DNA from: Romanomermis culicivorax
Lineage: Eukaryota; Nematoda; Enoplea; Mermithida; Mermithidae
Length of the DNA: 64,000 nucleotides
Reading direction: 5' to 3'
Assembly: GCA_963922205.1 (NCBI GenBank)
Contig: CAWUHX010000087.1
Span: 620,001 to 684,000 of the forward strand
Below the pieces are notes generated by a model that was given only the letters and a program-made list of their open reading frames with translations, was not told the origin of the DNA and searched no databases. Made by a program: the position numbers and the translations under genes. This document shows positions 1 through 64,000 of the stretch, piece by piece. Within the stretch, counting starts at the first letter, position 1. The number at the start of each line of letters is the position of its first letter.

Positions 1-401
1 CATGAAAAGCAAAGCAGGAAGCGACAATTGGCGGAAGAAGATGGACAGAAGCACGACCTCCCGTGACGCTCAGGGAGTGGCCAAAAACGTCGTATTTAAA
101 GAGAAGCAAAGCGTGATTTTATTATTAGCGATTATTGAATTCTTTGTTTTTCAAACCACGCTCGTCTCGTTTTATATTTGCAAACAGCCATTTTACGAAA
201 GCAGTTAAACCGAGGCCCATTCATTATGTGCAAGCTGAGGCCGCGTATTTTCATTATTTGTTGTCGACGTCTCAAAGCAGCCGTCGATTAGTATCTGTAT
301 TGCCCCCTATTGTCCAATGGCCCGTCTCCCCTGCGCCCCGTTTCATTGCCCTAACGTTCATTTGGTTAAAGTAAAGTGCTTCACAAAATCTGGTCGTTAC
401 A
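1..401 (+). repeat. 3' part of an LTR, same family as the LTRs at 28419 and 36715
   Basis: This stretch follows the last ~400 bp of the LTRs of the element at 28419-37621. Shared pieces include the GGAAGCGAC / TTGGCGGAAGAAGATGG region, the GGGAGTGGCCAAAAACGTCGTAT segment's landmarks and the terminal GGTCGTTACA, which marks the LTR end at 401. The TATA box of the intact LTRs (TATAAAAG) reads TATTTAAAG here, so this copy is diverged. It is cut by the window edge; whether it is a solo LTR or the end of a full element cannot be seen. At 402 it abuts a different repeat with no internal element sequence, so it is either the 3' LTR of an element lying to the left or a solo LTR. Confidence 0.85.
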
Positions 402-1475
402 GGGCTCCTCTCTAACTGAGACGAATCTCAAGGGAAAACCGACTTAGGAAAGGGTTCCCCAAAATACACTCTCAACAACAATAATCCCCTGAAAAGACTT
501 ACCTATAGTCTGTTTTTCTTTAAATGCTTCTGAATAATATAAGTGGAAAGCAAGTAATATTTCAGATTTTCACGATTTTCTGATAAACAATATATCATAT
601 AGGAATGGAAATTTGTGTACATACTGGCCTAGCCCTTAGTAATTTTTCTAGTGAAAAATTTTACAATAAGAGCTCCATGTAAACGATTTTGACGATGATA
701 CTAATTTGTGTCACTTCTCTATTTCGAAGCATTTTATAAAAAACAGACTATAGTCCTGTTCTCTAGTATGATTCGATGCACAGGGACTGGTCCTTGTTGA
801 TTCATGAGTATCTGTCAGCAGGAGTGGGGAGCGGCCACAATCTGGTGGGTTCAGCGAGGTGGGTGAGCTCAGGAGGTTGGAAGGCGATGCTCAAGCATTT
901 CATGGATGGAAAGGCAGGGGTAACTAGGCGCTAAGGGGGGATGGATAGGTTCCTCTACAAGAGTGGGGCGGTGGATGCAGTGGACAAGGAAACATATGCA
1001 AATTTATTGAAGAGAGGTAAGAGGGCAGACACAATACAATGTAGTAAAAATATATGTAAATTCGACGACAACAGACGCAGAGCTAAAGACAAAAGCAAAA
1101 GTTGGAGAGCCCAAAAATAAGACACAAAGCTAACAAAACAGACCCTTTTAAGTACCTCCTAGGCCTACAGTATGCCCTGGGCAGAGCTAACGATGCCCAA
1201 GCTAACTTCTGCAGCCGAAATTGGTGCAGAAGATGCCTATGGTCATATCGACATTTTCCAGTTCAAATACATTAAGCATTGGGAATGAGTTTCACTCCCA
1301 TGCTAAATATATGAATGTCTTTTGATGAGAACTTCCAAACCAGTCATTTTGCATTGCAAAACGTCACTAGTTTTCACTGATAAGGGGTGCATGTGATGTT
1401 CCAATTATGCCCATGAGCCAGTAGAGCTATCTGGCAGCAATTCTGATTAAAGGGTCACATACTGTAGTCTATGTG
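402..1475 (-). repeat. Dispersed repeat R1, inverted copy (compare 39165-40330)
   Basis: Read on the - strand, this region matches 39165-39991 over most of its length with moderate divergence. 402-499 matches 39898-39991, about 760-1140 matches 39500-39895, and 1141-1462 matches 39177-39490. The repeat contains AATAAATTTACATAT-like poly(A)-type motifs and is less AT-rich than its surroundings, which would fit a long LTR, but no clear TG..CA ends or coding region are visible. The copy is interrupted by an LTR at its left end and by a MITE at 503-754. Confidence 0.7.
503..754. mobile_element. MITE family M1, copy 1
   Basis: This is a ~250-bp non-coding element with terminal inverted repeats CTATAGTCTGTTTTTCTT and AAAAAACAGACTATAG, each followed inward by AAATGCTTC or its complement. 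Internal landmarks shared with other copies are GTGAAAAATTTTACA and GATTTTGACGATGATACT. Comparison with the uninterrupted R1 copy near 39890 shows an empty site with a single TA, so insertion probably duplicated TA as in Tc1/mariner-type elements. It has no open reading frame and depends on a transposase elsewhere. Confidence 0.85.
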
Positions 1476-4015
1476 CTGAATAGAAAACAACAAAAATGAC
1501 ACACAAAATGCATGTAAAACAAAGTGAATGAAATGAAATAAAAGTAAGTAACTGTTAAACAAAAAGTGGCAAAAAACATAAAGTGATATAAAATGATATA
1601 AATCACGTGACATTGGGCAAAATTGATCGGCAGGTGACACTGTAAGTACATTCAAAAAGTCCTACGACTTTTTGAATTTGGTCCTTTTGCAAAATTTGGG
1701 ATAGGAAATTGAAATGTAGGACTGTTAACCGCAATTTTTCATCATCCCCTACAAAACTTGCTTATGTGGGGCAAGCCGTACAGTACTATGCATGCATCAC
1801 TAAAATGCATGTGTGCATGATGCAGCAGCGATAATATCTTGGACACGGTTTTTGATGCTTACAGGGTGAATTTTCATTTGCTACAAGTGAATGATGTGAA
1901 CAGAGTGTCCCAAACGAAACACCCCAAAACTTTATCCTCCAATTGATTAAACTGAGTCTGAATCAAGGATGTTACAAATTATGAGTCTGACCGCTTGAGT
2001 GCATCCTAGGGATCCAGGATCCTACATAATATTTTTCAATGTTCAAATTTTATCTGTATTAATATAAAATTTAAAATTTATCTCTAATATCAACCTACCA
2101 TATGCCTCGTGAGCGGGCCTCAGAGCCATAATGAATGCAATGAAGATCGTTCCATTTTCATTGTCATCATAAAAAAAGCAGTCATCAAGCAAGAATCAAA
2201 AATGATTTTTCTTCTTCTATTTTTCCTATTTATACCTCTTTTTCCTCATTAAAGCTTTTCCAATTTTTCCTGCCTTTTTTGGTTGAATCTTTTCGGTTCT
2301 TCTCCCCTTTTTCTTTGAAGCTTCTAGGTTATCCCATGAAGCTATCAAAAATAAGCACCACCTTAATTGTTTTGGTAAAGTGTCTCTTGCTAATAGCTTT
2401 TTATAGAACCTTTGACCTTTTCTAGCATTTATAATTGAGTTTATGAGCTAAATGGGCTTCAGCGGTCTAACCTCTTTATGTTTGTTTTGAAAAACAGCCA
2501 GTATACAAAATCAGATAGTTACCTGTATAAATCAGTATGTAGTATAAGATGTATCAGTTTCTATACACATCGTATCTTGTGTGTATGTCTAGCATCAATG
2601 TTTTAGTAGACCTTTAACCTCTGGCACAGTTTTCTTCATGTATATGTGCACTGTATTTTCTTTCTTTCCATCAAGCGAAAATACCCATCTGATTTCGTAA
2701 ATGGATTTTAGTCAGACTTGTGTAAAATATTTTCAATTTTTCGTCCAAGTGCATATTCCTCGTTTTCCTTACTTGCACATTGTAGCTATTATGCCTTTAT
2801 TTCTTTTCCTTTAGTGTTAATCATCATTTTTTCCTTTCATACTGTACCTTGTCATCAAGCACTAAAAGTAACAACGTTCTCTACTCATGAACAATGAGAA
2901 AGAGGCGTTTTTTCTAGCTAACAGCTACAGTTATGGGTGGAGCTTAGTATCGAGCTAATGGGGATGAACGTGCATTCAGTTAAGTCTCGGCATTAAAGAA
3001 GAATAATGATTTCACTTCGGCCTTAGAAAGGCCTAGAAAAATCTTAAATTTTAAGCCAAAATTTCATTGAAATCTGTGGGATTGGGATGCATTCAGAATC
3101 GCATATTGGTAATGACATCAATCAACACTTTTGAATGGAATTAACGTACGTGCCGACTCCTACAATCCCATATGGCAGACAACTCTGACTGAAACATACG
3201 AATAAAATTTTAGACCGATGTCCTGCATAGCAAAAGTTCAATGGCGCCTCATGGTAAAGTGCCCTTCAGGTACTTCAATTGACTTTATTTGACATTTTTG
3301 TCTGATTTTTGATAATTCAAATTTTCCAAAAGACCCTGTGTTTTTGTGGATAAATTGTTGAGCAAAAATGACGCATATTTAGTAAATTGGTGTGTCTTTT
3401 CTGGACATATCAAAAATATTTGATACAGAGATGATTAATTTTTTACTTATCATAGACGTTGTGGGGACTTTTCAGGAAAGAGCATTTTTTTCCAATTCGA
3501 TATATTTGCAAGCTCTTTCTAGAACAGCATGAAAACTTTGAAACTACTAATGTTTACTTGAAACGATATTACACCCTTATTCCCGATTACCAAAATAAAT
3601 GCTGGTGCTCATAAACAAAAGATTTATTGCTCTGCTTCTTGAACATTTGCGGTATAGTTTTTAGCCAGATGACTTGTCGACCATTCATTTAAAACCAATA
3701 ACGTAATATAAAAACTGACATGAAAAGTCCAAACAAAAACCAAAAAACAAACCCAAAGAAAATATCGTGAGCGATCCGTCCTCTTGCATCTGGAAAACGT
3801 TTAACATCAAATTAAAATCTTTGATGACAATTTTCTTAGGGATCCCGACGTTCAAAGGGCATATAAGTTTCTACCCGGGATAAAGTGTGTTCACATACAT
3901 ATTCATGGTTATTTGTACCACATAATATAACTAATGACAGGATGATCCTAATCCTTATTCTGTAACCATTATATGCTACCTCATAGCTTACACATATCCC
4001 ACGCCGATAGCATAT
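1476..4015. other. Intergenic, no gene seen
   Basis: This AT-rich stretch holds no long reading frame, tRNA-like fold or clear repeat unit. Short homopolymer and TTTTCC-rich tracts occur at 2200-2340. The only frames above 60 codons are low-complexity phenylalanine- and histidine-rich translations without any recognisable domain. Confidence 0.6.
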
Positions 4016-4253
4016 CTATAGTCTGTTTTTTATAAAACACTTACAAATATAGAAAAGTGACACAAATCATTATTGTCATCAGAATCTTTGCATAGAGTGC
4101 TTACCGTAAAATTTTTCACTCGACAGATAGTTAACTGTGAGGTCAGTATGCTATCAAATTTCCAGTCCTTTAATCAGAAAACCGTGAAAATCTGAAATAC
4201 TACCTGCTTTTCACTTTCATTATTCAGAAGCATTTTAAGAAAAACAGGCTATA
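4016..4253. mobile_element. MITE family M1, copy 2
   Basis: The copy starts CTATAGTCTGTTTTTTATAAAAC and ends AAGAAAAACAGGCTATA. Its interior is in the opposite orientation to copy 1: the complement of the GTGAAAAATTTTACA segment lies near 4110. The right terminus has one substitution (GGCTATA instead of GACTATA). Confidence 0.8.
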
Positions 4254-4536
4254 TGTATTATATCATACAAACATTACCTTATGAAATTATATATCACGGA
4301 ATGTGATAGATGCCATGGAACTTTATCTGATACAGTCGAACTTAATCAGAATCCAATAAATTCAGACATTTGCCAACAAGCGTGTATGTCAGCATCGACT
4401 CTATCTGTAATTGCTCATTGTTTGAAACAGGTCCAGACTATCTAATGGACGAAAAATTTTTTTGTTACTTTTATACATGAGCTTGAAACTATAGTTCATT
4501 TAATATAAAATAATAGATGCATTGAAAACCAAAAAA

Positions 4537-4850
4537 GTAGGTTCAATTAGATACACAATTTTCACTTGATGGAAAAATTTATACTGTAGAAAAACGCTAA
4601 ATTTCCTCCTGAGAATTGAAAGGGCCAAAATCATATCATGCTTACCCACTATCAATTTGGACAGAACTGCATTGATGTCTGAGTGCTATTCGGTTATTGA
4701 AAGAAATTCTCAGCTGTTCTGTTTGCCGATCACTGATGAAAATATTTTCATTACTTACAGTGATGAGCTTACAATTTTATCGTGTTGAACTCACTTTTAT
4801 AGGATCGCTGCATCAATAATTTCAAAATGTAGTATACCGCAAGCTACAAA
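4537..4850. repeat. Duplicated intergenic segment (compare 10840-11110)
   Basis: Landmarks AAAAACGCTAAA, TTTCCTCCTGA, CTGAGTGCTA, TTGAAAGAAATTC and GATCGCTGCATCAATAATTTCAAAATG recur in the same order at 10840-11110, upstream of receptor gene G1. Part of it (GATCGCTGCATC..ATTTCAAAATG..AGTATACCGC) occurs a third time at 9180-9222. It is non-coding. It may be an old duplication of receptor-gene flanking DNA or a decayed transposon. Confidence 0.5.
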
Positions 4851-4930
4851 TCATAGGTGGAACGATAGCATCAACCTATAATATACTTGGCCCCCTATTT
4901 AATGCCCCCCTAAAGCCAAAAGAGTAAGAG

Positions 4931-5181
4931 CTATAGTCTATTTTTCTTGAAATGCCTCCAAATTATAAATGCGGAAAGCAAGTAGTATTTCAGATTTTTA
5001 CGATTTTCCAATAAACAGTATGTAATAGAGTAACGGAAATTTGAGAGCATACTGAACCAACCTTTAACAATTTTTCGAGTGAAAAATTTTACAGTAAGAG
5101 CTCTATGTACGCGATTTTGACGACGATACTGATTTGTGTCAGTTTTCTATTTGGAAGCATTCTATAAAAAACAGACTATAG
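4931..5181. mobile_element. MITE family M1, copy 3
   Basis: Terminal inverted repeats CTATAGTCTATTTTTCTTG and ATAAAAAACAGACTATAG bound a ~250-bp interior in the same orientation as copies 1 and 6, including GCGGAAAGCAAGTAGTATTTC and GATTTTGACGACGATACTG. It is non-coding. Confidence 0.85.
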
Positions 5182-5593
5182 AACCTTCAGGTTTTTTTCA
5201 TAATTTCGATCATAGGGGAAAACTATGGGGTGGCTTTTGTCATTTCGCCTCTATCTGCAAATGGTGCTCAGTGGAGCCTCAAAAACATGCAAAAAAGCAC
5301 TTTTTAAGGGTCCCCAGTCACACAATGCCCAGCCATGGGTGTGCCAACCTCCATACTTTGGCCTAAGCATCTTGGGGTGCATTCTCAAATGTGACTTTTT
5401 ATTTTTCTAAATTATGGCCTCCATTCAATTATATGGTCATCCAAAATCCCGCGAACCGCAAAATTCGGCAAGTTTGTTATATAATATTTATCGCTTCAAA
5501 AAAATAATTTCTCGCAGCATAATGCACTATGGAGCCAGAATTTTTTGCAGTTTCAATCGAACCGATAGCCTTATTGGGATGTTTGAAGACTAG
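5182..5593. other. Intergenic, no gene seen
   Basis: Two overlapping small frames (5136-5366 and 5225-5410) span this stretch but have no recognisable domain, and the first begins inside the MITE. I see no feature here. Confidence 0.5.
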
Positions 5594-5826
5594 GCTGGTA
5601 TTGCCGAAAGAAGAGTAAACCAGTATTAAGGCAGTCCAGGAGTAAAGTCGGACTAAACCTGTAGCAAACCTAGCGCAAGAGTGGAGCAGTATTAAAATTT
5701 ATTCCTTGTCGGTATTCCTGAAAGAGGAGTGGACTAAAAGCGGAGCAAACGAGGCACAAATATTGCCGATTTAGTTCACTCTTTTAATCCTGATATGGGT
5801 AGTATTAAATCAGTAGTAAGTCCTAT

Positions 5827-7841
5827 TCAGTGTGTGTAGTAATGAAGGCTGTTGAGTTTTTGGACGTGAAGTATCTTCATATGATCTTTTTCTTGCTCAA
5901 TCAGCATCATTTTCTTTTCATGCTCATCAACAATGAACTGTTCTTTAATTTTCAACAAACGATCAGGAAAGCCTTTAGCCAAACTTTGATTTTTGATCAG
6001 CAAATTTTCTGAATGGGAAGTTTGTTCACAACGCATTTTTTGAGCTCAGGCTGTGGAATATTGTCAGTTTCAAAGCTTGCTTGATGTGTATCACTGTCGG
6101 CTTGTAGATCATTTTCGATTTGAGTTGCTGTAAACGGATATGTATGTCTCACACGAATTATCATAAATGAAAGTTAGGCATAACTTTTGATAATTTATGC
6201 ATAATATTTTGTTTTGTACCAGAAAACTTTTTGACGGAAAAATCTTCGCAAATATATGCAGCATCATACACATGCAGCTGGAAAATTTTTTTTGAGATCT
6301 GATGCTAAATTTTTGTATCTGTGGTGGTCAAAATTGACTAAAAATAGTCAATTTCGACCTCAAAATCGTGAAAAAAACAACCCGCCTTCTGCCACAGGGT
6401 CGAGAGAAATTTTGCCCCAGGACTGAGACGTCTTGCCACCAGATGAATCCCCAGTTCCCCAACGCTGTATCCAACTTTTTACTTTTTTAAAAAAGCAAGA
6501 AACACCTTTTTCTGGTTAAAAAAAAACTAAAAAGAAACTATTTTTGATGTTTTGTAGGTGTCTTACTTTGGTTCAAATCGTAATCATCATCAAACTGGTT
6601 TTCGATTCCCGCAAACTGTTGTGGAATCAACTCAATAATTTTTTGTATTAAATCAGGCAACTCTGTAGGGGGTGGTCCTCCGCCTGTTGACCGATGAGAT
6701 TTTTTATATTCACCAGCTCTCTTTTTGCAAGCTATAATAGAAAATTCATATTCAGATCATGTCGACTGCGTTTTTTGGCATGTGGAAGTTATCAGTGAGA
6801 AATCAGTGATATACATGGAATGAGCCAACCAGCATTTTGTCCATCGGTTCACAAAGTCATTGAAAAAATAGCCGCACTACGTCCTGAATATATAAAATTC
6901 CCAGAAGTGGATGAGTATGAAAAAATTCAACGTGGTTTTTATGAAAAAATAGGAGTTCCCGGAGTTCTTGGGGCAATAGATTGCACCCACATAGAAATTA
7001 TTCGGCCGCATGGTGACAGCAGTGAACTCTATAGGAATAGAAAAAGATATTTTTCAATCAATGTTCAATTAGTTTGTGACGATCAGCTTAAAATTAGAAA
7101 TGTTGTTGCCAGCTGGATGGGAAGTACCTATGATTCAAGAATCCTTAATGAATCCTATTTGAAAAATTGACTCGAAAATTTGCCAGGAAAGTATCACCTG
7201 ATAGGTGATGGTGGTTATCTGTGTCAGAGATATCTTATGATACCAGTGCGTAATCCGACTACTCCAGCAGAAAAAAAATATAATTTTGCCCAGGCGTCTA
7301 CAAGATCGGCAATTCAAAGAGTAAATGTAGTTTTGAAAAAGCGTTTTCCCTGTCTGGGTTCTGATTCGAGGTTACGGTTCTCTCCAGTAAGATGTGGAAA
7401 TGTTATTGTGGCATGTACAGTGTTGCAAAATTTTGCGACTGAAATGCACCAAGAAAACATTTTTGATGAAGAAAATATAGGAAACATAGAAGAAAATGAT
7501 ATACTACGCGAAGACGACAATGTGCAAGAAAACGCCAAAAGAAGAGATATAATTGCTAACTTTTTTAGTCGTGCTTAAACATTTCAATTATTTTGTCATT
7601 ACAATAAACTTACTGCTTTGAGGCCTTTCCACTTCACTTCCAACTGATGAATATTCCTATCTTGACAATTAGGATCCTTCTCAAAAACTTCAGCAATTCT
7701 TTGCCAAGCTCTCTTTTTTGATCCATTTGAGACTGCATCAGTTTTCTTATTTTCCAGAATTTCAATATTTTGGGCGATACATTCAACGAGTAAAAACATT
7801 TCTTCAGTAGAAAAATTTGATGATCGTTTATCAGCAGACAT
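5827..7841 (-). pseudogene. Harbinger Myb/SANT-like DNA-binding protein gene, three exons, frameshifted
   Basis: In this superfamily the second protein helps the transposase bind the ends and enter the nucleus. Exon 1 (7841-7614) encodes a Myb/SANT-like helix bundle with NFSTEEMFLLVE, RAWQRIAEVF and LEVKWKGLKA, and ends at a clean GTAAGT donor (7613). Exon 2 (about 6731-6567) encodes a basic stretch followed by TGGGPPP and a LIPQQFAGIE motif; it ends at a GTAAGA donor. Exon 3 (6127-5827), after a TTTACAG acceptor, encodes an acidic linker and a charged coiled coil that ends in TGA. Two defects are visible. The exon 1-2 junction does not keep frame with the nearest good acceptor. Exon 3 changes frame at an A6 run near 6041, as if one A were lost. 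The transposase gene lies inside intron 1 on the other strand. Confidence 0.75.
6820..7578 (+). pseudogene. Harbinger (HARBI1-like) DDE transposase, interrupted
   Basis: The product would be the nuclease that cuts and joins the element ends. The frame from 6820 contains the DDE-4 type core: GAIDCTHIEI supplies the first catalytic Asp and IGDGGYL the second. A SQP-type helix just before the core (GMSQPAF) is typical of the family. An in-frame TGA at 7168-7170 splits the frame between the first and second Asp; the frame then continues without shift to 7578. The third catalytic Glu, normally in a R..VERTFG-like helix, is read as Gln in AIQRVNVVLKKRF (codon 7315-7317). The amino-terminal helix-turn-helix expected upstream is absent or unrecognisable because a stop lies at 6796. 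It is therefore probably dead on three counts. Confidence 0.85.
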
Positions 7842-8190
7842 TATTCAATTTTCAAAATATAACACACTGACACTACTACAACTGCACTACTTTTGTTTTG
7901 ATGTTTGTATGCATAATTATTGTATGTAAAATACTAATGCTAGTTCCCACGATATTTCAGACCATGCGCGTCGCGGCAAGGGTACTATAAATAGAAATAT
8001 GTCTAGTTTAGTCCAGGAGTGCCTAGTCCAGGATTACTCTTTCTTCGGCAATACGAACCGCATGGCAAACGAGGAGCAAACTAGGAGTGAAGCAAAGTCG
8101 ACATAATCCTGGACTTGATAGTTCTAATTTGCCCCGCTGTTTAATACTGCTTCGAGTTTAGTCTACTCCTCTTTCGGCAATACCAGCTTA

Positions 8191-9060
8191 AGGTTTTCGA
8201 CCATGGGAAATTCAATAGACGTGATCATTTTGCACAAAACATTATTTCGGGTGTAAACAAGCGTATTTTTGTGATTTTTTGGTGCATAGGGGTTTCGATC
8301 GGAGGTTATTCAATGGATGCGGTCACTTTACACAAAAAAAATTATCGCGAGTGTAAACAAAAGTATTTCCACGATTTTATCTTGGAAAAGGTTTTCGACC
8401 ACAGTAAATTCAATAGACGCGATCACTTTACACAAAAATTATCTTATGTTTAAACAATTGTATTCCTGCGATTTTTTGAGAGGGGCTTTCGGATACGGAG
8501 AATCTGATGGATGCAGTCACGTCACACAAAATATTATCCCGAAAGTAAACAACCGAATTTCCCGGACGTTTTGCTGGGAGGTGTTTTCGACCGGGGGGGG
8601 GGGATTCAATGGGTTCGTTTATTTTACTTTAAAAAAATTATCCCGGGTGTAAAAAAGCGTACTTCGGGATTTTTTGGTGGAAGGGATTCTGGACCGGGGG
8701 TTATTCAATTGCTGCGGTCACTATACACAAAAAATTAGTTCGACTGTAAACAAATGAATTTCTCTGATTTTTTGGTGGAAGGAGGCTTTGTGTAAAGTGA
8801 TCGCACCTATTGAATTCCCGACTACAGAGAATTCAATAGACGCGATTACTTTCCACAAAAGATTATCCTAAGTGTAAACAAATGTATGTCTGCGATTTTT
8901 GAATAAAGGGGTCTCTGACCATGCCGAATTCAAGGGACGCAATCAGTTGCACAAAAAATTTTCTGGTGTGTAAACAGAGGTATTTCTGCGATGTTTTGGC
9001 CTGAGGGGTTCTCGACCATGAGGAGTTCAATCTATGTGGTCATTCTACACTCTCTTTACA
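8191..9060. repeat. Tandem array of ~98-100-bp units, about nine copies
   Basis: Each unit runs GGTTTTCGACCA..TTCAATAGACGCGATCAC.TTACACAAAAA.TTATC..GTGTAAACAA..GTATTTCTGCGATTTTTTGG. Starts fall near 8193, 8292, 8391, 8486, 8583, 8685, 8817, 8909 and 9006. The copies are diverged from each other, and one unit near 8780 contains a short inverted piece. A G11 run lies at 8591-8601. Six units keep GTAAACA, the core of forkhead-factor sites; two have variants. The array abuts the right end of the Harbinger element. Frames on + in this array (8271-8738) are by-products of the repeat. Confidence 0.85.
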
Positions 9061-9387
9061 ACGTGTTCTGAGTACTATGCAGTTTACATATGTTTTACTT
9101 CTACCGAAGGTGAGAATTCATAGTTTTAAGATTGTTTTTCATTCCTTCTTTGATTGAATTGAAAAATTTGATTTAAAATGATCGCTGCATCGATCATTTC
9201 AAAATGGAGTATACCGCTAGCTGAAAATATTAGATATAATCTTTGCGGTTTCAATATCGAATGCATATCGTATCTACTTGTATGAAATAAGTCACTTACT
9301 ACTGCTAGCCTTGAGCATGAGTTGACCATAGCTACTACAATGTCTATATCGCTATTTATCTTTTAAACTATCGTGATACATACGGAT

Positions 9388-9461
9388 GAATTTATATATG
9401 TCATACCCCGTAACGATGTCCATCGAATTTATATATGTCATACCCCGTAACGATGTCCATC
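9388..9461. repeat. Perfect tandem duplication of a 37-bp unit
   Basis: The unit GAATTTATATATG..CCCCGTAACG..GTCCATC occurs twice head to tail with no mismatch that I can see, so the duplication is recent or an assembly artefact. It is non-coding. Confidence 0.9.
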
Positions 9462-9462
9462 G

Positions 9463-11314
9463 CATAGGTTTTTTTTTATCTCAGCTTCATATCTTATAGC
9501 TGTATATCGGACCATATCAACCGTATAGACTGTAGTTGATCAGTAATTCAAATAAAGTATATTTCCACAGATTCTTTTGTTCTTATTTGTCAGTTGCTTG
9601 CTGAACGTAACACTATTTCTTGTAGAAAGAACACATTTGGCTACTGAAGTGCAGTATTAAGATCTCACGTATCCTGCGTCCCAGATTCTAGAAAGAAAAG
9701 GGATCATCGTGGAGTCGAGGACAAAACTTAATCTTTCCTGTTATTGTGTGCAAGGAAAATTGTCTATAATCAACTTCATTTTTTATTACTATTATGTATA
9801 CATCACGCATTCGTAAAGTTATAACGCGACCATGTTTACCGTTCAATTCTGTGCAATGGACAAATGCAAACGATCAAGTAGCACTATTATCACGCTAACA
9901 TGAAAATTCTCCAATTTATTGCTTCGCTATGACAACATATTAGTTATATAATGCAACGAAATGAGCGGTTGAAAATATGAACAGCATTTTCGCCAAAATA
10001 TCGTGCTACTCAACCATTATGGGCTATAGGTCCAGGTTGGGCATTAGAGTTTTTCAATAACGTTCCTTTCGATCAAATCAACTCGGTAAAGTCTTCCAAT
10101 TCCGATTCCGATTTTGGAAGCTTTCTAAAAATCTTTTCAATGGTGTAAAATTACTCATTTCTAGCTTTAGTTGTACAAGTAATTGTTTTCTGAAGTTAGC
10201 CTAAAAGGTCCGTTTCGCGAAGAGGTGATTTCATCACTATTGAACCCGGGACGGTTGCACAAAAATTATTTTTGAAAAGCGAGTCCCATTCAATCAAATC
10301 GACTTTTTCCGATTCAAAGTACGATTTCTTACGTTGGAGGTTCCAAAGATCTATCTAAGTGTTTAACGGAAGCTAATGTTCGGCTCTCCGTGCACGAGTT
10401 ATCCAGAACTGAAGTTGACTAAAGGAATCACCTTCGCCAAGGGATGTTTATGCAGCTGGGTCTTGGCCACATAGGCATGCTGGGTGGATCCGAAAAACGA
10501 CCAACCGAAAAAGCTTGCAGCCACTTTCAGAAAGATGTCTGTTGTGCGAAAGTCGAAAAGTAGGCTTTTAGAGACTGGTCCCTGGTCAGATATTCAAAGT
10601 TTCTCGTGTTGTGCATCAGCTATGGACACAGTTCTATGACAATGAAAAGCAGATATAAAGTCTAAATTGTTTCTCTTGATCTTCCTAAGAAATTACTGTT
10701 TATATAGTAGGAAGGTTTTCATGCGAATAACAAACGACTTGAGTACAGGGACAAATTTTTCTTTATTAGGAAGTAGTGGTTACAACATGAGAAAAAAACA
10801 TTTCGGCATAATGATATTGCAATCTTGATTCAATTGAAGGTAAAAAAGTTTAATTAATTGAAAGTTAAATACTGCACAAAAACGCTAAACTTTTTCCTGA
10901 TTGTGGGAACGCGAAAATTATTGAAAGACCACGCTGCTTATGCACTTTTGACGTGGATAGAAGTGTGTCCACACCTGAGTGCTACTTAAGAAGTTTTGAC
11001 TATTTAACCAAGCTATTGAAGGAAATTCATTCAGTACACAATAAGCTTTTCAGTGGAACGCTGGGTCGATCATTTTAAAATGAACGGTTCAGTTCGTAAT
11101 ATGCAAAAAATAAATTTGGAACAGAGTTCATTATTTTTGAAAATCCATTTCATACTTGGTAACGGTAGAGTAACCTGAACTTATCCAACAAGGAAGCATG
11201 AATTTCGACATGATTGAGCTAAATCTACCGGGTTTGGCGTGAGTTTGAGGATGTTCCGACCAATTTTCACAAGGGGTCTCTCCACTAAATTTCAGAACTG
11301 AATAACTCAGAAAC
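9463..11314. other. Intergenic upstream of G1, no gene seen
   Basis: No long frame is present. The segment 10840-11110 is a diverged copy of 4537-4850. The rest has no repeat or structured element that I can identify. Confidence 0.5.
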
Positions 11315-11534
11315 CAATAGTCTGTTTTCTTGAGATTTTGTAAATAATAAGAGCATAATTTTATATTTTTGTGAACAGTTTTTCTAGCAAAAGATTCTAC
11401 CGTAAAAGAGAATTGTTAATTGTTGAAATTTGTTAATTTGTAATTTTTATACTGTCAAAAAATGACAAAAGATGACAATGCTAATTTTTGTCATTTTTCG
11501 ATTTTCAAACATTTAATAAAAAACAGAGAATAGA
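11315..11534. mobile_element. MITE family M1, copy 4 (diverged)
   Basis: The copy starts CAATAGTCTGTTTTCTTGA and ends AATAAAAAACAGAGAATAG, with an interior containing CTAGCAAAAGATTCTACCGTAA that aligns with the GTGAAAAATTTTACAGTAA segment of other copies. It is shorter and more diverged. It lies ~165 bp upstream of the G1 start codon and could affect its promoter. Confidence 0.65.
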
Positions 11535-11698
11535 GACGGATACTACAGAATATTTTACACTGTCGGATGAATAAAAATTGGAATCGTAATCAGAAAAATT
11601 TATCACAGTTGATTCGGTCCAACGGTACTCTTTCTTTACTGATTGTGGTCCGATACCCTGAAACACTAATTGTGCTCATCTGGATTCATTTTAGAATC

Positions 11699-14600
11699 AT
11701 GAACAATTTTTCACATTTTATCAACAACAATAGCACAGTTGACAAAACGTGGGAGTGCAACTTCGTTGCTTCCGTTTATTGTACGTTCTCCATGATCTTC
11801 ATCATGTTCTATATACCATGCATATACTTGATCGTAACCGATAAATCCATCATCAGTCTGCCGTATTATCGGATATTAGTGTATATGGGAGTTTTAGATC
11901 TATTGACTTTGATATTGAATGGTCTGTATAGCAGTCTGTTGACTTACATCGGTCGCGACAGTTCATCCGACCGTGCAACTTTCGTTGTCAATAAATTTGC
12001 CGGCGGTTTCATGAATTCCGTGAACATAACTTACAACATGTGCGCCCATTTGCTGGCGTTCAATCGCTTCGTGGCAACTTGCTTCCCGATAAAATCGCAG
12101 ACGATCTTTTCGTTGAAAAATACGCACGTGATTCTATTTTTGTGTTCAATGCATAATCTTGCGGTATTTGTCGTCTATCTGACTCCGGGATTGAATTTCG
12201 TATATTCAATTGAAACGTTCAGTTGGGATTATGATCGCAACAGTATTTCGCGGAAGGCGTCGGAAGTGGAGTGCATGTACGATTCTATCCACGCTGTAGG
12301 CATGATTTTATGGTACATTGCTATAATCGCTGTTTTGAAGTTTCAGGTGGGAATTTTGTCGCTGTTCGTACAACACAAATCTATTTTCATGGTGCTATGG
12401 TACTGTCCATACAATGTATAACAAAGTTTTCTTTTAGAACCTCGAGGCACATTCGATTTAGCTGTCATTCTGGGCGGTACCGAGACATTAGAGCGCGAGA
12501 CAATAGAGCGCGGACATTAGAGCGCGAACATTAGAGCGCAGGACCATAGAGCGCAGGGACATTAGAGCGCAGGACAATAGAGCGCAGGGACTTTATAGCG
12601 CAGGACAATAGAGCGCAAGGACATTAGAGCGCGGGACAATAGAGCGCAGGGACATTAGAGCGCGGAACAATAGAGCGCAAGGACAATAGAGCACAAGGAC
12701 AATAGAGCGCAAGGACAACAGAGCGCAGGGCAATAGAGCGCGGACGGTAGAGCGCAGGGACATTAAAGCACGGACATTAGAGGGCAGGACAATAGAGCGC
12801 AGGGACAACAGAGCGCAGGGACAATAGAGCGCGGACATTAGAGCGCAGAACAATGCAGTAGCGGATGCAGGGAGCGCGGGCGGCTGCGCCCGGTACTCAC
12901 ATTCCAAAAATGAAACTTATAAAGATAATTTTCAAACGCAAATTATAAGAAATCTGCAAAACTTAATCAAATACTGTAGCCGAAATTTACTTTTTTCGAA
13001 TTTTTTCTTCTTTGTTCTTTAATCTATCATTTATTTTCTTGCCAGTTACCCCATTGTTTCGTTTTTTTGTCTCCTTTTTCGACAAGATTTTAAGAAAAAA
13101 AAGGAAAAAAAGAAAAAATATATCAATGCAATTAATTTAACAAAAATATAAAAAATGTAAAAAAATTTCCGCGTCTCCCCCGAAATAAATTCCTGGGTCG
13201 GGTACTGGGACGTTTGCAAAACGACTTAGCGAGTATAAAGGGCGAGATCAATGATTGTTTGAGTATTTAGTAAAAAGATGGGGTATGCAAATCTTTCACA
13301 CAAAAGTTGCGGAATACAGAAAAAACCGCAAATATTTGACCTTTGAAGCTTTGAATAAAATTGTTTCATTTTGTTATTTTCGAATTCATCTTAAATTTCT
13401 AACTCGCATTCAGAACCACAAGCAGTTTTTTGTCAGCTTTTCGAAACTTTGTCAACTTTTGAAATAAAGCTGCTTGCATAGTACTTCTTTTTCATGTTCG
13501 AAAACAATTTTTAAATTTGCGTTCATTCAGATCACGGAACGTTGGTTAAATTTTTTTCAAACCAACAGATGCGCTCTAATGTTCCTGCGCTCTAATGTCC
13601 GCGCTCTAATGTCCGCGCTCTATTGTCCCGCGCTCTAATGTCCGGTCACAATTCTGGGCAACTAAAGCTGTTTTCCACTTTAGTCGTTTTTTTTCAAAAT
13701 ATTCCGTTCACGTTGTGATTTTGAGTATCTGATAAAAATTCCAAGATATGACTGTTACATTAAGGCGTTTAGTGCACAAAACTGCATAATAAAATTTAAT
13801 TGATGTTCGTCGACTTTTGGAATCATAAAGAATATCTTTGCTAATTGGATTCTGTAATTCTTCATAACATTAAAGACTCAATAGCATGTTAAAAAGTCTG
13901 CCTTCTCTGATATATCCCTTGAGAAATCACCAAAAAAGCGATATCGTCAAATTCGTTCACAAAATGATTTTGATATAGAGTTTTTTCTAAAAAAATTGGT
14001 GCAATGCTCTTGCAATGCAATGCAATGCTATACCTGAACATAGAGAAGGTATGACTTGTACTTACATTTTTTACCATAAAAACGCAGTTCAAGAAAACTA
14101 CGCAAAAATTGATCTGCAAGTTTAAAAAGCATGTTTTTAAAATAGATCTCAGCCAGATATACCGACGGATAGCCAAAAAAGTTATTCCTGGGGTGCGAGT
14201 CAAACACTTATTTGGGGAAGCCGATCAATTTTTGGGTAAATTCAAAGTACCTATCCCCCACGTCGATGTATGAACATAACTACGTCTGTTTTGTTTTCAG
14301 GAAACCCTTACGTCATTCTAATAGGAAAGATTTGAGCTTGAATGACAATCATTCGGCTAACAGCATTTAAAATTCTACTCAAAAGTTTCGTCTGACAGAT
14401 TCTCATTGCAACACTTACAAATTTTTTTTGTTACAAACTAATTTACAAATTTACAAACTTGCTTAGTAAATTTTTAAATTAGTCGTCGAATATAAAATGA
14501 AAAAAAAGTTGAAATTGAATCCGTTAGGTCAATTTGCTAAAGTTGAAATCATCACTATATCTTTCTGAGAAATTTTTTTGGCCCTGGATTGACGATAGTT

Positions 14601-16568
14601 CATTGGGTTTTTTAATCTTTTAGTCAAAACGAACTTGCCTACAACAGGCCAATCGACGTCGCAATCGTGAATTAAAAGTTCTGCTACAGGCAATGATTGT
14701 TTCTTCATTGGTCATTCTGACTGAAGGACTATTTTTCATCGTTGCCAACAATCCGCAAGCCAAATGGTCTCGTTTCATTTCGAATATGGTTTGGCTGACG
14801 TGTGCCGGGAGCAATGCTTTGGTTTATCTGGGTTTCAATAGGTAGTCAGTAATTTTTGACCCTAAAAATTCTACCATGAACTTCGAGAGCTCGTATTTAA
14901 CTAAGATTGAAGCGATAATAAGTGGTCCGAAAAGTACATCCAACAATAAGTGAAGCAATCTGAGTTTCTCTCGTCTGCAAATTTTATCTAGCGTTACAGA
15001 TAAAAATTTTTATTACATGTTCGAATATCACAGACTGGTTGATAATTTGATTTGGCAGTTTTCCAAATAATTTTGATGACTGTTCAAGCTGATTCAAATT
15101 TCCGAGCAAAATAAAACCCATCAGTTTTGGGGTTTTCATTTTTTGACAGATTCAAGAAAAATTCGAAATATTCGCGGTAGTTCAATTCCAGAGAAGATAC
15201 CGCAAAGTTTGGTTCAAAACGAAAAAAGTTCAAGAAGATCCTTATCCATGCAAACCCGATTTAGTTTAAATTTGGATCATTCTGCAGCTTTCAATTAATT
15301 TCATAAACAAAGCTTCCCTGGAAACAGTACTTTGATTGAGAAGTATGAAAACTAATGATTGTAGTTCAGAAACGAAATTGTGTATTGCGTTCAATTTCCA
15401 TCGACGGAAAAGCTTTTTTACTGTAAGCTTACATTGCAATAGCGCAATTCGGCTAATTTCTAAAGCAGAAATTGCGTATATCAGTGATTTACTATAAATG
15501 AATACAGTTCATACTTCGGTGATAAACTACAGTACATATAATATTGGATGAACTCAATCATAGAGTACTAAACTGCTGGAGATTAACAGCATAAAAAACA
15601 TAAAAAAGAAGTTCACGACTATCGTGTTTATTGCAACTGGCACCTGACTTTTTTGACGAGCCGTATTTTGAACCGTTCTGTGGTGCAAGCAATCAAAATA
15701 GGATGGAGGCTCTCTCCGGAGATTTTCGAACATAGCAAGTTAGAAAAAATATAACAGGGTTTTTTGTGGATACTGATTCTATATTTCGTATGAAACTGTA
15801 AACTGGTAGCTTTCCTATGTGTGTTATAGTGTCTTTTTGAATACTAATCATCTGTTTGGGGACCCAACAATTTTCACGTTTTCAGACAGAATACAAGAAA
15901 CATTCAAAGTTCGGTTTCAGAAAATTTTGTTCACATAATATAGTTTTTCTGAGGACCGGTACGCTGGCTGCCAGATTATGATACCAGCCAAATTTCTGGA
16001 CGGACATGCCTGCAGCATCGGTGTACACTACACTATTTGTCATACAGAGAGCAGATTCTCACTTTTTTGTGTCGAAAATTAGTGCAGTTTCGGATACTAT
16101 TTGTGAAGACTGAAGTAAAATTGTGGATTTCCAAATTATTTTGAGAAAAAAATACGGTATGTAGGAAATTTGACGTTTCTGGTACCGAATTTGCATGTAA
16201 AATATGCAAGAATTGAATTCAAACACTAGACTTCAAAGTGAAAAATATAGTTGGGAAGTGTAGCGCTGTGCTGGATTTTGAAGTTCTGCTGCAACCACAA
16301 TTTCCTTACTTTATATAATTGAATCGTATAAACAGACGCTCGTTTGTTACTTTTTCGTGGGAATTTTTAAAAATTTTGTACGTACTATCTAACGTCCTAG
16401 CCTCTATAACTTTTGAGCTTTAGGCAACTGTTAAGCACTTTTGTTTTTGACAAACAATATACTTCTTTGAATTTCAGCACGTTGAGAAGGAAAGCGTTAG
16501 ATTTGATGAAATGGAAAAGTAGAAGAATGGTTGAAACATTGTTTATTGTAGGTCACAATAGAGCTTGA
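11699..16568 (+). CDS. Serpentine chemoreceptor-like GPCR G1 (Srt/Srx-like), three exons
   Basis: The product is a 318-residue seven-helix receptor, probably a chemosensory receptor of the plasma membrane or cilium; the ligand is unknown. Exons are 11699-12346, 14624-14841 and 16478-16568, joined in phases 0 and 2 with GT..AG borders. I chose ATG 11699 because paralogues start at the equivalent MNNF/MNNS and a TTTTAG acceptor-like site lies just upstream; the frame is open back to 11567. Visible features are N-linked sites near the N-terminus, WECNFVAS before TM1, YYRILVYMGVLDLL at TM2, FNRFVATCFP after TM3, FSWDYD in the second extracellular loop, RRRNRELKVLLQA before TM6 and a [16 protein letters not shown] junction after TM7. 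AATAAA lies at 16621. Intron 1 (2277 bp) contains a foldback element. Confidence 0.88.
12467..13659. mobile_element. Foldback element FB-a with 9-bp target duplication
   Basis: ATTCTGGGC occurs at 12467-12475 and 13651-13659, directly flanking an element of 1175 bp (12476-13650). The left arm (about 12482-12860) consists of ~25 tandem copies of a 13-17-bp unit such as GGACAATAGAGCGCAG or GGACATTAGAGCGC. The right arm (about 13571-13645) holds about five units of the complement, GCGCTCTAATGTCC. Ends are GGTACCGAGACATTAG and the complement of TGTGACCGGACATTAG. The ~700-bp centre is AT-rich with no recognisable protein. Long inverted arms of short tandem repeats plus 9-bp duplications are the hallmarks of Drosophila FB elements and some Mutator-like elements. 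The insertion is in intron 1 of G1. Confidence 0.85.
14842..16477. other. G1 intron 2, no other feature
   Basis: This 1636-bp intron runs from a GTAGTC donor to a GAATTTCAG acceptor. I see no repeat, nested gene or structured RNA in it. Confidence 0.6.
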
Positions 16569-18977
16569 GAATTGGATACATCCATTTTATACGTGATTTA
16601 AAATCCCTTTAAATTCTTCTAATAAAAGATGTTGTTGTTCAATCAGTTGACTGATTTGTACTTGGTTATTACATAAATGCTCGTGTTTGTGAAAGTGAAA
16701 CAAGTCAAATTTGATAGTTTTTCAAGTCAGCAGTTTCCTGATGTAGAACTCGTATTAAATCCCCAAAATTCGTAGAATTTGTGAATAATGAAATTGAAAA
16801 GTGAATACTATTTTTTATATTTTCAACCGCAGGTCAGTCGGTATTGGAAATTCGTGATTATTCTCAAATAAACTTTATCTATTTTTGAGTACGAAATTCC
16901 GCAGTTGATGCTTTGAGTGAATGATTTCAATTTTTCTGGAAGCTTTTCAAGAGGGGCTATAGCAGCATCTAGTTAAACAATCTAATTTTTCATCTTTAAC
17001 CAAGAATTCATCCTTTTTTCGGTTTGCTTTAGCTACAAGTTGTGACACTGTATTTGATATTTGTATATTTGTGAACTTTCTAATGCTATTCTGAATACAG
17101 CACTTTGAGGTATAATTGGAATTACATTTCGCTCACAACCATTTCTTTTTTGACTCCTTAGCTCCAATCACGAACCAGTGTCGTATCAGGTGTGACTATT
17201 CAAATCAAAGCTTAAGGTAGAAAGGCAGCATACCCATGGACTGAAAATCATTGCTGTACTGTGTTTCCCCCCATTTTATATGATTTCGTAATTTCGTGTC
17301 GATTTTGGAAAGACACCCGCAGGTACGCGCCCTAACAAACATAGCGGACCATTCCGAGGTTATTAGTGAAGGTTTCAGATTCGGTAGGTGTGCGCGTGAG
17401 TTTTCATTATTATTATTAGTCATTGTTCCCTCTGCTTTTGTTTAGTGCTCCTATTTCTAATTAGAAGTTAAGCATAGTCCAAATTGAGGAACGTTAGGTT
17501 TGCCAATTTGGCTGTAAGTCTTTGGGTAATTAGTTCTCTGCCTCGACCAGTTCAGATAAGCATTGGGTGGTTGAAAGCCCGTGCATTAAGGTCGATCCCT
17601 GGCTACCTCTCCTGTCGATTCTTCATTCTTTTCCGACTCACGGACTAAAACAGGTAACGGCCTGAGGGATCCTTAAGTCCTCCTTTATTTAAAATTTAAC
17701 AATATCAGTCCTCCGGGCGAAATGTGTGTGCCGGCATTCAACATGTGCCTTGGTATACACAACGTGAGCAGTTATTTTGTTTGCTCAACTAAACATGGGA
17801 CAAAAGACGAGCCCTTCGAAATCTGAAAAATGCACAAGTTACATGGATAGATCATAAAATTCATTGTAGCTTTTCGTACATGCAGCAGTTGAAATTTCAT
17901 CTATTTCTGGTATCTGAAAATTTCTCATTAATCAGTGATAAATTAAATGCTCAGCTCTTTCGAATTAAACCCTAAAAAAAACAAGTGATTTCTGTTTTGA
18001 TTAATAGTGGCGTGATGGTCACATATAATGTGCTTCATTTAGATAATAAACAACTTGCAGCCATTATTTTTTAAGATTAACTGTGGCAATTAAGGCTACT
18101 AAAAAAGCAAACGCCAGCCTGCAATGCGTGGTCATCACATTTTTATAGATTTTTACGGATTTTTTCTTTGTTTTTTTCGACTTTCATTTGAAAATCAATG
18201 GCATATAGAGAAAAATTTGAATATGGTTCATCAAAGTTAATTTCACGAACTCACTGTATAATGAGTTTTTGAAAACTATCCCGCATATTTTTTCTATTCA
18301 TTTAATAAATATATGCAAGTTCAATATAAGTTCAAATTTTAGATGATCTCATTAAGAATCAAATGATTGAGATGCATATCTCATTCATGAATTAACATCT
18401 GTGACGCTTAAAAATGAAGTTGCTCTCTAAAAATCTGTTCTTCTTGCAAGGATTGTGAGTAATCAGTGGAAAGCAAGTACTATATTCTATCATTCCGATT
18501 TGTCATTTTCAAATGAGCCTCGAAAAGCAAAATAATCTATAGGAACGATAGTGAGCAGACAAACCTGCATCGGAGGCCGAAATGGTTTTTCTCAATTCAT
18601 TTGCCTAAAGCTCTATTCAGAAGTAAAAAATCCGAGGATTTTTGTCGGCGACAGTCGCCGACCGCACTTCTGAAGTGGGCTTAACTGCTAGAGTCAACTC
18701 GAGAAAAAAGGTTTCTATACGCAATTTGCACGCATGAATATTTCTCAACACCAAGGCTAATTTGGAAAAATAGACCATAGGCATCATATGGACTAAAAGT
18801 TCGTCAGCGCACACAAACAACTTTTACCAATTTTTTGAGAAAAAATTCTATGGTGAAAGCTTTTTGTAAAATATTTTGACGATAGTGATAATTATGTCAT
18901 TTTTTTCTATTTAAAAACGTTGTATCAAAAAAGGACTAAAGCTCTCATTACATCATCAATCCAGGTGAATGCTATCA
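16569..18977. other. Intergenic G1-G2; possible tRNA-derived repeat at ~17540-17630
   Basis: There is no gene-like frame. Near 17540-17630 a segment contains ATAAGCATTGGGTGG and, about 40 bp on, AAGGTCGATCCCTGGC, which loosely resemble the A and B boxes of a tRNA-type promoter and could be a degenerate SINE. Half of an M1 MITE lies at about 18830-18945 (TTTGACGATAGTGATAATTATGTCA then a degraded terminus). Confidence 0.35.
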
Positions 18978-19212
18978 CTATAGTCTGTTTTTTAACGATT
19001 GTAAATTGAAAATGACGAAAAAGTTCCTACCCCAAAATCGTTCACACAAAGCTATTACTACATGATTTCCTGCTTCAAAATTTGTTGAGTAGGCTCATAA
19101 AATTTTCGAGTAGCCTGTGGCATACAGTGTAGCGGTAAATCGCAAAATTATAAAATAGTACATGCTTTCCATTTTTTAGATTTACAAGCATTTCAGGAAA
19201 AATAGGCTGTAT
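18978..19212. mobile_element. MITE family M1, copy 5
   Basis: The copy starts CTATAGTCTGTTTTTTAACG and ends CATTTCAGGAAAAATAGGCTGTA, with an interior in the opposite orientation to copy 1 and considerable divergence. It lies ~400 bp upstream of G2. Confidence 0.7.
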
Positions 19213-19618
19213 GTTGATTGAACTACTGTGTTAAAATTCCTCATTGTCCGTCTATTTCCAAACAACTAGTTGTGTAGGCCCGAAAATTTTCAATTTGGTG
19301 CGACAGATGGTTTTGCAGAAAATTCTTATAATAGGAAACTGTAATTGCTCAACAGTTTTATAATTCCTTTTTTAACAGACTATGAGTCCTCATCAAAATC
19401 GACAAAGATAACCATTGCTCAAAAACCCACCCCTTCATTATGCGGTAGAAAATTCAAATTTTTACTCGATTAACTCGTAAGTTACTTATGATGTTATACT
19501 GTACAACTTGCCTGGTGTCAATCCACCTTATAACGTTACTATGTTATAGCATTACTTCCTAAGTTTAGGCTTAGGGCGAGGCTATGCTAGGCTTATTTTT
19601 TTGTATTTCGTCAGCAGC

Positions 19619-22377
19619 ATGAATAATTTTACACAAATAACATATGGAATTGGTACAAACAACAGCACATGGGAGTGCAACTTTGTTGCATCTGTGTACT
19701 TAATATTTTCTATCTTCTGCATAACATTTTATGTACTTTGTATTTATTTGATCTTAACGGACAAATCTATCATCAAGCAATCCTATTATCGCATATTAAT
19801 ATTCATGGGAGTTTTGGACTTACTGATTTTAATATTCAACGGCTTATATAGCAGTTTCGCAACTTACATTAGGATTGACGCTTCACCCAACAAGATAATG
19901 TGCTTTATCAATAAATTCGTCGGTGGTTTCATGAATTCGGTGGACATTACTTACATCCTGTGTGCCAATTTATTAGCTTTCAACCGTTTTATGGTCATTT
20001 GCTTCCCAACAGTTTCAAATCGAATTTTTTCGTTGAAAAATTCCAACAGAATTTTATTCTTTTGCACAGTACACAATCTCGTTTTGTTTATTGGTTACCT
20101 GATGCCGGGTTTGAATTTCATATATTCGATTAAAACGTTTAGTTGGGATTACGATACCAATGACATTTCCAGTGGAGCATCTCAAATCGAGAGCATATAC
20201 GATGCTGCCCATACTACTGGAATGACTTTCTGGTATACTGCAATATTCGTACTATTAAAGCTGAAAGTGAGTTGATTTTCGATAATAATTTGTGTAACGT
20301 ACCACCAGTATCTAAGCTTTGTACACTTTCACGTTCACTGTCTGAAAAGTTTTTGAATATTTCTTTCGAATTAGATGTGCTTCAAAAGCGCAAATCTATC
20401 AGTTTTAGACACTTATGTTACAAAAAAGACTAGTACCGTATCTCTGTCGACAATTAAAAATTTTAAATTAGCCGGACAAGGGTATGCAGATGTGTGAGCT
20501 AGGTAGACCACGAATAGATCAAGGAATGATGGCGAATAATTAACCCAATGACGTTTCCAAAAGAACAACTACATCGTTCGGCGAAATGTATTGAAACTCA
20601 TTCAAACACGTCAGACCAGCTAAATTTAAAAACACACTGTTGTATTGGAAATCGAATTTAAGAACAACATCTTGATTGTAGTCCCAGCTTGAAATATTTC
20701 ATAGGAGAAGTTAAAATGATTCCAGTCTTCAACTGATATGAAGTCTGACACTATTGCTCCGACATCACGGTTGAATTGTGTTAGTTTTGTGACGATAAGC
20801 TGTATCCTGGTTGAAACGTCACCTCTGCTCCTTGAAGATCCTTTACCCACAATGTTTAGCTATTTTGCGTCCACTCTGACGCCTATAAGGTAAATGTAAG
20901 ATTGTTTTTCCACACTAGGAAACGCCCATCTGAGGACGTTCAATCATACGATAATTTTTTCAGCATATCTCTTAAAAGCCATTGTTGCTGATATCGAATT
21001 GAGATCGTGCTAAGATCGAGCACAGCTCAAACTTAGCAATCTTAGCAAAATCGTGCCATGGTCTGATTTAACCGCTCCATCAAAGGAATTGTTTTTTGAC
21101 GTGACTGTTTTCTGCTTCCCATCAACCGAACACTGCATGCTAGAAGCTTTTATTTGATGTTGACTTCAGTCTATTCATTGGCAATTAGACCTCGTTGTAC
21201 AAAACCTGCATCGTATACCGGAATATTTTTTTAAATTGTTCTCAGAACTACTGTGCGCAAGGTTTTTTATAATTTATATAGATATCTTTCTGCCCTTCGA
21301 GGCACATTTAAAAAATATGTTATAGATTACGCTCACAAGAGAATGAATTAAACATAATGCTTATATTCCAAATTTGTAACGAAAATTAAATGTTTGAACT
21401 TTTCAGTCGAAACGCGTCAGCCTCATTCGCATCAATCGACATCGCAATCGTGAAATGAAAGTTCTTCTGCAAGCTGTGATTGTTTCGTCGATGATTATTG
21501 TGACTGAGGCCTTGTTCTTTATTGTTCCCAATGATCCGCAAGTCAAATGGCCTCGTTTTATCTCAAATATGCTATGGCTGACATGTTCAGGGATAAACGC
21601 CTTCATTTACTTGGGCTTCAATAGGTAACTTGAATCTAGTAAATTTCAGAGTCAAAGTCAATATTTTAAGAATTGATCCATAGGTTCGATACTAAAACGG
21701 TAATTTGGTGAAAAAACTTGTCACAAATCTTATTGCATCTCACTTAGTTCGCTTGAATATACAAAAGTTGATTCACTAAAACGTAGATTACAATGAATGA
21801 GAAAAATCAAACTAACCAGGAAACTATCTCCAGTGAAAAGTTGCTGCGATAGGAGTATTTACTATGGTATGCCATTTTATCCAAATTCTAGTGTGAATGA
21901 AACCCACCGGGAAGAACGAATTATGTAACACTATTCAACTCGCTTCGGGTATCGAATATGCACAAACTTGTCCCATAAAAGAATTTCCACCGGAGAACGT
22001 TCCCATATAAGTGTAGAAGAATTATATGAGCGTACATATTCAATCAAACAGTGAGGTTCAGTTCTATATATGTTAGTTATAAAAATCACTAAAGATCCAA
22101 AAATTGGTCTAAGTGCAATGCTGATCAAAGTCGCTACTTCTGCATTCTTATAAGAACTGCAAACTTATAATTTCAAAGGTGTGAAAGTAATAGCAAACGG
22201 GAGCAACTTCTTAGATGATCCAGGAAATTCGTACCTGTTAATCTTCTTGTTGATCAATATTTTTCCGTGAATTTTAGCACATTGAGGCGAAAAGCTTTAC
22301 GCGTAATGAAATTGAAGAAAATTACAATGGTAAAAGCGTTGTTTACGATTGGTCATTACGGATCGACTAGAAGCTGA
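19619..22377 (+). CDS. Serpentine chemoreceptor-like GPCR G2 (Srt/Srx-like), three exons
   Basis: This is a 321-residue paralogue of G1. Exons are 19619-20266, 21407-21624 and 22278-22377, with donors GTGAGT and GTAACT and acceptors TTTTCAG and ATTTTAG. The start at 19619 gives MNNF, matching G1, although the frame is open back to 19601. Shared landmarks are WECNFVAS, YYRILIFMGVLDLL, FNRFMVICFP, FSWDYD, RHRNREMKVLLQA, SGINAFIYLGFNR and STLRRKAL. Exon 1 and exon 2 have exactly the lengths of G1 (648 and 218 nt). A 74-codon frame on the other strand of intron 1 (20850-20626) has no recognisable domain. The ligand is unknown; the role is inferred from family resemblance only. Confidence 0.88.
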
Positions 22378-23215
22378 TTATACGATTTAAATCGCGGAAC
22401 CTGTTATAATTATTAGTGGATTGCAATGTAAAAGCATCGATTGCTGATAAGGGAAAAATACAAATTTACAAAGAGTAAAGTAAATGTCATAATCTGTTCA
22501 TACAATACTTCATTCTTCGCAGCAGCGTTATCTTTGTCTTCTCCTGATGAATAAGAAAAACGTGACTGTTGGCATCAATGGGGAGCAACATTACGAGAAT
22601 ATAAATAGCTCGAGTCAACATCATGCATATTAATTGAAAGACAATCAAATTAAAGAAAACTAATTTGGTTAGAGTGGGGCCATGAATTATATAACCGAGT
22701 TCACTATTGCTTTCATTATTACACGCGATAATAGTCTAATGAGTAGGCTGTGATAAGGCCTTCGAACGCTCATTCTAATGAGTGAGTAGACCTTCAAACG
22801 CCTAATTGTTCTAGTTGAACTCACAGTGATTTTGAAAGCCAATTCTATTCAATTTTTTTCTCGGAACCTTTAGAAATCGTTTTGTAATCGTTGAAAGCCT
22901 AAAACAGAAGAAATGTTTGAAGAGTAAGTAGTTTGTCACAGGTTAATGTAAAATCAGCATGAATATTAGGGGGTGCTTTGTTCTTCTCCATCTTGCAAAC
23001 AACTGAGCCAAGTTTCTCAGTTTCTCAAACGAATGTTTTGTTAGAGGGTAAATTCTCTGACCTTTGGTTCTATCATTATTCTTCCTATAGGTCTTTGTGT
23101 AGAAGAAGGTTCAGTTTTCACTAGGTAAAGTATTTTTGTAACGAGATTAGTGTTATTCATATTTTTGACCCTAAAATTCTTGTATTTTTGCATAGATTTT
23201 CAAAGTTTATTATTT
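22378..23215. other. Intergenic downstream of G2, no gene seen
   Basis: No frame, repeat or structured element is evident. A short direct repeat of the type AGTAGGCTGTGATAAGGCCTTCGAACGC / AGTAGACCTTCAAACGCC lies at 22740-22805. Confidence 0.5.
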
Positions 23216-24778
23216 GAGCAAACGATTGTGTCTGGCGTCCATCCTAACTTGGCGTCTGTCCTGACTCGGCGTCCGTCTTAACTTGGCGTCCATCCTAACT
23301 TGGCGTATTATAAGCTTTGGATCAAAATCAACCCAAATTCACTCTTAGTTCATTATTGAAAAACATGCATTTACGAGTAATACACATAAATCATTACAGT
23401 TGTAGGAGTTATTCAATATACGTAAATTTTACTCATATTTTTCAATACATAGAAACAATTTGCCAATGAAGAAAGCACATAATTTCACAAAGAAATATTG
23501 CATTTTTGCATGCAAACTCGTAGGTTCCCAGAATTTCTAACACTGAATAAATTATCTATGTTCTCAAAATCTAACAGACTTCCGTGAAAATGTTCATTTG
23601 AATTTGTCTTTTTAAATATATTTAATCCATTGCGCTGTTCTCTAAAATACGGGTGATTTTGGAGAAGCAAAGAGAATCGGAAGAAGCAAAGAGATGGCCC
23701 GATAAATCGTTACAATCCATTCATATTTTCTTCTTAGCTCTTTCTTTACCTCATTTCTCATATTGTATTTTCATTTATTTTTTATTTAATCGTTTAAACT
23801 TTTTCATTGGTTGAGTATGTAAAGTGGGAGGGCCCGAAAAAGACAGGATAGAGGACAGAATGAAGGAAGGAGGAATATGACTATACAAAAAATTCAAAAT
23901 AATTTCTTGATAAACTAGGGATCAACTCTCAGCTCCATAATCCCAGAGTTCTGAGCTGCTTTGCTGCTTCGTTGCTCTGGCAGAGCAGATATGGATGAAG
24001 GTGATCTGGAGCTCCGTACATTTTTGTCAGTCAGTTTACCGTAGTTTACATAGCTGAAAGGAATGCGACAAATAAATCCTTGGTTAATTATGGTTGATTT
24101 TTTGACTCCTGTCTTGTTACTTAATCCCATGTTATTCCCATCGTGCTCTGTTGGAGAGGGCCGCGGCTCCACTTGATTCTCCAGTATGGTAGCTGATTTT
24201 TCCCATTCATCTTATTTTCATCTTTTTTTGTTCACTTTTCTTTGTATTCTTTTTCTCTTTAATTTTTTTGTCTGTTCTTCCGTTTCTCATTTCTTCCTCC
24301 TTCTATTTTCCCTTCCATTTTCTCTATTACTCTCTTTTATCCATTTAGCATCTGGTTAGTAGTGTAATAAAATGTTGATGTATAAAATTGTATTAATGCA
24401 GTTAGTACACAAATTATAGATGGAGATAACTACATTAAGAGTCTCAGAGGAGAAAAAGAAAGATAAAATGTAATAAAGTTAAACAAAAGAACAGATACAG
24501 ATAAATTCGAAAACCAAAAAAATGAAAAAATGAAAGAATCAAGTTAATATTGATTATGTAATGCATTGGACGCCAAGTTTGCACAGACGCCAAGTTAGGA
24601 TTTTTTTCTTCAACACTGGACGCCAAGTTGAGACAAATGCTAAGTTAGAATGAACGCCAAGTTGAGATTTCTACATTTAGCCTCAAATATCGCATTGGAC
24701 GCCAAGTTAGGACGGACTTCAAGTTAGGACGGACGCCAACTTGGGACGGACGCCAAGTTGGGATAGAACGGAGCAAAC
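23216..24778. mobile_element. Foldback element FB-b with 8-bp target duplication
   Basis: GAGCAAAC occurs at 23216-23223 and 24771-24778, flanking 1547 bp (23224-24770). The left arm (about 23230-23312) has five units of the type CTAACTTGGCGTCCAT. The right arm (about 24568-24766) carries about eight units of the complement, GGACGCCAAGTTAGGA, some separated by unrelated AT-rich spacers. The centre contains a GC-richer stretch near 24140-24170 and no recognisable coding region. It has the same architecture as FB-a but a different repeat unit and the opposite arm asymmetry. Confidence 0.8.
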
Positions 24779-25309
24779 TCCGTATTTTTTTGTTCGTCTA
24801 TGATTCTCATATCTTTTCTCTGCGTGCGACGTCAGCTAGCGTGGGCGGACGAGTTTTGAGGGAGTCAGCTCAGTGCCCCATAGAATTCCAGAAATTGAGG
24901 TGTCGTTAACTCGCGTCAAATCCATATTGTGTCACGGCAAAATCTTAATAGGAATCTCCCACAAACGGCAGAAAGGTCAGCCGAGGGTATACGCATTGTC
25001 TTATCAATATTTTATAATCCCTTAATTTACAAATAATCAATTTTTTGGACGATTTCACATGCTTGGAATGTTTTGGGGCGCTTTTAACCCATGATTTCCT
25101 AACACAGTTACGTTTGAGTTCGGATATTTATCAATATTATGTCTTAATTCGAAGAATACTGAAAACTTTTTTGATAATATCACTAAATCAAGATACAATA
25201 TCTGAGAAGCTCTATATTATACTGTGGAGCATATTGACGGATTTTTCATTAATTTAGAGGAGTTTCGCCTCCAAGCATGTAACTTGATCTAGGAAAAACA
25301 TGCTGCGAT

Positions 25310-26390
25310 GCTTACTACCGTTTTTTAACCGAGAATATTCTTTTATCATCACCACTTGATGATTTTCGGCCATAGTATGAACCGCTGTTTACACATAGGC
25401 GTAAACTGATGAAGACTCCTTTTAAAATGGAACAAAAGTTTACATTATTAAACATGAGCCTAATTTCCGCAATAATACACATATTTTTGCAGTTTTGAGG
25501 TTTAATCACTTATGAAAATTCTGTTGAAATAGAAAAAAATTCTCTCGGAAGCTGCAGACTTAGACATGAAGATGGGAGAAAATATTTTCCACGCCTCCAA
25601 TAAAAGTTCTACCTCAGTCGTAGCTGAAGTAGTCGGAATAAAATATAACCGTGAAAAGTTTGAGAAAGCTTCATGGATAAACTTGCAGTTGTTGACTTGA
25701 TAAATTCACAAGTGATAAAAACTGAGGCAGTTAAAAATTTTCACTTTTGTTTCGCTTCCTCTTCCTTAACTTTAACGTGCATGATTACCATCAGAGTTAT
25801 GTTGCTTCAAAGTGAATGGCATCACGTCGATGAAAATTAAGCAACGCGTAGCACATGACATCAAATATCCCTCGTCGATTAAATTATTCGCAAATTACTG
25901 AATCATTTTTCACGTTTTGAGCAAAGTTGTTACTTTTCGCCATTTCGACTCGAGACTTTGTGCCTTATAATCACCAAAGGTGAATCAACAAAACTGGAGT
26001 AGAATTTTATCTTGCACCCCCTTTTCTCATGGTCATATTTACTTTTCCTGTAGCACCAAAATTAAATCTTATATTTAGAATTTACTGGACGTTTAAGTAT
26101 TTTTCACCATGATATGGGTTGTGCAACCCCCTGAAACTCCCCAAAAGGTATTTTTTATGATATAGCTTTCACCTGACTCACGTAAATGGTTGACCATCAT
26201 AGTAGCAAAAAATTCTGCTTATTCCTGCAGAAAGTATGCTCATGTTCAGCAAATGTTACCTTCTGGAACATTTCAAAAAGATTTTTCATTACTATAAATT
26301 TATGTGAAAACAGCTATTTATTCTACAGCCGAACGTCATCAGATGATTATGAAAGTGAAAGCTCTTGGTAACAAGTGCACTGAACCACGT
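25310..26390. repeat. Degenerate inverted repeat with ~200-bp arms
   Basis: The segment 25310-25510 matches the complement of about 26185-26390. Shared landmarks in order include ATCATC..TGATGA.TTTCGGC, CGCTGTTT.CACATA, AATGGAAC/AATGTTCC, TTTACATT..T..AACATGAGC and TTTCCGCA. The loop is ~670 bp. Identity is moderate, with several indels. This may be a decayed DNA transposon with long terminal inverted repeats; no transposase is seen. Confidence 0.6.
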
Positions 26391-26539
26391 TTCTTGTAGG
26401 TCGAATAGGATGCCTAAGAGTAAAACAACTCAACATTTAAGAAAAACCCGGTATTTTGTATCTTCGGATTACCGTAACTATGCGATAACACATTTTTGAG
26501 CGAATATGACAATTGTGATCAGTGCCTGAAACTAGACTA

Positions 26540-26565
26540 TAGTTTATTTTTAGACACAATCAATT
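26540..26565. repeat. Fragment of MITE family M1
   Basis: GACTATAGTTTATTTTTAGA resembles one terminus of the M1 family, but no matching second end is seen nearby. It lies ~90 bp upstream of the G3 start codon. Confidence 0.4.
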
Positions 26566-26651
26566 TTTGAGTTGCCAAATCTTAGGTCGAACCTCACATG
26601 TCAGATATTGTGTCTTGAATAACTTTTTAAATAAATAGTTCTGAAGAATCA

Positions 26652-28353
26652 ATGAATCATAGTCCGAACATTACTGATATTGATCAAATGGACCAAGTGA
26701 GAGAATGTAATATCGTCGCAACGGTTTATTTACTACTCACTATACTCTATACGGTGCCATATATTCCATGCGTGTATTTGATCGTCACTAACAAAAGCAT
26801 GATTAGTCTGCCGTATTACCGTATACTGCTGTACATGGCAGTATTGGATTTTTTAACCTTAATTTTCACTGGTGGATATAGCAGCCTACTTACATTCTTG
26901 AAACGAGACAGTTCAACCGATTTTTTGACTTTTATGATCAACAAATGCATCGGTGGATTCACTAATTCTGTAAACATCAACTATTTCTTGTGCGCTCATT
27001 TACTGTCATTTAATCGCTTCGTATCGATTTGTTTCCCTGCCCATTCGAACGAACTCTTTTCATTGAAAAATCTAAATACCGTATTCCTGCTGTGCTCCAT
27101 ATATAATTTATTATGGTTCATTGCATACCTAACGCCCACAGTGAGTTTGGTGTATTCGATCAAGACATACAGTTGGGATTACGATGCGAATGATATTTCA
27201 AAACTGGTCTCATCCATAGAGTTTGCTATTGATACGTTTCACTCCGTTGGGATAACGTTTTGGTATATGCTGATATTTGCTGTCTTGAGAGCGAAGGTAA
27301 TGTTTACCTCTTTTCTAGAGATTCAGTCGATCACCTTCTGCATCCCTGATCAAGTGCACGAGTGATTTCTACTGGTAAACATTTGCCCATATATAGAGTT
27401 GCTAGAAAGCTGTGCGTATTTCAAAGCTGGTCTCATTTATAGAGTTTGCTATTGATAGGTTCCTGATTCCTGTGTGTTGGTTCATAGGTAACTTGTGCAG
27501 TTCATGTGGATACTACAGCTGAACACTAGCAAAGTTGCAATAGTCATTTTAGTTCGTGGGTCAATTTTATCTCTACATGACCCGACTTGCCCTGAATCTT
27601 CAGAGCAAACAGGTGTGGTGTGGAGGGTTACAATCCGCATTTGCGATACTTGCCTCAACTATGATACCAATCAAATGTGATCTTTCATATGATTATACTG
27701 ATTATATCTGATAAGATCACTTATTCACAAAATTTAAGTCAGTTGACGACTAAGATGAGTAATGCATTTGAACACATATTAATGCTTAGTAACCCCAGTG
27801 GCGTATCCCGATCGGGAATTCTACCCTCAAAACACAGATGAATTTTCAGTCAAGCACTAGGATCTCTTCGCTGTTCATGCAACCTATTTTTTGCTGAATT
27901 GTATTTTGCAGTATTTTTCCAGCGGAGCCGGATAATTGAACCTCAAGTCAATCGTCAAGCGAATCGGGAGCTAAGAGTCTTACTACAAGCCATTATAGTA
28001 TCTGCATTGGTTATATTGACTGTGTTTTTGTTCTTCACTATACCCAACCAGCCCGAATTGAAATGGCCCCGTTTTATAACGACATTAACATGGTTGACAT
28101 GTTCTGGATTGAATCCACTCATCTACATATCTTTCAATAGGTAATTTTGAATTAATTTCATAGCTTCAACAAAATGGTCGTCATAATAAAGTACGATGTT
28201 TGCAAACTTCTGAGTTGAATGCCAAATTTTCTAATACGATTTTTTTCTATTTGTAGTAAATTGCGCAGGAAGATTATTCAGGTAATGAAGTGCAATCATC
28301 AGAATGGAATTGGAACATTTTCGGCCGCTGGTGGTAGAGCTATCAATGGGTGA
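26652..28353 (+). CDS. Serpentine chemoreceptor-like GPCR G3 (Srt/Srx-like), three exons
   Basis: This is a 319-residue paralogue. Exons are 26652-27296, 27923-28140 and 28257-28353; donors are GTAATG and GTAATT, acceptors TTTTTCCAG and TTTGTAG. Another possible exon-2 acceptor at 27911 would bring in an early stop, so 27923 is preferred; it also restores the 218-nt length of exon 2 seen in all paralogues. Landmarks are RECNIVATVY, YYRILLYMAVLDFL, FNRFVSICFP, YSWDYD, ANRELRVLLQA, SGLNPLIYISFNR and SKLRRKII. The SGLNPLIY segment is close to the rhodopsin-type NPxxY. The tail ends only 65 bp before the LTR element at 28419, so the natural 3' UTR is probably truncated or now ends inside the LTR. 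Confidence 0.88.
27417..27461 (+). repeat. Partial duplication of G3 exon 1 inside its own intron 1
   Basis: TATTTCAAAGCTGGTCTC..ATAGAGTTTGCTATTGATA repeats exon sequence at 27194-27240 with few mismatches. It is non-coding in its present position. Confidence 0.85.
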
Positions 28354-28629
28354 TAAAAGTTTCTATTGCCATGGATTCGATGAAGCCAAAAAACGAGTTG
28401 TTTGATGTTGAAGAGTTTTGTAATGTACCTGCTAAAGCAGTACTGTAAATATGTAGCATACTGTATGTGATAGACATTTATTAGGTATTATTTCATTTTT
28501 CGTATTTTATCGTCTCAAGGGTGTCTGGAATTCACACCCAAACATTCCTACAAAATTACGTGGAGTACTTTATTTTGATCCCTTCACACCCCGGTAGCCC
28601 AATTAAGATGCCCCAATTAATTTGCACAA

Positions 28630-28890
28630 ATGGCAGCTGGTCCCCTACAACCTACACTAAACTACACATTCCACAGCTACCGTAATCGTAAACAACACCT
28701 GCCCACAGTAAAATACGTAGAAACCCCGCCAGACAGTAGTCTCAAGTGTAACAGTAGCGACGGCCCCACAAAACATGTGTATACAGAGAAACGGATACAG
28801 GAAGCATGCACAGAAGCACAGAGGTGCGGCCAAGCCCACCATAGAAAGCAAGCGAAGCACGAAAAGCATACAGTACCAGAAAAGCATTAG
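28630..28890 (+). CDS. 86-codon ORF in U3 of the LTR (function unknown)
   Basis: An ATG frame of 86 codons lies entirely in U3, upstream of the TATA box. The same frame is intact in the 3' LTR (36926-37186), where the only difference I see is a synonymous TGC/TGT change. The predicted product is basic and His/Lys-rich at its C-terminus, with no signal peptide and no domain I recognise. In the genomic transcript this frame would sit at the 3' end, after integrase. It may be a chance frame. Confidence 0.3.
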   Translation: MAAGPLQPTLNYTFHSYRNRKQHLPTVKYVETPPDSSLKCNSSDGPTKHVYTEKRIQEACTEAQRCGQAHHRKQAKHEKHTVPEKH

Positions 28891-29001
28891 AAAGGTGTAA
28901 CTAAGAAAGCATAAAAAGCGTAGCAGGAAGCGACGATTGGCGGAAGAAGATGGACAGAAGCTTGACCTCCCGCGACACCCAGGGAGTGGCCAAAAACGTC
29001 G

Positions 29002-29009
29002 TATAAAAG
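29002..29009 (+). promoter_or_regulatory. LTR TATA box
   Basis: TATAAAAG lies in a context identical to the 3' LTR copy (37298-37305) and at a sensible place, about two-thirds into the LTR, for starting transcription of the element. The copy at the window's left edge has a mutated version. Confidence 0.7.
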
Positions 29010-29322
29010 AAGAAGCAAAGCGTGATTTTTGTTATTATTGGTTACAATTTTGGAATTTCGAATTCGTCATTTTAAACCGCACTCGCCCCGTCTTTTTATA
29101 TTTGCAAGCGGCCATTTGTACGAAAGCAACTTAAACCAAGGCTCCCGTTTGTTATTGTAAATCGAGACACGTTTTCGTATTGTCGTATCGACGTCACAAG
29201 CAGCCACCGATCATTGTAACCATATCGCCCCGTAACACCGCCCGTGCCCCGTTCCGTTATAGCAGTAACGTCCATTTCGTTAAAAGTAAAGTGCTTCACA
29301 CAAATCTAGTTGTTACATATTT

Positions 29323-29332
29323 TGGTGACAGT
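29323..29332 (+). other. Candidate primer-binding site of ERV-A
   Basis: TGGTGACAGT starts five bases after the end of the 5' LTR. It begins with the TGG expected for pairing with a tRNA CCA end; the tRNA species cannot be decided by eye. Confidence 0.5.
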
Positions 29333-29559
29333 ACCATACCGTTAACCACTGGAACTCCCTGCCCCAATTAGGTGTACTCTTATCTGGGCATTTAGAAGCA
29401 TTAGATAATACAGTAGTAATCATTTCCTACAGTAAGACAGTATTTGTAGAAAGCAAACTGGAAATCCCCTCCAATGAAACATTAAGCGATACATTTGAAC
29501 GAATACAGTGTGGAGCAAAAATTGAAGCATTTAAGCAGAAATCCCATCGTAAACCAAAA

Positions 29560-30591
29560 ATGACCCACCAAACACAAGATCATTTAGGAGAAATCGTTAG
29601 AGAACAGATAAACAATTTATTTTCAGAACATTTTCGTACCCTACACACACAATTGAATCAGAATACAGTAAACCCTACCCTAACAGACGATCTAAGAACA
29701 GCAAACATTCGTAATAACATGGCGAATAATTTTTAAGCGAAACCTACAGTATTCACGGGCAGCATGACCCAACATTTTGGTGAATGGAACAAAAGATTAG
29801 AACAATTCATGGCACTCCAAGGCATGAAAGATACAGACGTACAGTTAAAGTTGGCATGTTTAGAAATTCATTTAGGAGGAGCCGCATAAGCAAAATTCAA
29901 AAGTTTAGCCAATTCCGAAAACCCTCCCCACACATACGAGCAGTATAAAGTCGCATTACAGGCATTTTTCCCAAACAATAGAGATAATGAGCTACATCAA
30001 CAATTCTTACGCGAGAGAAAGCAAAAGCGATCAGAAACAGTAACGGAATTCTTATTTGATCTAGAACATCTCGCAACCCTCGCCTACCCTAACTTTAACA
30101 CAGACGCACGAGAAATGATCATAAAACCCCTCTTTGTAGAAGGCATGCAAAACGAAATCAGAGAAGCAATTAAGTACAGAAGGTTCGCAACTCTAAAAGA
30201 AATGTCAGACGAAGCAGCTTACATTGAACAGCAAATTCTTAGAAATGAGTTAAAATCTAACCCCCTTCCCTTCGTACCCCCAAAACCCGAACCCAACTTT
30301 TCCCTAACCAAAAATACAGACCAACAGGACCTTTTGCATCAGTTAGAACAACAAGTAAAAGATTTACAGTTGCAGATCAAACAAAAACCTCAACCCCCAC
30401 AACAGAGTAGCTACAATAATTTCAGTAACAATACTTTCAGCAGGAATAATGCTTACAGGAACAATACCACCCCTAGGCAACCCACATGCTTCCAGTGTGG
30501 ACAAATTGGACACGTAGCTAGTAACTGTAAGTCAGCAGCCACCCGGAAATCATGTGAAATTTGTTTTCGTAATAATCACAGTACAACGTGA
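29560..30591 (+). pseudogene. ERV-A gag (capsid and first zinc knuckles), interrupted
   Basis: This is the structural core protein of the element. The frame from ATG 29560 runs to 30591 with two in-frame TAA codons (29734-29736 and 29887-29889), both easily derived from CAA. The middle (29740-30110) shows a retrotransposon gag-type helical domain with FGEWNKRLEQF and a YEQYKVALQAFF segment. The C-terminal part is Gln/Asn-rich, then carries a CCHC knuckle (CFQCGQIGHVASNC). The frame ends inside a second knuckle; the rest is found one frame over at 30554-31345. An open frame without ATG extends upstream to about 29345. Confidence 0.85.
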
Positions 30592-31345
30592 TTGTAAAAG
30601 CCGATGCATCCACTGCTCCCAAACAGGACATAGATCTGATAACTGCCTTTCCAAACCCTACTCAAATTTTCAATGTTTTCTATGCAAGCAAAGACGTCAT
30701 ACAAGCAGGTACTGTCCGAATCAACAGAGTCGTAATATTCAAAATTGCATTGAGTACAGGCAACCCCAACCCCTCATGGACATTGATGACCCCCCATTTT
30801 ACTCAAAACTACCCGCCATAACTAATGGCCCTCAGACTACTTTAGGAACAATTATGCCCACTACCCACCGCCGTAGTGAGGAATACGTCCTCGACCTGGA
30901 CGTACCCGATTGGTGCGCCATGTCACCACCCCCCACGCCTGAAGCTGCAAAAATCGAAAAATCGCCGCCCACCATCCCCGTAGGCTACAAGATCCCCCGA
31001 AAACAAGACACTACGCCGCCCACCACCCCCGAAACCCCGTCGAAAACAGGCCGCAACTTGTTATCCTATCTACGTGGCCTGACCCCCGAACCCTACCAAT
31101 TCCGCCCCCGCCAAACACTTCTACCGACCCCCACAAGTAAGCAAGTCCAAACCCCATCCCATAACTCAACTTCTAAAGTTTTACAGAATGTTCAGATTGC
31201 AAACCGGCCACCCCCCAGCTCAAAATCGCAAAACGACAACACCAAAAGCCCCAACACCAAACCGGCCACAACGAAAACATACAGTGCCCCGCCGCCTCCA
31301 CTAAAACATTCTATTGGCCGATGTTTTGTATTTTTCTTTGTATAA
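30554..31345 (+). pseudogene. ERV-A nucleocapsid continuation with two more knuckles and Pro-rich tail
   Basis: This frame takes over from the gag frame in the middle of a zinc knuckle. It contributes two further CCHC knuckles (CIHCSQTGHRSDNC and CFLCKQRRHTSRYC) and then ~190 residues rich in Pro, Thr and Ser (MSPPPTPEA, TTPPTTPET). The one-base offset from the previous frame (30583-30597) could be a programmed shift or a simple mutation. The tail overlaps the start of the env-like frame by 25 nt. Confidence 0.75.
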
Positions 31346-33203
31346 TAATCCCCACATCGTGTAGTGCCCAATTTCAGATGTGTGGAACTTCATTGAGCGG
31401 TCACTCAGTCAGCATACCGAAACTTGTATCATGCATGCCCCCTTCCACAGTAGACAAACCCGTACAGACACTCGGAAAAATCTATATCCCCTCCACTAAG
31501 CCCCACATTACAGACGCATACAAATGCAGTGTTCGCAAACGCAAAATTTGTACTAATACAGGATTTTTTGGATCAAAAGGTATTGTCTTCGACCAAACCG
31601 AAATGCAAAATCTAACCCCACATGTTTGTAAGGCAATCCTTATAGACAAAGAACACAATGGTCAAAAATTATACGAAACCCAACCAGGATTTTGGTCAAC
31701 AAATAACTCCCTAAGCGTAGAATACACATGGTGTTGTACAGACCATTGTACCTCGGTCACTAACGTCATCATAGAAATAGGACAAATAGCATCTTGGAAT
31801 GGAAAATCTATGACAGGTACATTAGGTGACCTAGAGTCATGCAAACCGACATCAGGTTATTGTGTTACAGCCGATGGATCCATTATCTGGAATGAAACAG
31901 CATTTGAAAACTTATGCCCTTTCGAATACAAAAATACACACCCCATCAAACTCACGCAAACACACATGATAATAGAAGAACTACAAGGTGCATTCTCGGT
32001 TAAAAATACAGTTTTTTCGAACCCCAATTGCCCAGAAATCCAAGACAGCATTCTAACCGAACAAGGCATTATCGTACAATTAGACAAAAGCACCCCACAT
32101 CGTAACGCATTTTTAACCCCAAAAACCAATGAAACCCATACTACACTCTACGATTTTGATGATTTTGAACCCATTAACGCGAAACTAAACTATCTAGCAG
32201 ACAAAATACAGGAATTCGAAATTCAAAATTTCAAAAATGCATGGAATGAATTATGCAGACAGGCACAGCATCACCTTGATCTCCTATGACAAATTTACAT
32301 CTTGATGCAACCCTTGGAGCGCGTGCATTCCTACAGCGAAGGGACATCATAGCAGAATTCACAGGAGAAGCCCTCACAGTCTGGCCCTGCAAGCAGGTAA
32401 ATGCATATAAAATCTTTTACAACCACAAAATCAACCAAACATGCTACAAACTTTTGCCCATTCTCGTAGGAACTGAACTCATGTTTTCAAATCCAGGAGG
32501 CAACGATTTGACCCCTTTTTCACAAACCGTTGACTGCCATCACATGCATGTAGCCCTTTACAAACAAAATAATACATGGGTCAGTGAAACAGGATCCCCG
32601 CATGTCACAAATTTACCTTTAGAAATCGTCTGGAACCAAAATTTCTCCCTTTTCCATTTTAATACACCCACCATTTTTCATGATCAACTTGCAACTATTT
32701 CAACCAACTTACTCTTTTTGAAACAATACATTCACAAAACTCACACACTTGAAAACGTCGTCAGAAAACTCGTCAATTACACCGCCCAAATGTCTCTCAA
32801 TTCCAATACAGTTTACAACATGATCTCAGGCACTGGCCAAGCACTCGGAAATACACTCACTGGCGCCGGTCAAGGCATAGAACATGTAATAACTGGTACC
32901 ACCCAAAGTCTCACAGACGGATTAAACAATTTACTCAAAGGACCCCTGCAAATCATTATTAATCTAGCCGTTATTACTGTAGTTATTGCAGGCGTCTTTT
33001 ATTTGTTTCTCGTTCTTCGAAAATATTTCCCCTCTCCAAAGCATCATGCCACAAACGAACATGCATACGAAATACCATCAAACAACAGACATTTACATGA
33101 GACCATTCCCCCATCATTCGGCCATGCTCTCTTAGAATTAGCTAATTGTCGTGGGGCACAAACACAGCAGAAATACGTCCTTGTCGATATTGATACCCCC
33201 TGA
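31321..33203 (+). pseudogene. ERV-A env-like membrane glycoprotein, located between gag and pol
   Basis: Two abutting frames (31321-32289 and 32286-33203) together encode ~620 residues. The first opens with a hydrophobic signal-peptide-like segment (FCIFLCIIIPTSCSA). It continues with a cysteine-rich ectodomain that includes a CC..HC cluster (TWCCTDHC) and DGSIIWN. Eight N-x-S/T sites are visible across both frames. The second frame ends with a heptad-like Leu/Asn/Gly stretch, one strong transmembrane helix (IIINLAVITVVIAGVFYLFLV, about residues 225-245) and a ~60-residue tail. The two frames meet at an ATGA overlap; coding character continues without gap, so a frameshift mutation in a single gene is more likely than two genes. 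By fold it may be a glycoprotein captured from a negative-strand RNA virus, but that is conjecture. Confidence 0.75.
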
Positions 33204-33911
33204 ACCCCTGCAATCGAACTCATTAATCAAATTCACCAATCTGCATCAAATAAGCCACCCCAAAATGTACCTGAGAAACATACCCCTCATATTCCAATCA
33301 CACTTAACGGCAAATTAATGACAAAAGGCATGATTGACACTGGTGCAGTTTACTCACTCATTGATTCCCGAATCGCTCAAATCCTACAGTTAGACATGAA
33401 ACCCCGGCTAGTCCAAGCAAAAGCAGCAAATAATCTCCCAATTCATTTTGTACGGACCACTTTTGTCACACTAACAGCCCAAACAATCCAGGAAACAATA
33501 ATGGTTCATGTCCAAAAAGATTGCACAGCAGATATCCTTTTAGGAAAAAACTTTCTCAGTCGATTCTCCAAATATACTATCAACAATCAGAAATCCCCGG
33601 TCAAATTAGGCAATGTCAAACTACCTTGTGACAGCCTAGAATATAGCCCCCTTTCGACCCGTGGTGGAACTTACCTAGACGAGAAATTAGAATTACCACC
33701 CCGTACAGTCACTGAATTTACTGTCCCCTTGCCCAAATCATACCTACAAGTTAAACAGCTTGAATTTACTCCGAAACCCAAGCAGAATCCCAAAGTCCAT
33801 TTCGCAGCTTGTATCTCTGAAAACCAAAACAGTCGCATACGCATATCGGTCTTAAACACACAGGACACAGACCAAACTCTTTACCCTGGAACATGCATTG
33901 GTACAGTCTGA
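33204..33911 (+). pseudogene. ERV-A retropepsin-like protease region
   Basis: This is the aspartic protease that would cut the polyproteins. It is in the same frame as the preceding env frame, separated only by TGA 33201-33203. The active-site segment MIDTGAVYSLI and the later DILLGKNFL (the usual ILG-type motif) are intact. The frame ends at TGA 33909-33911 and continues in frame into the RT region. A ~100-residue segment after the protease core resembles the linker before RT in gypsy elements. Confidence 0.85.
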
Positions 33912-35518
33912 TGTTACATCCCAAAACAAAATGCTTCCGGTAAAGTAACCCCCTCCATGCAAAACCAGCCCAATCGTTTTGATACATTCACATGGTTAAA
34001 AGAAAATGTTAATTTTACCTCCAGTGACCTGACAGAAGCAGAAAAAACGCAACTCCTACGCGCCCTGTCGAAGTATCCTACATTATATGCTAAATCCAAA
34101 ATTGACGTAGGTCGAACCACTCTTGTTTCACATACAATCGACACCAATCGCTCCCAACCCGTACATAGACAACTTTATTGGACTTCCCCAAAAGAAAAGC
34201 AAATCATACAAGCAGAAGTTGAGCAACTTGCAGCAGCAGGTGTCATAAGCCAATGCAATTCTCCATGGTGTACCAACACAATTTTAGCCCCAAAAAAGAT
34301 GGAGGCCATCGTTTATGCATTGATTTTAGAGGCCTCATCAAAGTAACCAAAAAAGATACATACCCCTTGCCCCGCATAGACGAAATTCTAGACACCCTCC
34401 GTGAAATGAAATATTTTACGTCCCTTGATCAATCCAATGCATATTATTCCATTCCTATAGCACAAGCAGACAGAGAAAAAACGGCCTTTAATTGCTCAGC
34501 CGGCCAGTATCAATTCAACATGCCTTGTATATCTCGACAATGGAACACATGCCTTGTATATCTCAATGATGTTTTGGTATTCGCAGACTCCCATGCCCAA
34601 ATGCTGGAACGTTTAGACACTATTCTTGCCCGATTCTCACAAGCAGGCCTTAAACTAAACATACAAAAATGCAAATTCTGCCAGCCCCAAGTCCGATACT
34701 TAAGCCACGTCATTTCCCAGCAAGGCATTTCACCAGATCCCCATAAGGTACAGGCCATCTATGACATACCCACACCCAAAAGCTCAAAAGAAGTTAAGTC
34801 ATTCCTTGGCCTACCCTCGTACTATCGCAGATTCATCCCAAATTGCTCTCAAGTTTCTAGCCCACTAACATCACTACTCAAAAAGAACTCAGAATTTTCC
34901 TTGGCCCCTGAACAGCAAAACGCATTCACTAAGCTAAAAGAATTACTCATTCATGCCCCAATACTGCAACATCCCGATTTCACAAAACCGTTTATTCTGC
35001 AAACTGACGCCTCAAAACTCGGAATCTGCGCCATTCTCAGTCAGCTCGACAGTGAAGGTCAGGATCGCCCCATTGCCTTTGGGAGCTGCGCACTAAAACC
35101 CGCAGAACGCAACTACCCGATAACTGAGTTGGAAACCCTTGCAGTAGTAGAGTTTGTCAAGTATTTACACCCCTACCTTTTCCAGCAACATGTTATTGTA
35201 CACACTGACCATACAGCAGTTCAGGCAGTCTTACAAAAGGAAAACCTGTCCCCTCGCATTGCCCGTTGGGGATTAGCCCTCTCTGGTATTCAGCTAGACA
35301 TTCGACCTCAGAAAGGCACTGCTAACTGCAACGCAGATGCAGTTTCTCGATTCCCCTCACAGACAGCAAAACAATTCTTTGACATTGAGCAATTAGAAAC
35401 CCCCCCTGAAATATCCACCATCAATTCGGTTCTTGAAGCTGAAGCAACTGAACAAGAAGAGCAACAGAAACTTTTGCCGAACTCCAATGCACTGATTCAA
35501 CTGTCAAAGGTATTTTAG
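33912..35518 (+). pseudogene. ERV-A reverse transcriptase and RNase H, frameshifted and internally deleted
   Basis: RT motifs appear in order: GVISQCNSPW and, after a one-base frameshift in an A-run near 34300, GGHRLCIDFRGL and LDQSNAYYSIPI. The fingers-palm part is then cut: the PFGL..NAP block is missing, and the catalytic YxDD reads YLND (Asn codon 34565-34567). An 18-bp sequence starting ACATGCCTTG is present twice (34518-34535, 34547-34564) at the deletion site. RNase H follows with all four acidic positions visible (LQTDASKLG, PITELETLA, VHTDHTAV, NADAVSRF). The frame drifts to another phase between 35409 and 35518 before integrase. Confidence 0.88.
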
Positions 35519-36686
35519 CAAAAATCGCCCAAAAACACCCCCTTACTCTGATCAAATTCGCAGTACATCAAAACATCCTCTTCCGAATAGTCCACAAACA
35601 AGCAAAACTCTACATTCCCAAGTCACAGGTCCAGCAACTCATTGCCTCACATCATGACAGCGAATTCACAGGTCATTTTGCTGCCTGGAAAACTTTACAC
35701 TTGCTCAGACAGAAATATTTTTGGCCCCAAATGAGCCGTGATATCAAACTTTACTGCAAGACTTGCCACCCATGCCAGACACAGATAGCTCTCCGGCACA
35801 AAGTACATGCGAATCTGGTACCAATTGGTACCCATTTCTGGTACCCATTTGATAGAGTCGGTGTTGATTGCATGGGACCGTTACCCCTCACTGAAGATGG
35901 TAACCGATTCATTGTCATCTTCATCGATTATTTCACAAAGTATGTAGAGGCATTCCCGACCCCTGACATCACTGCAGCCACTATTGCCAAGTTATTCGTA
36001 ACCAAAATTGTTTGCCGTCATGGGTCCCCAAAAATCATCCATTGTGATCGTTTCTCTGATTTTGTATCCGATCTCTTCTCAGGGATCACCAGTTTATTCA
36101 ATACTCAGAAAATTCATACTACCCCATACTATCCCATTGCCATTGGGGAAGTTGAGCATTGCAACCAAACTTTAGCCACCCTTACATTAATTCAAATCAC
36201 ACTGATTGGGATACTTATCTACCATATGCCGTTTTTTCGATCAACATTCATAAAAATGATAGCACCTCGTATCCCCCATTTGAATTACTCCATGGTAGGC
36301 AAGCTAATCTGCCATCAGACGCAGCTTTACATTTTTTCCCCACATCCTACAAGGTTGATTTAGATGACTACACCCTTCGTGTAAAATCGCATTTTACAGA
36401 AGCACTCTCAACCGTGCAGAAAAGCTTACAAAAAGCCCAAGACCACTATACCCGTCAGTATAACAAGCATGCTCAGAACATACATTACAAGGCAGGTGAC
36501 CTTATTCTTTACAAAAATCATTCGTGTAAACAAGGGTTAACTCCCAAATTCCTCCCTCGCCAAAACGGGCCCTATACAGTTCAACATTTCATGTACCCCA
36601 ATGTTACACTTGAACACCCCCATAAGAATATCACATTTATGGTGCATGTAAACGAGGCAACCCCTTTCTACCCTCGGATGCCTTGA
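35441..36686 (+). pseudogene. ERV-A integrase, frameshifted
   Basis: The integrase would insert the element into the genome. The zinc-binding HHCC domain is readable (SHHDSEFTGHF...CKTCHPCQ, about 35647-35785). The catalytic core shows VGVDCMGPL (first Asp), IIHCDRFSD (second Asp in an altered context) and GEVEHCNQ (Glu). A frame change falls near 36160-36190; the core then continues with YLPYAVFSINIHK and the C-terminal domain with a GPY-type motif (RQNGPYTVQHF). The region ends at 36686, directly before the polypurine tract, so no gene follows integrase. Confidence 0.88.
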
Positions 36687-36701
36687 ACGAGGACGAACTC
36701 C

Positions 36702-36714
36702 GGAAGGAGGGAAA
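36702..36714 (+). other. Polypurine tract of ERV-A
   Basis: GGAAGGAGGGAAA directly abuts the start of the 3' LTR and is the expected primer for plus-strand DNA synthesis. Confidence 0.85.
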
Positions 36715-37621
36715 TGTAACCTACCTGCTAAAGCAGTACTGTAAATATGTAGCATACTGTATGTGATAGACATTTATTAGATATTATTTCATTTTTCGTA
36801 TTTTATCGTCTCAAGGGTGTCTGGAATTCACACCCAAACATTCCTACAAAATTACGTGAAGTACTTTATTTTAATCCCTTCACACCCCGGTAGCCCAATT
36901 AAGATGCCCCAATTAATTTGCACAAATGGCAGCTGGTCCCCTACAACCTACACTAAACTACACATTCCACAGCTACCGTAATCGTAAACAACACCTGCCC
37001 ACAGTAAAATACGTAGAAACCCCGCCAGACAGTAGTCTCAAGTGTAACAGTAGCGACGGCCCCACAAAACATGTGTATACAGAGAAACGGATACAGGAAG
37101 CATGCACAGAAGCACAGAGGTGTGGCCAAGCCCACCATAGAAAGCAAGCGAAGCACGAAAAGCATACAGTACCAGAAAAGCATTAGAAAGGTGTAACTAA
37201 GAAAGCATAAAAAGCGTAGCAGGAAGCGACGATTGGCGGAAGAAGATGGACAGAAGCTTGACCTCCCGCGACACCCAGGGAGTGGCCAAAAACGTCGTAT
37301 AAAAGAAGAAGCAAAGCTTGATTTTTGTTATTATTGGTTACAATTTTGGATTTTCAAATTCCTCGTTTTAAACCATGCTCACCCCATCTTTTTATATTTG
37401 CAAGCGGCCTTCTGTACAAAGCAACTTAAATCGAGGCCCCCGTTCGTTATTGTAAATCGAGATGTGTTTTCGTATTGTCGTATTGACGTCACAAGCAGCT
37501 GTCGATCATTGTAATTGTATCGCCCCGTAACACCACACGGGCCCCGTTCCGTTATAGCCGTTCCCGCTGTAACGTCCATTTGGTTAAAAGTAAAGTGCTT
37601 CACACAAATCTGGTCGTTACA
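36715..37621 (+). repeat. 3' LTR of ERV-A
   Basis: The 907-bp LTR starts TGTAAC and ends GTTACA. Relative to the 5' LTR it has a ~9-bp insertion near 37560 and many transitions in the last 270 bp. The U3 ORF (36926-37186) and TATA box (37298) are intact. Confidence 0.93.
36926..37186 (+). CDS. 86-codon U3 ORF, 3' LTR copy
   Basis: This is the second copy of the frame at 28630-28890, with the same length and translation. Being in the 3' LTR it would lie at the end of the element's own transcript. No domain is recognised; it may be fortuitous. Confidence 0.3.
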   Translation: MAAGPLQPTLNYTFHSYRNRKQHLPTVKYVETPPDSSLKCNSSDGPTKHVYTEKRIQEACTEAQRCGQAHHRKQAKHEKHTVPEKH

Positions 37622-39164
37622 GTTTTATCACAAACATGAAAATGTACAAAACTATAAGACCGAGTTATTCTTACACGCCAGTCGCGACATTAAAGCAATC
37701 TTGACAGAATTTTTGTGTGCGTTTGATTGTACATTTACTGCTTGACCTATCGCTCACCAATTTCAGCTTGGATTGAAATTGAAGAAGAGTTATGAATAAA
37801 TTTAACTTTATAAGTCCAAATCTTACTATACGAAATGAGCTTACTGAAACGTTCATGATGCCTCACCCATAAAGCTACTGTAATCATTATAGAAGAAGAT
37901 GTTCCTCATTATCGTAAATGATCTCCAGAGGCCTGTTTCATAATCATATTGGAGTATTATTGATACTATTATTAACATTTATTGGAACTAATAAAACACG
38001 TTGCATAATAAATATTAGTCTTTGTGATGATTTTCTTATAAAATATTGGTTAATCACGAATAAAAGTCCGTTTCATCACAGACTAATGTATATTTGTGAA
38101 CATATCATCAATATTATTTCTCATTAATGACACTGAATAATTTTTTAATAATAAAAACAGAAGATATCTTGTTTGCATGTTTTTCACTCAACGAACATCA
38201 TTTAGGGCGGATCAAAACTACAATGGTATAATTTTTCGTCCAATCGAATCGCATTGAATGCATCCTAGAACTGAAGATGCACTGTTATGAATTTCCTGGT
38301 ACGGACAAAGACAAATTGTTAGTAAATCATTGGAAACCGTAGTGTTCAGAAAACTTACCAGTAATCGCCACGATTTAAAGGATTACAAAAGTGAAAGAAC
38401 ATCGTCATGCATTGTGAACCCGTGCTGAGCTCTCAAGTCGATTTATGCTAAGAAGTCAACATGATCTTATAAGTATAAGTTTTTAGTCGAAGCTACTAAA
38501 ACCCCAGTATCTTCATTTGTTGTGAATCATGATAATACACTAGTTGTGTACCATCGACGTGTGCACGTAATCAAACGAGAAAAGAAAATAAAGTGTAATT
38601 TCATTATCGTGTCAAATCCAGAATATTTGAGCTCCTTTGAATTTCAGGTATTCCCACACCTGCCAACCTGATTTAGAATATGTACATCGCTTTGCTTCCT
38701 GAAACATCAATTTTGATTTCCAAGGACCTTAAAATATTGTAACCAAAATAAGATAAGATCTGCTCACGCATTTTCTACTGATAATTCTTGACACTTTCAT
38801 CAATATTTTGCTATTAGTGAAATTGTCAATGTTTTATTGGTAAGCACGTCATGCTTTGCCAAAATCATTAGTGGTAATTTTTTCCAAATGAGCCTGGGAG
38901 AGAAAGTAGAAGCTCATGCAAATAATGAGTAACATGGGTACCCGGCCGCCTTCTTTATCAGATTGTCGCCCAATGTCACGTGATCCGCATAATATTTTTT
39001 CCATTATGTTTTTCGCCACGTTTTTGTTTTACAGTAACTTAAATTAATTTTGCGTTTCGTTTTTATATTTTACATGCAATTTCTGTGTGTACTTTTTGCG
39101 TTTCATTTCTGTTTCATTTTCACACTTTTATTTCCGTTACGATTTATTATTTTCCCATTACACA
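37622..39164. other. Intergenic, no gene seen
   Basis: This is host sequence resuming after the ERV-A insertion. Small frames exist but none has a recognisable domain or repeat. Confidence 0.5.
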
Positions 39165-40330
39165 TGTAGACTACGGTATGTAACCCGCTAGTCAGAGTTT
39201 TCGTTAAAGATAAGCTCTCCGAGCTCATCGCCATAATTGGAGCACAACGTGCACCTCTTGTCAGTAAAAACTAGCGACGTTTCACAACCTGAAACGCCTA
39301 GTTGGAAATTTTCTCTAGATGGCGTTCATATGTTTAGCACGGAGAGTGAAACTCGCCCCAATGCTTAACGTAGTGAACTGGAGAATGTCTATGTGACCAT
39401 CGGCATCTTTTGCAGTGATTTCCACTGTAGAAGTTAGCTTGGGTGTGTCTTAGCTCCACCCAAGGCATACTGTAGATTATGGGGCCCTTTAAAAGGGCTT
39501 GTTTCTTTAATTTTACTCTCATTTCTGGGCCTAAACCGTCTTCTGCGTTTTTAGCTTACAACTCCGCGTTCGTCAACGTCTTTATTATAAATTTACATAT
39601 TTTGCCTGCCTCCACTGCCCTTCTTAATAAATTTACATATCCGCCTTTAGTGTCCCTTGCATTCACACGTTACTGTATCCCGACCTATGAGTTTACCCCA
39701 TGGCCTGTTAATCGAGAACCCCCCTCGCCTCCCCGAGGAACGTTTTGATATCATTGCACGCTGACCCGCAGTTGCTGATTCTCCTTTCCAAATCGCTTTT
39801 GGATTACCGTACCCGCTCTCCCATCTTCCCTAGGACCCATGTTTGACCCTTGAAGCTATCGCCCAGGGCCGAGTACTTTGAGAAGAGGATTTAGTGAGTC
39901 TTCTCAGGGGTTATTATTGTTGAGGGTATATTTGTGGGAATCCTCCTTAAGCTAGTTTTGCCTTGAGAGTAACCTCAGTTAGAGCAGCCCTTGAACCCTT
40001 AAGGTCTGGGCCAATAAGAGGATTTGGGTTGACAATCGGGTCCCCTACAGTAAGCCATTCCACAAATGGCACCGTCCCTCATTCTCAGTGAATGAGGATT
40101 AGAGATTGCCACCCCTGACCCGGCCGTGTTGTCCATTATTCTAAAGCTGAGCCCCAGGAGAAGGCCGAGGTACACCATAGGTTTTCCTGTGGTAGTACCA
40201 GCTGGGTTAGGTTCCCGAAGTAGATACCCTCATGGAGCCACCCAATGGGGTCACAGCATGTCACTTGTAGTGCCATGGCCGTATTTCTTACGGGATATGG
40301 TATGGGTTTTTCCATCAATGTGACTGATCA
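39165..40330 (+). repeat. Dispersed repeat R1, forward copy
   Basis: This is a moderately GC-richer block starting near TAGACTACGGTATGTAACCC. 39177-39991 matches the complement of 402-1465. Features include TTAATAAATTTACATAT twice (39590-39650), CCCTTTAAAAGGG palindrome-like sequence at 39483-39495 and a C-rich stretch at 39720. The part after ~40000 has no partner in the window because the other copy is interrupted there. It could be a long solo LTR; no coding capacity is seen. Confidence 0.65.
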
Positions 40331-41350
40331 CCAAATTCAGTTAATGTGACATGGTTCCTAATTTACTTGATGTGACAAGATTAAATGTAGCAGTCAGAAC
40401 ACAATTCGAAATAAGAAAATTTTGATGTGTAGTACATGGTCATGGTCTATAGGGATTTGTTTTCATTATTTTGCATTTTGAGGCTCATTTGAAAATGAAT
40501 GGAAAATATTTTTATTAGTTTATTTCTGAAACAGCCCCCCATAAAGTATTACTAATATCAAATAAAATTGTTTCATGGAACAGACTCAGGTGAAATAGCT
40601 ATGCGTAGATCAACAAACATGTTCGGAAGTCAATATAGTGATTTTTATTGTCTTCAATGCATAGTAGGTGTATCTGAGAATGAGCCGAATAGAAAGTAAT
40701 GAAAATCATAATACGTCACACAGAACTGACTACTGACTCTGTGATAACAAGCTAGTCTGCAAGCCCCAGAATTTCCTTTAGCACCCACAAATATAATATC
40801 CCGCCAGACAATAAGATTAGTGTAGTAGTAGAAATACATGCTTCTTCAAATGAACTTATCTGCAAAAAAACAAAGCCGTACGAGTCGTGTCTTAAAAGGC
40901 TTATAAGCGAACTTTTTCGGTAAGAATTATTATATGGAACAATTCATAGTGCATCCGGTAGTTGGAAGCCAGTTACGTTATCTTCTTTAACTCGTTCCAT
41001 CAAAGCGTACTTTAATTTTGAAGAATAGCTTTGAATTTATCTGTAATAACCTTGTTTTGTTTGGAATTCAAGTAATGTTTCGATAACATGTTTTGAGTCA
41101 TTTAAGTAGTTTTTGAAAATTGAATTTTTGCAGGTTGACTTTTCGATTTATCCGTTTTACTCATAACCATGCATTGTCCAAATTTTACTGTATAGTTTTT
41201 CGGATGGCGTTGTGTCCATTCAGTGCCATCGATGGTTGTATAAAAGTGAGCGTTGAATCCTTTTCAGGATAATTTATTATTCCTAAACATTTAACCAGTA
41301 TTAAGAACTAGAGTGATGGAATGATATGCCAATAGTTACAATACTTTGAA
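40331..41350. other. Intergenic, no gene seen
   Basis: The sequence is AT-rich. Near 40310-40375 the phrase AATGTGAC/GATGTGAC recurs three times. I identify nothing else. Confidence 0.5.
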
Positions 41351-42137
41351 GGCCGAATTCCGTACGAGTGCTAACTGATGTTCTTGACAAAAGACTTGCT
41401 AAAGTCGTGCTAATTCTTAAATTTAGTGGGAGTCGGTATTCCTGAATGACTGCTAGACAGATGTCGCTGTTTGAAATGAAATGAAAATTGATGCTAACGG
41501 AATGGAGAACAGCCGAAGTGACCGGAACTCCTATTTGCACTATTGCTTAACAAATCCTTGTAGAGAACTTATCCATGTTATAGGACCCACTGAAGCGGTC
41601 AAATAATCATCATCAAGCCGTTTCACCATGATTCTCAAGTGATATCGTTTTCCCCCCGTATAGTATCACATTTTACTATCAAACCAAGCAATAAATTTTT
41701 GCGAACCACGCTTGAGCATGGTCGCATATCAGTGTTAATGTGGGACTGAACAAAGTCACAGGTGGCAGTCGTCCGTTTTCCATGTAAACACTGTGGAACA
41801 TATTGCAGCTTCTACTTCCGTTGGTTCCTTGATCTCGAGGTAGCAAAACGACAGTTGAATCACGATTCTTCCGACTCATTTTGGAGAAAAAAATATTTCT
41901 TCCTTCAACAATAATTCTTCCTTTAACAATAATTCTTCCTTTAACAATAATTCTTCCTTCAACAAGAATAGTACGACTTTAGCTCGGACTAAAAATTTAG
42001 CACCAGCACGCATTTTGGAATAGCACTCGGAACTTAGCCCGTACTAACTGAAGTTCTGAACAAACGGCGAACTAGATAGCCCATCAAAATTCAGCCTCAG
42101 TCTAGCCTTAGTCTAACACTCATACAGGAATTCAGCC
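41351..42137. mobile_element. MITE-like element related to the Harbinger element
   Basis: Ends GGCCGAATTCCGTACGAGTG at 41351 and, on the other strand from 42137, GGCTGAATTCCTGTATGAGTG form imperfect inverted repeats. Internal GGTATTCCTGAATGACTGCTAGAC (about 41436) resembles the subterminal GGTATTCCTGAAAGAGGAGTGGAC of the Harbinger element at 5712. Related TAGTC-type words are scattered near both ends. There is no transposase frame. It carries an 18-bp tandem repeat at 41897-41967. Target duplication is unclear. Confidence 0.5.
41897..41967. repeat. Tandem repeat, 18-bp unit, about four copies
   Basis: The unit ATTCTTCCTTTAACAATA is repeated with one or two changes (CTTCAACAA in the outer copies). 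It is non-coding. Confidence 0.85.
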
Positions 42138-42754
42138 CTGAATCAGTTGATTTTTTTTTTATTCTGGTTGACAATGTTAATATTTTTTGAGCATGACAAA
42201 TCTCATACCAGACCAAATCCATTCTTTTTAATTTCTAATAATTCTACCTTATTTCTAAATAAAGACATTCAGTATATTAGAAAACGCCGTCAGTAGAATT
42301 GGACATTGCAAATAGAATTGGAGAGCAACGTTCACTTGGAAAAAGTCACTTGGAATATTTTTTTATTATTCTTACACCTATTTATGCGAGATGCAGCCAG
42401 CTTCACATATCATTACTTCATTATGCATAGATAATATTCTGAATAATAATTTATATAAATTCTATGTGATAATTCTTCCAAGTAATAAATTTTAAATAAT
42501 TTCATAATAGATAAAATAACTGAGATGTGTATCCTAGGCGAATCGGCATTTATGACGTAGTAAAAGTGACTGTATAATTCAATTACCACCTTTCTAATCG
42601 CAAGGCCCAATTGACAGAAGTTGGATTAGCCTGCCATTTATGATAAACGGTGGAGCTTACCCGAGTATGTCAACTTGTTATTTCAGAAAAAGTAGTAAAG
42701 AGATATAGTGAAAAATCGGTGCGGCGGAGTGGGTCACTAATGGAGTATGATAAT
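42138..42754. other. Intergenic, no gene seen
   Basis: This is AT-rich sequence with no gene-like frame or repeat that I can identify. Confidence 0.5.
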
Positions 42755-43004
42755 CTATAGTCTGTTTTTCTTGAAATGCTTCCAAACAATGAAAGTGGAA
42801 AGCAGGTAGTATTTCAGATTTTTGTGATTTTCTGATAAACAATATATCATAGAGGATTAGAAATTTGTGAGCATACTGACCTAACCTTTAACAATTTCTC
42901 GAGTGAAAAATTTTACAGTAAGACTTTATGTAAACGATTTTGACGATAGTTCTGATTTGCGTCGCTTTTCTATTGGGAAGCATTTTATAAAAAACAGACT
43001 ATAG
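42755..43004. mobile_element. MITE family M1, copy 6 (best preserved)
   Basis: It is 250 bp with near-perfect ends CTATAGTCTGTTTTTCTTG and ATAAAAAACAGACTATAG. The interior is close to copies 1 and 3 (GTGGAAAGCAGGTAGTATTTC, TGATAAACAATATATCATAG). The TA dinucleotides at the ends fit a TA target duplication. Confidence 0.88.
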
Positions 43005-44130
43005 TTTCTTTCATTTGTGCCCTACTGTTCGTGTTCGAATGTAATCCTTCATATACTTTTTTCACCCAATGGAGTGAGATTTCTAACAGCCCTTCCGCGG
43101 CTCTCAAATTTATAAAAAACAGTATCATTCCCTGTACTTGAAATACAAAAAATGTTCCCGAATGCTGAAAGACAATTCTTCACGAGTAAGAATAATAAGC
43201 AACTTTTGACACATTTAGGTAATAATAATTCTTCTTATATAATACTAACACGAATAGCACGACATTAGTGTGTTAATCTACACGATATGTACTTATTTAA
43301 CATATTTTCGTGATCAACATAATCTTCTGCGTTCTCTTTTTTATTTTCGCCACGAAAGCATAATATGACCATGCAATGATATAAGTCGACTTTCATCATC
43401 ATAAATTGCACAATAAGGAGAATATCACGCACTCGTAATCCATCTTTGAATCGTTCTGTCATCGACCTTTACTTATGCATATAATTTAGGCAATAAAATA
43501 ATGATGGAATCTCGAAACTTTCGCACATATTATTAATCTAATTATACAGCTTCGTGTATAATTATACTAATTACTTGACGTACTTGACTTTAATCAACAA
43601 GGCTCAGTTTCAGTCTGCTATAATATTTGCCTTGTCATTATCCAATTTTTCAAGAAGTTGACAAGCTTTGGGAAATTCAGTTGAATCGTTGTCAGGCCTG
43701 TATCTCAGAATTGGTGCCGTTACTTTCAGTTGACATTGTCATGGATTTTCAATCTAAATTATCACGAAAATGCATTTCGTAACATCTTTGTGAAAAGGTG
43801 GGTTTTTCGATGTAGTTTTTTCTTATTGTTTCTCATGTAATCTGCATTTTAGTAGATTAATCTGCAAATGCGGGTTGTTCATCGTCATTAATTTATCATC
43901 TTACTTTATCAGCTTGTTTGATATGTGCTTTTGAATTCATTAATGCGCATTATAAATAGATGAAACGTTTTTTAAATTAAGTCAACAAATAGATCAAGAG
44001 TAAACGAAGAAATTATTCCTTATTTTGCCTCGTTGCACATTTGATCATTTCTATGCATGCAAGATATCTCCAAATTTATCGATAACTTGTTATATTTGAA
44101 TTTTCAGGTGTAGAATTGATTTTTGAATTA
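43005..44130. other. Intergenic upstream of G4
   Basis: No gene-like frame is present. A GAATTTTCAG acceptor-like site at 44098-44107, 24 bp before the G4 start codon, could serve trans-splicing or a 5' UTR intron. Confidence 0.45.
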
Positions 44131-45369
44131 ATGAATGACTCCAAGTACTTAGCAAATAATAAAGGCAATGAATGTTCGCCCTGGGATTGCAATTTCGTTG
44201 CAACAGCTTATCTGGTCAGTTCGGTGATTTATATTTTCTTCTATATACCATGCACGTTTTTCATCATATCGGATAAAAACATGATTAACCAGTCATATTA
44301 CCATATAGTCATTCATATGGGTGTTTTAGACTTGTTAACATTAATTCTAAATGGATTGTACAGCAGTATACTTACATACTCTAAGGTCGACAGTTCCACT
44401 GATTATACGACATTCATGGTCAACAAGATCATCGGTGGTTTCATGAATGCAGTGGGAGTCACTAACATTTTATTCGCCCATTTACTGTCGTTCAACCGTT
44501 TTATGGCACTTTGTTTTCCACATCAAGCAGCAGTTCTTTTTTCGCTAAAAAACACAAGAAAAATATTATTGCTATGCTGGACATATCATTTCGGTTGGTA
44601 TATGTCCTATCTCATGCCTGGATTGAATATCGTTTACTCTCTCGAAACATTCAGTTGGGACTATGACATTAATCACGTTTCAAGACTGGCTTGTGGCATA
44701 GAATTCATAGTCGACATGACCAATGTTGCTTTCATGGTTTTTTGGTACATTTGCATAAGTATCGTTCTAAAGCTAAAAGTAAGTCGATCTGCGCGTTTAA
44801 TGATAACTCTTTATGATTGTATGCTAAGCATGATCAATTAGTAAAATGATGCGATTTTTTAGACAAGCTCAATCTTATTGGACCAAGAAAACCGTCGGCG
44901 GAAACGAGAATTAAAGGTTTTGCTACAAGCTTTCATCGTTTGTGTATTGGTTATATTGACAGTAGCAGGATTTTTCATCATACCGCAAGTCTATGACTCG
45001 AAATGGGCTTGTTTCTCCGCCAATTGCATATGGCTATCATGTGCAGGATTGAATTCCGTGATTTACATGTGCTTCAACAGGTAATTCAATTTTCGTTCAT
45101 ACAACCTGTAAGTTCTGATAGTAACTTTCTGAAATAATTTATGTTTTAGCTCAAATCTTATATCTCATTTTCGATTAATAACTAAACTCTAACGGATGAT
45201 TGCTACTTTCTCTTTGATCGCACGTTTCCTACAAAGTTTATTGTTACAATTTGAATCTACTGTTTTTAGCACGCTGAGGAGAAAAGCACTCGACATGATG
45301 AAATGGCAACAGAAAAATAGTATTGGAATAATATTTACTAACAATCTCAACAGAGTTACCGGAGCCTAA
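44131..45369 (+). CDS. Serpentine chemoreceptor-like GPCR G4 (Srt/Srx-like), three compact exons
   Basis: This is a 321-residue paralogue and the only one free of insertions: exons 44131-44778, 44863-45080 and 45270-45369 with introns of only 84 and 189 bp. Donors are GTAAGT and GTAATT, acceptors TTTTTTAG and TTTTTAG. The start at 44131 (MNDS) matches G5; the frame is open upstream to 44116. Landmarks are [67 protein letters not shown] and [13 protein letters not shown]. It is closest to G5 in the window (both have CSPW before TM1 and FNRFMALC after TM3). It is probably a chemosensory receptor with unknown ligand. Confidence 0.9.
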
Positions 45370-45765
45370 TTAGATGGTAAAATTTCATATAAATGATTGT
45401 ACTTTTACCGCATTTATGTAAATTAAGCCCGTTGCAACTAATATCATTTTAGGCTTTTGGTAAGAGTTTTATTAGCTTGCGGGTTCTATGATGATGGTCC
45501 TATTCTAATTTGTAGATCAACAAATCGCTTTTTAAGACCTTCTAAGCTATCAGTAAGATTGTTAATTCTTGTAAATTTTCATAGTAAAATTTTGATCCAT
45601 TGTACACTTAGAAGACTCACGGGTGGGCGACTAACTCAGTTTGCATGATACATTTCGAATTTTCCGGGGTCAAAATGAATCTCATAGTCGGTTAACCAGC
45701 AAAGCACTGCACAGCTGAGAACTCATAAAATTTTAGAATCTTGTCTTCCTCAGTGTTTTTACCAA
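45370..45765. other. Intergenic downstream of G4
   Basis: A 63-codon + frame at 45457-45648 has no recognisable domain. No repeat is seen. Confidence 0.45.
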
Positions 45766-46035
45766 CTATCGGAATTCGAGACACGAAAGTTGTAAGAACA
45801 GATTCTGTTCGCTCGATTCGGCGATTTGATCCAAAGAAGTTTTGCACTGATCTGTCAGCTGTTGGATTATTTTCTCTAAGTTAGAATCACTGCTAAGAGA
45901 CTCTTTCGGGCGCGAAAATAATAACGAGGTTAACCGTTCATAGAGTTCATCTTTTACTGTTGTTTTACTCAAAATTATTGTCAAGATTAGAGAATAGGCA
46001 CAAAAATTCATTTTTGTATGACAGGCAGGAAACAT
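45766..46035 (-). CDS. Hypothetical small secreted protein
   Basis: An 89-codon frame (81 if the second Met is used) opens with a hydrophobic segment (MNFCAYSLILTIILS) that could be a signal peptide. An acidic, Leu/Ser/Gln-rich helical stretch with two cysteines follows. The composition looks like coding sequence rather than noise, and a TTGTAG acceptor-like site lies just upstream. A GTAAAA donor-like site follows the stop, so the exon structure may differ. I recognise no family. Confidence 0.3.
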   Translation of the reverse strand: MFPACHTKMNFCAYSLILTIILSKTTVKDELYERLTSLLFSRPKESLSSDSNLEKIIQQLTDQCKTSLDQIAESSEQNLFLQLSCLEFR

Positions 46036-46212
46036 GAGAAAGAGCTACAACATTTAAAAGCATTTAAGAAAAAATTGTCAATGTTTTTGAATAAGCTGGT
46101 AAAACTGTAATATTATCTCAGATCGTTGGTGTTTTGCCTCTTTTTGTGCGTCTTTTTTGTTCTCGTTAACGATAAAAAGATGTTGTAAATCCAAGCTAAA
46201 GTACCTGGGCCT
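46036..46212. other. Intergenic, no gene seen
   Basis: There are no features in this short stretch. Confidence 0.5.
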
Positions 46213-46392
46213 GGGCCTGGTTATATCAAAAAGACTTGAGCTCCAACTGAGCTGGAGTTTAAACTGTAATAATATGTCTTTAGGGTGCAGCTTAGCTGCA
46301 GCTCAACTTTCGTAATGTGTTTTGTGTGTACTAGTTAAGCTGCAGCAGAGTTTCAGCTCAGCTGGAGTAAGTCTCTTTGATGAAACCGGCCC
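46213..46392. mobile_element. Short hairpin MITE, family M2
   Basis: GGGCCTGGTTATATCAAAAA at the left and the complement of GGGGCCGGTTTCATCAAAGA at the right form ~30-bp inverted ends. Further inward, GAGCTCCAACTGAGCTGGAG and CAGCTCAGCTGGAG, plus CAGCTTAGCTGCAGCTC around the centre, make much of the element self-complementary. It is ~180 bp and non-coding. Confidence 0.65.
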
Positions 46393-47028
46393 CTGGACTT
46401 TTCTGACGGTCATCTGCGCTCACACAAAGCGATGCACCGCTGTACATTGTCGGTGATGATTTGATTGTGCTGAAGTGGAAATTGGTTGCTGTAATGAAGT
46501 ATAGTTTTTAGATGCTCTAATACCTCCGATGTTTAGCAGACATTATAAATTCCGAGAAAAATCATTTGGGAAAGTAGTGCAACAGTTCGGCATCCTAAAA
46601 TACACAATAAGATCGCTGTATCAGTTCTTTAGAGACGCAACCTTCGGGAATATGATCATCGAATAAAAACGAGAAATATACAGCTTAATGTTGCAAACGT
46701 GAGCTTGCGTGCAGGGCCAGTCGCTGAAGGGACGTTTTTTCAGCTCATGACAAATCAATATCATTATCATCATTGTGTTTCGGCATTGGCAACAACACAA
46801 AATAAATGAATTTCAATACAAATGGCCGCAACACGATACTAAATAAAAACACTTTTCCTGTGTCGGTGGGCTACTTTCCACAGCCTTTAGATGGACCATG
46901 ATGGTGCAACCATAAGATGCTATGACGTTTTGCAGTGCTGCTCGAATCTTTCACATAGGCACTTGTAGCTGACGTTCGAATACCCACCTTCATAGGAGAA
47001 ATAATTGCTCCGCCTGATCTTTCAAGTG
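46393..47028. other. Intergenic 3' of G5, no gene seen
   Basis: No gene-like frame is present on either strand and no repeat is recognised. Confidence 0.5.
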
Positions 47029-50000
47029 TCAATCGGTTTTATTCATCGAATTCGGTCTGACATTGCGAAGCATAAATTCGGGTTGGTTTTGTTGATTGGA
47101 ACGGGTAATCATCTCAACGGTAGTTTTCGTTTGACAACTGAACATCTTCAAGGCTTTCCTTCTCAATGTGCTATAGATATAATCGAAGATAATTTTAAAG
47201 CAGTACAAGTAAAATTGGAAAGCTTCATTCCGTTTTATTCGTGAGTAATTTTTGATCGCATTTGAGTCCTACAATAGTTGCGATAACAGAGAGAGAGAGA
47301 GAAAGCAAAAGAATATTGTCAGGAGCCGGATGTCTTTGATTGCACACCAACTTGCAGATAATAAAATAAGAATTAGAACTGGAAAAGTAGTCTTTTGCTG
47401 ATAAAAATAGCTTAGAGCTTTCTGTTGCATTTACACGAAATTTTTTACAGGAAACTATAACAGATGAGCTACAAGCATACATGCACAGCATAGAAATTCT
47501 GCTGGGGTTCCGCCAGGGTAGGTGTGGGATAGAAATTTTTTTCTTTCTTGATAACGACAAGAAGGATCTTATAACATCCAAGCAGCATATCGTTCAATCT
47601 ACAGTAAAATATGTGAAACTATTTGCTGGGTCTACGTTTCAAAGTTATTGGAATTTGTTTGGAATCAAGTTTGCTTTGTTTAGAAAAATCATAAGGCTAC
47701 AGCATTATTTTCATTTTTCGGTTTTGCTCATTTTCCTTCATCACCTTCTTGATCAACACTGGAAGGTAGAAAGGGTTAGCAAGAATCTGCTGAGGATCAG
47801 TCAAAATCAGCTGGGGGTCAATATCCCTAAACCATCCACGTGCATGTATGCCTAACACTGCAACTGATGCTGAACAACTTCACTCGGTTTTTCTTTAAAT
47901 ACTTTCGCAGATGAGTTTACCACGGCTTAAAACTCCCAAACAAAAATGGTAATAAAAAATATTCAATCTTAACGAATTCTGTATAGTAAATAGATGATTG
48001 ATATTTTTGAAAATCACGTATAGAATTATGCTTTTCATTTACGGAGGCGGCAAGATATTAGAAGCACTGCATGTTGGATAAAAAGGCACTTCAGAGCATA
48101 AAAAGAATTACACATAGCCTTCTTCTGTATCGTAGATGGAGCATTTGTTACCTGTTGAAACATAAATATATCACCGAATTCAATCCCGAGCAAGACAGCC
48201 AAACTATATTGGAAGCGAATGATGCCCATTCCGAGTCCGAAATTTCGGGAATGACAAAAAATCCAATAACAGTCAGCATGACCAGTGAACATATGATCGC
48301 CGCTTGGACTAGTACTTTCAATTCGCGACTGCGTTGTTTGCCTTCTTGCTGCAACGTTAGGCTATTTGACTGCAATGAAAAGAGATTCAAGTTAAAATTC
48401 GCAGAAAAGGCGCGGCACTTTTTTCCTGATTTAATGAATGTGTAGAAAAAAGAAAAATCGTTACATGCGGGAAGAGAGAAAAAAAAATTCGCACATGTTT
48501 CATTGAATTCGATAGCTCACATAGCAACTGGTATCGTTATCTGGATTTGGCTAAAGTGCGGTTCTCAAGAAGTCCAGTACCATTAAGGCGCATTTCGTCA
48601 CCACCAGGGAAAAAGGTGCTACATATCATTCTTGTAAAAATTGAGATAACAGGTGCTTGATCTATTCTATGATACTTTCTACATTGTCAGAAAATTGCTA
48701 CACACAAGAGCCAATATCATAGGAGATAGATAAGTTCAAAATACAGATATAAATGTACATGCTTCATTATGTTTCTTGAGCTTCAAAAGGTTGCTACAAT
48801 CATCTGTCCAACCCAGTGTGATAGCTCGAACCTGGAAAATGATAATTTTTGATTTCCTATGATTTTTGATTGGCCATTATTGGTGATTCCCCATGATAAA
48901 GGTACCATATACAGCAAATTTAGATGATTAGCTATGTGGGAAAGGGTGTTATATACAAATGAGGTAACTTTCTGCCACCGCTAGTGTCTCTTGAGTATTA
49001 ACATGACTGCCATTAAACATGTTCATAAGTTGTTGCCTAAAGGAACTAACTCTAGTTTAAACAAAAAACAATTTCCTTTTGAGGAATAAAACATTCATGC
49101 ATGTTTGGAGCCCATTTTCTCTAAACCAGATATCCTGTGTACAGCACCTTCTTACCGGTGGTGACGATTTATACTTCACGGCACAGCTTTGGTGGCGGAG
49201 AGCAATCAGACGGCGTTACAAAAAACCGATGTTAAATATGATTGGTTGCACATCACGTTCACTGATATTCGATTGGTTACGGCTGCCGTGACCATGGCCG
49301 TGCCGAGAAGTATAAATGCGGCTTTATTCAATCGAAATTTAAGGGTTTCAGTGCATCTGTAGTTTTATTTCGTGTCTAGCTATCAATAAGACTGATGAAG
49401 ATTAATCAAGATTTCGATTTTCCTATTGATACAATGTTTGCCAACTTGATGATTGTTGTTGAAATGAGACTTAGTTAGGATTGAGAAATATAAACAAAGG
49501 AATTGGTATCCAAAAATGGACCTAATCAGTCACTCACTAATTCACCTAATCAGGTCGAAACCTTAGGTAGAATAAGTTTGCAACAGTTCGGTCAGTCTCA
49601 AGGTCAACAAAGATCACCTGCTTTCGTTCCAAAGAACTGCAGAAGATCAATTACTCTCTGAGCTCGAGTAACTTTCAATCAGGGACAAACCTAGGAGTCA
49701 GGCCGAGAATTAAGTTGCAAATGTAGACTTGCACACTGGGTGGCACTCCAGAAATCGGAGGTCTCTCCTGCGTTCCCTCTGCTGCAAGATGTTGAATAAA
49801 TATCCGGACGAGGGATGTTGTATCTTGGCATAAACTCCACAATAATATAGCAAAATAATATTATAATAAATTGGCCGTGTGGCCGCCAATTTCTTTAATA
49901 TAAAATAAACAACAAAACAAGAATGACCAAAAACATAGACAACCGGCACCTTTATGCATGCAAATCGGCATCGACACAATTTGCATCAACTTTGGCTATT

Positions 50001-53000
50001 TCTTCACAACCTGGAGATAGACTATGTCCATCCCCGACATCCCTCGAACCTCGAAACTGACCAACGGGAGGTTAAAAAGATTCATAATACGCCGCAATGA
50101 CAATTTCGGAACTTTCAGGACCTAATACAGTCAATGCAGTTTTCGGAACCTTTTTGGTCATTCATGCCCTCTTGCAGAAAGCTTTCCCAATGACCACCCC
50201 CTTACGTCAAGTCTTTTTACCAGGCATACCGGAATGTCTACAAGGCCGTCTGGGTGCGCTACCTCTTGGTCTGGACGCCGAGGGACCGATGACTCCTCAT
50301 CAGTTTGACTTTGTTGGCCTACTGCCGAATCCAATTGGACCTGCACCAGGGCCACAGGTCTTCAGTTGCTGACCATCCCATGACCTTTCGGTTCATGCCA
50401 TATGCTGGATGCCAAGGACAGAACATTTATCTGTCTATCCCTTCCCGGTTGCCTGTTTCGCGGTGAAGTCTCCACCAGCATTCCAATGTTACCCTGGCCA
50501 AAAAAATTTTTTTACAAAATCTAAATAATCTACAAAATATGTACATTATTACGATTATCACAAAAAAATCAAATCCCGGGCTTCGTCCATTGAGCAAAAA
50601 ATAAACAAAAAGAAAAAATAAGGTGAGATTATAACCAAGATTAAGTGAAAAAATAAATTTTTGTACATGCCCATTTTGGCTATGCGAGGTACGAAAAACA
50701 AATAGAAATTTAAAGCACGCAACAATCAAGAATTTTTTTTTGTATTTTGTATTTTGTAATTTTTTTGTGATTTTGTATTTTTTTTGTATTTTGTATTTTT
50801 TATCTACAATAATTACAAAAACGTAATTTTTTGGCCAAAAGCCCTGCGGCTAATTTACTGTTGCGGCCCGCCGCCTCCTAGCGCCCCTCTGTGTGCTCCT
50901 CCACAACCTCCGTAAGGCCTCCATACCCACTGGCCCTGCTGGCCGCCTCTACCCTGCACCTGGGGCACAACACCTCTGCCATGCACCGCTCCATGACCAC
51001 CCCGGTTGGGATTGTGGAACTGAAATTGGCCTCGGCCGCAGTTACCAGTTTTTTGCACCTTTCCTTACATAATCGGGGCTAATTCCTGGCTTCCTTGGCC
51101 TTGACCTTGACCTTAAGGTCCGGGAACCTCCAAAGTTTTGCCAGTTTTTCTGTCTTGAGCTTTACTGAATTTAACAGAGCTTTGCAAGTCTGAACTGGCA
51201 CTCATTTTGGCTCCCATCACTCCGACCTGTTGATTGCTACTGAGCATCATGGATCAAAAGGCCGTTTTGAATTCCAAGGGGGTATCCTGGCTTTTATACA
51301 TGCTCAACAGTGGGTTATTTGCCGCCACCATCGCCCTGGCATAAATGTTGCCAATATGCATTTGGGATTGCGGGGTGCATTCCAACATGAGGAATAGCAT
51401 CCTAACCAGGTACCTGACCAAGGAAAACACATCAGGTGCTAATACTCTTTTATGTGCATTTTCGAGACCCTTTATCTACTCTTTGGGTAACTTTACCCAC
51501 TAATACTCTTTACTTTTGGGGCACTCTGACACCTTTATGCAAAACACCATTGGAATTTTGAACTTTTGAAATTTTTGGAGCGGGAACTTGATATTTAGCC
51601 TTTTTGGCCGTTGGATGTCCCTTTATAGAAACCAAAATTGATAGGCGAAAGTATGTGAAATTAGGTGTTTTTCACTCTAAACCCAACACACCTCTGCTAC
51701 TCGATGAGCTCAATTGATCACAACCTTGATTTCCACGACTAATTTCTGCTAATCCCCTTCTCCATCACTTTGCAGGAACCAGAGGGAGCACGAATGACAA
51801 AAACCTACCCTAATCGGATCACCTAATTTGACCGAAGTCTTTTTCGGATCACCTACCTTTGGCCCTTGCCAACCCCTTCTACCTAATTTTTTTTCTATTT
51901 CTCAACTCCCAGTTGGTAGCTTGTCACAGAAAAGGCACAGAAATAGTCTTGCAAAACAGCCCTGACAAGCGTAACCTCCGCTCATTACCTTACTTAGCTA
52001 TTTACAAGGATAAAAAATGGTTTCTTACCATCAACCGAAAAATATCGATTGTTTTGCTGCGGGTGTGGCTCCCCAAACTGGACCTCATTGTGTGTTGCGT
52101 TGTACATATGTGTACACTCGTTGCACGTACCCATTCAAATATTGGGCCCACATTCTTTGCACCAAAATATTTTAAAAAATTTTTTAAACCGAATTTGCAG
52201 CTGTGAAAAGTAGACAGATGAATAAAACATTTACAGTCTATTCCCTTGCGGCTGCAAATTACCTTACCTTAGGGTTCTTCGGTGCAAAATATTTTCGAAA
52301 AGTTTTGAAAAATTGAGAGCAGATGTGGGACACGACTTTTGAAAGTTTTGAATGATTTTGAGTTGTTAACCAAGAAAGTATAAAATGAAAAATGTATGAA
52401 AACGGGTCATTTGCTTTAAAAGCTCTTCCCCCGCTTCATTAAAATACAATCCTATACGTCAAAAAAAATTAAAACGGATTTTAACCATTACAAAACACAA
52501 TTGGAATAAATATTTATTAAATATACAAAATAAATATACGCAAATCCGCAGATTTTGCCGCTACAAAACTACATCAGGTGCTGCTCCATTCTCCACTAAT
52601 TTTGAAGGTACAGTAAGACCATATGATCGATTTTTTGCATAGTTCTGCCATCGTGTAGTCTCGTAGCAAAAAATTTTCAGCCTACTTACTGAAACCTTTT
52701 GCCATAGCAGAAGATTATCATAATGTGCGATTGTTATCACATTATCTTCTAATCTTGAGACATCAGTGATAATGAAGGGTCCTTCCCAAGTCAAGCCCAA
52801 TTTCTTGTGCTTATCAACTTTAAGAAGTACATAGTCATTTTCTTTAAAAACTGAGGTTTTAATTTTCTTGTTGAAATATCTTTTGCTAGCTTTGGCTGCT
52901 TTCTGGATATTTTCGGCAATAATACCATAAAGCCTGGTTAGTTGGTCAGTTAGGATGAATTTATATGCCTCACAATTAATGGGCACTACTATTTTAAGGG

Positions 53001-56000
53001 CTTTTGAAAAATTCATCCAGAACTTTGCCTCATGGCTCCCTAACAACCCAAATGGCGACACCTTCGTCACTGTGTGTGGGGTTGCATTATGAGCAAAGAC
53101 CACTGATTTGAGATATCTTGGCCAGCTATCGGGTTGGCCAATAGCTACTTTTCTCAGCTGTTTTATTAGAGTTTGGTTGAACCTCTCTACCATACCATTA
53201 CCCTGAGGGTGGTAAGCAGTAGTGAAGATCTTCTTACACTCTAATAAATCACAAACTGATTGCATTAAGTCCGAAGTACAACAAGATCCATTGTCACTTA
53301 AGAGTTTCCTTGGTGTTCCATGTCTAAATATTATAGCTTCTAAGAACACATTCACAACTCAGTTTGCTGATTGATCTGGGATCATTTCAGCTTCAACTCA
53401 TTTAGTGAAATAGTCCTGAAAAACTATAACATAAGGCATTCTTTCTCCCATTGGCGAAATTCCTACTATATCCATGGATACAATGTCGAATGGACCTTGT
53501 GGCACAATGGGTATCAATGGAGGAATGGATGGCTTTCCTGCAGTTGCCATTTGACAGACAACACAGTATTTTATCCATTCCCTGACATCTTTTTCCATGA
53601 AAGGCCACCAATAATGCCTTTTCATGACACTCAGAGTTCTTTTGAAACCCTGGTGTGTCATTATTACAGCACCATGATGCTGGTGCAGCACAGAGTCCCT
53701 GAGGTTTGTGGGTACGACCAATTGGTCGTCACTTTCTGCCTCAGTTTCCCTATACAATACACCATTTTCTTCGTAGAACCCAGTGTGATATTTCATTGTG
53801 CTATTTGCACCTAATCTATCCCAGATTGGCTTTAAGCTTCCATCTGCTTTCAGCAGTTTGCTCATCAAGTCAGGCCAATAGATACCTCTTTATCACTTGA
53901 TGTCCCTGGTTTATCAAATTCTTTTTCCTTTTGGGAGTGTAACCACTGCACATTGTCTTGTTCCTTAGATATCCCAGATTTATCAGTTTCCTGATTTTCT
54001 TTCTGCACCTTTTCCAAAACACAAGCTTTGCTTCGGGTTACTACTGCTTCTACTCCTTAAGAATGCTCTCTTTTGTCCTGTGGACTAATTTGAGCATCCT
54101 TCTCCTTCTCTTCCTTCTTGTGGGATTTATTCTCCTCGGAGATGCTGTTCTTCTCAGCCACCAAGGAAATTTGTTGTTTTTCTTGTTCTTTTATTCCTTT
54201 GACATCAGAGGAAACAACATCTGATTTGAACATACTCTCCCACTTTGGAAGTGATTTCACCACATCCTCTGGCTCATCCTTTCTGGAGAGAAAGTCAGCC
54301 ATAGCATGCTGTCTACCGGGCACATATTCTAACCTGTAGTTGTATTGATTTATGATCGCATACCACCATTTCAACTTGTCATTTGATGTTGTATTGACTT
54401 TCATTGACAACAGTGGTCTGTGATCTGTCTTAATCAATACTTTCTGCCCCAATAAATAGTGTCGATAGATTTTGAGACTGTAGATAATCACGAGGCACTC
54501 CCTTTCAGTCGGGCACCACTTTTTCTCATCCTCTTTTAGCACTTGGCTATTATATGCTATGACCCACTTATCGTCTCCAGATTCTTGATACAGAACAGCC
54601 CCTAGTGCTGTTCTACTGGCATAGATTTGTAGAATGCATTTGGCTGAGCTATCCATTACTGGGTACCTAAGAAACGGAATCGATACCAGTGATTCTTTCA
54701 AAGCATTAAATGCTTTGTAATGATCCTCTGTGAGGAGCCATTTATTCCTTTTCTTGGCCGTCTGCTTATATGAAGGCTCTGCGTGCTTTGCCAGATGTGG
54801 TATAAATTTTTTACACCACTGGAGCATTCCGAGAAACCTTTGCATATGCTTGACTGAGTCTGGGAATTCAAACTCCTTTATAGCTTGCACTTTTTTTGGA
54901 TCGGGCGAAATTCCATTAGAATCCAAAATGTGACCAAGAAAATGTACCTTCTTTGGTAGGAATTCACATTTTCCGGTTTAAGTGTAAGCTGGGCTCATCT
55001 CAGAGCATCCAGGACCAATTTCAAATTTTCTATGTGTTCCTCAAGCATATTCGACAACACTATGATATCCTCTATGTAAACTAGACATATCTTCCAAACA
55101 TGAGGATGTAGGATTCTTTCCATCATCCTCTAGAACTCAGCTGGTGCATTTTTCAGTCCAAAGGGCATTACTTTGAACTGAAACAACCCTTTTTGACGTA
55201 GGAAAGCAGTCTTCTCTTTACTGCCTTCTTCCATTGGCACTTGCCAATAACCAGACTTAAGGTCAAGAGTCGTGTAAAATTTTGCTCTCCGGAGGCAGTC
55301 CAGATAATCATCCGTTCTCGGCATTGGATATCGATCATCCTTCATGACCTCATTCAAGCCTCTAAAATCTACAATGGGCCTGAGTGACCCATCTTTCTTC
55401 CCTACTAGGAATAATGGCGCGGCCCAGGGCGATCTGGATGGCTCTATGACTCCTTTGTCCAGCATTTCCTGCACATGTTGTCTGATATATGGTTGCTGTT
55501 CAATGGCAGCTCTGTAGTAATACTTTGCCACAGGGCTAGCATTACCTGTATCAATTTTACAAGTAACATGAGGAGTAGTTGTAAGAGGATCATAAGGTAG
55601 GCTAAATACATCTTGGTATTTCACGAGTTGCTGTATCGCCATCTCTTTTTGTTCTTCTGACACTGTAGCTTTAGAGGTCATTTTATACAATGCTTCCAGA
55701 AACACAACTCCATTGAATTTTGATTCTTTGGCATCGAAAATGCCCTCTAGGCTATTTTCTCCACAATTTCTAGCCAGCAAAATTGATACACTTGATTCTC
55801 CCCAAAATGCAGAGTTACAGTAGCCAAGAACTTGATTAGGTTCTATCAGGCAACGATAACCCCTATTATTAGAGATCATCAATACAAAGTCTTCCTTTGA
55901 ACTGTCAACTATAGTATCATCTATTCTGAATCTCGTTTCTGAATCATCTCCTTCTACGATGATTCCCTTTATCCTATTTGCCAAGGATTTGTTCCACAAT

Positions 56001-59000
56001 TTAGCTTTCACTAGCTGATCTGTTCCATATGGGATGTAAATTCTATTACATGCCACTACAGGAACTAGATCTTCCAGCTGCTGGATTGCTGAACTTTGAT
56101 CTTCTTCAATAGGATTTTCCTCTATTGATTCTGCTATCATCGGATTATGCGTCCCAACTATTGGAATCGCTTTCTTATCAGATGTTAACAAATCAGTATT
56201 CTTTTTTACACCCATAATTGTCATTGAACCTTTTCCAAAATCTATCACAGTGTTGACTTCTCGATGCACTAGGAAGTCTGTTCCCAATATTAAATCCTCT
56301 GCGGACCCTGGTATTATGATAGCCTTAACCGGAAAGTGGCCATAATGACATTCTATTTGAAACTGAAGGTAACCATGTGCACTAACTACTTTACCATTGG
56401 TGACAGTGACTTTTAGGATTTTAGGGTAGGCCGTATACTCCAGTCCAAATGATTTTTTCAAGAAATCACCCGACATTACCAAAAACTGGGCTTCCATGTC
56501 AATCAGTGCCTTTGCAGTAGTAGAACACACAGTTACTCTGATGTGAAATGACTGCATTCTAGGGTATCTTGCTAACATATCCAGTTCCTCTGCAGTCGCC
56601 TTTCTACCATACTCTGCACTGCATTCCATCTCCAGCACATTCTCCTCCTTTTCCATGGCACAGTTATGTAGGCCACACAACTTCATCTCCATCATTGATT
56701 CTTGCTGTACACTATTGACACCACTAGTCGGCAGTTGGTCTGTCTGCCCGGAGGCTTGTGACTGACTAACTACCTTTTGCGGAGTCAATAGAGTATTTGA
56801 ACTCTGATTTGGGATTACTGGTTGTTGGTCCATTAGATTTGGTCCTGGTAACATCAGCTGGGTGATAGCCTGTAACAATCTCATCTGCTCCCTGAGCTTC
56901 TTCAACTTTACGTATTCCTGGAATTGGGCATATTCTTGCAAATTTTCTGCCTCGTCCTCAGGAAATGAAACTTGATAAGCTCCCCTTTCGCCTTCATTAC
57001 CAAAACCTCCTCTATTTCCTCCATAATTTTCTCTGAAATTACCTCTGAAATTTCCTCTACCTCGGAAATTTTCAAAACTTCCTCTAGGATTTCCTTTTCC
57101 AAAACCTCTTCCACTATTTCCACCCCTTCCACGATTTTGTAGACCCTTTTAAAAATTCAAAGTTCTACAGTCAATCGTGTTGTGGGTGTTATTTTCGTGG
57201 TAAGTACACCATTTTTGCTGCTGAACCTCTTGTTGACTTTTCGTTTTCACTTTATCTACTTTCTGAGTAAAAGCAGTTATGGCTTCCTCTTGGGCTTTGG
57301 CAGAGTTCCTAATCTCTTCATAACGTTGTGCCATTTTAATAAATTCTTTAGATAAAGCCACCATGAGGGAGTCCTTTTTTGGCTCCTCAACAGGCTGTTG
57401 CAGAGGTATTATGGCCTGTTGTGGAGGTACTTCAAGTACTTCATCATCTTTTATATCTATCAATTGATTTTGCGAAGATTGCATCAGAGTTTGCCTTTCT
57501 GTGTTTTGTCTTCTAAAGTCCTTATTGCCTTTTTGGGCACTTTCATAAGGCCTTTGATTTACATTCACATCCGCTTGCTGCTCCTCAGCAGTTTCCATTT
57601 GTGCCGTGTATATCATCATGGGCTGCTCTCTTGGCCCAAATGTTCTAATCACATTCCTGTACTTCAACTCTATCTCATAGACTGCCTGTGAAAGTTCATA
57701 CCAATTTTTGAATTTTCCTATGTCTTTCTGCATTTCTAATTGATAAGTTAAAGAACTTCTATAGAAAAAGGTTTCAATGATCACTTTATTTTTAAACTCC
57801 TTTGTTTCACTCTGGAAAATGAGATTCACATGTGCTCTAACCATTTTCAAGAATTTGGTTGCTGCTTCGTCTGGTTCCTGTTTAATGTCTAATAGATCTC
57901 GTTTGAGCATATCCAGGTTACAGTCTGGAGCACAATAATTCAAAATTTTGTCTCAGGCTTCCCTATATGTTGTTGACTCTTCGGCCAATTCTTTCCGCAA
58001 ATCCCTTGACAAATGGATTAATGCTTCTAGCTTCATCTTATCCGGAGTATTCTTTCGAAACTCACCTTCTTGCTCCACTCGAAAAGCAAGAACCTGTCTA
58101 CTTGGCATATCAGATTGCAGTAATTTCGGTTTGATAGCCCTTTCAATGTCATAGACAGTTGGGCCAACTTGAGCCGGATTGACCCATAAGGCCCGATCAA
58201 TTGGAATCATTGTAGGCATATCCTGCTGCCTGACATTTGGGTTTTCTCCCCTAATACAACTGCTTTGTTGTGACACAGTTGGATTTATCAGACTTGGGTT
58301 TTTTACGCCTTCGTCAAAACCACAACTGCTCACTCTCTGCTCCACTCTTGAGGTAGTGGGCAAATGAGGCATATACAGCTCTTTAGGACCTAGACTTGAC
58401 TTTTGGTCTCTCCATCTACAGTCTTGCTGAAGAGTGATACTATCATTTTGCCACACCAACTCTTCCTCTGTCTGCTCAAACTTTACTGCACCACCTTGTT
58501 CCAAACAACCAGCATTGCTTTGCCTCGGTTCATTTGCCTTACTGGCTTTCTGTGGACCACTATTAGCAATGTTGGTGAATATGCTATCATAAACATCTAA
58601 CCTGTTCATGATTTGGTCCAGCTTATCCTCCAATGAGCTCTTTCAAGAATTTACATGATGCTCCTCCCCCTCGTTGCCCCAGTATAATCGGTGGTAGGTA
58701 TCGAATAACAGAGTGGGCTTATTTGTTGGTCCGCGCTGCTGTTGATCCACCACTGGAATGTTCATCTTCAGTAATGGACATGCCGGTCCCATAATAGGCA
58801 CTTGTAATAATTCGCCTCTTCTTGGGAGGGTTTTCAACGAAGGAATCTTGAATATTTGATCTTGGTTCGACGATGATGAACTCATCGTCATCCTCCCTTT
58901 TGACAGCTGATGAGGTCGTAGGTCGGTTGCCTTCATTTTTCCACTGATAAAGGCCTATGATCTGAGCAATTGTCCTCTTCAGCTGAAGTTTCAGCTGAAG

Positions 59001-62000
59001 TTAAGACAATTAACCTTTCTGCATCACAGGCCTTTTTTCCCCGTGGTGTTCTGGGCAACCCCGAACTCTTGAGCCCACCTAGGTTGTCTTTACTCATTTT
59101 AAAGCCTCCCAATTCTCTGTAAAAACCGATAAGTTTTTTGAGTCCTCGAGTTTGCCTCTGATTTTCTGTTACTTTGAGTGCAGAAGCCACCACTTGTTGA
59201 AATAAGACTTAGTTAGGATTGAGAAATATAAATAAAGGAATTGGTATCCAAAAAATGACCTAATCAGTCACTCACTAATTCACCTAATCAAGCCGAAACC
59301 TTAGGTAGAATAAGTTTGCAACAGTTCAGTCAGTCTCAAGTTCAACAAAGATCACATGCTTTTGTTCCAAAGAACTGCAGAAGATCAAATAACTCTCTGA
59401 GCTCAAGTAACATCTGATCAAGGACAAATCTAGGAGTCAGGCTGAGAATTGAGTCGCAAATGTAGACTTGCATTCTGGGTGGCACTCCAGAAATCCAGGG
59501 TCTAACCTGCATTCCCTCCGCTGCAAGATGTCGAATAAATGTCCGGACGAGGGACGTTGTATTTTGGTGTAAACTCCACAATAATAACAAAATAATATTA
59601 TAATAAATTGGCCGTGTGGCCGCCAATTTCTTTAATATAAAATAAACAACAAAACACGAATGACCAAAAACCGGCACTTTTATGCACGGTGTCTATGCAA
59701 ATCGGCGTCGACACAATTTGTGTCAACTTTGGCTATTTCTTGGCAACCTGGTGATAGACTATGTCCATCCCCGACATTGTTACAACGTTATAATTGATTA
59801 ATATCAAGAAACATTTTCAAAGCTTACTTTTTATTACGATTTTCATCTGATAGGTAGTAATACAGTGAGATTTATTCTTCTGATCGAAGAACTGCTAAGC
59901 CATAATACTCGTTTGGAGAGATGCTTTGTATAACATTTATTTCTTCTTACATGACGAAATCAGAAAGAATTCTAGAAAATTTCATTTTCTTTGGTTTTGA
60001 GAATTTTCAGGTGGGTAATAGTGCCTGCAATAATGCATTCAAGAAGAAGAATAATACTAATTGCTGTAGCACTAGGGTAGAGGAAACAAAAATATTAGTA
60101 AAAGACATGAAAAGAGCCAATTGTGAGCAGTTCAAAAAATGAATCTGAAGCTATAAATTTTGTATGAGAATTGCATATTTTGTGGTGCACGGTCAAAAAT
60201 GCCAGCGAATCTATAGTTGTCAAAAATCTCATTTTTATGATAAATGCTTTAAATACTTTAAGTGGCGTAAACTATGTTCAGAATTCCAAATGCTGGCTAT
60301 TCTGTTTATAAAGGAGAATGTTTTCGTGTCACTTTAAGTTGCGAGTTGTTTTGTGATCTGGTGGTCGACTGCATGATGGTGCAGAAGTCTTCAAACTTCA
60401 AATCAGTTTCTAAAGAAGATATAAAATATAACATAAAAGCATAGTTCACTCTCTTTCTTTCGAAAATCCCCAGCTTCAGGATTGTTAGTCCTTCAGGATA
60501 ACAATAATCCGGGAAGTTTGTGCATATTCAGGTTAAGGTCTAACACAAACTAGCTTCAGTCAAGTAGGAAAACATAAATATACGTAGCGTAAACATTTTT
60601 TACTATTGTAGTGATATTTCTTTGAATTTCCTATTTTCCGATAACATTATACTCAAATCATTGGTCCGATTGTCCGTTTTGTGCAGGAGTTCATCATTAA
60701 TCCTATATCCATATTTTTGATTATTACTGCCAAAATGCAGTTCATGGCAGATTTAGTTGACATTGTACTGACCAATTGAATGTGGTAGTTAAAACTAAAC
60801 TGTCAAAAGGTAGGCACCGTAATACAAAAGAAATATTTTCAGAAAAAATTCTTGAACTTACAAATCACAGAATCGAAAAAATGTTGGCGAAATATTTAAA
60901 AATGGATTACATATTATAGTTTTTTATTATCATGTCTGCCTCATAAGTTATCGCATCCGGTGAGTATTGTGCAATGACGAAAGTTCTTGCTGATCAATAT
61001 CTCAATTGTTAGCCTGATTTTTGAATTTTACTAGTCTTTTTCGCCCAAAACAGATTTGATTTCTATCATTTTGACCAAATTTATGAAAGATGGTTGATTT
61101 CTAGCTGATATTTCCAGTTGTTTAGCTTTTTGGCCTAACTGAAAACATAAGCACACTGCTCATATTTGATGTAGGAATTATTAATTTTAGCCCCAGAAAA
61201 ACCGGAAAATTTGGGAAAAATAATCAAAAAAATCTGGAAAAGTCAGGGAATTTCGCTTCGGAAAACCATTGGATACCCTGATCACAAGAGTTGGTCCGTC
61301 ATGTATCGCCAGATTTATCCCACCAATTTATCTTAAATTTGTCACAGACTTTAGCACCGGGTTCGCCCCTCGATTTTATCTCACCATTTAGCCCAGCAAA
61401 GGCCCACTGGCCCGAAAATGTCCCTATCACCGTATGACGGAAAGTGGGGCAGGGCAGAGTCAGCTAGACCAGCAAAATATGTGTTCACATGCTGGGTTAA
61501 AGTGTTTCACAGTGTCGGCGGAGGCGTGAATGATGCTATTGTAGTGGGTGGTATATTTATTATCATCGGAGTGAGATGCCAACTTGTCGATTGAAGAAAC
61601 ATTTTTTGTGGAATACACTGCGAAACTTTTGAATATTTTGGAAAGTAAATACTAATTGACTGCAAAGCATTTCTAAAGTAAGATGTCGATCATTATCGTC
61701 GTATGTACTAAATGATATTTAAATATGCAAAATCTACGCCGATAAACAAGCGTCCACTGTAAATAACTGCAGCTCAGAGGCTGTTGGGTGTATTGCGTAA
61801 CAATAGAACATGAAAATTCCTTTTTCTGTTTATGACATACCTGTAATTGGGGGCGGGGGTTGGGGGGGCCACAACTTCTTCCAATCCTGTGCCCAAATTT
61901 CGGAACCTCGCCCCCGACTTGGTGACCCTATACCCAATCCCCAAATTCGGAAAAAATAGGAAAAAAGTAGCTTTCTTAGCCTTTATTGGGAAAACTGGAA

Positions 62001-62853
62001 ATTTTCAGTTTTTTTGACTTTTTCGGAAGATTTTTGAGACCCCTTAAAATTTTCGAAATTTCGGCACCACTACCCAAAATTTTGATTCACCTCCCCCCAA
62101 TTGGTCGGACTTCTAACAGGTACGGTTTATCTACCGTTTTTTGCGATTTTGAATTGACTGCGCTCCCGGAATCTATCTGTCTACAGTTTATTGATAGCTT
62201 ACCTTCAACTTCAAGACTATCGATAGGCACACATACCAAAGTATCATACAAACCACATGACAAATATTAACGATGAAATCTAGGTTGCGGACGAATAGAG
62301 AGATACTGTTTGTATCGTAATACCAACTGAAACTTTCGATAGAATAAACGATGTTTAATGTGGGCATTTGATATGCTACGAACCAGCCCAAGTTGTATAT
62401 AAAGCAGACGAAAAGAATTTTGTGCGTATTTCTCAACGAAAATACCGTTTTGGACATTTTTGGCAAACAAAGTGCCATGAATCGATTGAACGACAATAAA
62501 TGAGCGAAAAGAATGTAAGTGACGGCGATTGAGTTCATCAAACCGCCTAGAATTTTGTTGATCATGAAGGTCTGATCGTCAGTAGTACTGTCACGTCTGG
62601 CATATATTAGGATGCTACTATAAATTCCATTGAGCAGTAGTGTCAAAAAATCCAAAATGCCCATGTGCATTACAATGCGATAGTAGGATTGTCGGATCAA
62701 TTTTTTGTCAGTCACGATAAAGTATGCACACGGAATGTAGAACGCCACATAAATTATTGATAAAATTATATAAGAAGTAGCCACGAGATTGCACTCCCAC
62801 GGTGAGCAAAGTTCTTTCGTGATATTAACAGTGTAGTTGTCCGAATTGTTCAT
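47029..62853 (-). CDS. Serpentine chemoreceptor-like GPCR G5 (Srt/Srx-like), with a retroelement in intron 1
   Basis: This is a 336-residue paralogue on the - strand. Exons are 62853-62203, 48369-48152 and 47170-47029, with donors GTAAGC and GTAACA and acceptors TTCATTGCAG and TCTATAG. Exon 2 has the invariant 218 nt and phases are 0 and 2 as in the others. Landmarks are [43 protein letters not shown] (Tyr where paralogues have Asp), [24 protein letters not shown] and [11 protein letters not shown]. The tail is the longest of the five. Intron 1 is 13.8 kb, of which 10.3 kb is the LTR element at 49457-59776, inserted in the same transcriptional sense. All splice sites and frames look intact, so the gene may still be functional if the intron is removed. 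Confidence 0.83.
47171..48151. other. G5 intron 2
   Basis: This 981-bp intron contains a short GA microsatellite (about 47288-47305). A 124-codon + frame at 47481-47855 has no recognisable domain and is probably chance. Confidence 0.5.
49241..49320 (+). promoter_or_regulatory. Promoter-like module without an obvious gene
   Basis: Two ATTGGTT words (49241-49247, 49272-49278; inverted CCAAT boxes) precede TATAAAT at 49311-49317 by ~70 and ~40 bp, in an otherwise GC-richer block. This spacing is typical of strong animal promoters such as those of histone genes. No coding frame follows before the LTR at 49457. It may be a relic of a transposed gene or a chance arrangement inside G5 intron 1. Confidence 0.3.
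49457..50039 (-). repeat. 3' LTR of LTR-B
   Basis: This 583-bp LTR differs from the partner LTR at scattered sites, including several CG versus CA/TG positions and a short indel near 49950-49990. Transcription of the element runs toward lower coordinates. Confidence 0.92.
50040..50854. other. LTR-B 3' region, GC-rich then T-rich low-complexity
   Basis: 50097-50372 holds a 91-codon frame on + and a 65-codon frame on - in a GC-rich block; neither has a recognisable domain and I cannot tell which, if either, is real. 50740-50830 is a TTTTGTATTTTG-type low-complexity run. Confidence 0.4.
50855..51622 (-). pseudogene. Unidentified protein relic in the env position of LTR-B
   Basis: One - frame can be followed for ~256 codons with five in-frame stops (at 51502, 51478, 51256, 51115 and 51067, reading down). 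Between stops it looks strongly protein-like: a basic N-terminal part, a helical segment ([17 protein letters not shown], then [19 protein letters not shown]), a Ser/Met-rich part and a Gly/Gln/Arg-rich tail ([18 protein letters not shown]). No transmembrane anchor typical of Env is visible. A basic, Gly/Arg-rich tail after a helical domain would fit an RNA-binding or nucleocapsid-type protein, but I do not recognise the family and do not assign a function. Confidence 0.45.
51623..52560. other. LTR-B region between integrase and the unidentified frame
   Basis: The - frame described at 50855-51622 can be traced further upstream through more stops to about 51890, but with weaker coding character. 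A 115-codon + frame (51859-52206) has no recognisable domain. GGTGATCC-type words resembling the LTR interior occur near 51815 and 51850. Confidence 0.35.
52561..53868 (-). pseudogene. LTR-B integrase, with in-frame stops
   Basis: The zinc domain ([12 protein letters not shown]...CVVCQM) and first catalytic Asp (VSMDIVG) lie in 53868-53398; the second Asp (LLSDNGSCC) and Glu ([11 protein letters not shown]) in 53355-52561. The two parts are in the same frame, separated by two TGA codons within a short stretch (53357-53399), both at positions where Trp is expected in YFTKW-type and NW-type contexts. A C-terminal GPF-type motif ([11 protein letters not shown]) is present. The DDE triad itself is intact, so this is the best-preserved domain of the element. 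Confidence 0.88.
53869..54056. other. LTR-B linker between RNase H and integrase
   Basis: This short decayed stretch lies between the two frames; small shifts here change reading frame. It is charged, Lys/Glu-rich sequence on the - strand. Confidence 0.4.
54057..54926 (-). pseudogene. LTR-B RT connection and RNase H
   Basis: The frame begins with the RT thumb segment ([26 protein letters not shown]) one phase away from the preceding RT frame. RNase H follows: the first catalytic block reads [10 protein letters not shown] where TDAS is expected, so the first Asp is lost, while [16 protein letters not shown] and MADFLSRK are kept. The C-terminal ~70 residues are charged ([12 protein letters not shown]). 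Confidence 0.85.
54927..57148 (-). pseudogene. LTR-B protease and reverse transcriptase (plus RGG-rich linker)
   Basis: From 57148 the frame encodes an Arg/Gly-rich stretch ([13 protein letters not shown]), then from 56941 a long open frame. The protease active site reads LIDMEAQ instead of DTGA-type (about 56490-56505), with ILGTDFLV further on. RT motifs follow: [35 protein letters not shown] and [17 protein letters not shown] at 55130 comes next, then the frame continues through the catalytic box, which reads VYIED (GAG GAT, 55067-55072) instead of YIDD. A TGA and a frameshift precede 54926. Both enzymes would be inactive. Confidence 0.88.
57149..58936 (-). pseudogene. LTR-B gag, with in-frame stops
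   Basis: One frame runs from 58936 to the TAA at 57151-57149 with TGA at 58645-58643 and 57955-57953. The same frame continues into the protease region, so gag and pol seem to have been one frame separated by a stop. The middle has a gag-like helical domain ([27 protein letters not shown]) and the end has a knuckle-like [14 protein letters not shown]. An 86-codon frame (59193-58933) between the primer-binding site and this frame overlaps its start by ATGA and may be the displaced amino terminus or a leader frame. Confidence 0.8.
59195..59776 (-). repeat. 5' LTR of LTR-B
   Basis: This 582-bp LTR is the partner of 49457-50039. Read on the - strand, a CATAAAAG box lies near 59675, a plausible TATA element for the element's transcript. 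Confidence 0.92.
59781..62202. other. Remainder of G5 intron 1 (5' part)
   Basis: This is host intron sequence. A + frame at 59921-60142 has a GAATTTTCAG acceptor-like site at 60001-60010 inside it and could be an exon of a nested gene, but no partner exon is seen. A G-rich run lies at 61849-61868. Confidence 0.45.
61849..61868 (+). other. G-rich run, possible G-quadruplex
   Basis: GGGGGCGGGGGTTGGGGGGG offers at least four G-triplets with short loops. It lies on the non-transcribed-product strand of G5 (the pre-mRNA carries the C-rich complement). Confidence 0.4.
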
Positions 62854-64000
62854 GATGCTTAAATTCGGAAATAACTAATGTGAAACAGTGCACTATCTTG
62901 AAAATTTTTAATGCTCGAACTGTCTTCAAGAATAATGCGGACAATTTAAAAGAGAAGTATAACTTTTCAAAATTTGTGAAATCACTCAACTAACATTTTT
63001 CAAATGAAAAATCCTATTTGCAAAGCTTTGTATCATCGACTTTGACGGCACTATTAATGTCTGTCAATTCATGATACGCCTATCTCACGTTAATATCAAA
63101 TTCCCGAACCTACGTAAAAGTAGCCTTAGCTTTAGGGCTAGACTTGACTGCAATAAGGCAAAATTCCAATCTTAGCGAAACTTCAACAATTTATGCTGCC
63201 CGACTTTCAACCTAAAGGACCGTTCATGCTAGTTTAAGGTTCCTTTCAAAGTGAATTTCTCGACTTGGACCTCAATACGTCCATCAAAGCAACCGACTAA
63301 TTAAGTGGAATCTTAAAAATATTCGGTTGCTCATAATAAACCTTTAGCTCCACTTAACAGCATTAAGCTATTGCTAAGGTTCTTTTTTCTCGATTTTCAC
63401 CTTAAGAACTTCAATGGCTACACTAAGGAAATTTTTTAGGTATGTTGGATACTCTATTGCTGCCCATTTGGCGATCGGGAACTCGAGATGCAAATCAGCG
63501 ATGAGCGCATGCCAACGGAGTGCCAAAGAAAGAAGGAAAATGATTATGAAATCATTCTTTTTTATACAATATTTTCGGGAGTTTTATGCTGACGCTCACG
63601 CCAATAAAGATTTCTTCCGTCTTCGACTATAATTTGCATAATTTTAGTGGTGCGTCCACCTTCTTTTATAATATTATTACTGTTTTATATTGATTTGCAT
63701 ACTCGTCGACGTTACAGTAAGCCCACAAAGGACTTTAGACCTAGGCGTCGCTTGTTTGCAAACGTCCAGTAGGAGACATACCAATGAGGGTTTCTTCTAC
63801 CCAGTTCCTACCAGCGGATATAGATTTTCCTCTGGGAGTCTACAAGGTCCGCTCTGAGAGGGCCCATTTTATTAGTGATTGTTGACTTTTGCCTGGTCTG
63901 GGCAAGAACTGTTGCATTAGATCTGAGGCTTAGCCAAGGAGTAGTTCTAGTTTCCTTGACTTTTGTTCTTTCTTTATCCATAAGGAAAGATCTGCACAAC
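62854..64000. other. Region upstream of G5 to the window edge
   Basis: This would contain the G5 promoter. 63100-63430 is rich in CCTTAAG/CTTAAGG-type words and partial hairpins (CGGTTGCTC against CAACCGA) and may be another decayed MITE. 63700-64000 is less AT-rich, with a 63-codon - frame that runs off the edge and has no recognisable domain; it may belong to an element continuing beyond the window. Confidence 0.35.

What the first reader, a model, noticed from the sequence alone, without database searches (positions are those of the whole stretch)
28419..37621. LTR retroelement with an env-like gene between gag and pol (gag-env-pro-RT-RH-IN)
Canonical retroviruses and env-bearing gypsy/BEL elements carry env after integrase. 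Here the signal-peptide/Cys-rich/transmembrane protein (31321-33203) directly follows the nucleocapsid and Pro-rich tail and precedes the DTGA protease, while integrase ends 28 bp before the 3' LTR. LTRs, 4-bp target duplication, primer site and polypurine tract show that this is one element, not two nested ones. The order implies a different strategy for expressing pol.
Basis: partly seen in the sequence, partly recalled or inferred. Interest (0 to 1): 0.88.

Follow-up and report, generated by a model that had tools for sequence, protein, structure and literature searches.

The report
Retroelement family ordered gag-env-pol
A nematode genome carries several families of a virus-like jumping element that places a herpesvirus-gB-like membrane-fusion protein in the middle of one long reading frame, between capsid and enzymes rather than at the end, which points to an unusual way of making envelope protein and enzymes together.

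Summary
Confirmed and extended. The window holds one decayed LTR element (LTRs, 4-bp target duplication, primer site, polypurine tract) ordered gag, env, protease, RT, RNase H, integrase. The same genome (359 Mb; nematode by its chemoreceptor genes) lists 129 places with this env; 58 of 129 lie in one open frame of 2,450 codons or more. Of 60 gag-integrase pairs in capped lists, 59 have full spacing and one is an internal deletion; none is env-less. Env is as constrained as protease-RT (pN/pS 0.067 and 0.061). Its signal peptide is internal, without a conserved start codon. The order recurs in further families whose Envs are 29-57% identical. All 14 aligned Envs match Pfam Monjiviricetes_fusion; profile and model match herpesvirus glycoprotein B. 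RT is closest to Ty3. Best explanation: a Ty3/gypsy-type lineage that translates one Gag-Env-Pol polyprotein threaded through the ER membrane by an internal signal. Frame and selection are shown; topology, cleavage and any envelope function are inferred. ICTV places metavirid Env downstream of integrase; 'gag-env-pol' is in none of the held papers.

The parts
28415..28418 (.). target-site duplication, left copy (GTTT)
   Evidence: read
28419..29317 (+). 5' LTR (TGT...ACA)
   Evidence: 94.6% identical to the 3' LTR
29323..29340 (+). primer-binding site candidate (TGGTGAC...)
   Evidence: read; TGGTGACCGTACC at the same place in the 9 other copies located; the tRNA was not identified
29560..31320 (+). 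gag: capsid, zinc knuckles and Pro-rich tail (frame-broken in this copy)
   Evidence: zf-CCHC 6.3e-06; in the homologous piece L034 Retrotrans_gag 5.7e-06 and, below its cut-off, Ty3_capsid 1.7e-04
31321..31368 (+). internal signal peptide of Env (16 codons, predicted from hydropathy)
   Evidence: hydrophobic segment; first codon not conserved as ATG
31321..33203 (+). env-like glycoprotein, split in this copy into ORFs 31321-32289 and 32286-33203
   Evidence: PF24664 on the second piece, 4.7e-12; no Pfam family on the first; open in other copies
32316..32642 (+). core of the fusion-glycoprotein match (PF24664)
   Evidence: residues 11-119 of ORF 32286-33203
32943..33017 (+). Env transmembrane segment, followed by a tail
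   Evidence: hydropathy peak of the homologous Env of copy L002, mapped to the window
33318..33911 (+). aspartyl protease (DTGA)
   Evidence: gag-asp_proteas 3.2e-08
34253..35518 (+). reverse transcriptase and RNase H
   Evidence: RVT_1 1.5e-20, RT_RNaseH 3.2e-35; closest solved structures 229.9 and 229.7 bits, the second named Transposon Ty3-G Gag-Pol polyprotein
35701..36686 (+). integrase (two frames here)
   Evidence: Integrase_H2C2 2.2e-09, rve 6.4e-07 just under its cut-off
36702..36714 (+). polypurine tract
   Evidence: GGAAGGAGGGAAA next to the LTR; same in the 9 other copies located
36715..37621 (+). 3' LTR
37622..37625 (.). target-site duplication, right copy (GTTT)
   Evidence: read

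Best explanation
A Ty3/gypsy-type LTR retroelement lineage of a nematode that carries a gB/chuvirus-like fusion glycoprotein (class III, a label recalled) as an internal domain of one Gag-Env-Pol polyprotein. Shown: the order, the single open frame in many copies, recent insertion as a unit, strong selection on Env and on the Env-protease junction, an internal hydrophobic segment without a conserved start codon, a transmembrane segment and tail, and the gB-like fold prediction. Inferred: the ribosome makes Gag first. The internal signal then directs the Env ectodomain into the ER lumen and is cut by signal peptidase, the transmembrane helix stops transfer, and protease-RT-RNase H-integrase is made on the cytosolic side. 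The element protease then frees Gag and Pol on the cytosolic face, so Gag, Env and Pol start out tethered at one membrane in equal amounts. Inferred too: Env gives, or gave, the particle a fusion step between cells.
Against: No RNA or protein data, so splicing that yields a separate Env or a Gag-Pol mRNA is not excluded. Acceptor-like sites are commoner than in mononucleotide shuffles (6.0 against 3.5 per copy, with approximate recalled matrices), and a strong one (ATTTCAG) lies just after the signal segment in 18 of 18 copies; in the window and in L002 it is followed by an in-frame ATG, so a message spliced there would make Env without signal. The signal and the linker before it are weakly constrained (pN/pS 0.36 and 0.77), and frame breaks recur in that linker. 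The model has mean pLDDT 64.5, good in the N-terminal domain and low in the stem. TM-scores to gB are only 0.2-0.3 at rmsd near 20 for most rows, so domains match better than their arrangement. The copies compared for selection were chosen for being open, which lowers pN. Pfam found no gag domain in family D, and no protease by Pfam in 3 of 8 representatives.
Confidence: 0.7

Rival explanations
1. Env comes from a spliced message, as in errantiviruses: a short leader with a start codon is spliced (or a nematode spliced leader trans-spliced) to an acceptor near the env start, and Gag-Pol comes from an RNA from which env is removed. The single frame is then only permissive.
For: In Drosophila elements Env is typically made from a spliced transcript, in one subclade from within gag (PMC12992720, passages). 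Acceptor-like sites exceed shuffles (6.0 against 3.5 per copy); one lies at +50 from the first env codon in 18 of 18 and one at -142 in 10 of 18 copies; a donor-like site lies at -187 in 11 of 18. The linker before env is weakly constrained.
Against: The strong acceptor would remove the signal segment. The conserved acceptor-like sites downstream lie inside Env (+1503), inside protease (+2233) or further into pol (+3004), so none would excise env cleanly before protease (offsets compared). The tail-protease linker is constrained as coding sequence in the same frame. Donor-like sites overall are as common as in shuffles (4.9 against 5.0). Frames of 2,200 codons or more recur at 24 of 52 places of other families.
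Confidence: 0.22
2. The env block is read as part of Gag-Pol but serves no envelope role: it is a captured glycoprotein kept as a structural spacer or membrane anchor for particle assembly at the ER.
For: It is fused in frame on both sides, so it would reach every particle precursor. No infection data exist. An anchor role needs only signal, ectodomain and transmembrane helix.
Against: Selection is spread over the ectodomain (pN/pS 0.03-0.08 by part), 34 columns are listed as invariant among 14 Envs, and the gB-like core is kept. A mere anchor would not need these.
Confidence: 0.06
3. Two nested elements, or a single chimeric insertion in this window.
For: The window copy is decayed and its LTRs differ more at the inner end.
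Against: 129 listed env places with the same order wherever gag or integrase could be paired, apart from one internal deletion; independent target duplications; further families with the same order.
Confidence: 0.01

Closest known systems
Metaviridae (Ty3/gypsy) with env, including errantiviruses
   Same: LTRs, TG...CA ends, 4-bp duplication, primer site, polypurine tract, PR-RT-RH-IN order, RT closest to Ty3 among solved structures
   Different: ICTV: Env, where present, is encoded downstream of integrase (PMC7879559, whole text). Drosophila errantivirus Env is a baculovirus F-type protein made from a spliced RNA (PMC12992720, passages). Here Env is gB-like and lies between nucleocapsid and protease.
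Atlas virus of Ancylostoma ceylanicum (Belpaoviridae)
   Same: nematode element with one uninterrupted polyprotein that includes a viral glycoprotein (PMC9094657, passages)
   Different: order Gag-Pol-Env, BEL/Pao RT, class II phlebovirus-like Env (same passages)
Cer7 of Caenorhabditis elegans (BEL/Pao)
   Same: nematode LTR element with an envelope-like protein attributed to a herpesvirus (one passage of PMC7642597)
   Different: BEL/Pao element, with the glycoprotein downstream of the polyprotein (same passage). I did not compare its sequence.
Anakin elements of mosquitoes (BEL/Pao with chuvirus glycoprotein)
   Same: LTR element with a chuvirus-type glycoprotein (PMC7642597, passages)
   Different: BEL/Pao pol. 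Its glycoprotein position was not in the passages I saw. The same group later reported Gypsy fragments near Jingchuvirales glycoproteins in insects but no clear capture by Gypsy, and two nematode glycoprotein fossils flanked by simple repeats (PMC10084718, passages).
Cer1 of Caenorhabditis elegans
   Same: nematode Ty3/gypsy element whose genes are numbered as one polyprotein (PMC10309623, abstract and passages)
   Different: The extra gene lies after pol and encodes CERV, a nuclear RNA-export factor, not an Env; it is made by splicing.
Herpesvirus glycoprotein B and chuvirus/borna-type G (class III, label recalled)
   Same: profile and fold match over the central helix and flanking domains
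   Different: separate genes in those viruses (recalled); here an internal domain of a retroelement polyprotein

Membership tests
Ty3/gypsy-type LTR retroelement (Metaviridae) | RT-RNase H closest to Ty3 rather than to other reverse-transcribing families | tested here: met
   Best rows 229.9 (4ol8, recalled as Ty3 RT) and 229.7 bits (Transposon Ty3-G Gag-Pol), next an 'Enzymatic polyprotein' 142.6, then a Gag-Pol 93. Only solved structures were compared; no tree was made.
Ty3/gypsy-type LTR retroelement (Metaviridae) | LTRs, primer site, polypurine tract, short target duplication, PR-RT-RH-IN order | tested here: met
Metaviridae with env as described by ICTV | Env encoded downstream of integrase | tested here: not met
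   Env lies between zinc knuckle and protease in the copies and families examined; ICTV text. A descriptive statement, not the sole criterion of the family.
Errantivirus (gypsy, ZAM and kin) | baculovirus F-type Env with furin site | tested here: not met
   Env matches PF24664 and gB; in the family A Env of copy L002 no RxxR or (R/K)x(R/K)R site, only one KR
Belpaoviridae (Atlas, Tas, Cer7, Anakin) | BEL/Pao RT | tested here: inconclusive
   RT is Ty3-like among solved structures, but no BEL/Pao RT was among the hits and none was compared directly
Belpaoviridae with env (Atlas, Tas, Cer7) | Env after pol | tested here: not met
Class III fusion glycoprotein | gB-like fold | tested here: met
Class III fusion glycoprotein | drives membrane fusion as a trimer | not testable with these tools
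   needs protein
Jingchuvirales (chuvirus) glycoprotein origin | groups within chuvirus glycoproteins in a tree | not tested
   PF24664 is named for Monjiviricetes; no chuvirus sequence was returned, so donor and direction of transfer are open

The most novel reading that the evidence does not exclude
A radiated lineage of enveloped retroelements in nematodes whose only protein product is a membrane-threaded Gag-Env-Pol polyprotein. Gag is anchored at its C-terminus by the Env signal peptide and Pol hangs from the Env tail, so assembly, Env incorporation and protease activation are coupled at one membrane. This would be an expression and assembly strategy, like that of capsid-signal-glycoprotein RNA viruses (recalled), that I did not meet for reverse-transcribing viruses in the ten literature searches made here.
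Probability: 0.5. Interest if true: 0.93.

Novelty: new variant of a known kind. Interest (0 to 1): 0.86.

Why it matters
Env-bearing retroelements are read as the route by which retroviruses arose: env added behind pol and, in flies, expressed by splicing. A lineage that holds a gB-type fusogen before pol, keeps it in one frame and diversified with it shows that this order is not forced. It also makes a clear question testable: how can a cytosolic Gag and Pol and a luminal glycoprotein be made from one chain? It would add a gB-type Env in a Ty3/gypsy element to the F-type, class II and BEL/Pao cases. It may also explain nematode chuvirus-like glycoprotein sequences so far counted as viral fossils. 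This last point is inference.

Tried and rejected
Nested elements: rejected by the other copies. Gag extension: rejected by Pfam, profile and fold. An own start codon for Env: rejected, because the codon is TTG in 14 of 29 copies and no Met lies in residues 21-62 of the piece, around the signal, in 4 of 8 other representatives. A gag/env frameshift with meaning: equal frame lengths in some copies first suggested a sub-family. The alignments showed separate small length changes in and near C-rich runs, so I read them as decay, reverse-transcriptase slippage or assembly error. 2A-type skipping: no NPGP in the Env of copy L002. A first structure from 3 sequences was useless (mean pLDDT 35.3). A first pN/pS for the gag tail compared unaligned stretches and was dropped; one search replaces it. 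Relatives in collections: two among 5.8 billion proteins, none with a longer-protein length range, none in viral contigs, none in bacterial/archaeal genome contigs. Co-inheritance of RT and Env over 15 pairs of six families: Spearman 0.49, p 0.06, pairs not independent, so suggestive only. Spliced-leader and tRNA-primer pattern searches did not complete. Literature: ten answered searches. Most subscription papers, bioRxiv and the repeat libraries Repbase, Dfam and GyDB were not searchable here. I recall, unverified, preprint work on env-bearing Ty3/gypsy elements across animals, which could overlap.
Full report
What is in the window. The element runs from 28419 to 37621, between two GTTT copies. 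Its LTRs are 899 and 907 bp and 94.6% identical. A TGGTGAC primer site follows the 5' LTR and GGAAGGAGGGAAA precedes the 3' LTR. [quoted passage not shown] This copy is decayed: gag, env, the RT region and integrase each occupy more than one frame. The genome is a nematode's, by inference: four of the five similar receptor ORFs of the window were tested and all four match the serpentine chemoreceptors Srt/Srx. The species is not known to me.

Other copies. Env part 2 finds 129 places at 94-100% identity in the genome, a lower bound that includes the window. Of these, 58 lie in an open frame of 2,450 codons or more and 71 in one of 2,200 or more; the commonest length, 2,486 codons, occurs 18 times. 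The gag and integrase searches list 150 places each. Matching the three lists by position gives 53 gag-env pairs (40 in the same frame), 71 env-integrase pairs (55 in the same frame) and 32 triples (20 in the same frame). The lists hold only the best-scored places, so unpaired places are not evidence of absence. Among 60 gag-integrase pairs, 59 are about 5,510-5,650 bp apart and 1 is 1,782 bp apart, an internal deletion. None has the spacing of about 3.7 kb that an env-less copy would show. Of 10 copies tried, LTR pairs were found in 9; these are 98.3-100% identical and flanked by nine different 4-bp duplications (read from the contexts), so the element has moved recently as one unit.

Single frame and internal signal. 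In 18 of 29 loci of 3.9 kb the frame is open from the gag tail through Env and protease into RT. In copy L034 the first ATG lies 231 bp inside the frame. By my arithmetic, Gag is about 590 codons and Env with its tail about 627. The Env of copy L002 begins with a hydrophobic segment ending in CSA, then an ectodomain with 16 cysteines and nine N-glycosylation motifs, one transmembrane segment and a tail of about 60 residues. The first codon of that segment is TTG in 14, ATG in 13 and other in 2 of 29 copies, so Env has no conserved start of its own.

Selection. Over 153 pairs of 18 open copies pN/pS is 0.067 for env and 0.061 for protease-RT. By part it is 0.080 for the Env N part, 0.028 for the centre, 0.080 for the stem, 0.18 for the transmembrane segment, 0.027 for the tail, 0.062 for the tail-protease linker, 0.10 for protease and 0.026 for RT. 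Before Env it is 0.14 for the first 120 codons of the gag tail, 0.77 for the last 57, and 0.36 for the signal. Of variants shared by at least two copies, third positions make up 70 of 82 in the ectodomain, 9 of 9 in the tail, 11 of 11 in the linker, 74 of 92 in protease-RT, 3 of 4 in the transmembrane segment and 2 of 5 in the signal. The set was chosen for being open, which lowers pN, but equally for env and RT. Env and its junction with protease have therefore most likely been translated and needed while the family multiplied.

More families. A search with a distant relative (P0005) listed 102 places, headed by families B (9 places, 5 of them in frames of 2,471 codons), C and D, at 42-44% identity to the query. 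A search with family C Env listed 72 places: 20 of family C itself (87-100%) and 52 others at 37-44% identity, 24 of the 52 in frames of 2,200 codons or more. [quoted passage not shown] In D, two zinc-knuckle motifs, the signal and the start of Env share one 800-residue frame, in which Pfam reported no domain at 0.001; a DTGA motif follows Env and RT to integrase lie further on. In 8 of 8 the piece is open from before the signal to past Env. Protease follows in 7 of 8: five by Pfam, with four of the five just under the curated cut-off of the best protease family, and two by an (I/V)DSGS motif. For the three of the eight followed further, zinc knuckles lie upstream and RT downstream in open pieces. 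Env pieces of the 12 representatives, A to D included, are 29-57% identical. So the order is old and has diversified with its Env. RT pieces of six of them score 175-345 bits against each other and 147-163 bits against the ordinary Ty3/gypsy element of the window, whose piece is cut short by its ORF. The correlation of RT and Env similarity is positive but weak (Spearman 0.49, p 0.06, 15 non-independent pairs).

How it most likely works. One full-length RNA is translated from Gag onward. When the internal signal emerges, the chain is taken to the ER, Env enters the lumen, signal peptidase cuts after the signal, the transmembrane helix halts transfer, and Pol is finished in the cytosol. The element protease, on the same side as Gag and Pol, releases both. 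The order gag-env-pol has the right topology for this: both neighbours of Env are cytosolic and Env is luminal. Frame, selection and features are shown; translocation, cleavage and particle release are inferred. The main rival is splicing. With approximate recalled matrices, donor-like sites are as common as in shuffles (4.9 against 5.0 per copy) but acceptor-like sites are commoner (6.0 against 3.5). One strong acceptor-like site in 18 of 18 copies would cut off the signal, and the conserved ones downstream lie inside Env, protease or the rest of pol.

Comparison. [quoted passage not shown] Atlas has one Gag-Pol-Env polyprotein in a BEL/Pao element with a class II Env (PMC9094657, passages). 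Cer7 is said to carry a herpesvirus-derived Env downstream of its polyprotein, and Anakin is BEL/Pao with a chuvirus glycoprotein (PMC7642597, passages). The follow-up found Gypsy fragments near such glycoproteins in insects but no clear capture by Gypsy, and listed two nematode glycoprotein fossils (PMC10084718, passages). Cer1 is numbered as one polyprotein, but its extra gene is after pol and nuclear (PMC10309623, abstract and passages). Bdelloid elements carry a third ORF (PMC5408684, passages). The term gag-env-pol occurs in 0 of the 5.39 million held papers. By pol and gag this is a Ty3/gypsy-type element; by Env position it departs from the ICTV description; by Env type it is not an errantivirus.

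Noticed in passing
window 52561-58633, minus strand: A second, ordinary Ty3/gypsy-like element (protease-RT, RNase H, integrase by Pfam; a gag-like ORF upstream without a Pfam match) with only about 200 bp between the gag-like and protease-RT ORFs, a natural contrast to the finding.
   Followed up: partly
window 11567-12421, 19601-20275, 26652-27365, 44116-44841 (+), 62188-62853 (-): Cluster of similar serpentine chemoreceptor genes; four of the five were tested and match Srt/Srx, which marks the host as a nematode.
   Followed up: partly
window 7180-7578: Fragment of a DDE_Tnp_4 transposase (9.7e-13).
   Followed up: no
window 31371-31378 and the same place in 18 of 18 open copies: Acceptor-like ATTTCAG directly after the signal segment, followed by an in-frame ATG in the window and L002; splicing there would make an Env without a signal. 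Chance, or a second product.
   Followed up: partly
Pro-rich linker before env (window about 31100-31320): Frame breaks recur in this short, C-rich linker in several copies. Unclear whether relaxed constraint, slippage or assembly error.
   Followed up: partly
G000 contigs C77, C2, C26: Regularly spaced copies (three at 7,308 bp on C77; pairs about 8.4 kb apart on C2 and C26), which looks like tandem elements sharing LTRs.
   Followed up: no
P0005: One Env relative is filed under a gammaproteobacterial MAG on a 1,383-base contig; probably a stray animal contig.
   Followed up: no
28419-29317 against 36715-37621: The window's LTR pair is 98% alike in the first 300 bp but 87-88% in the last 200 bp, as after recombination or conversion between copies.
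   Followed up: no
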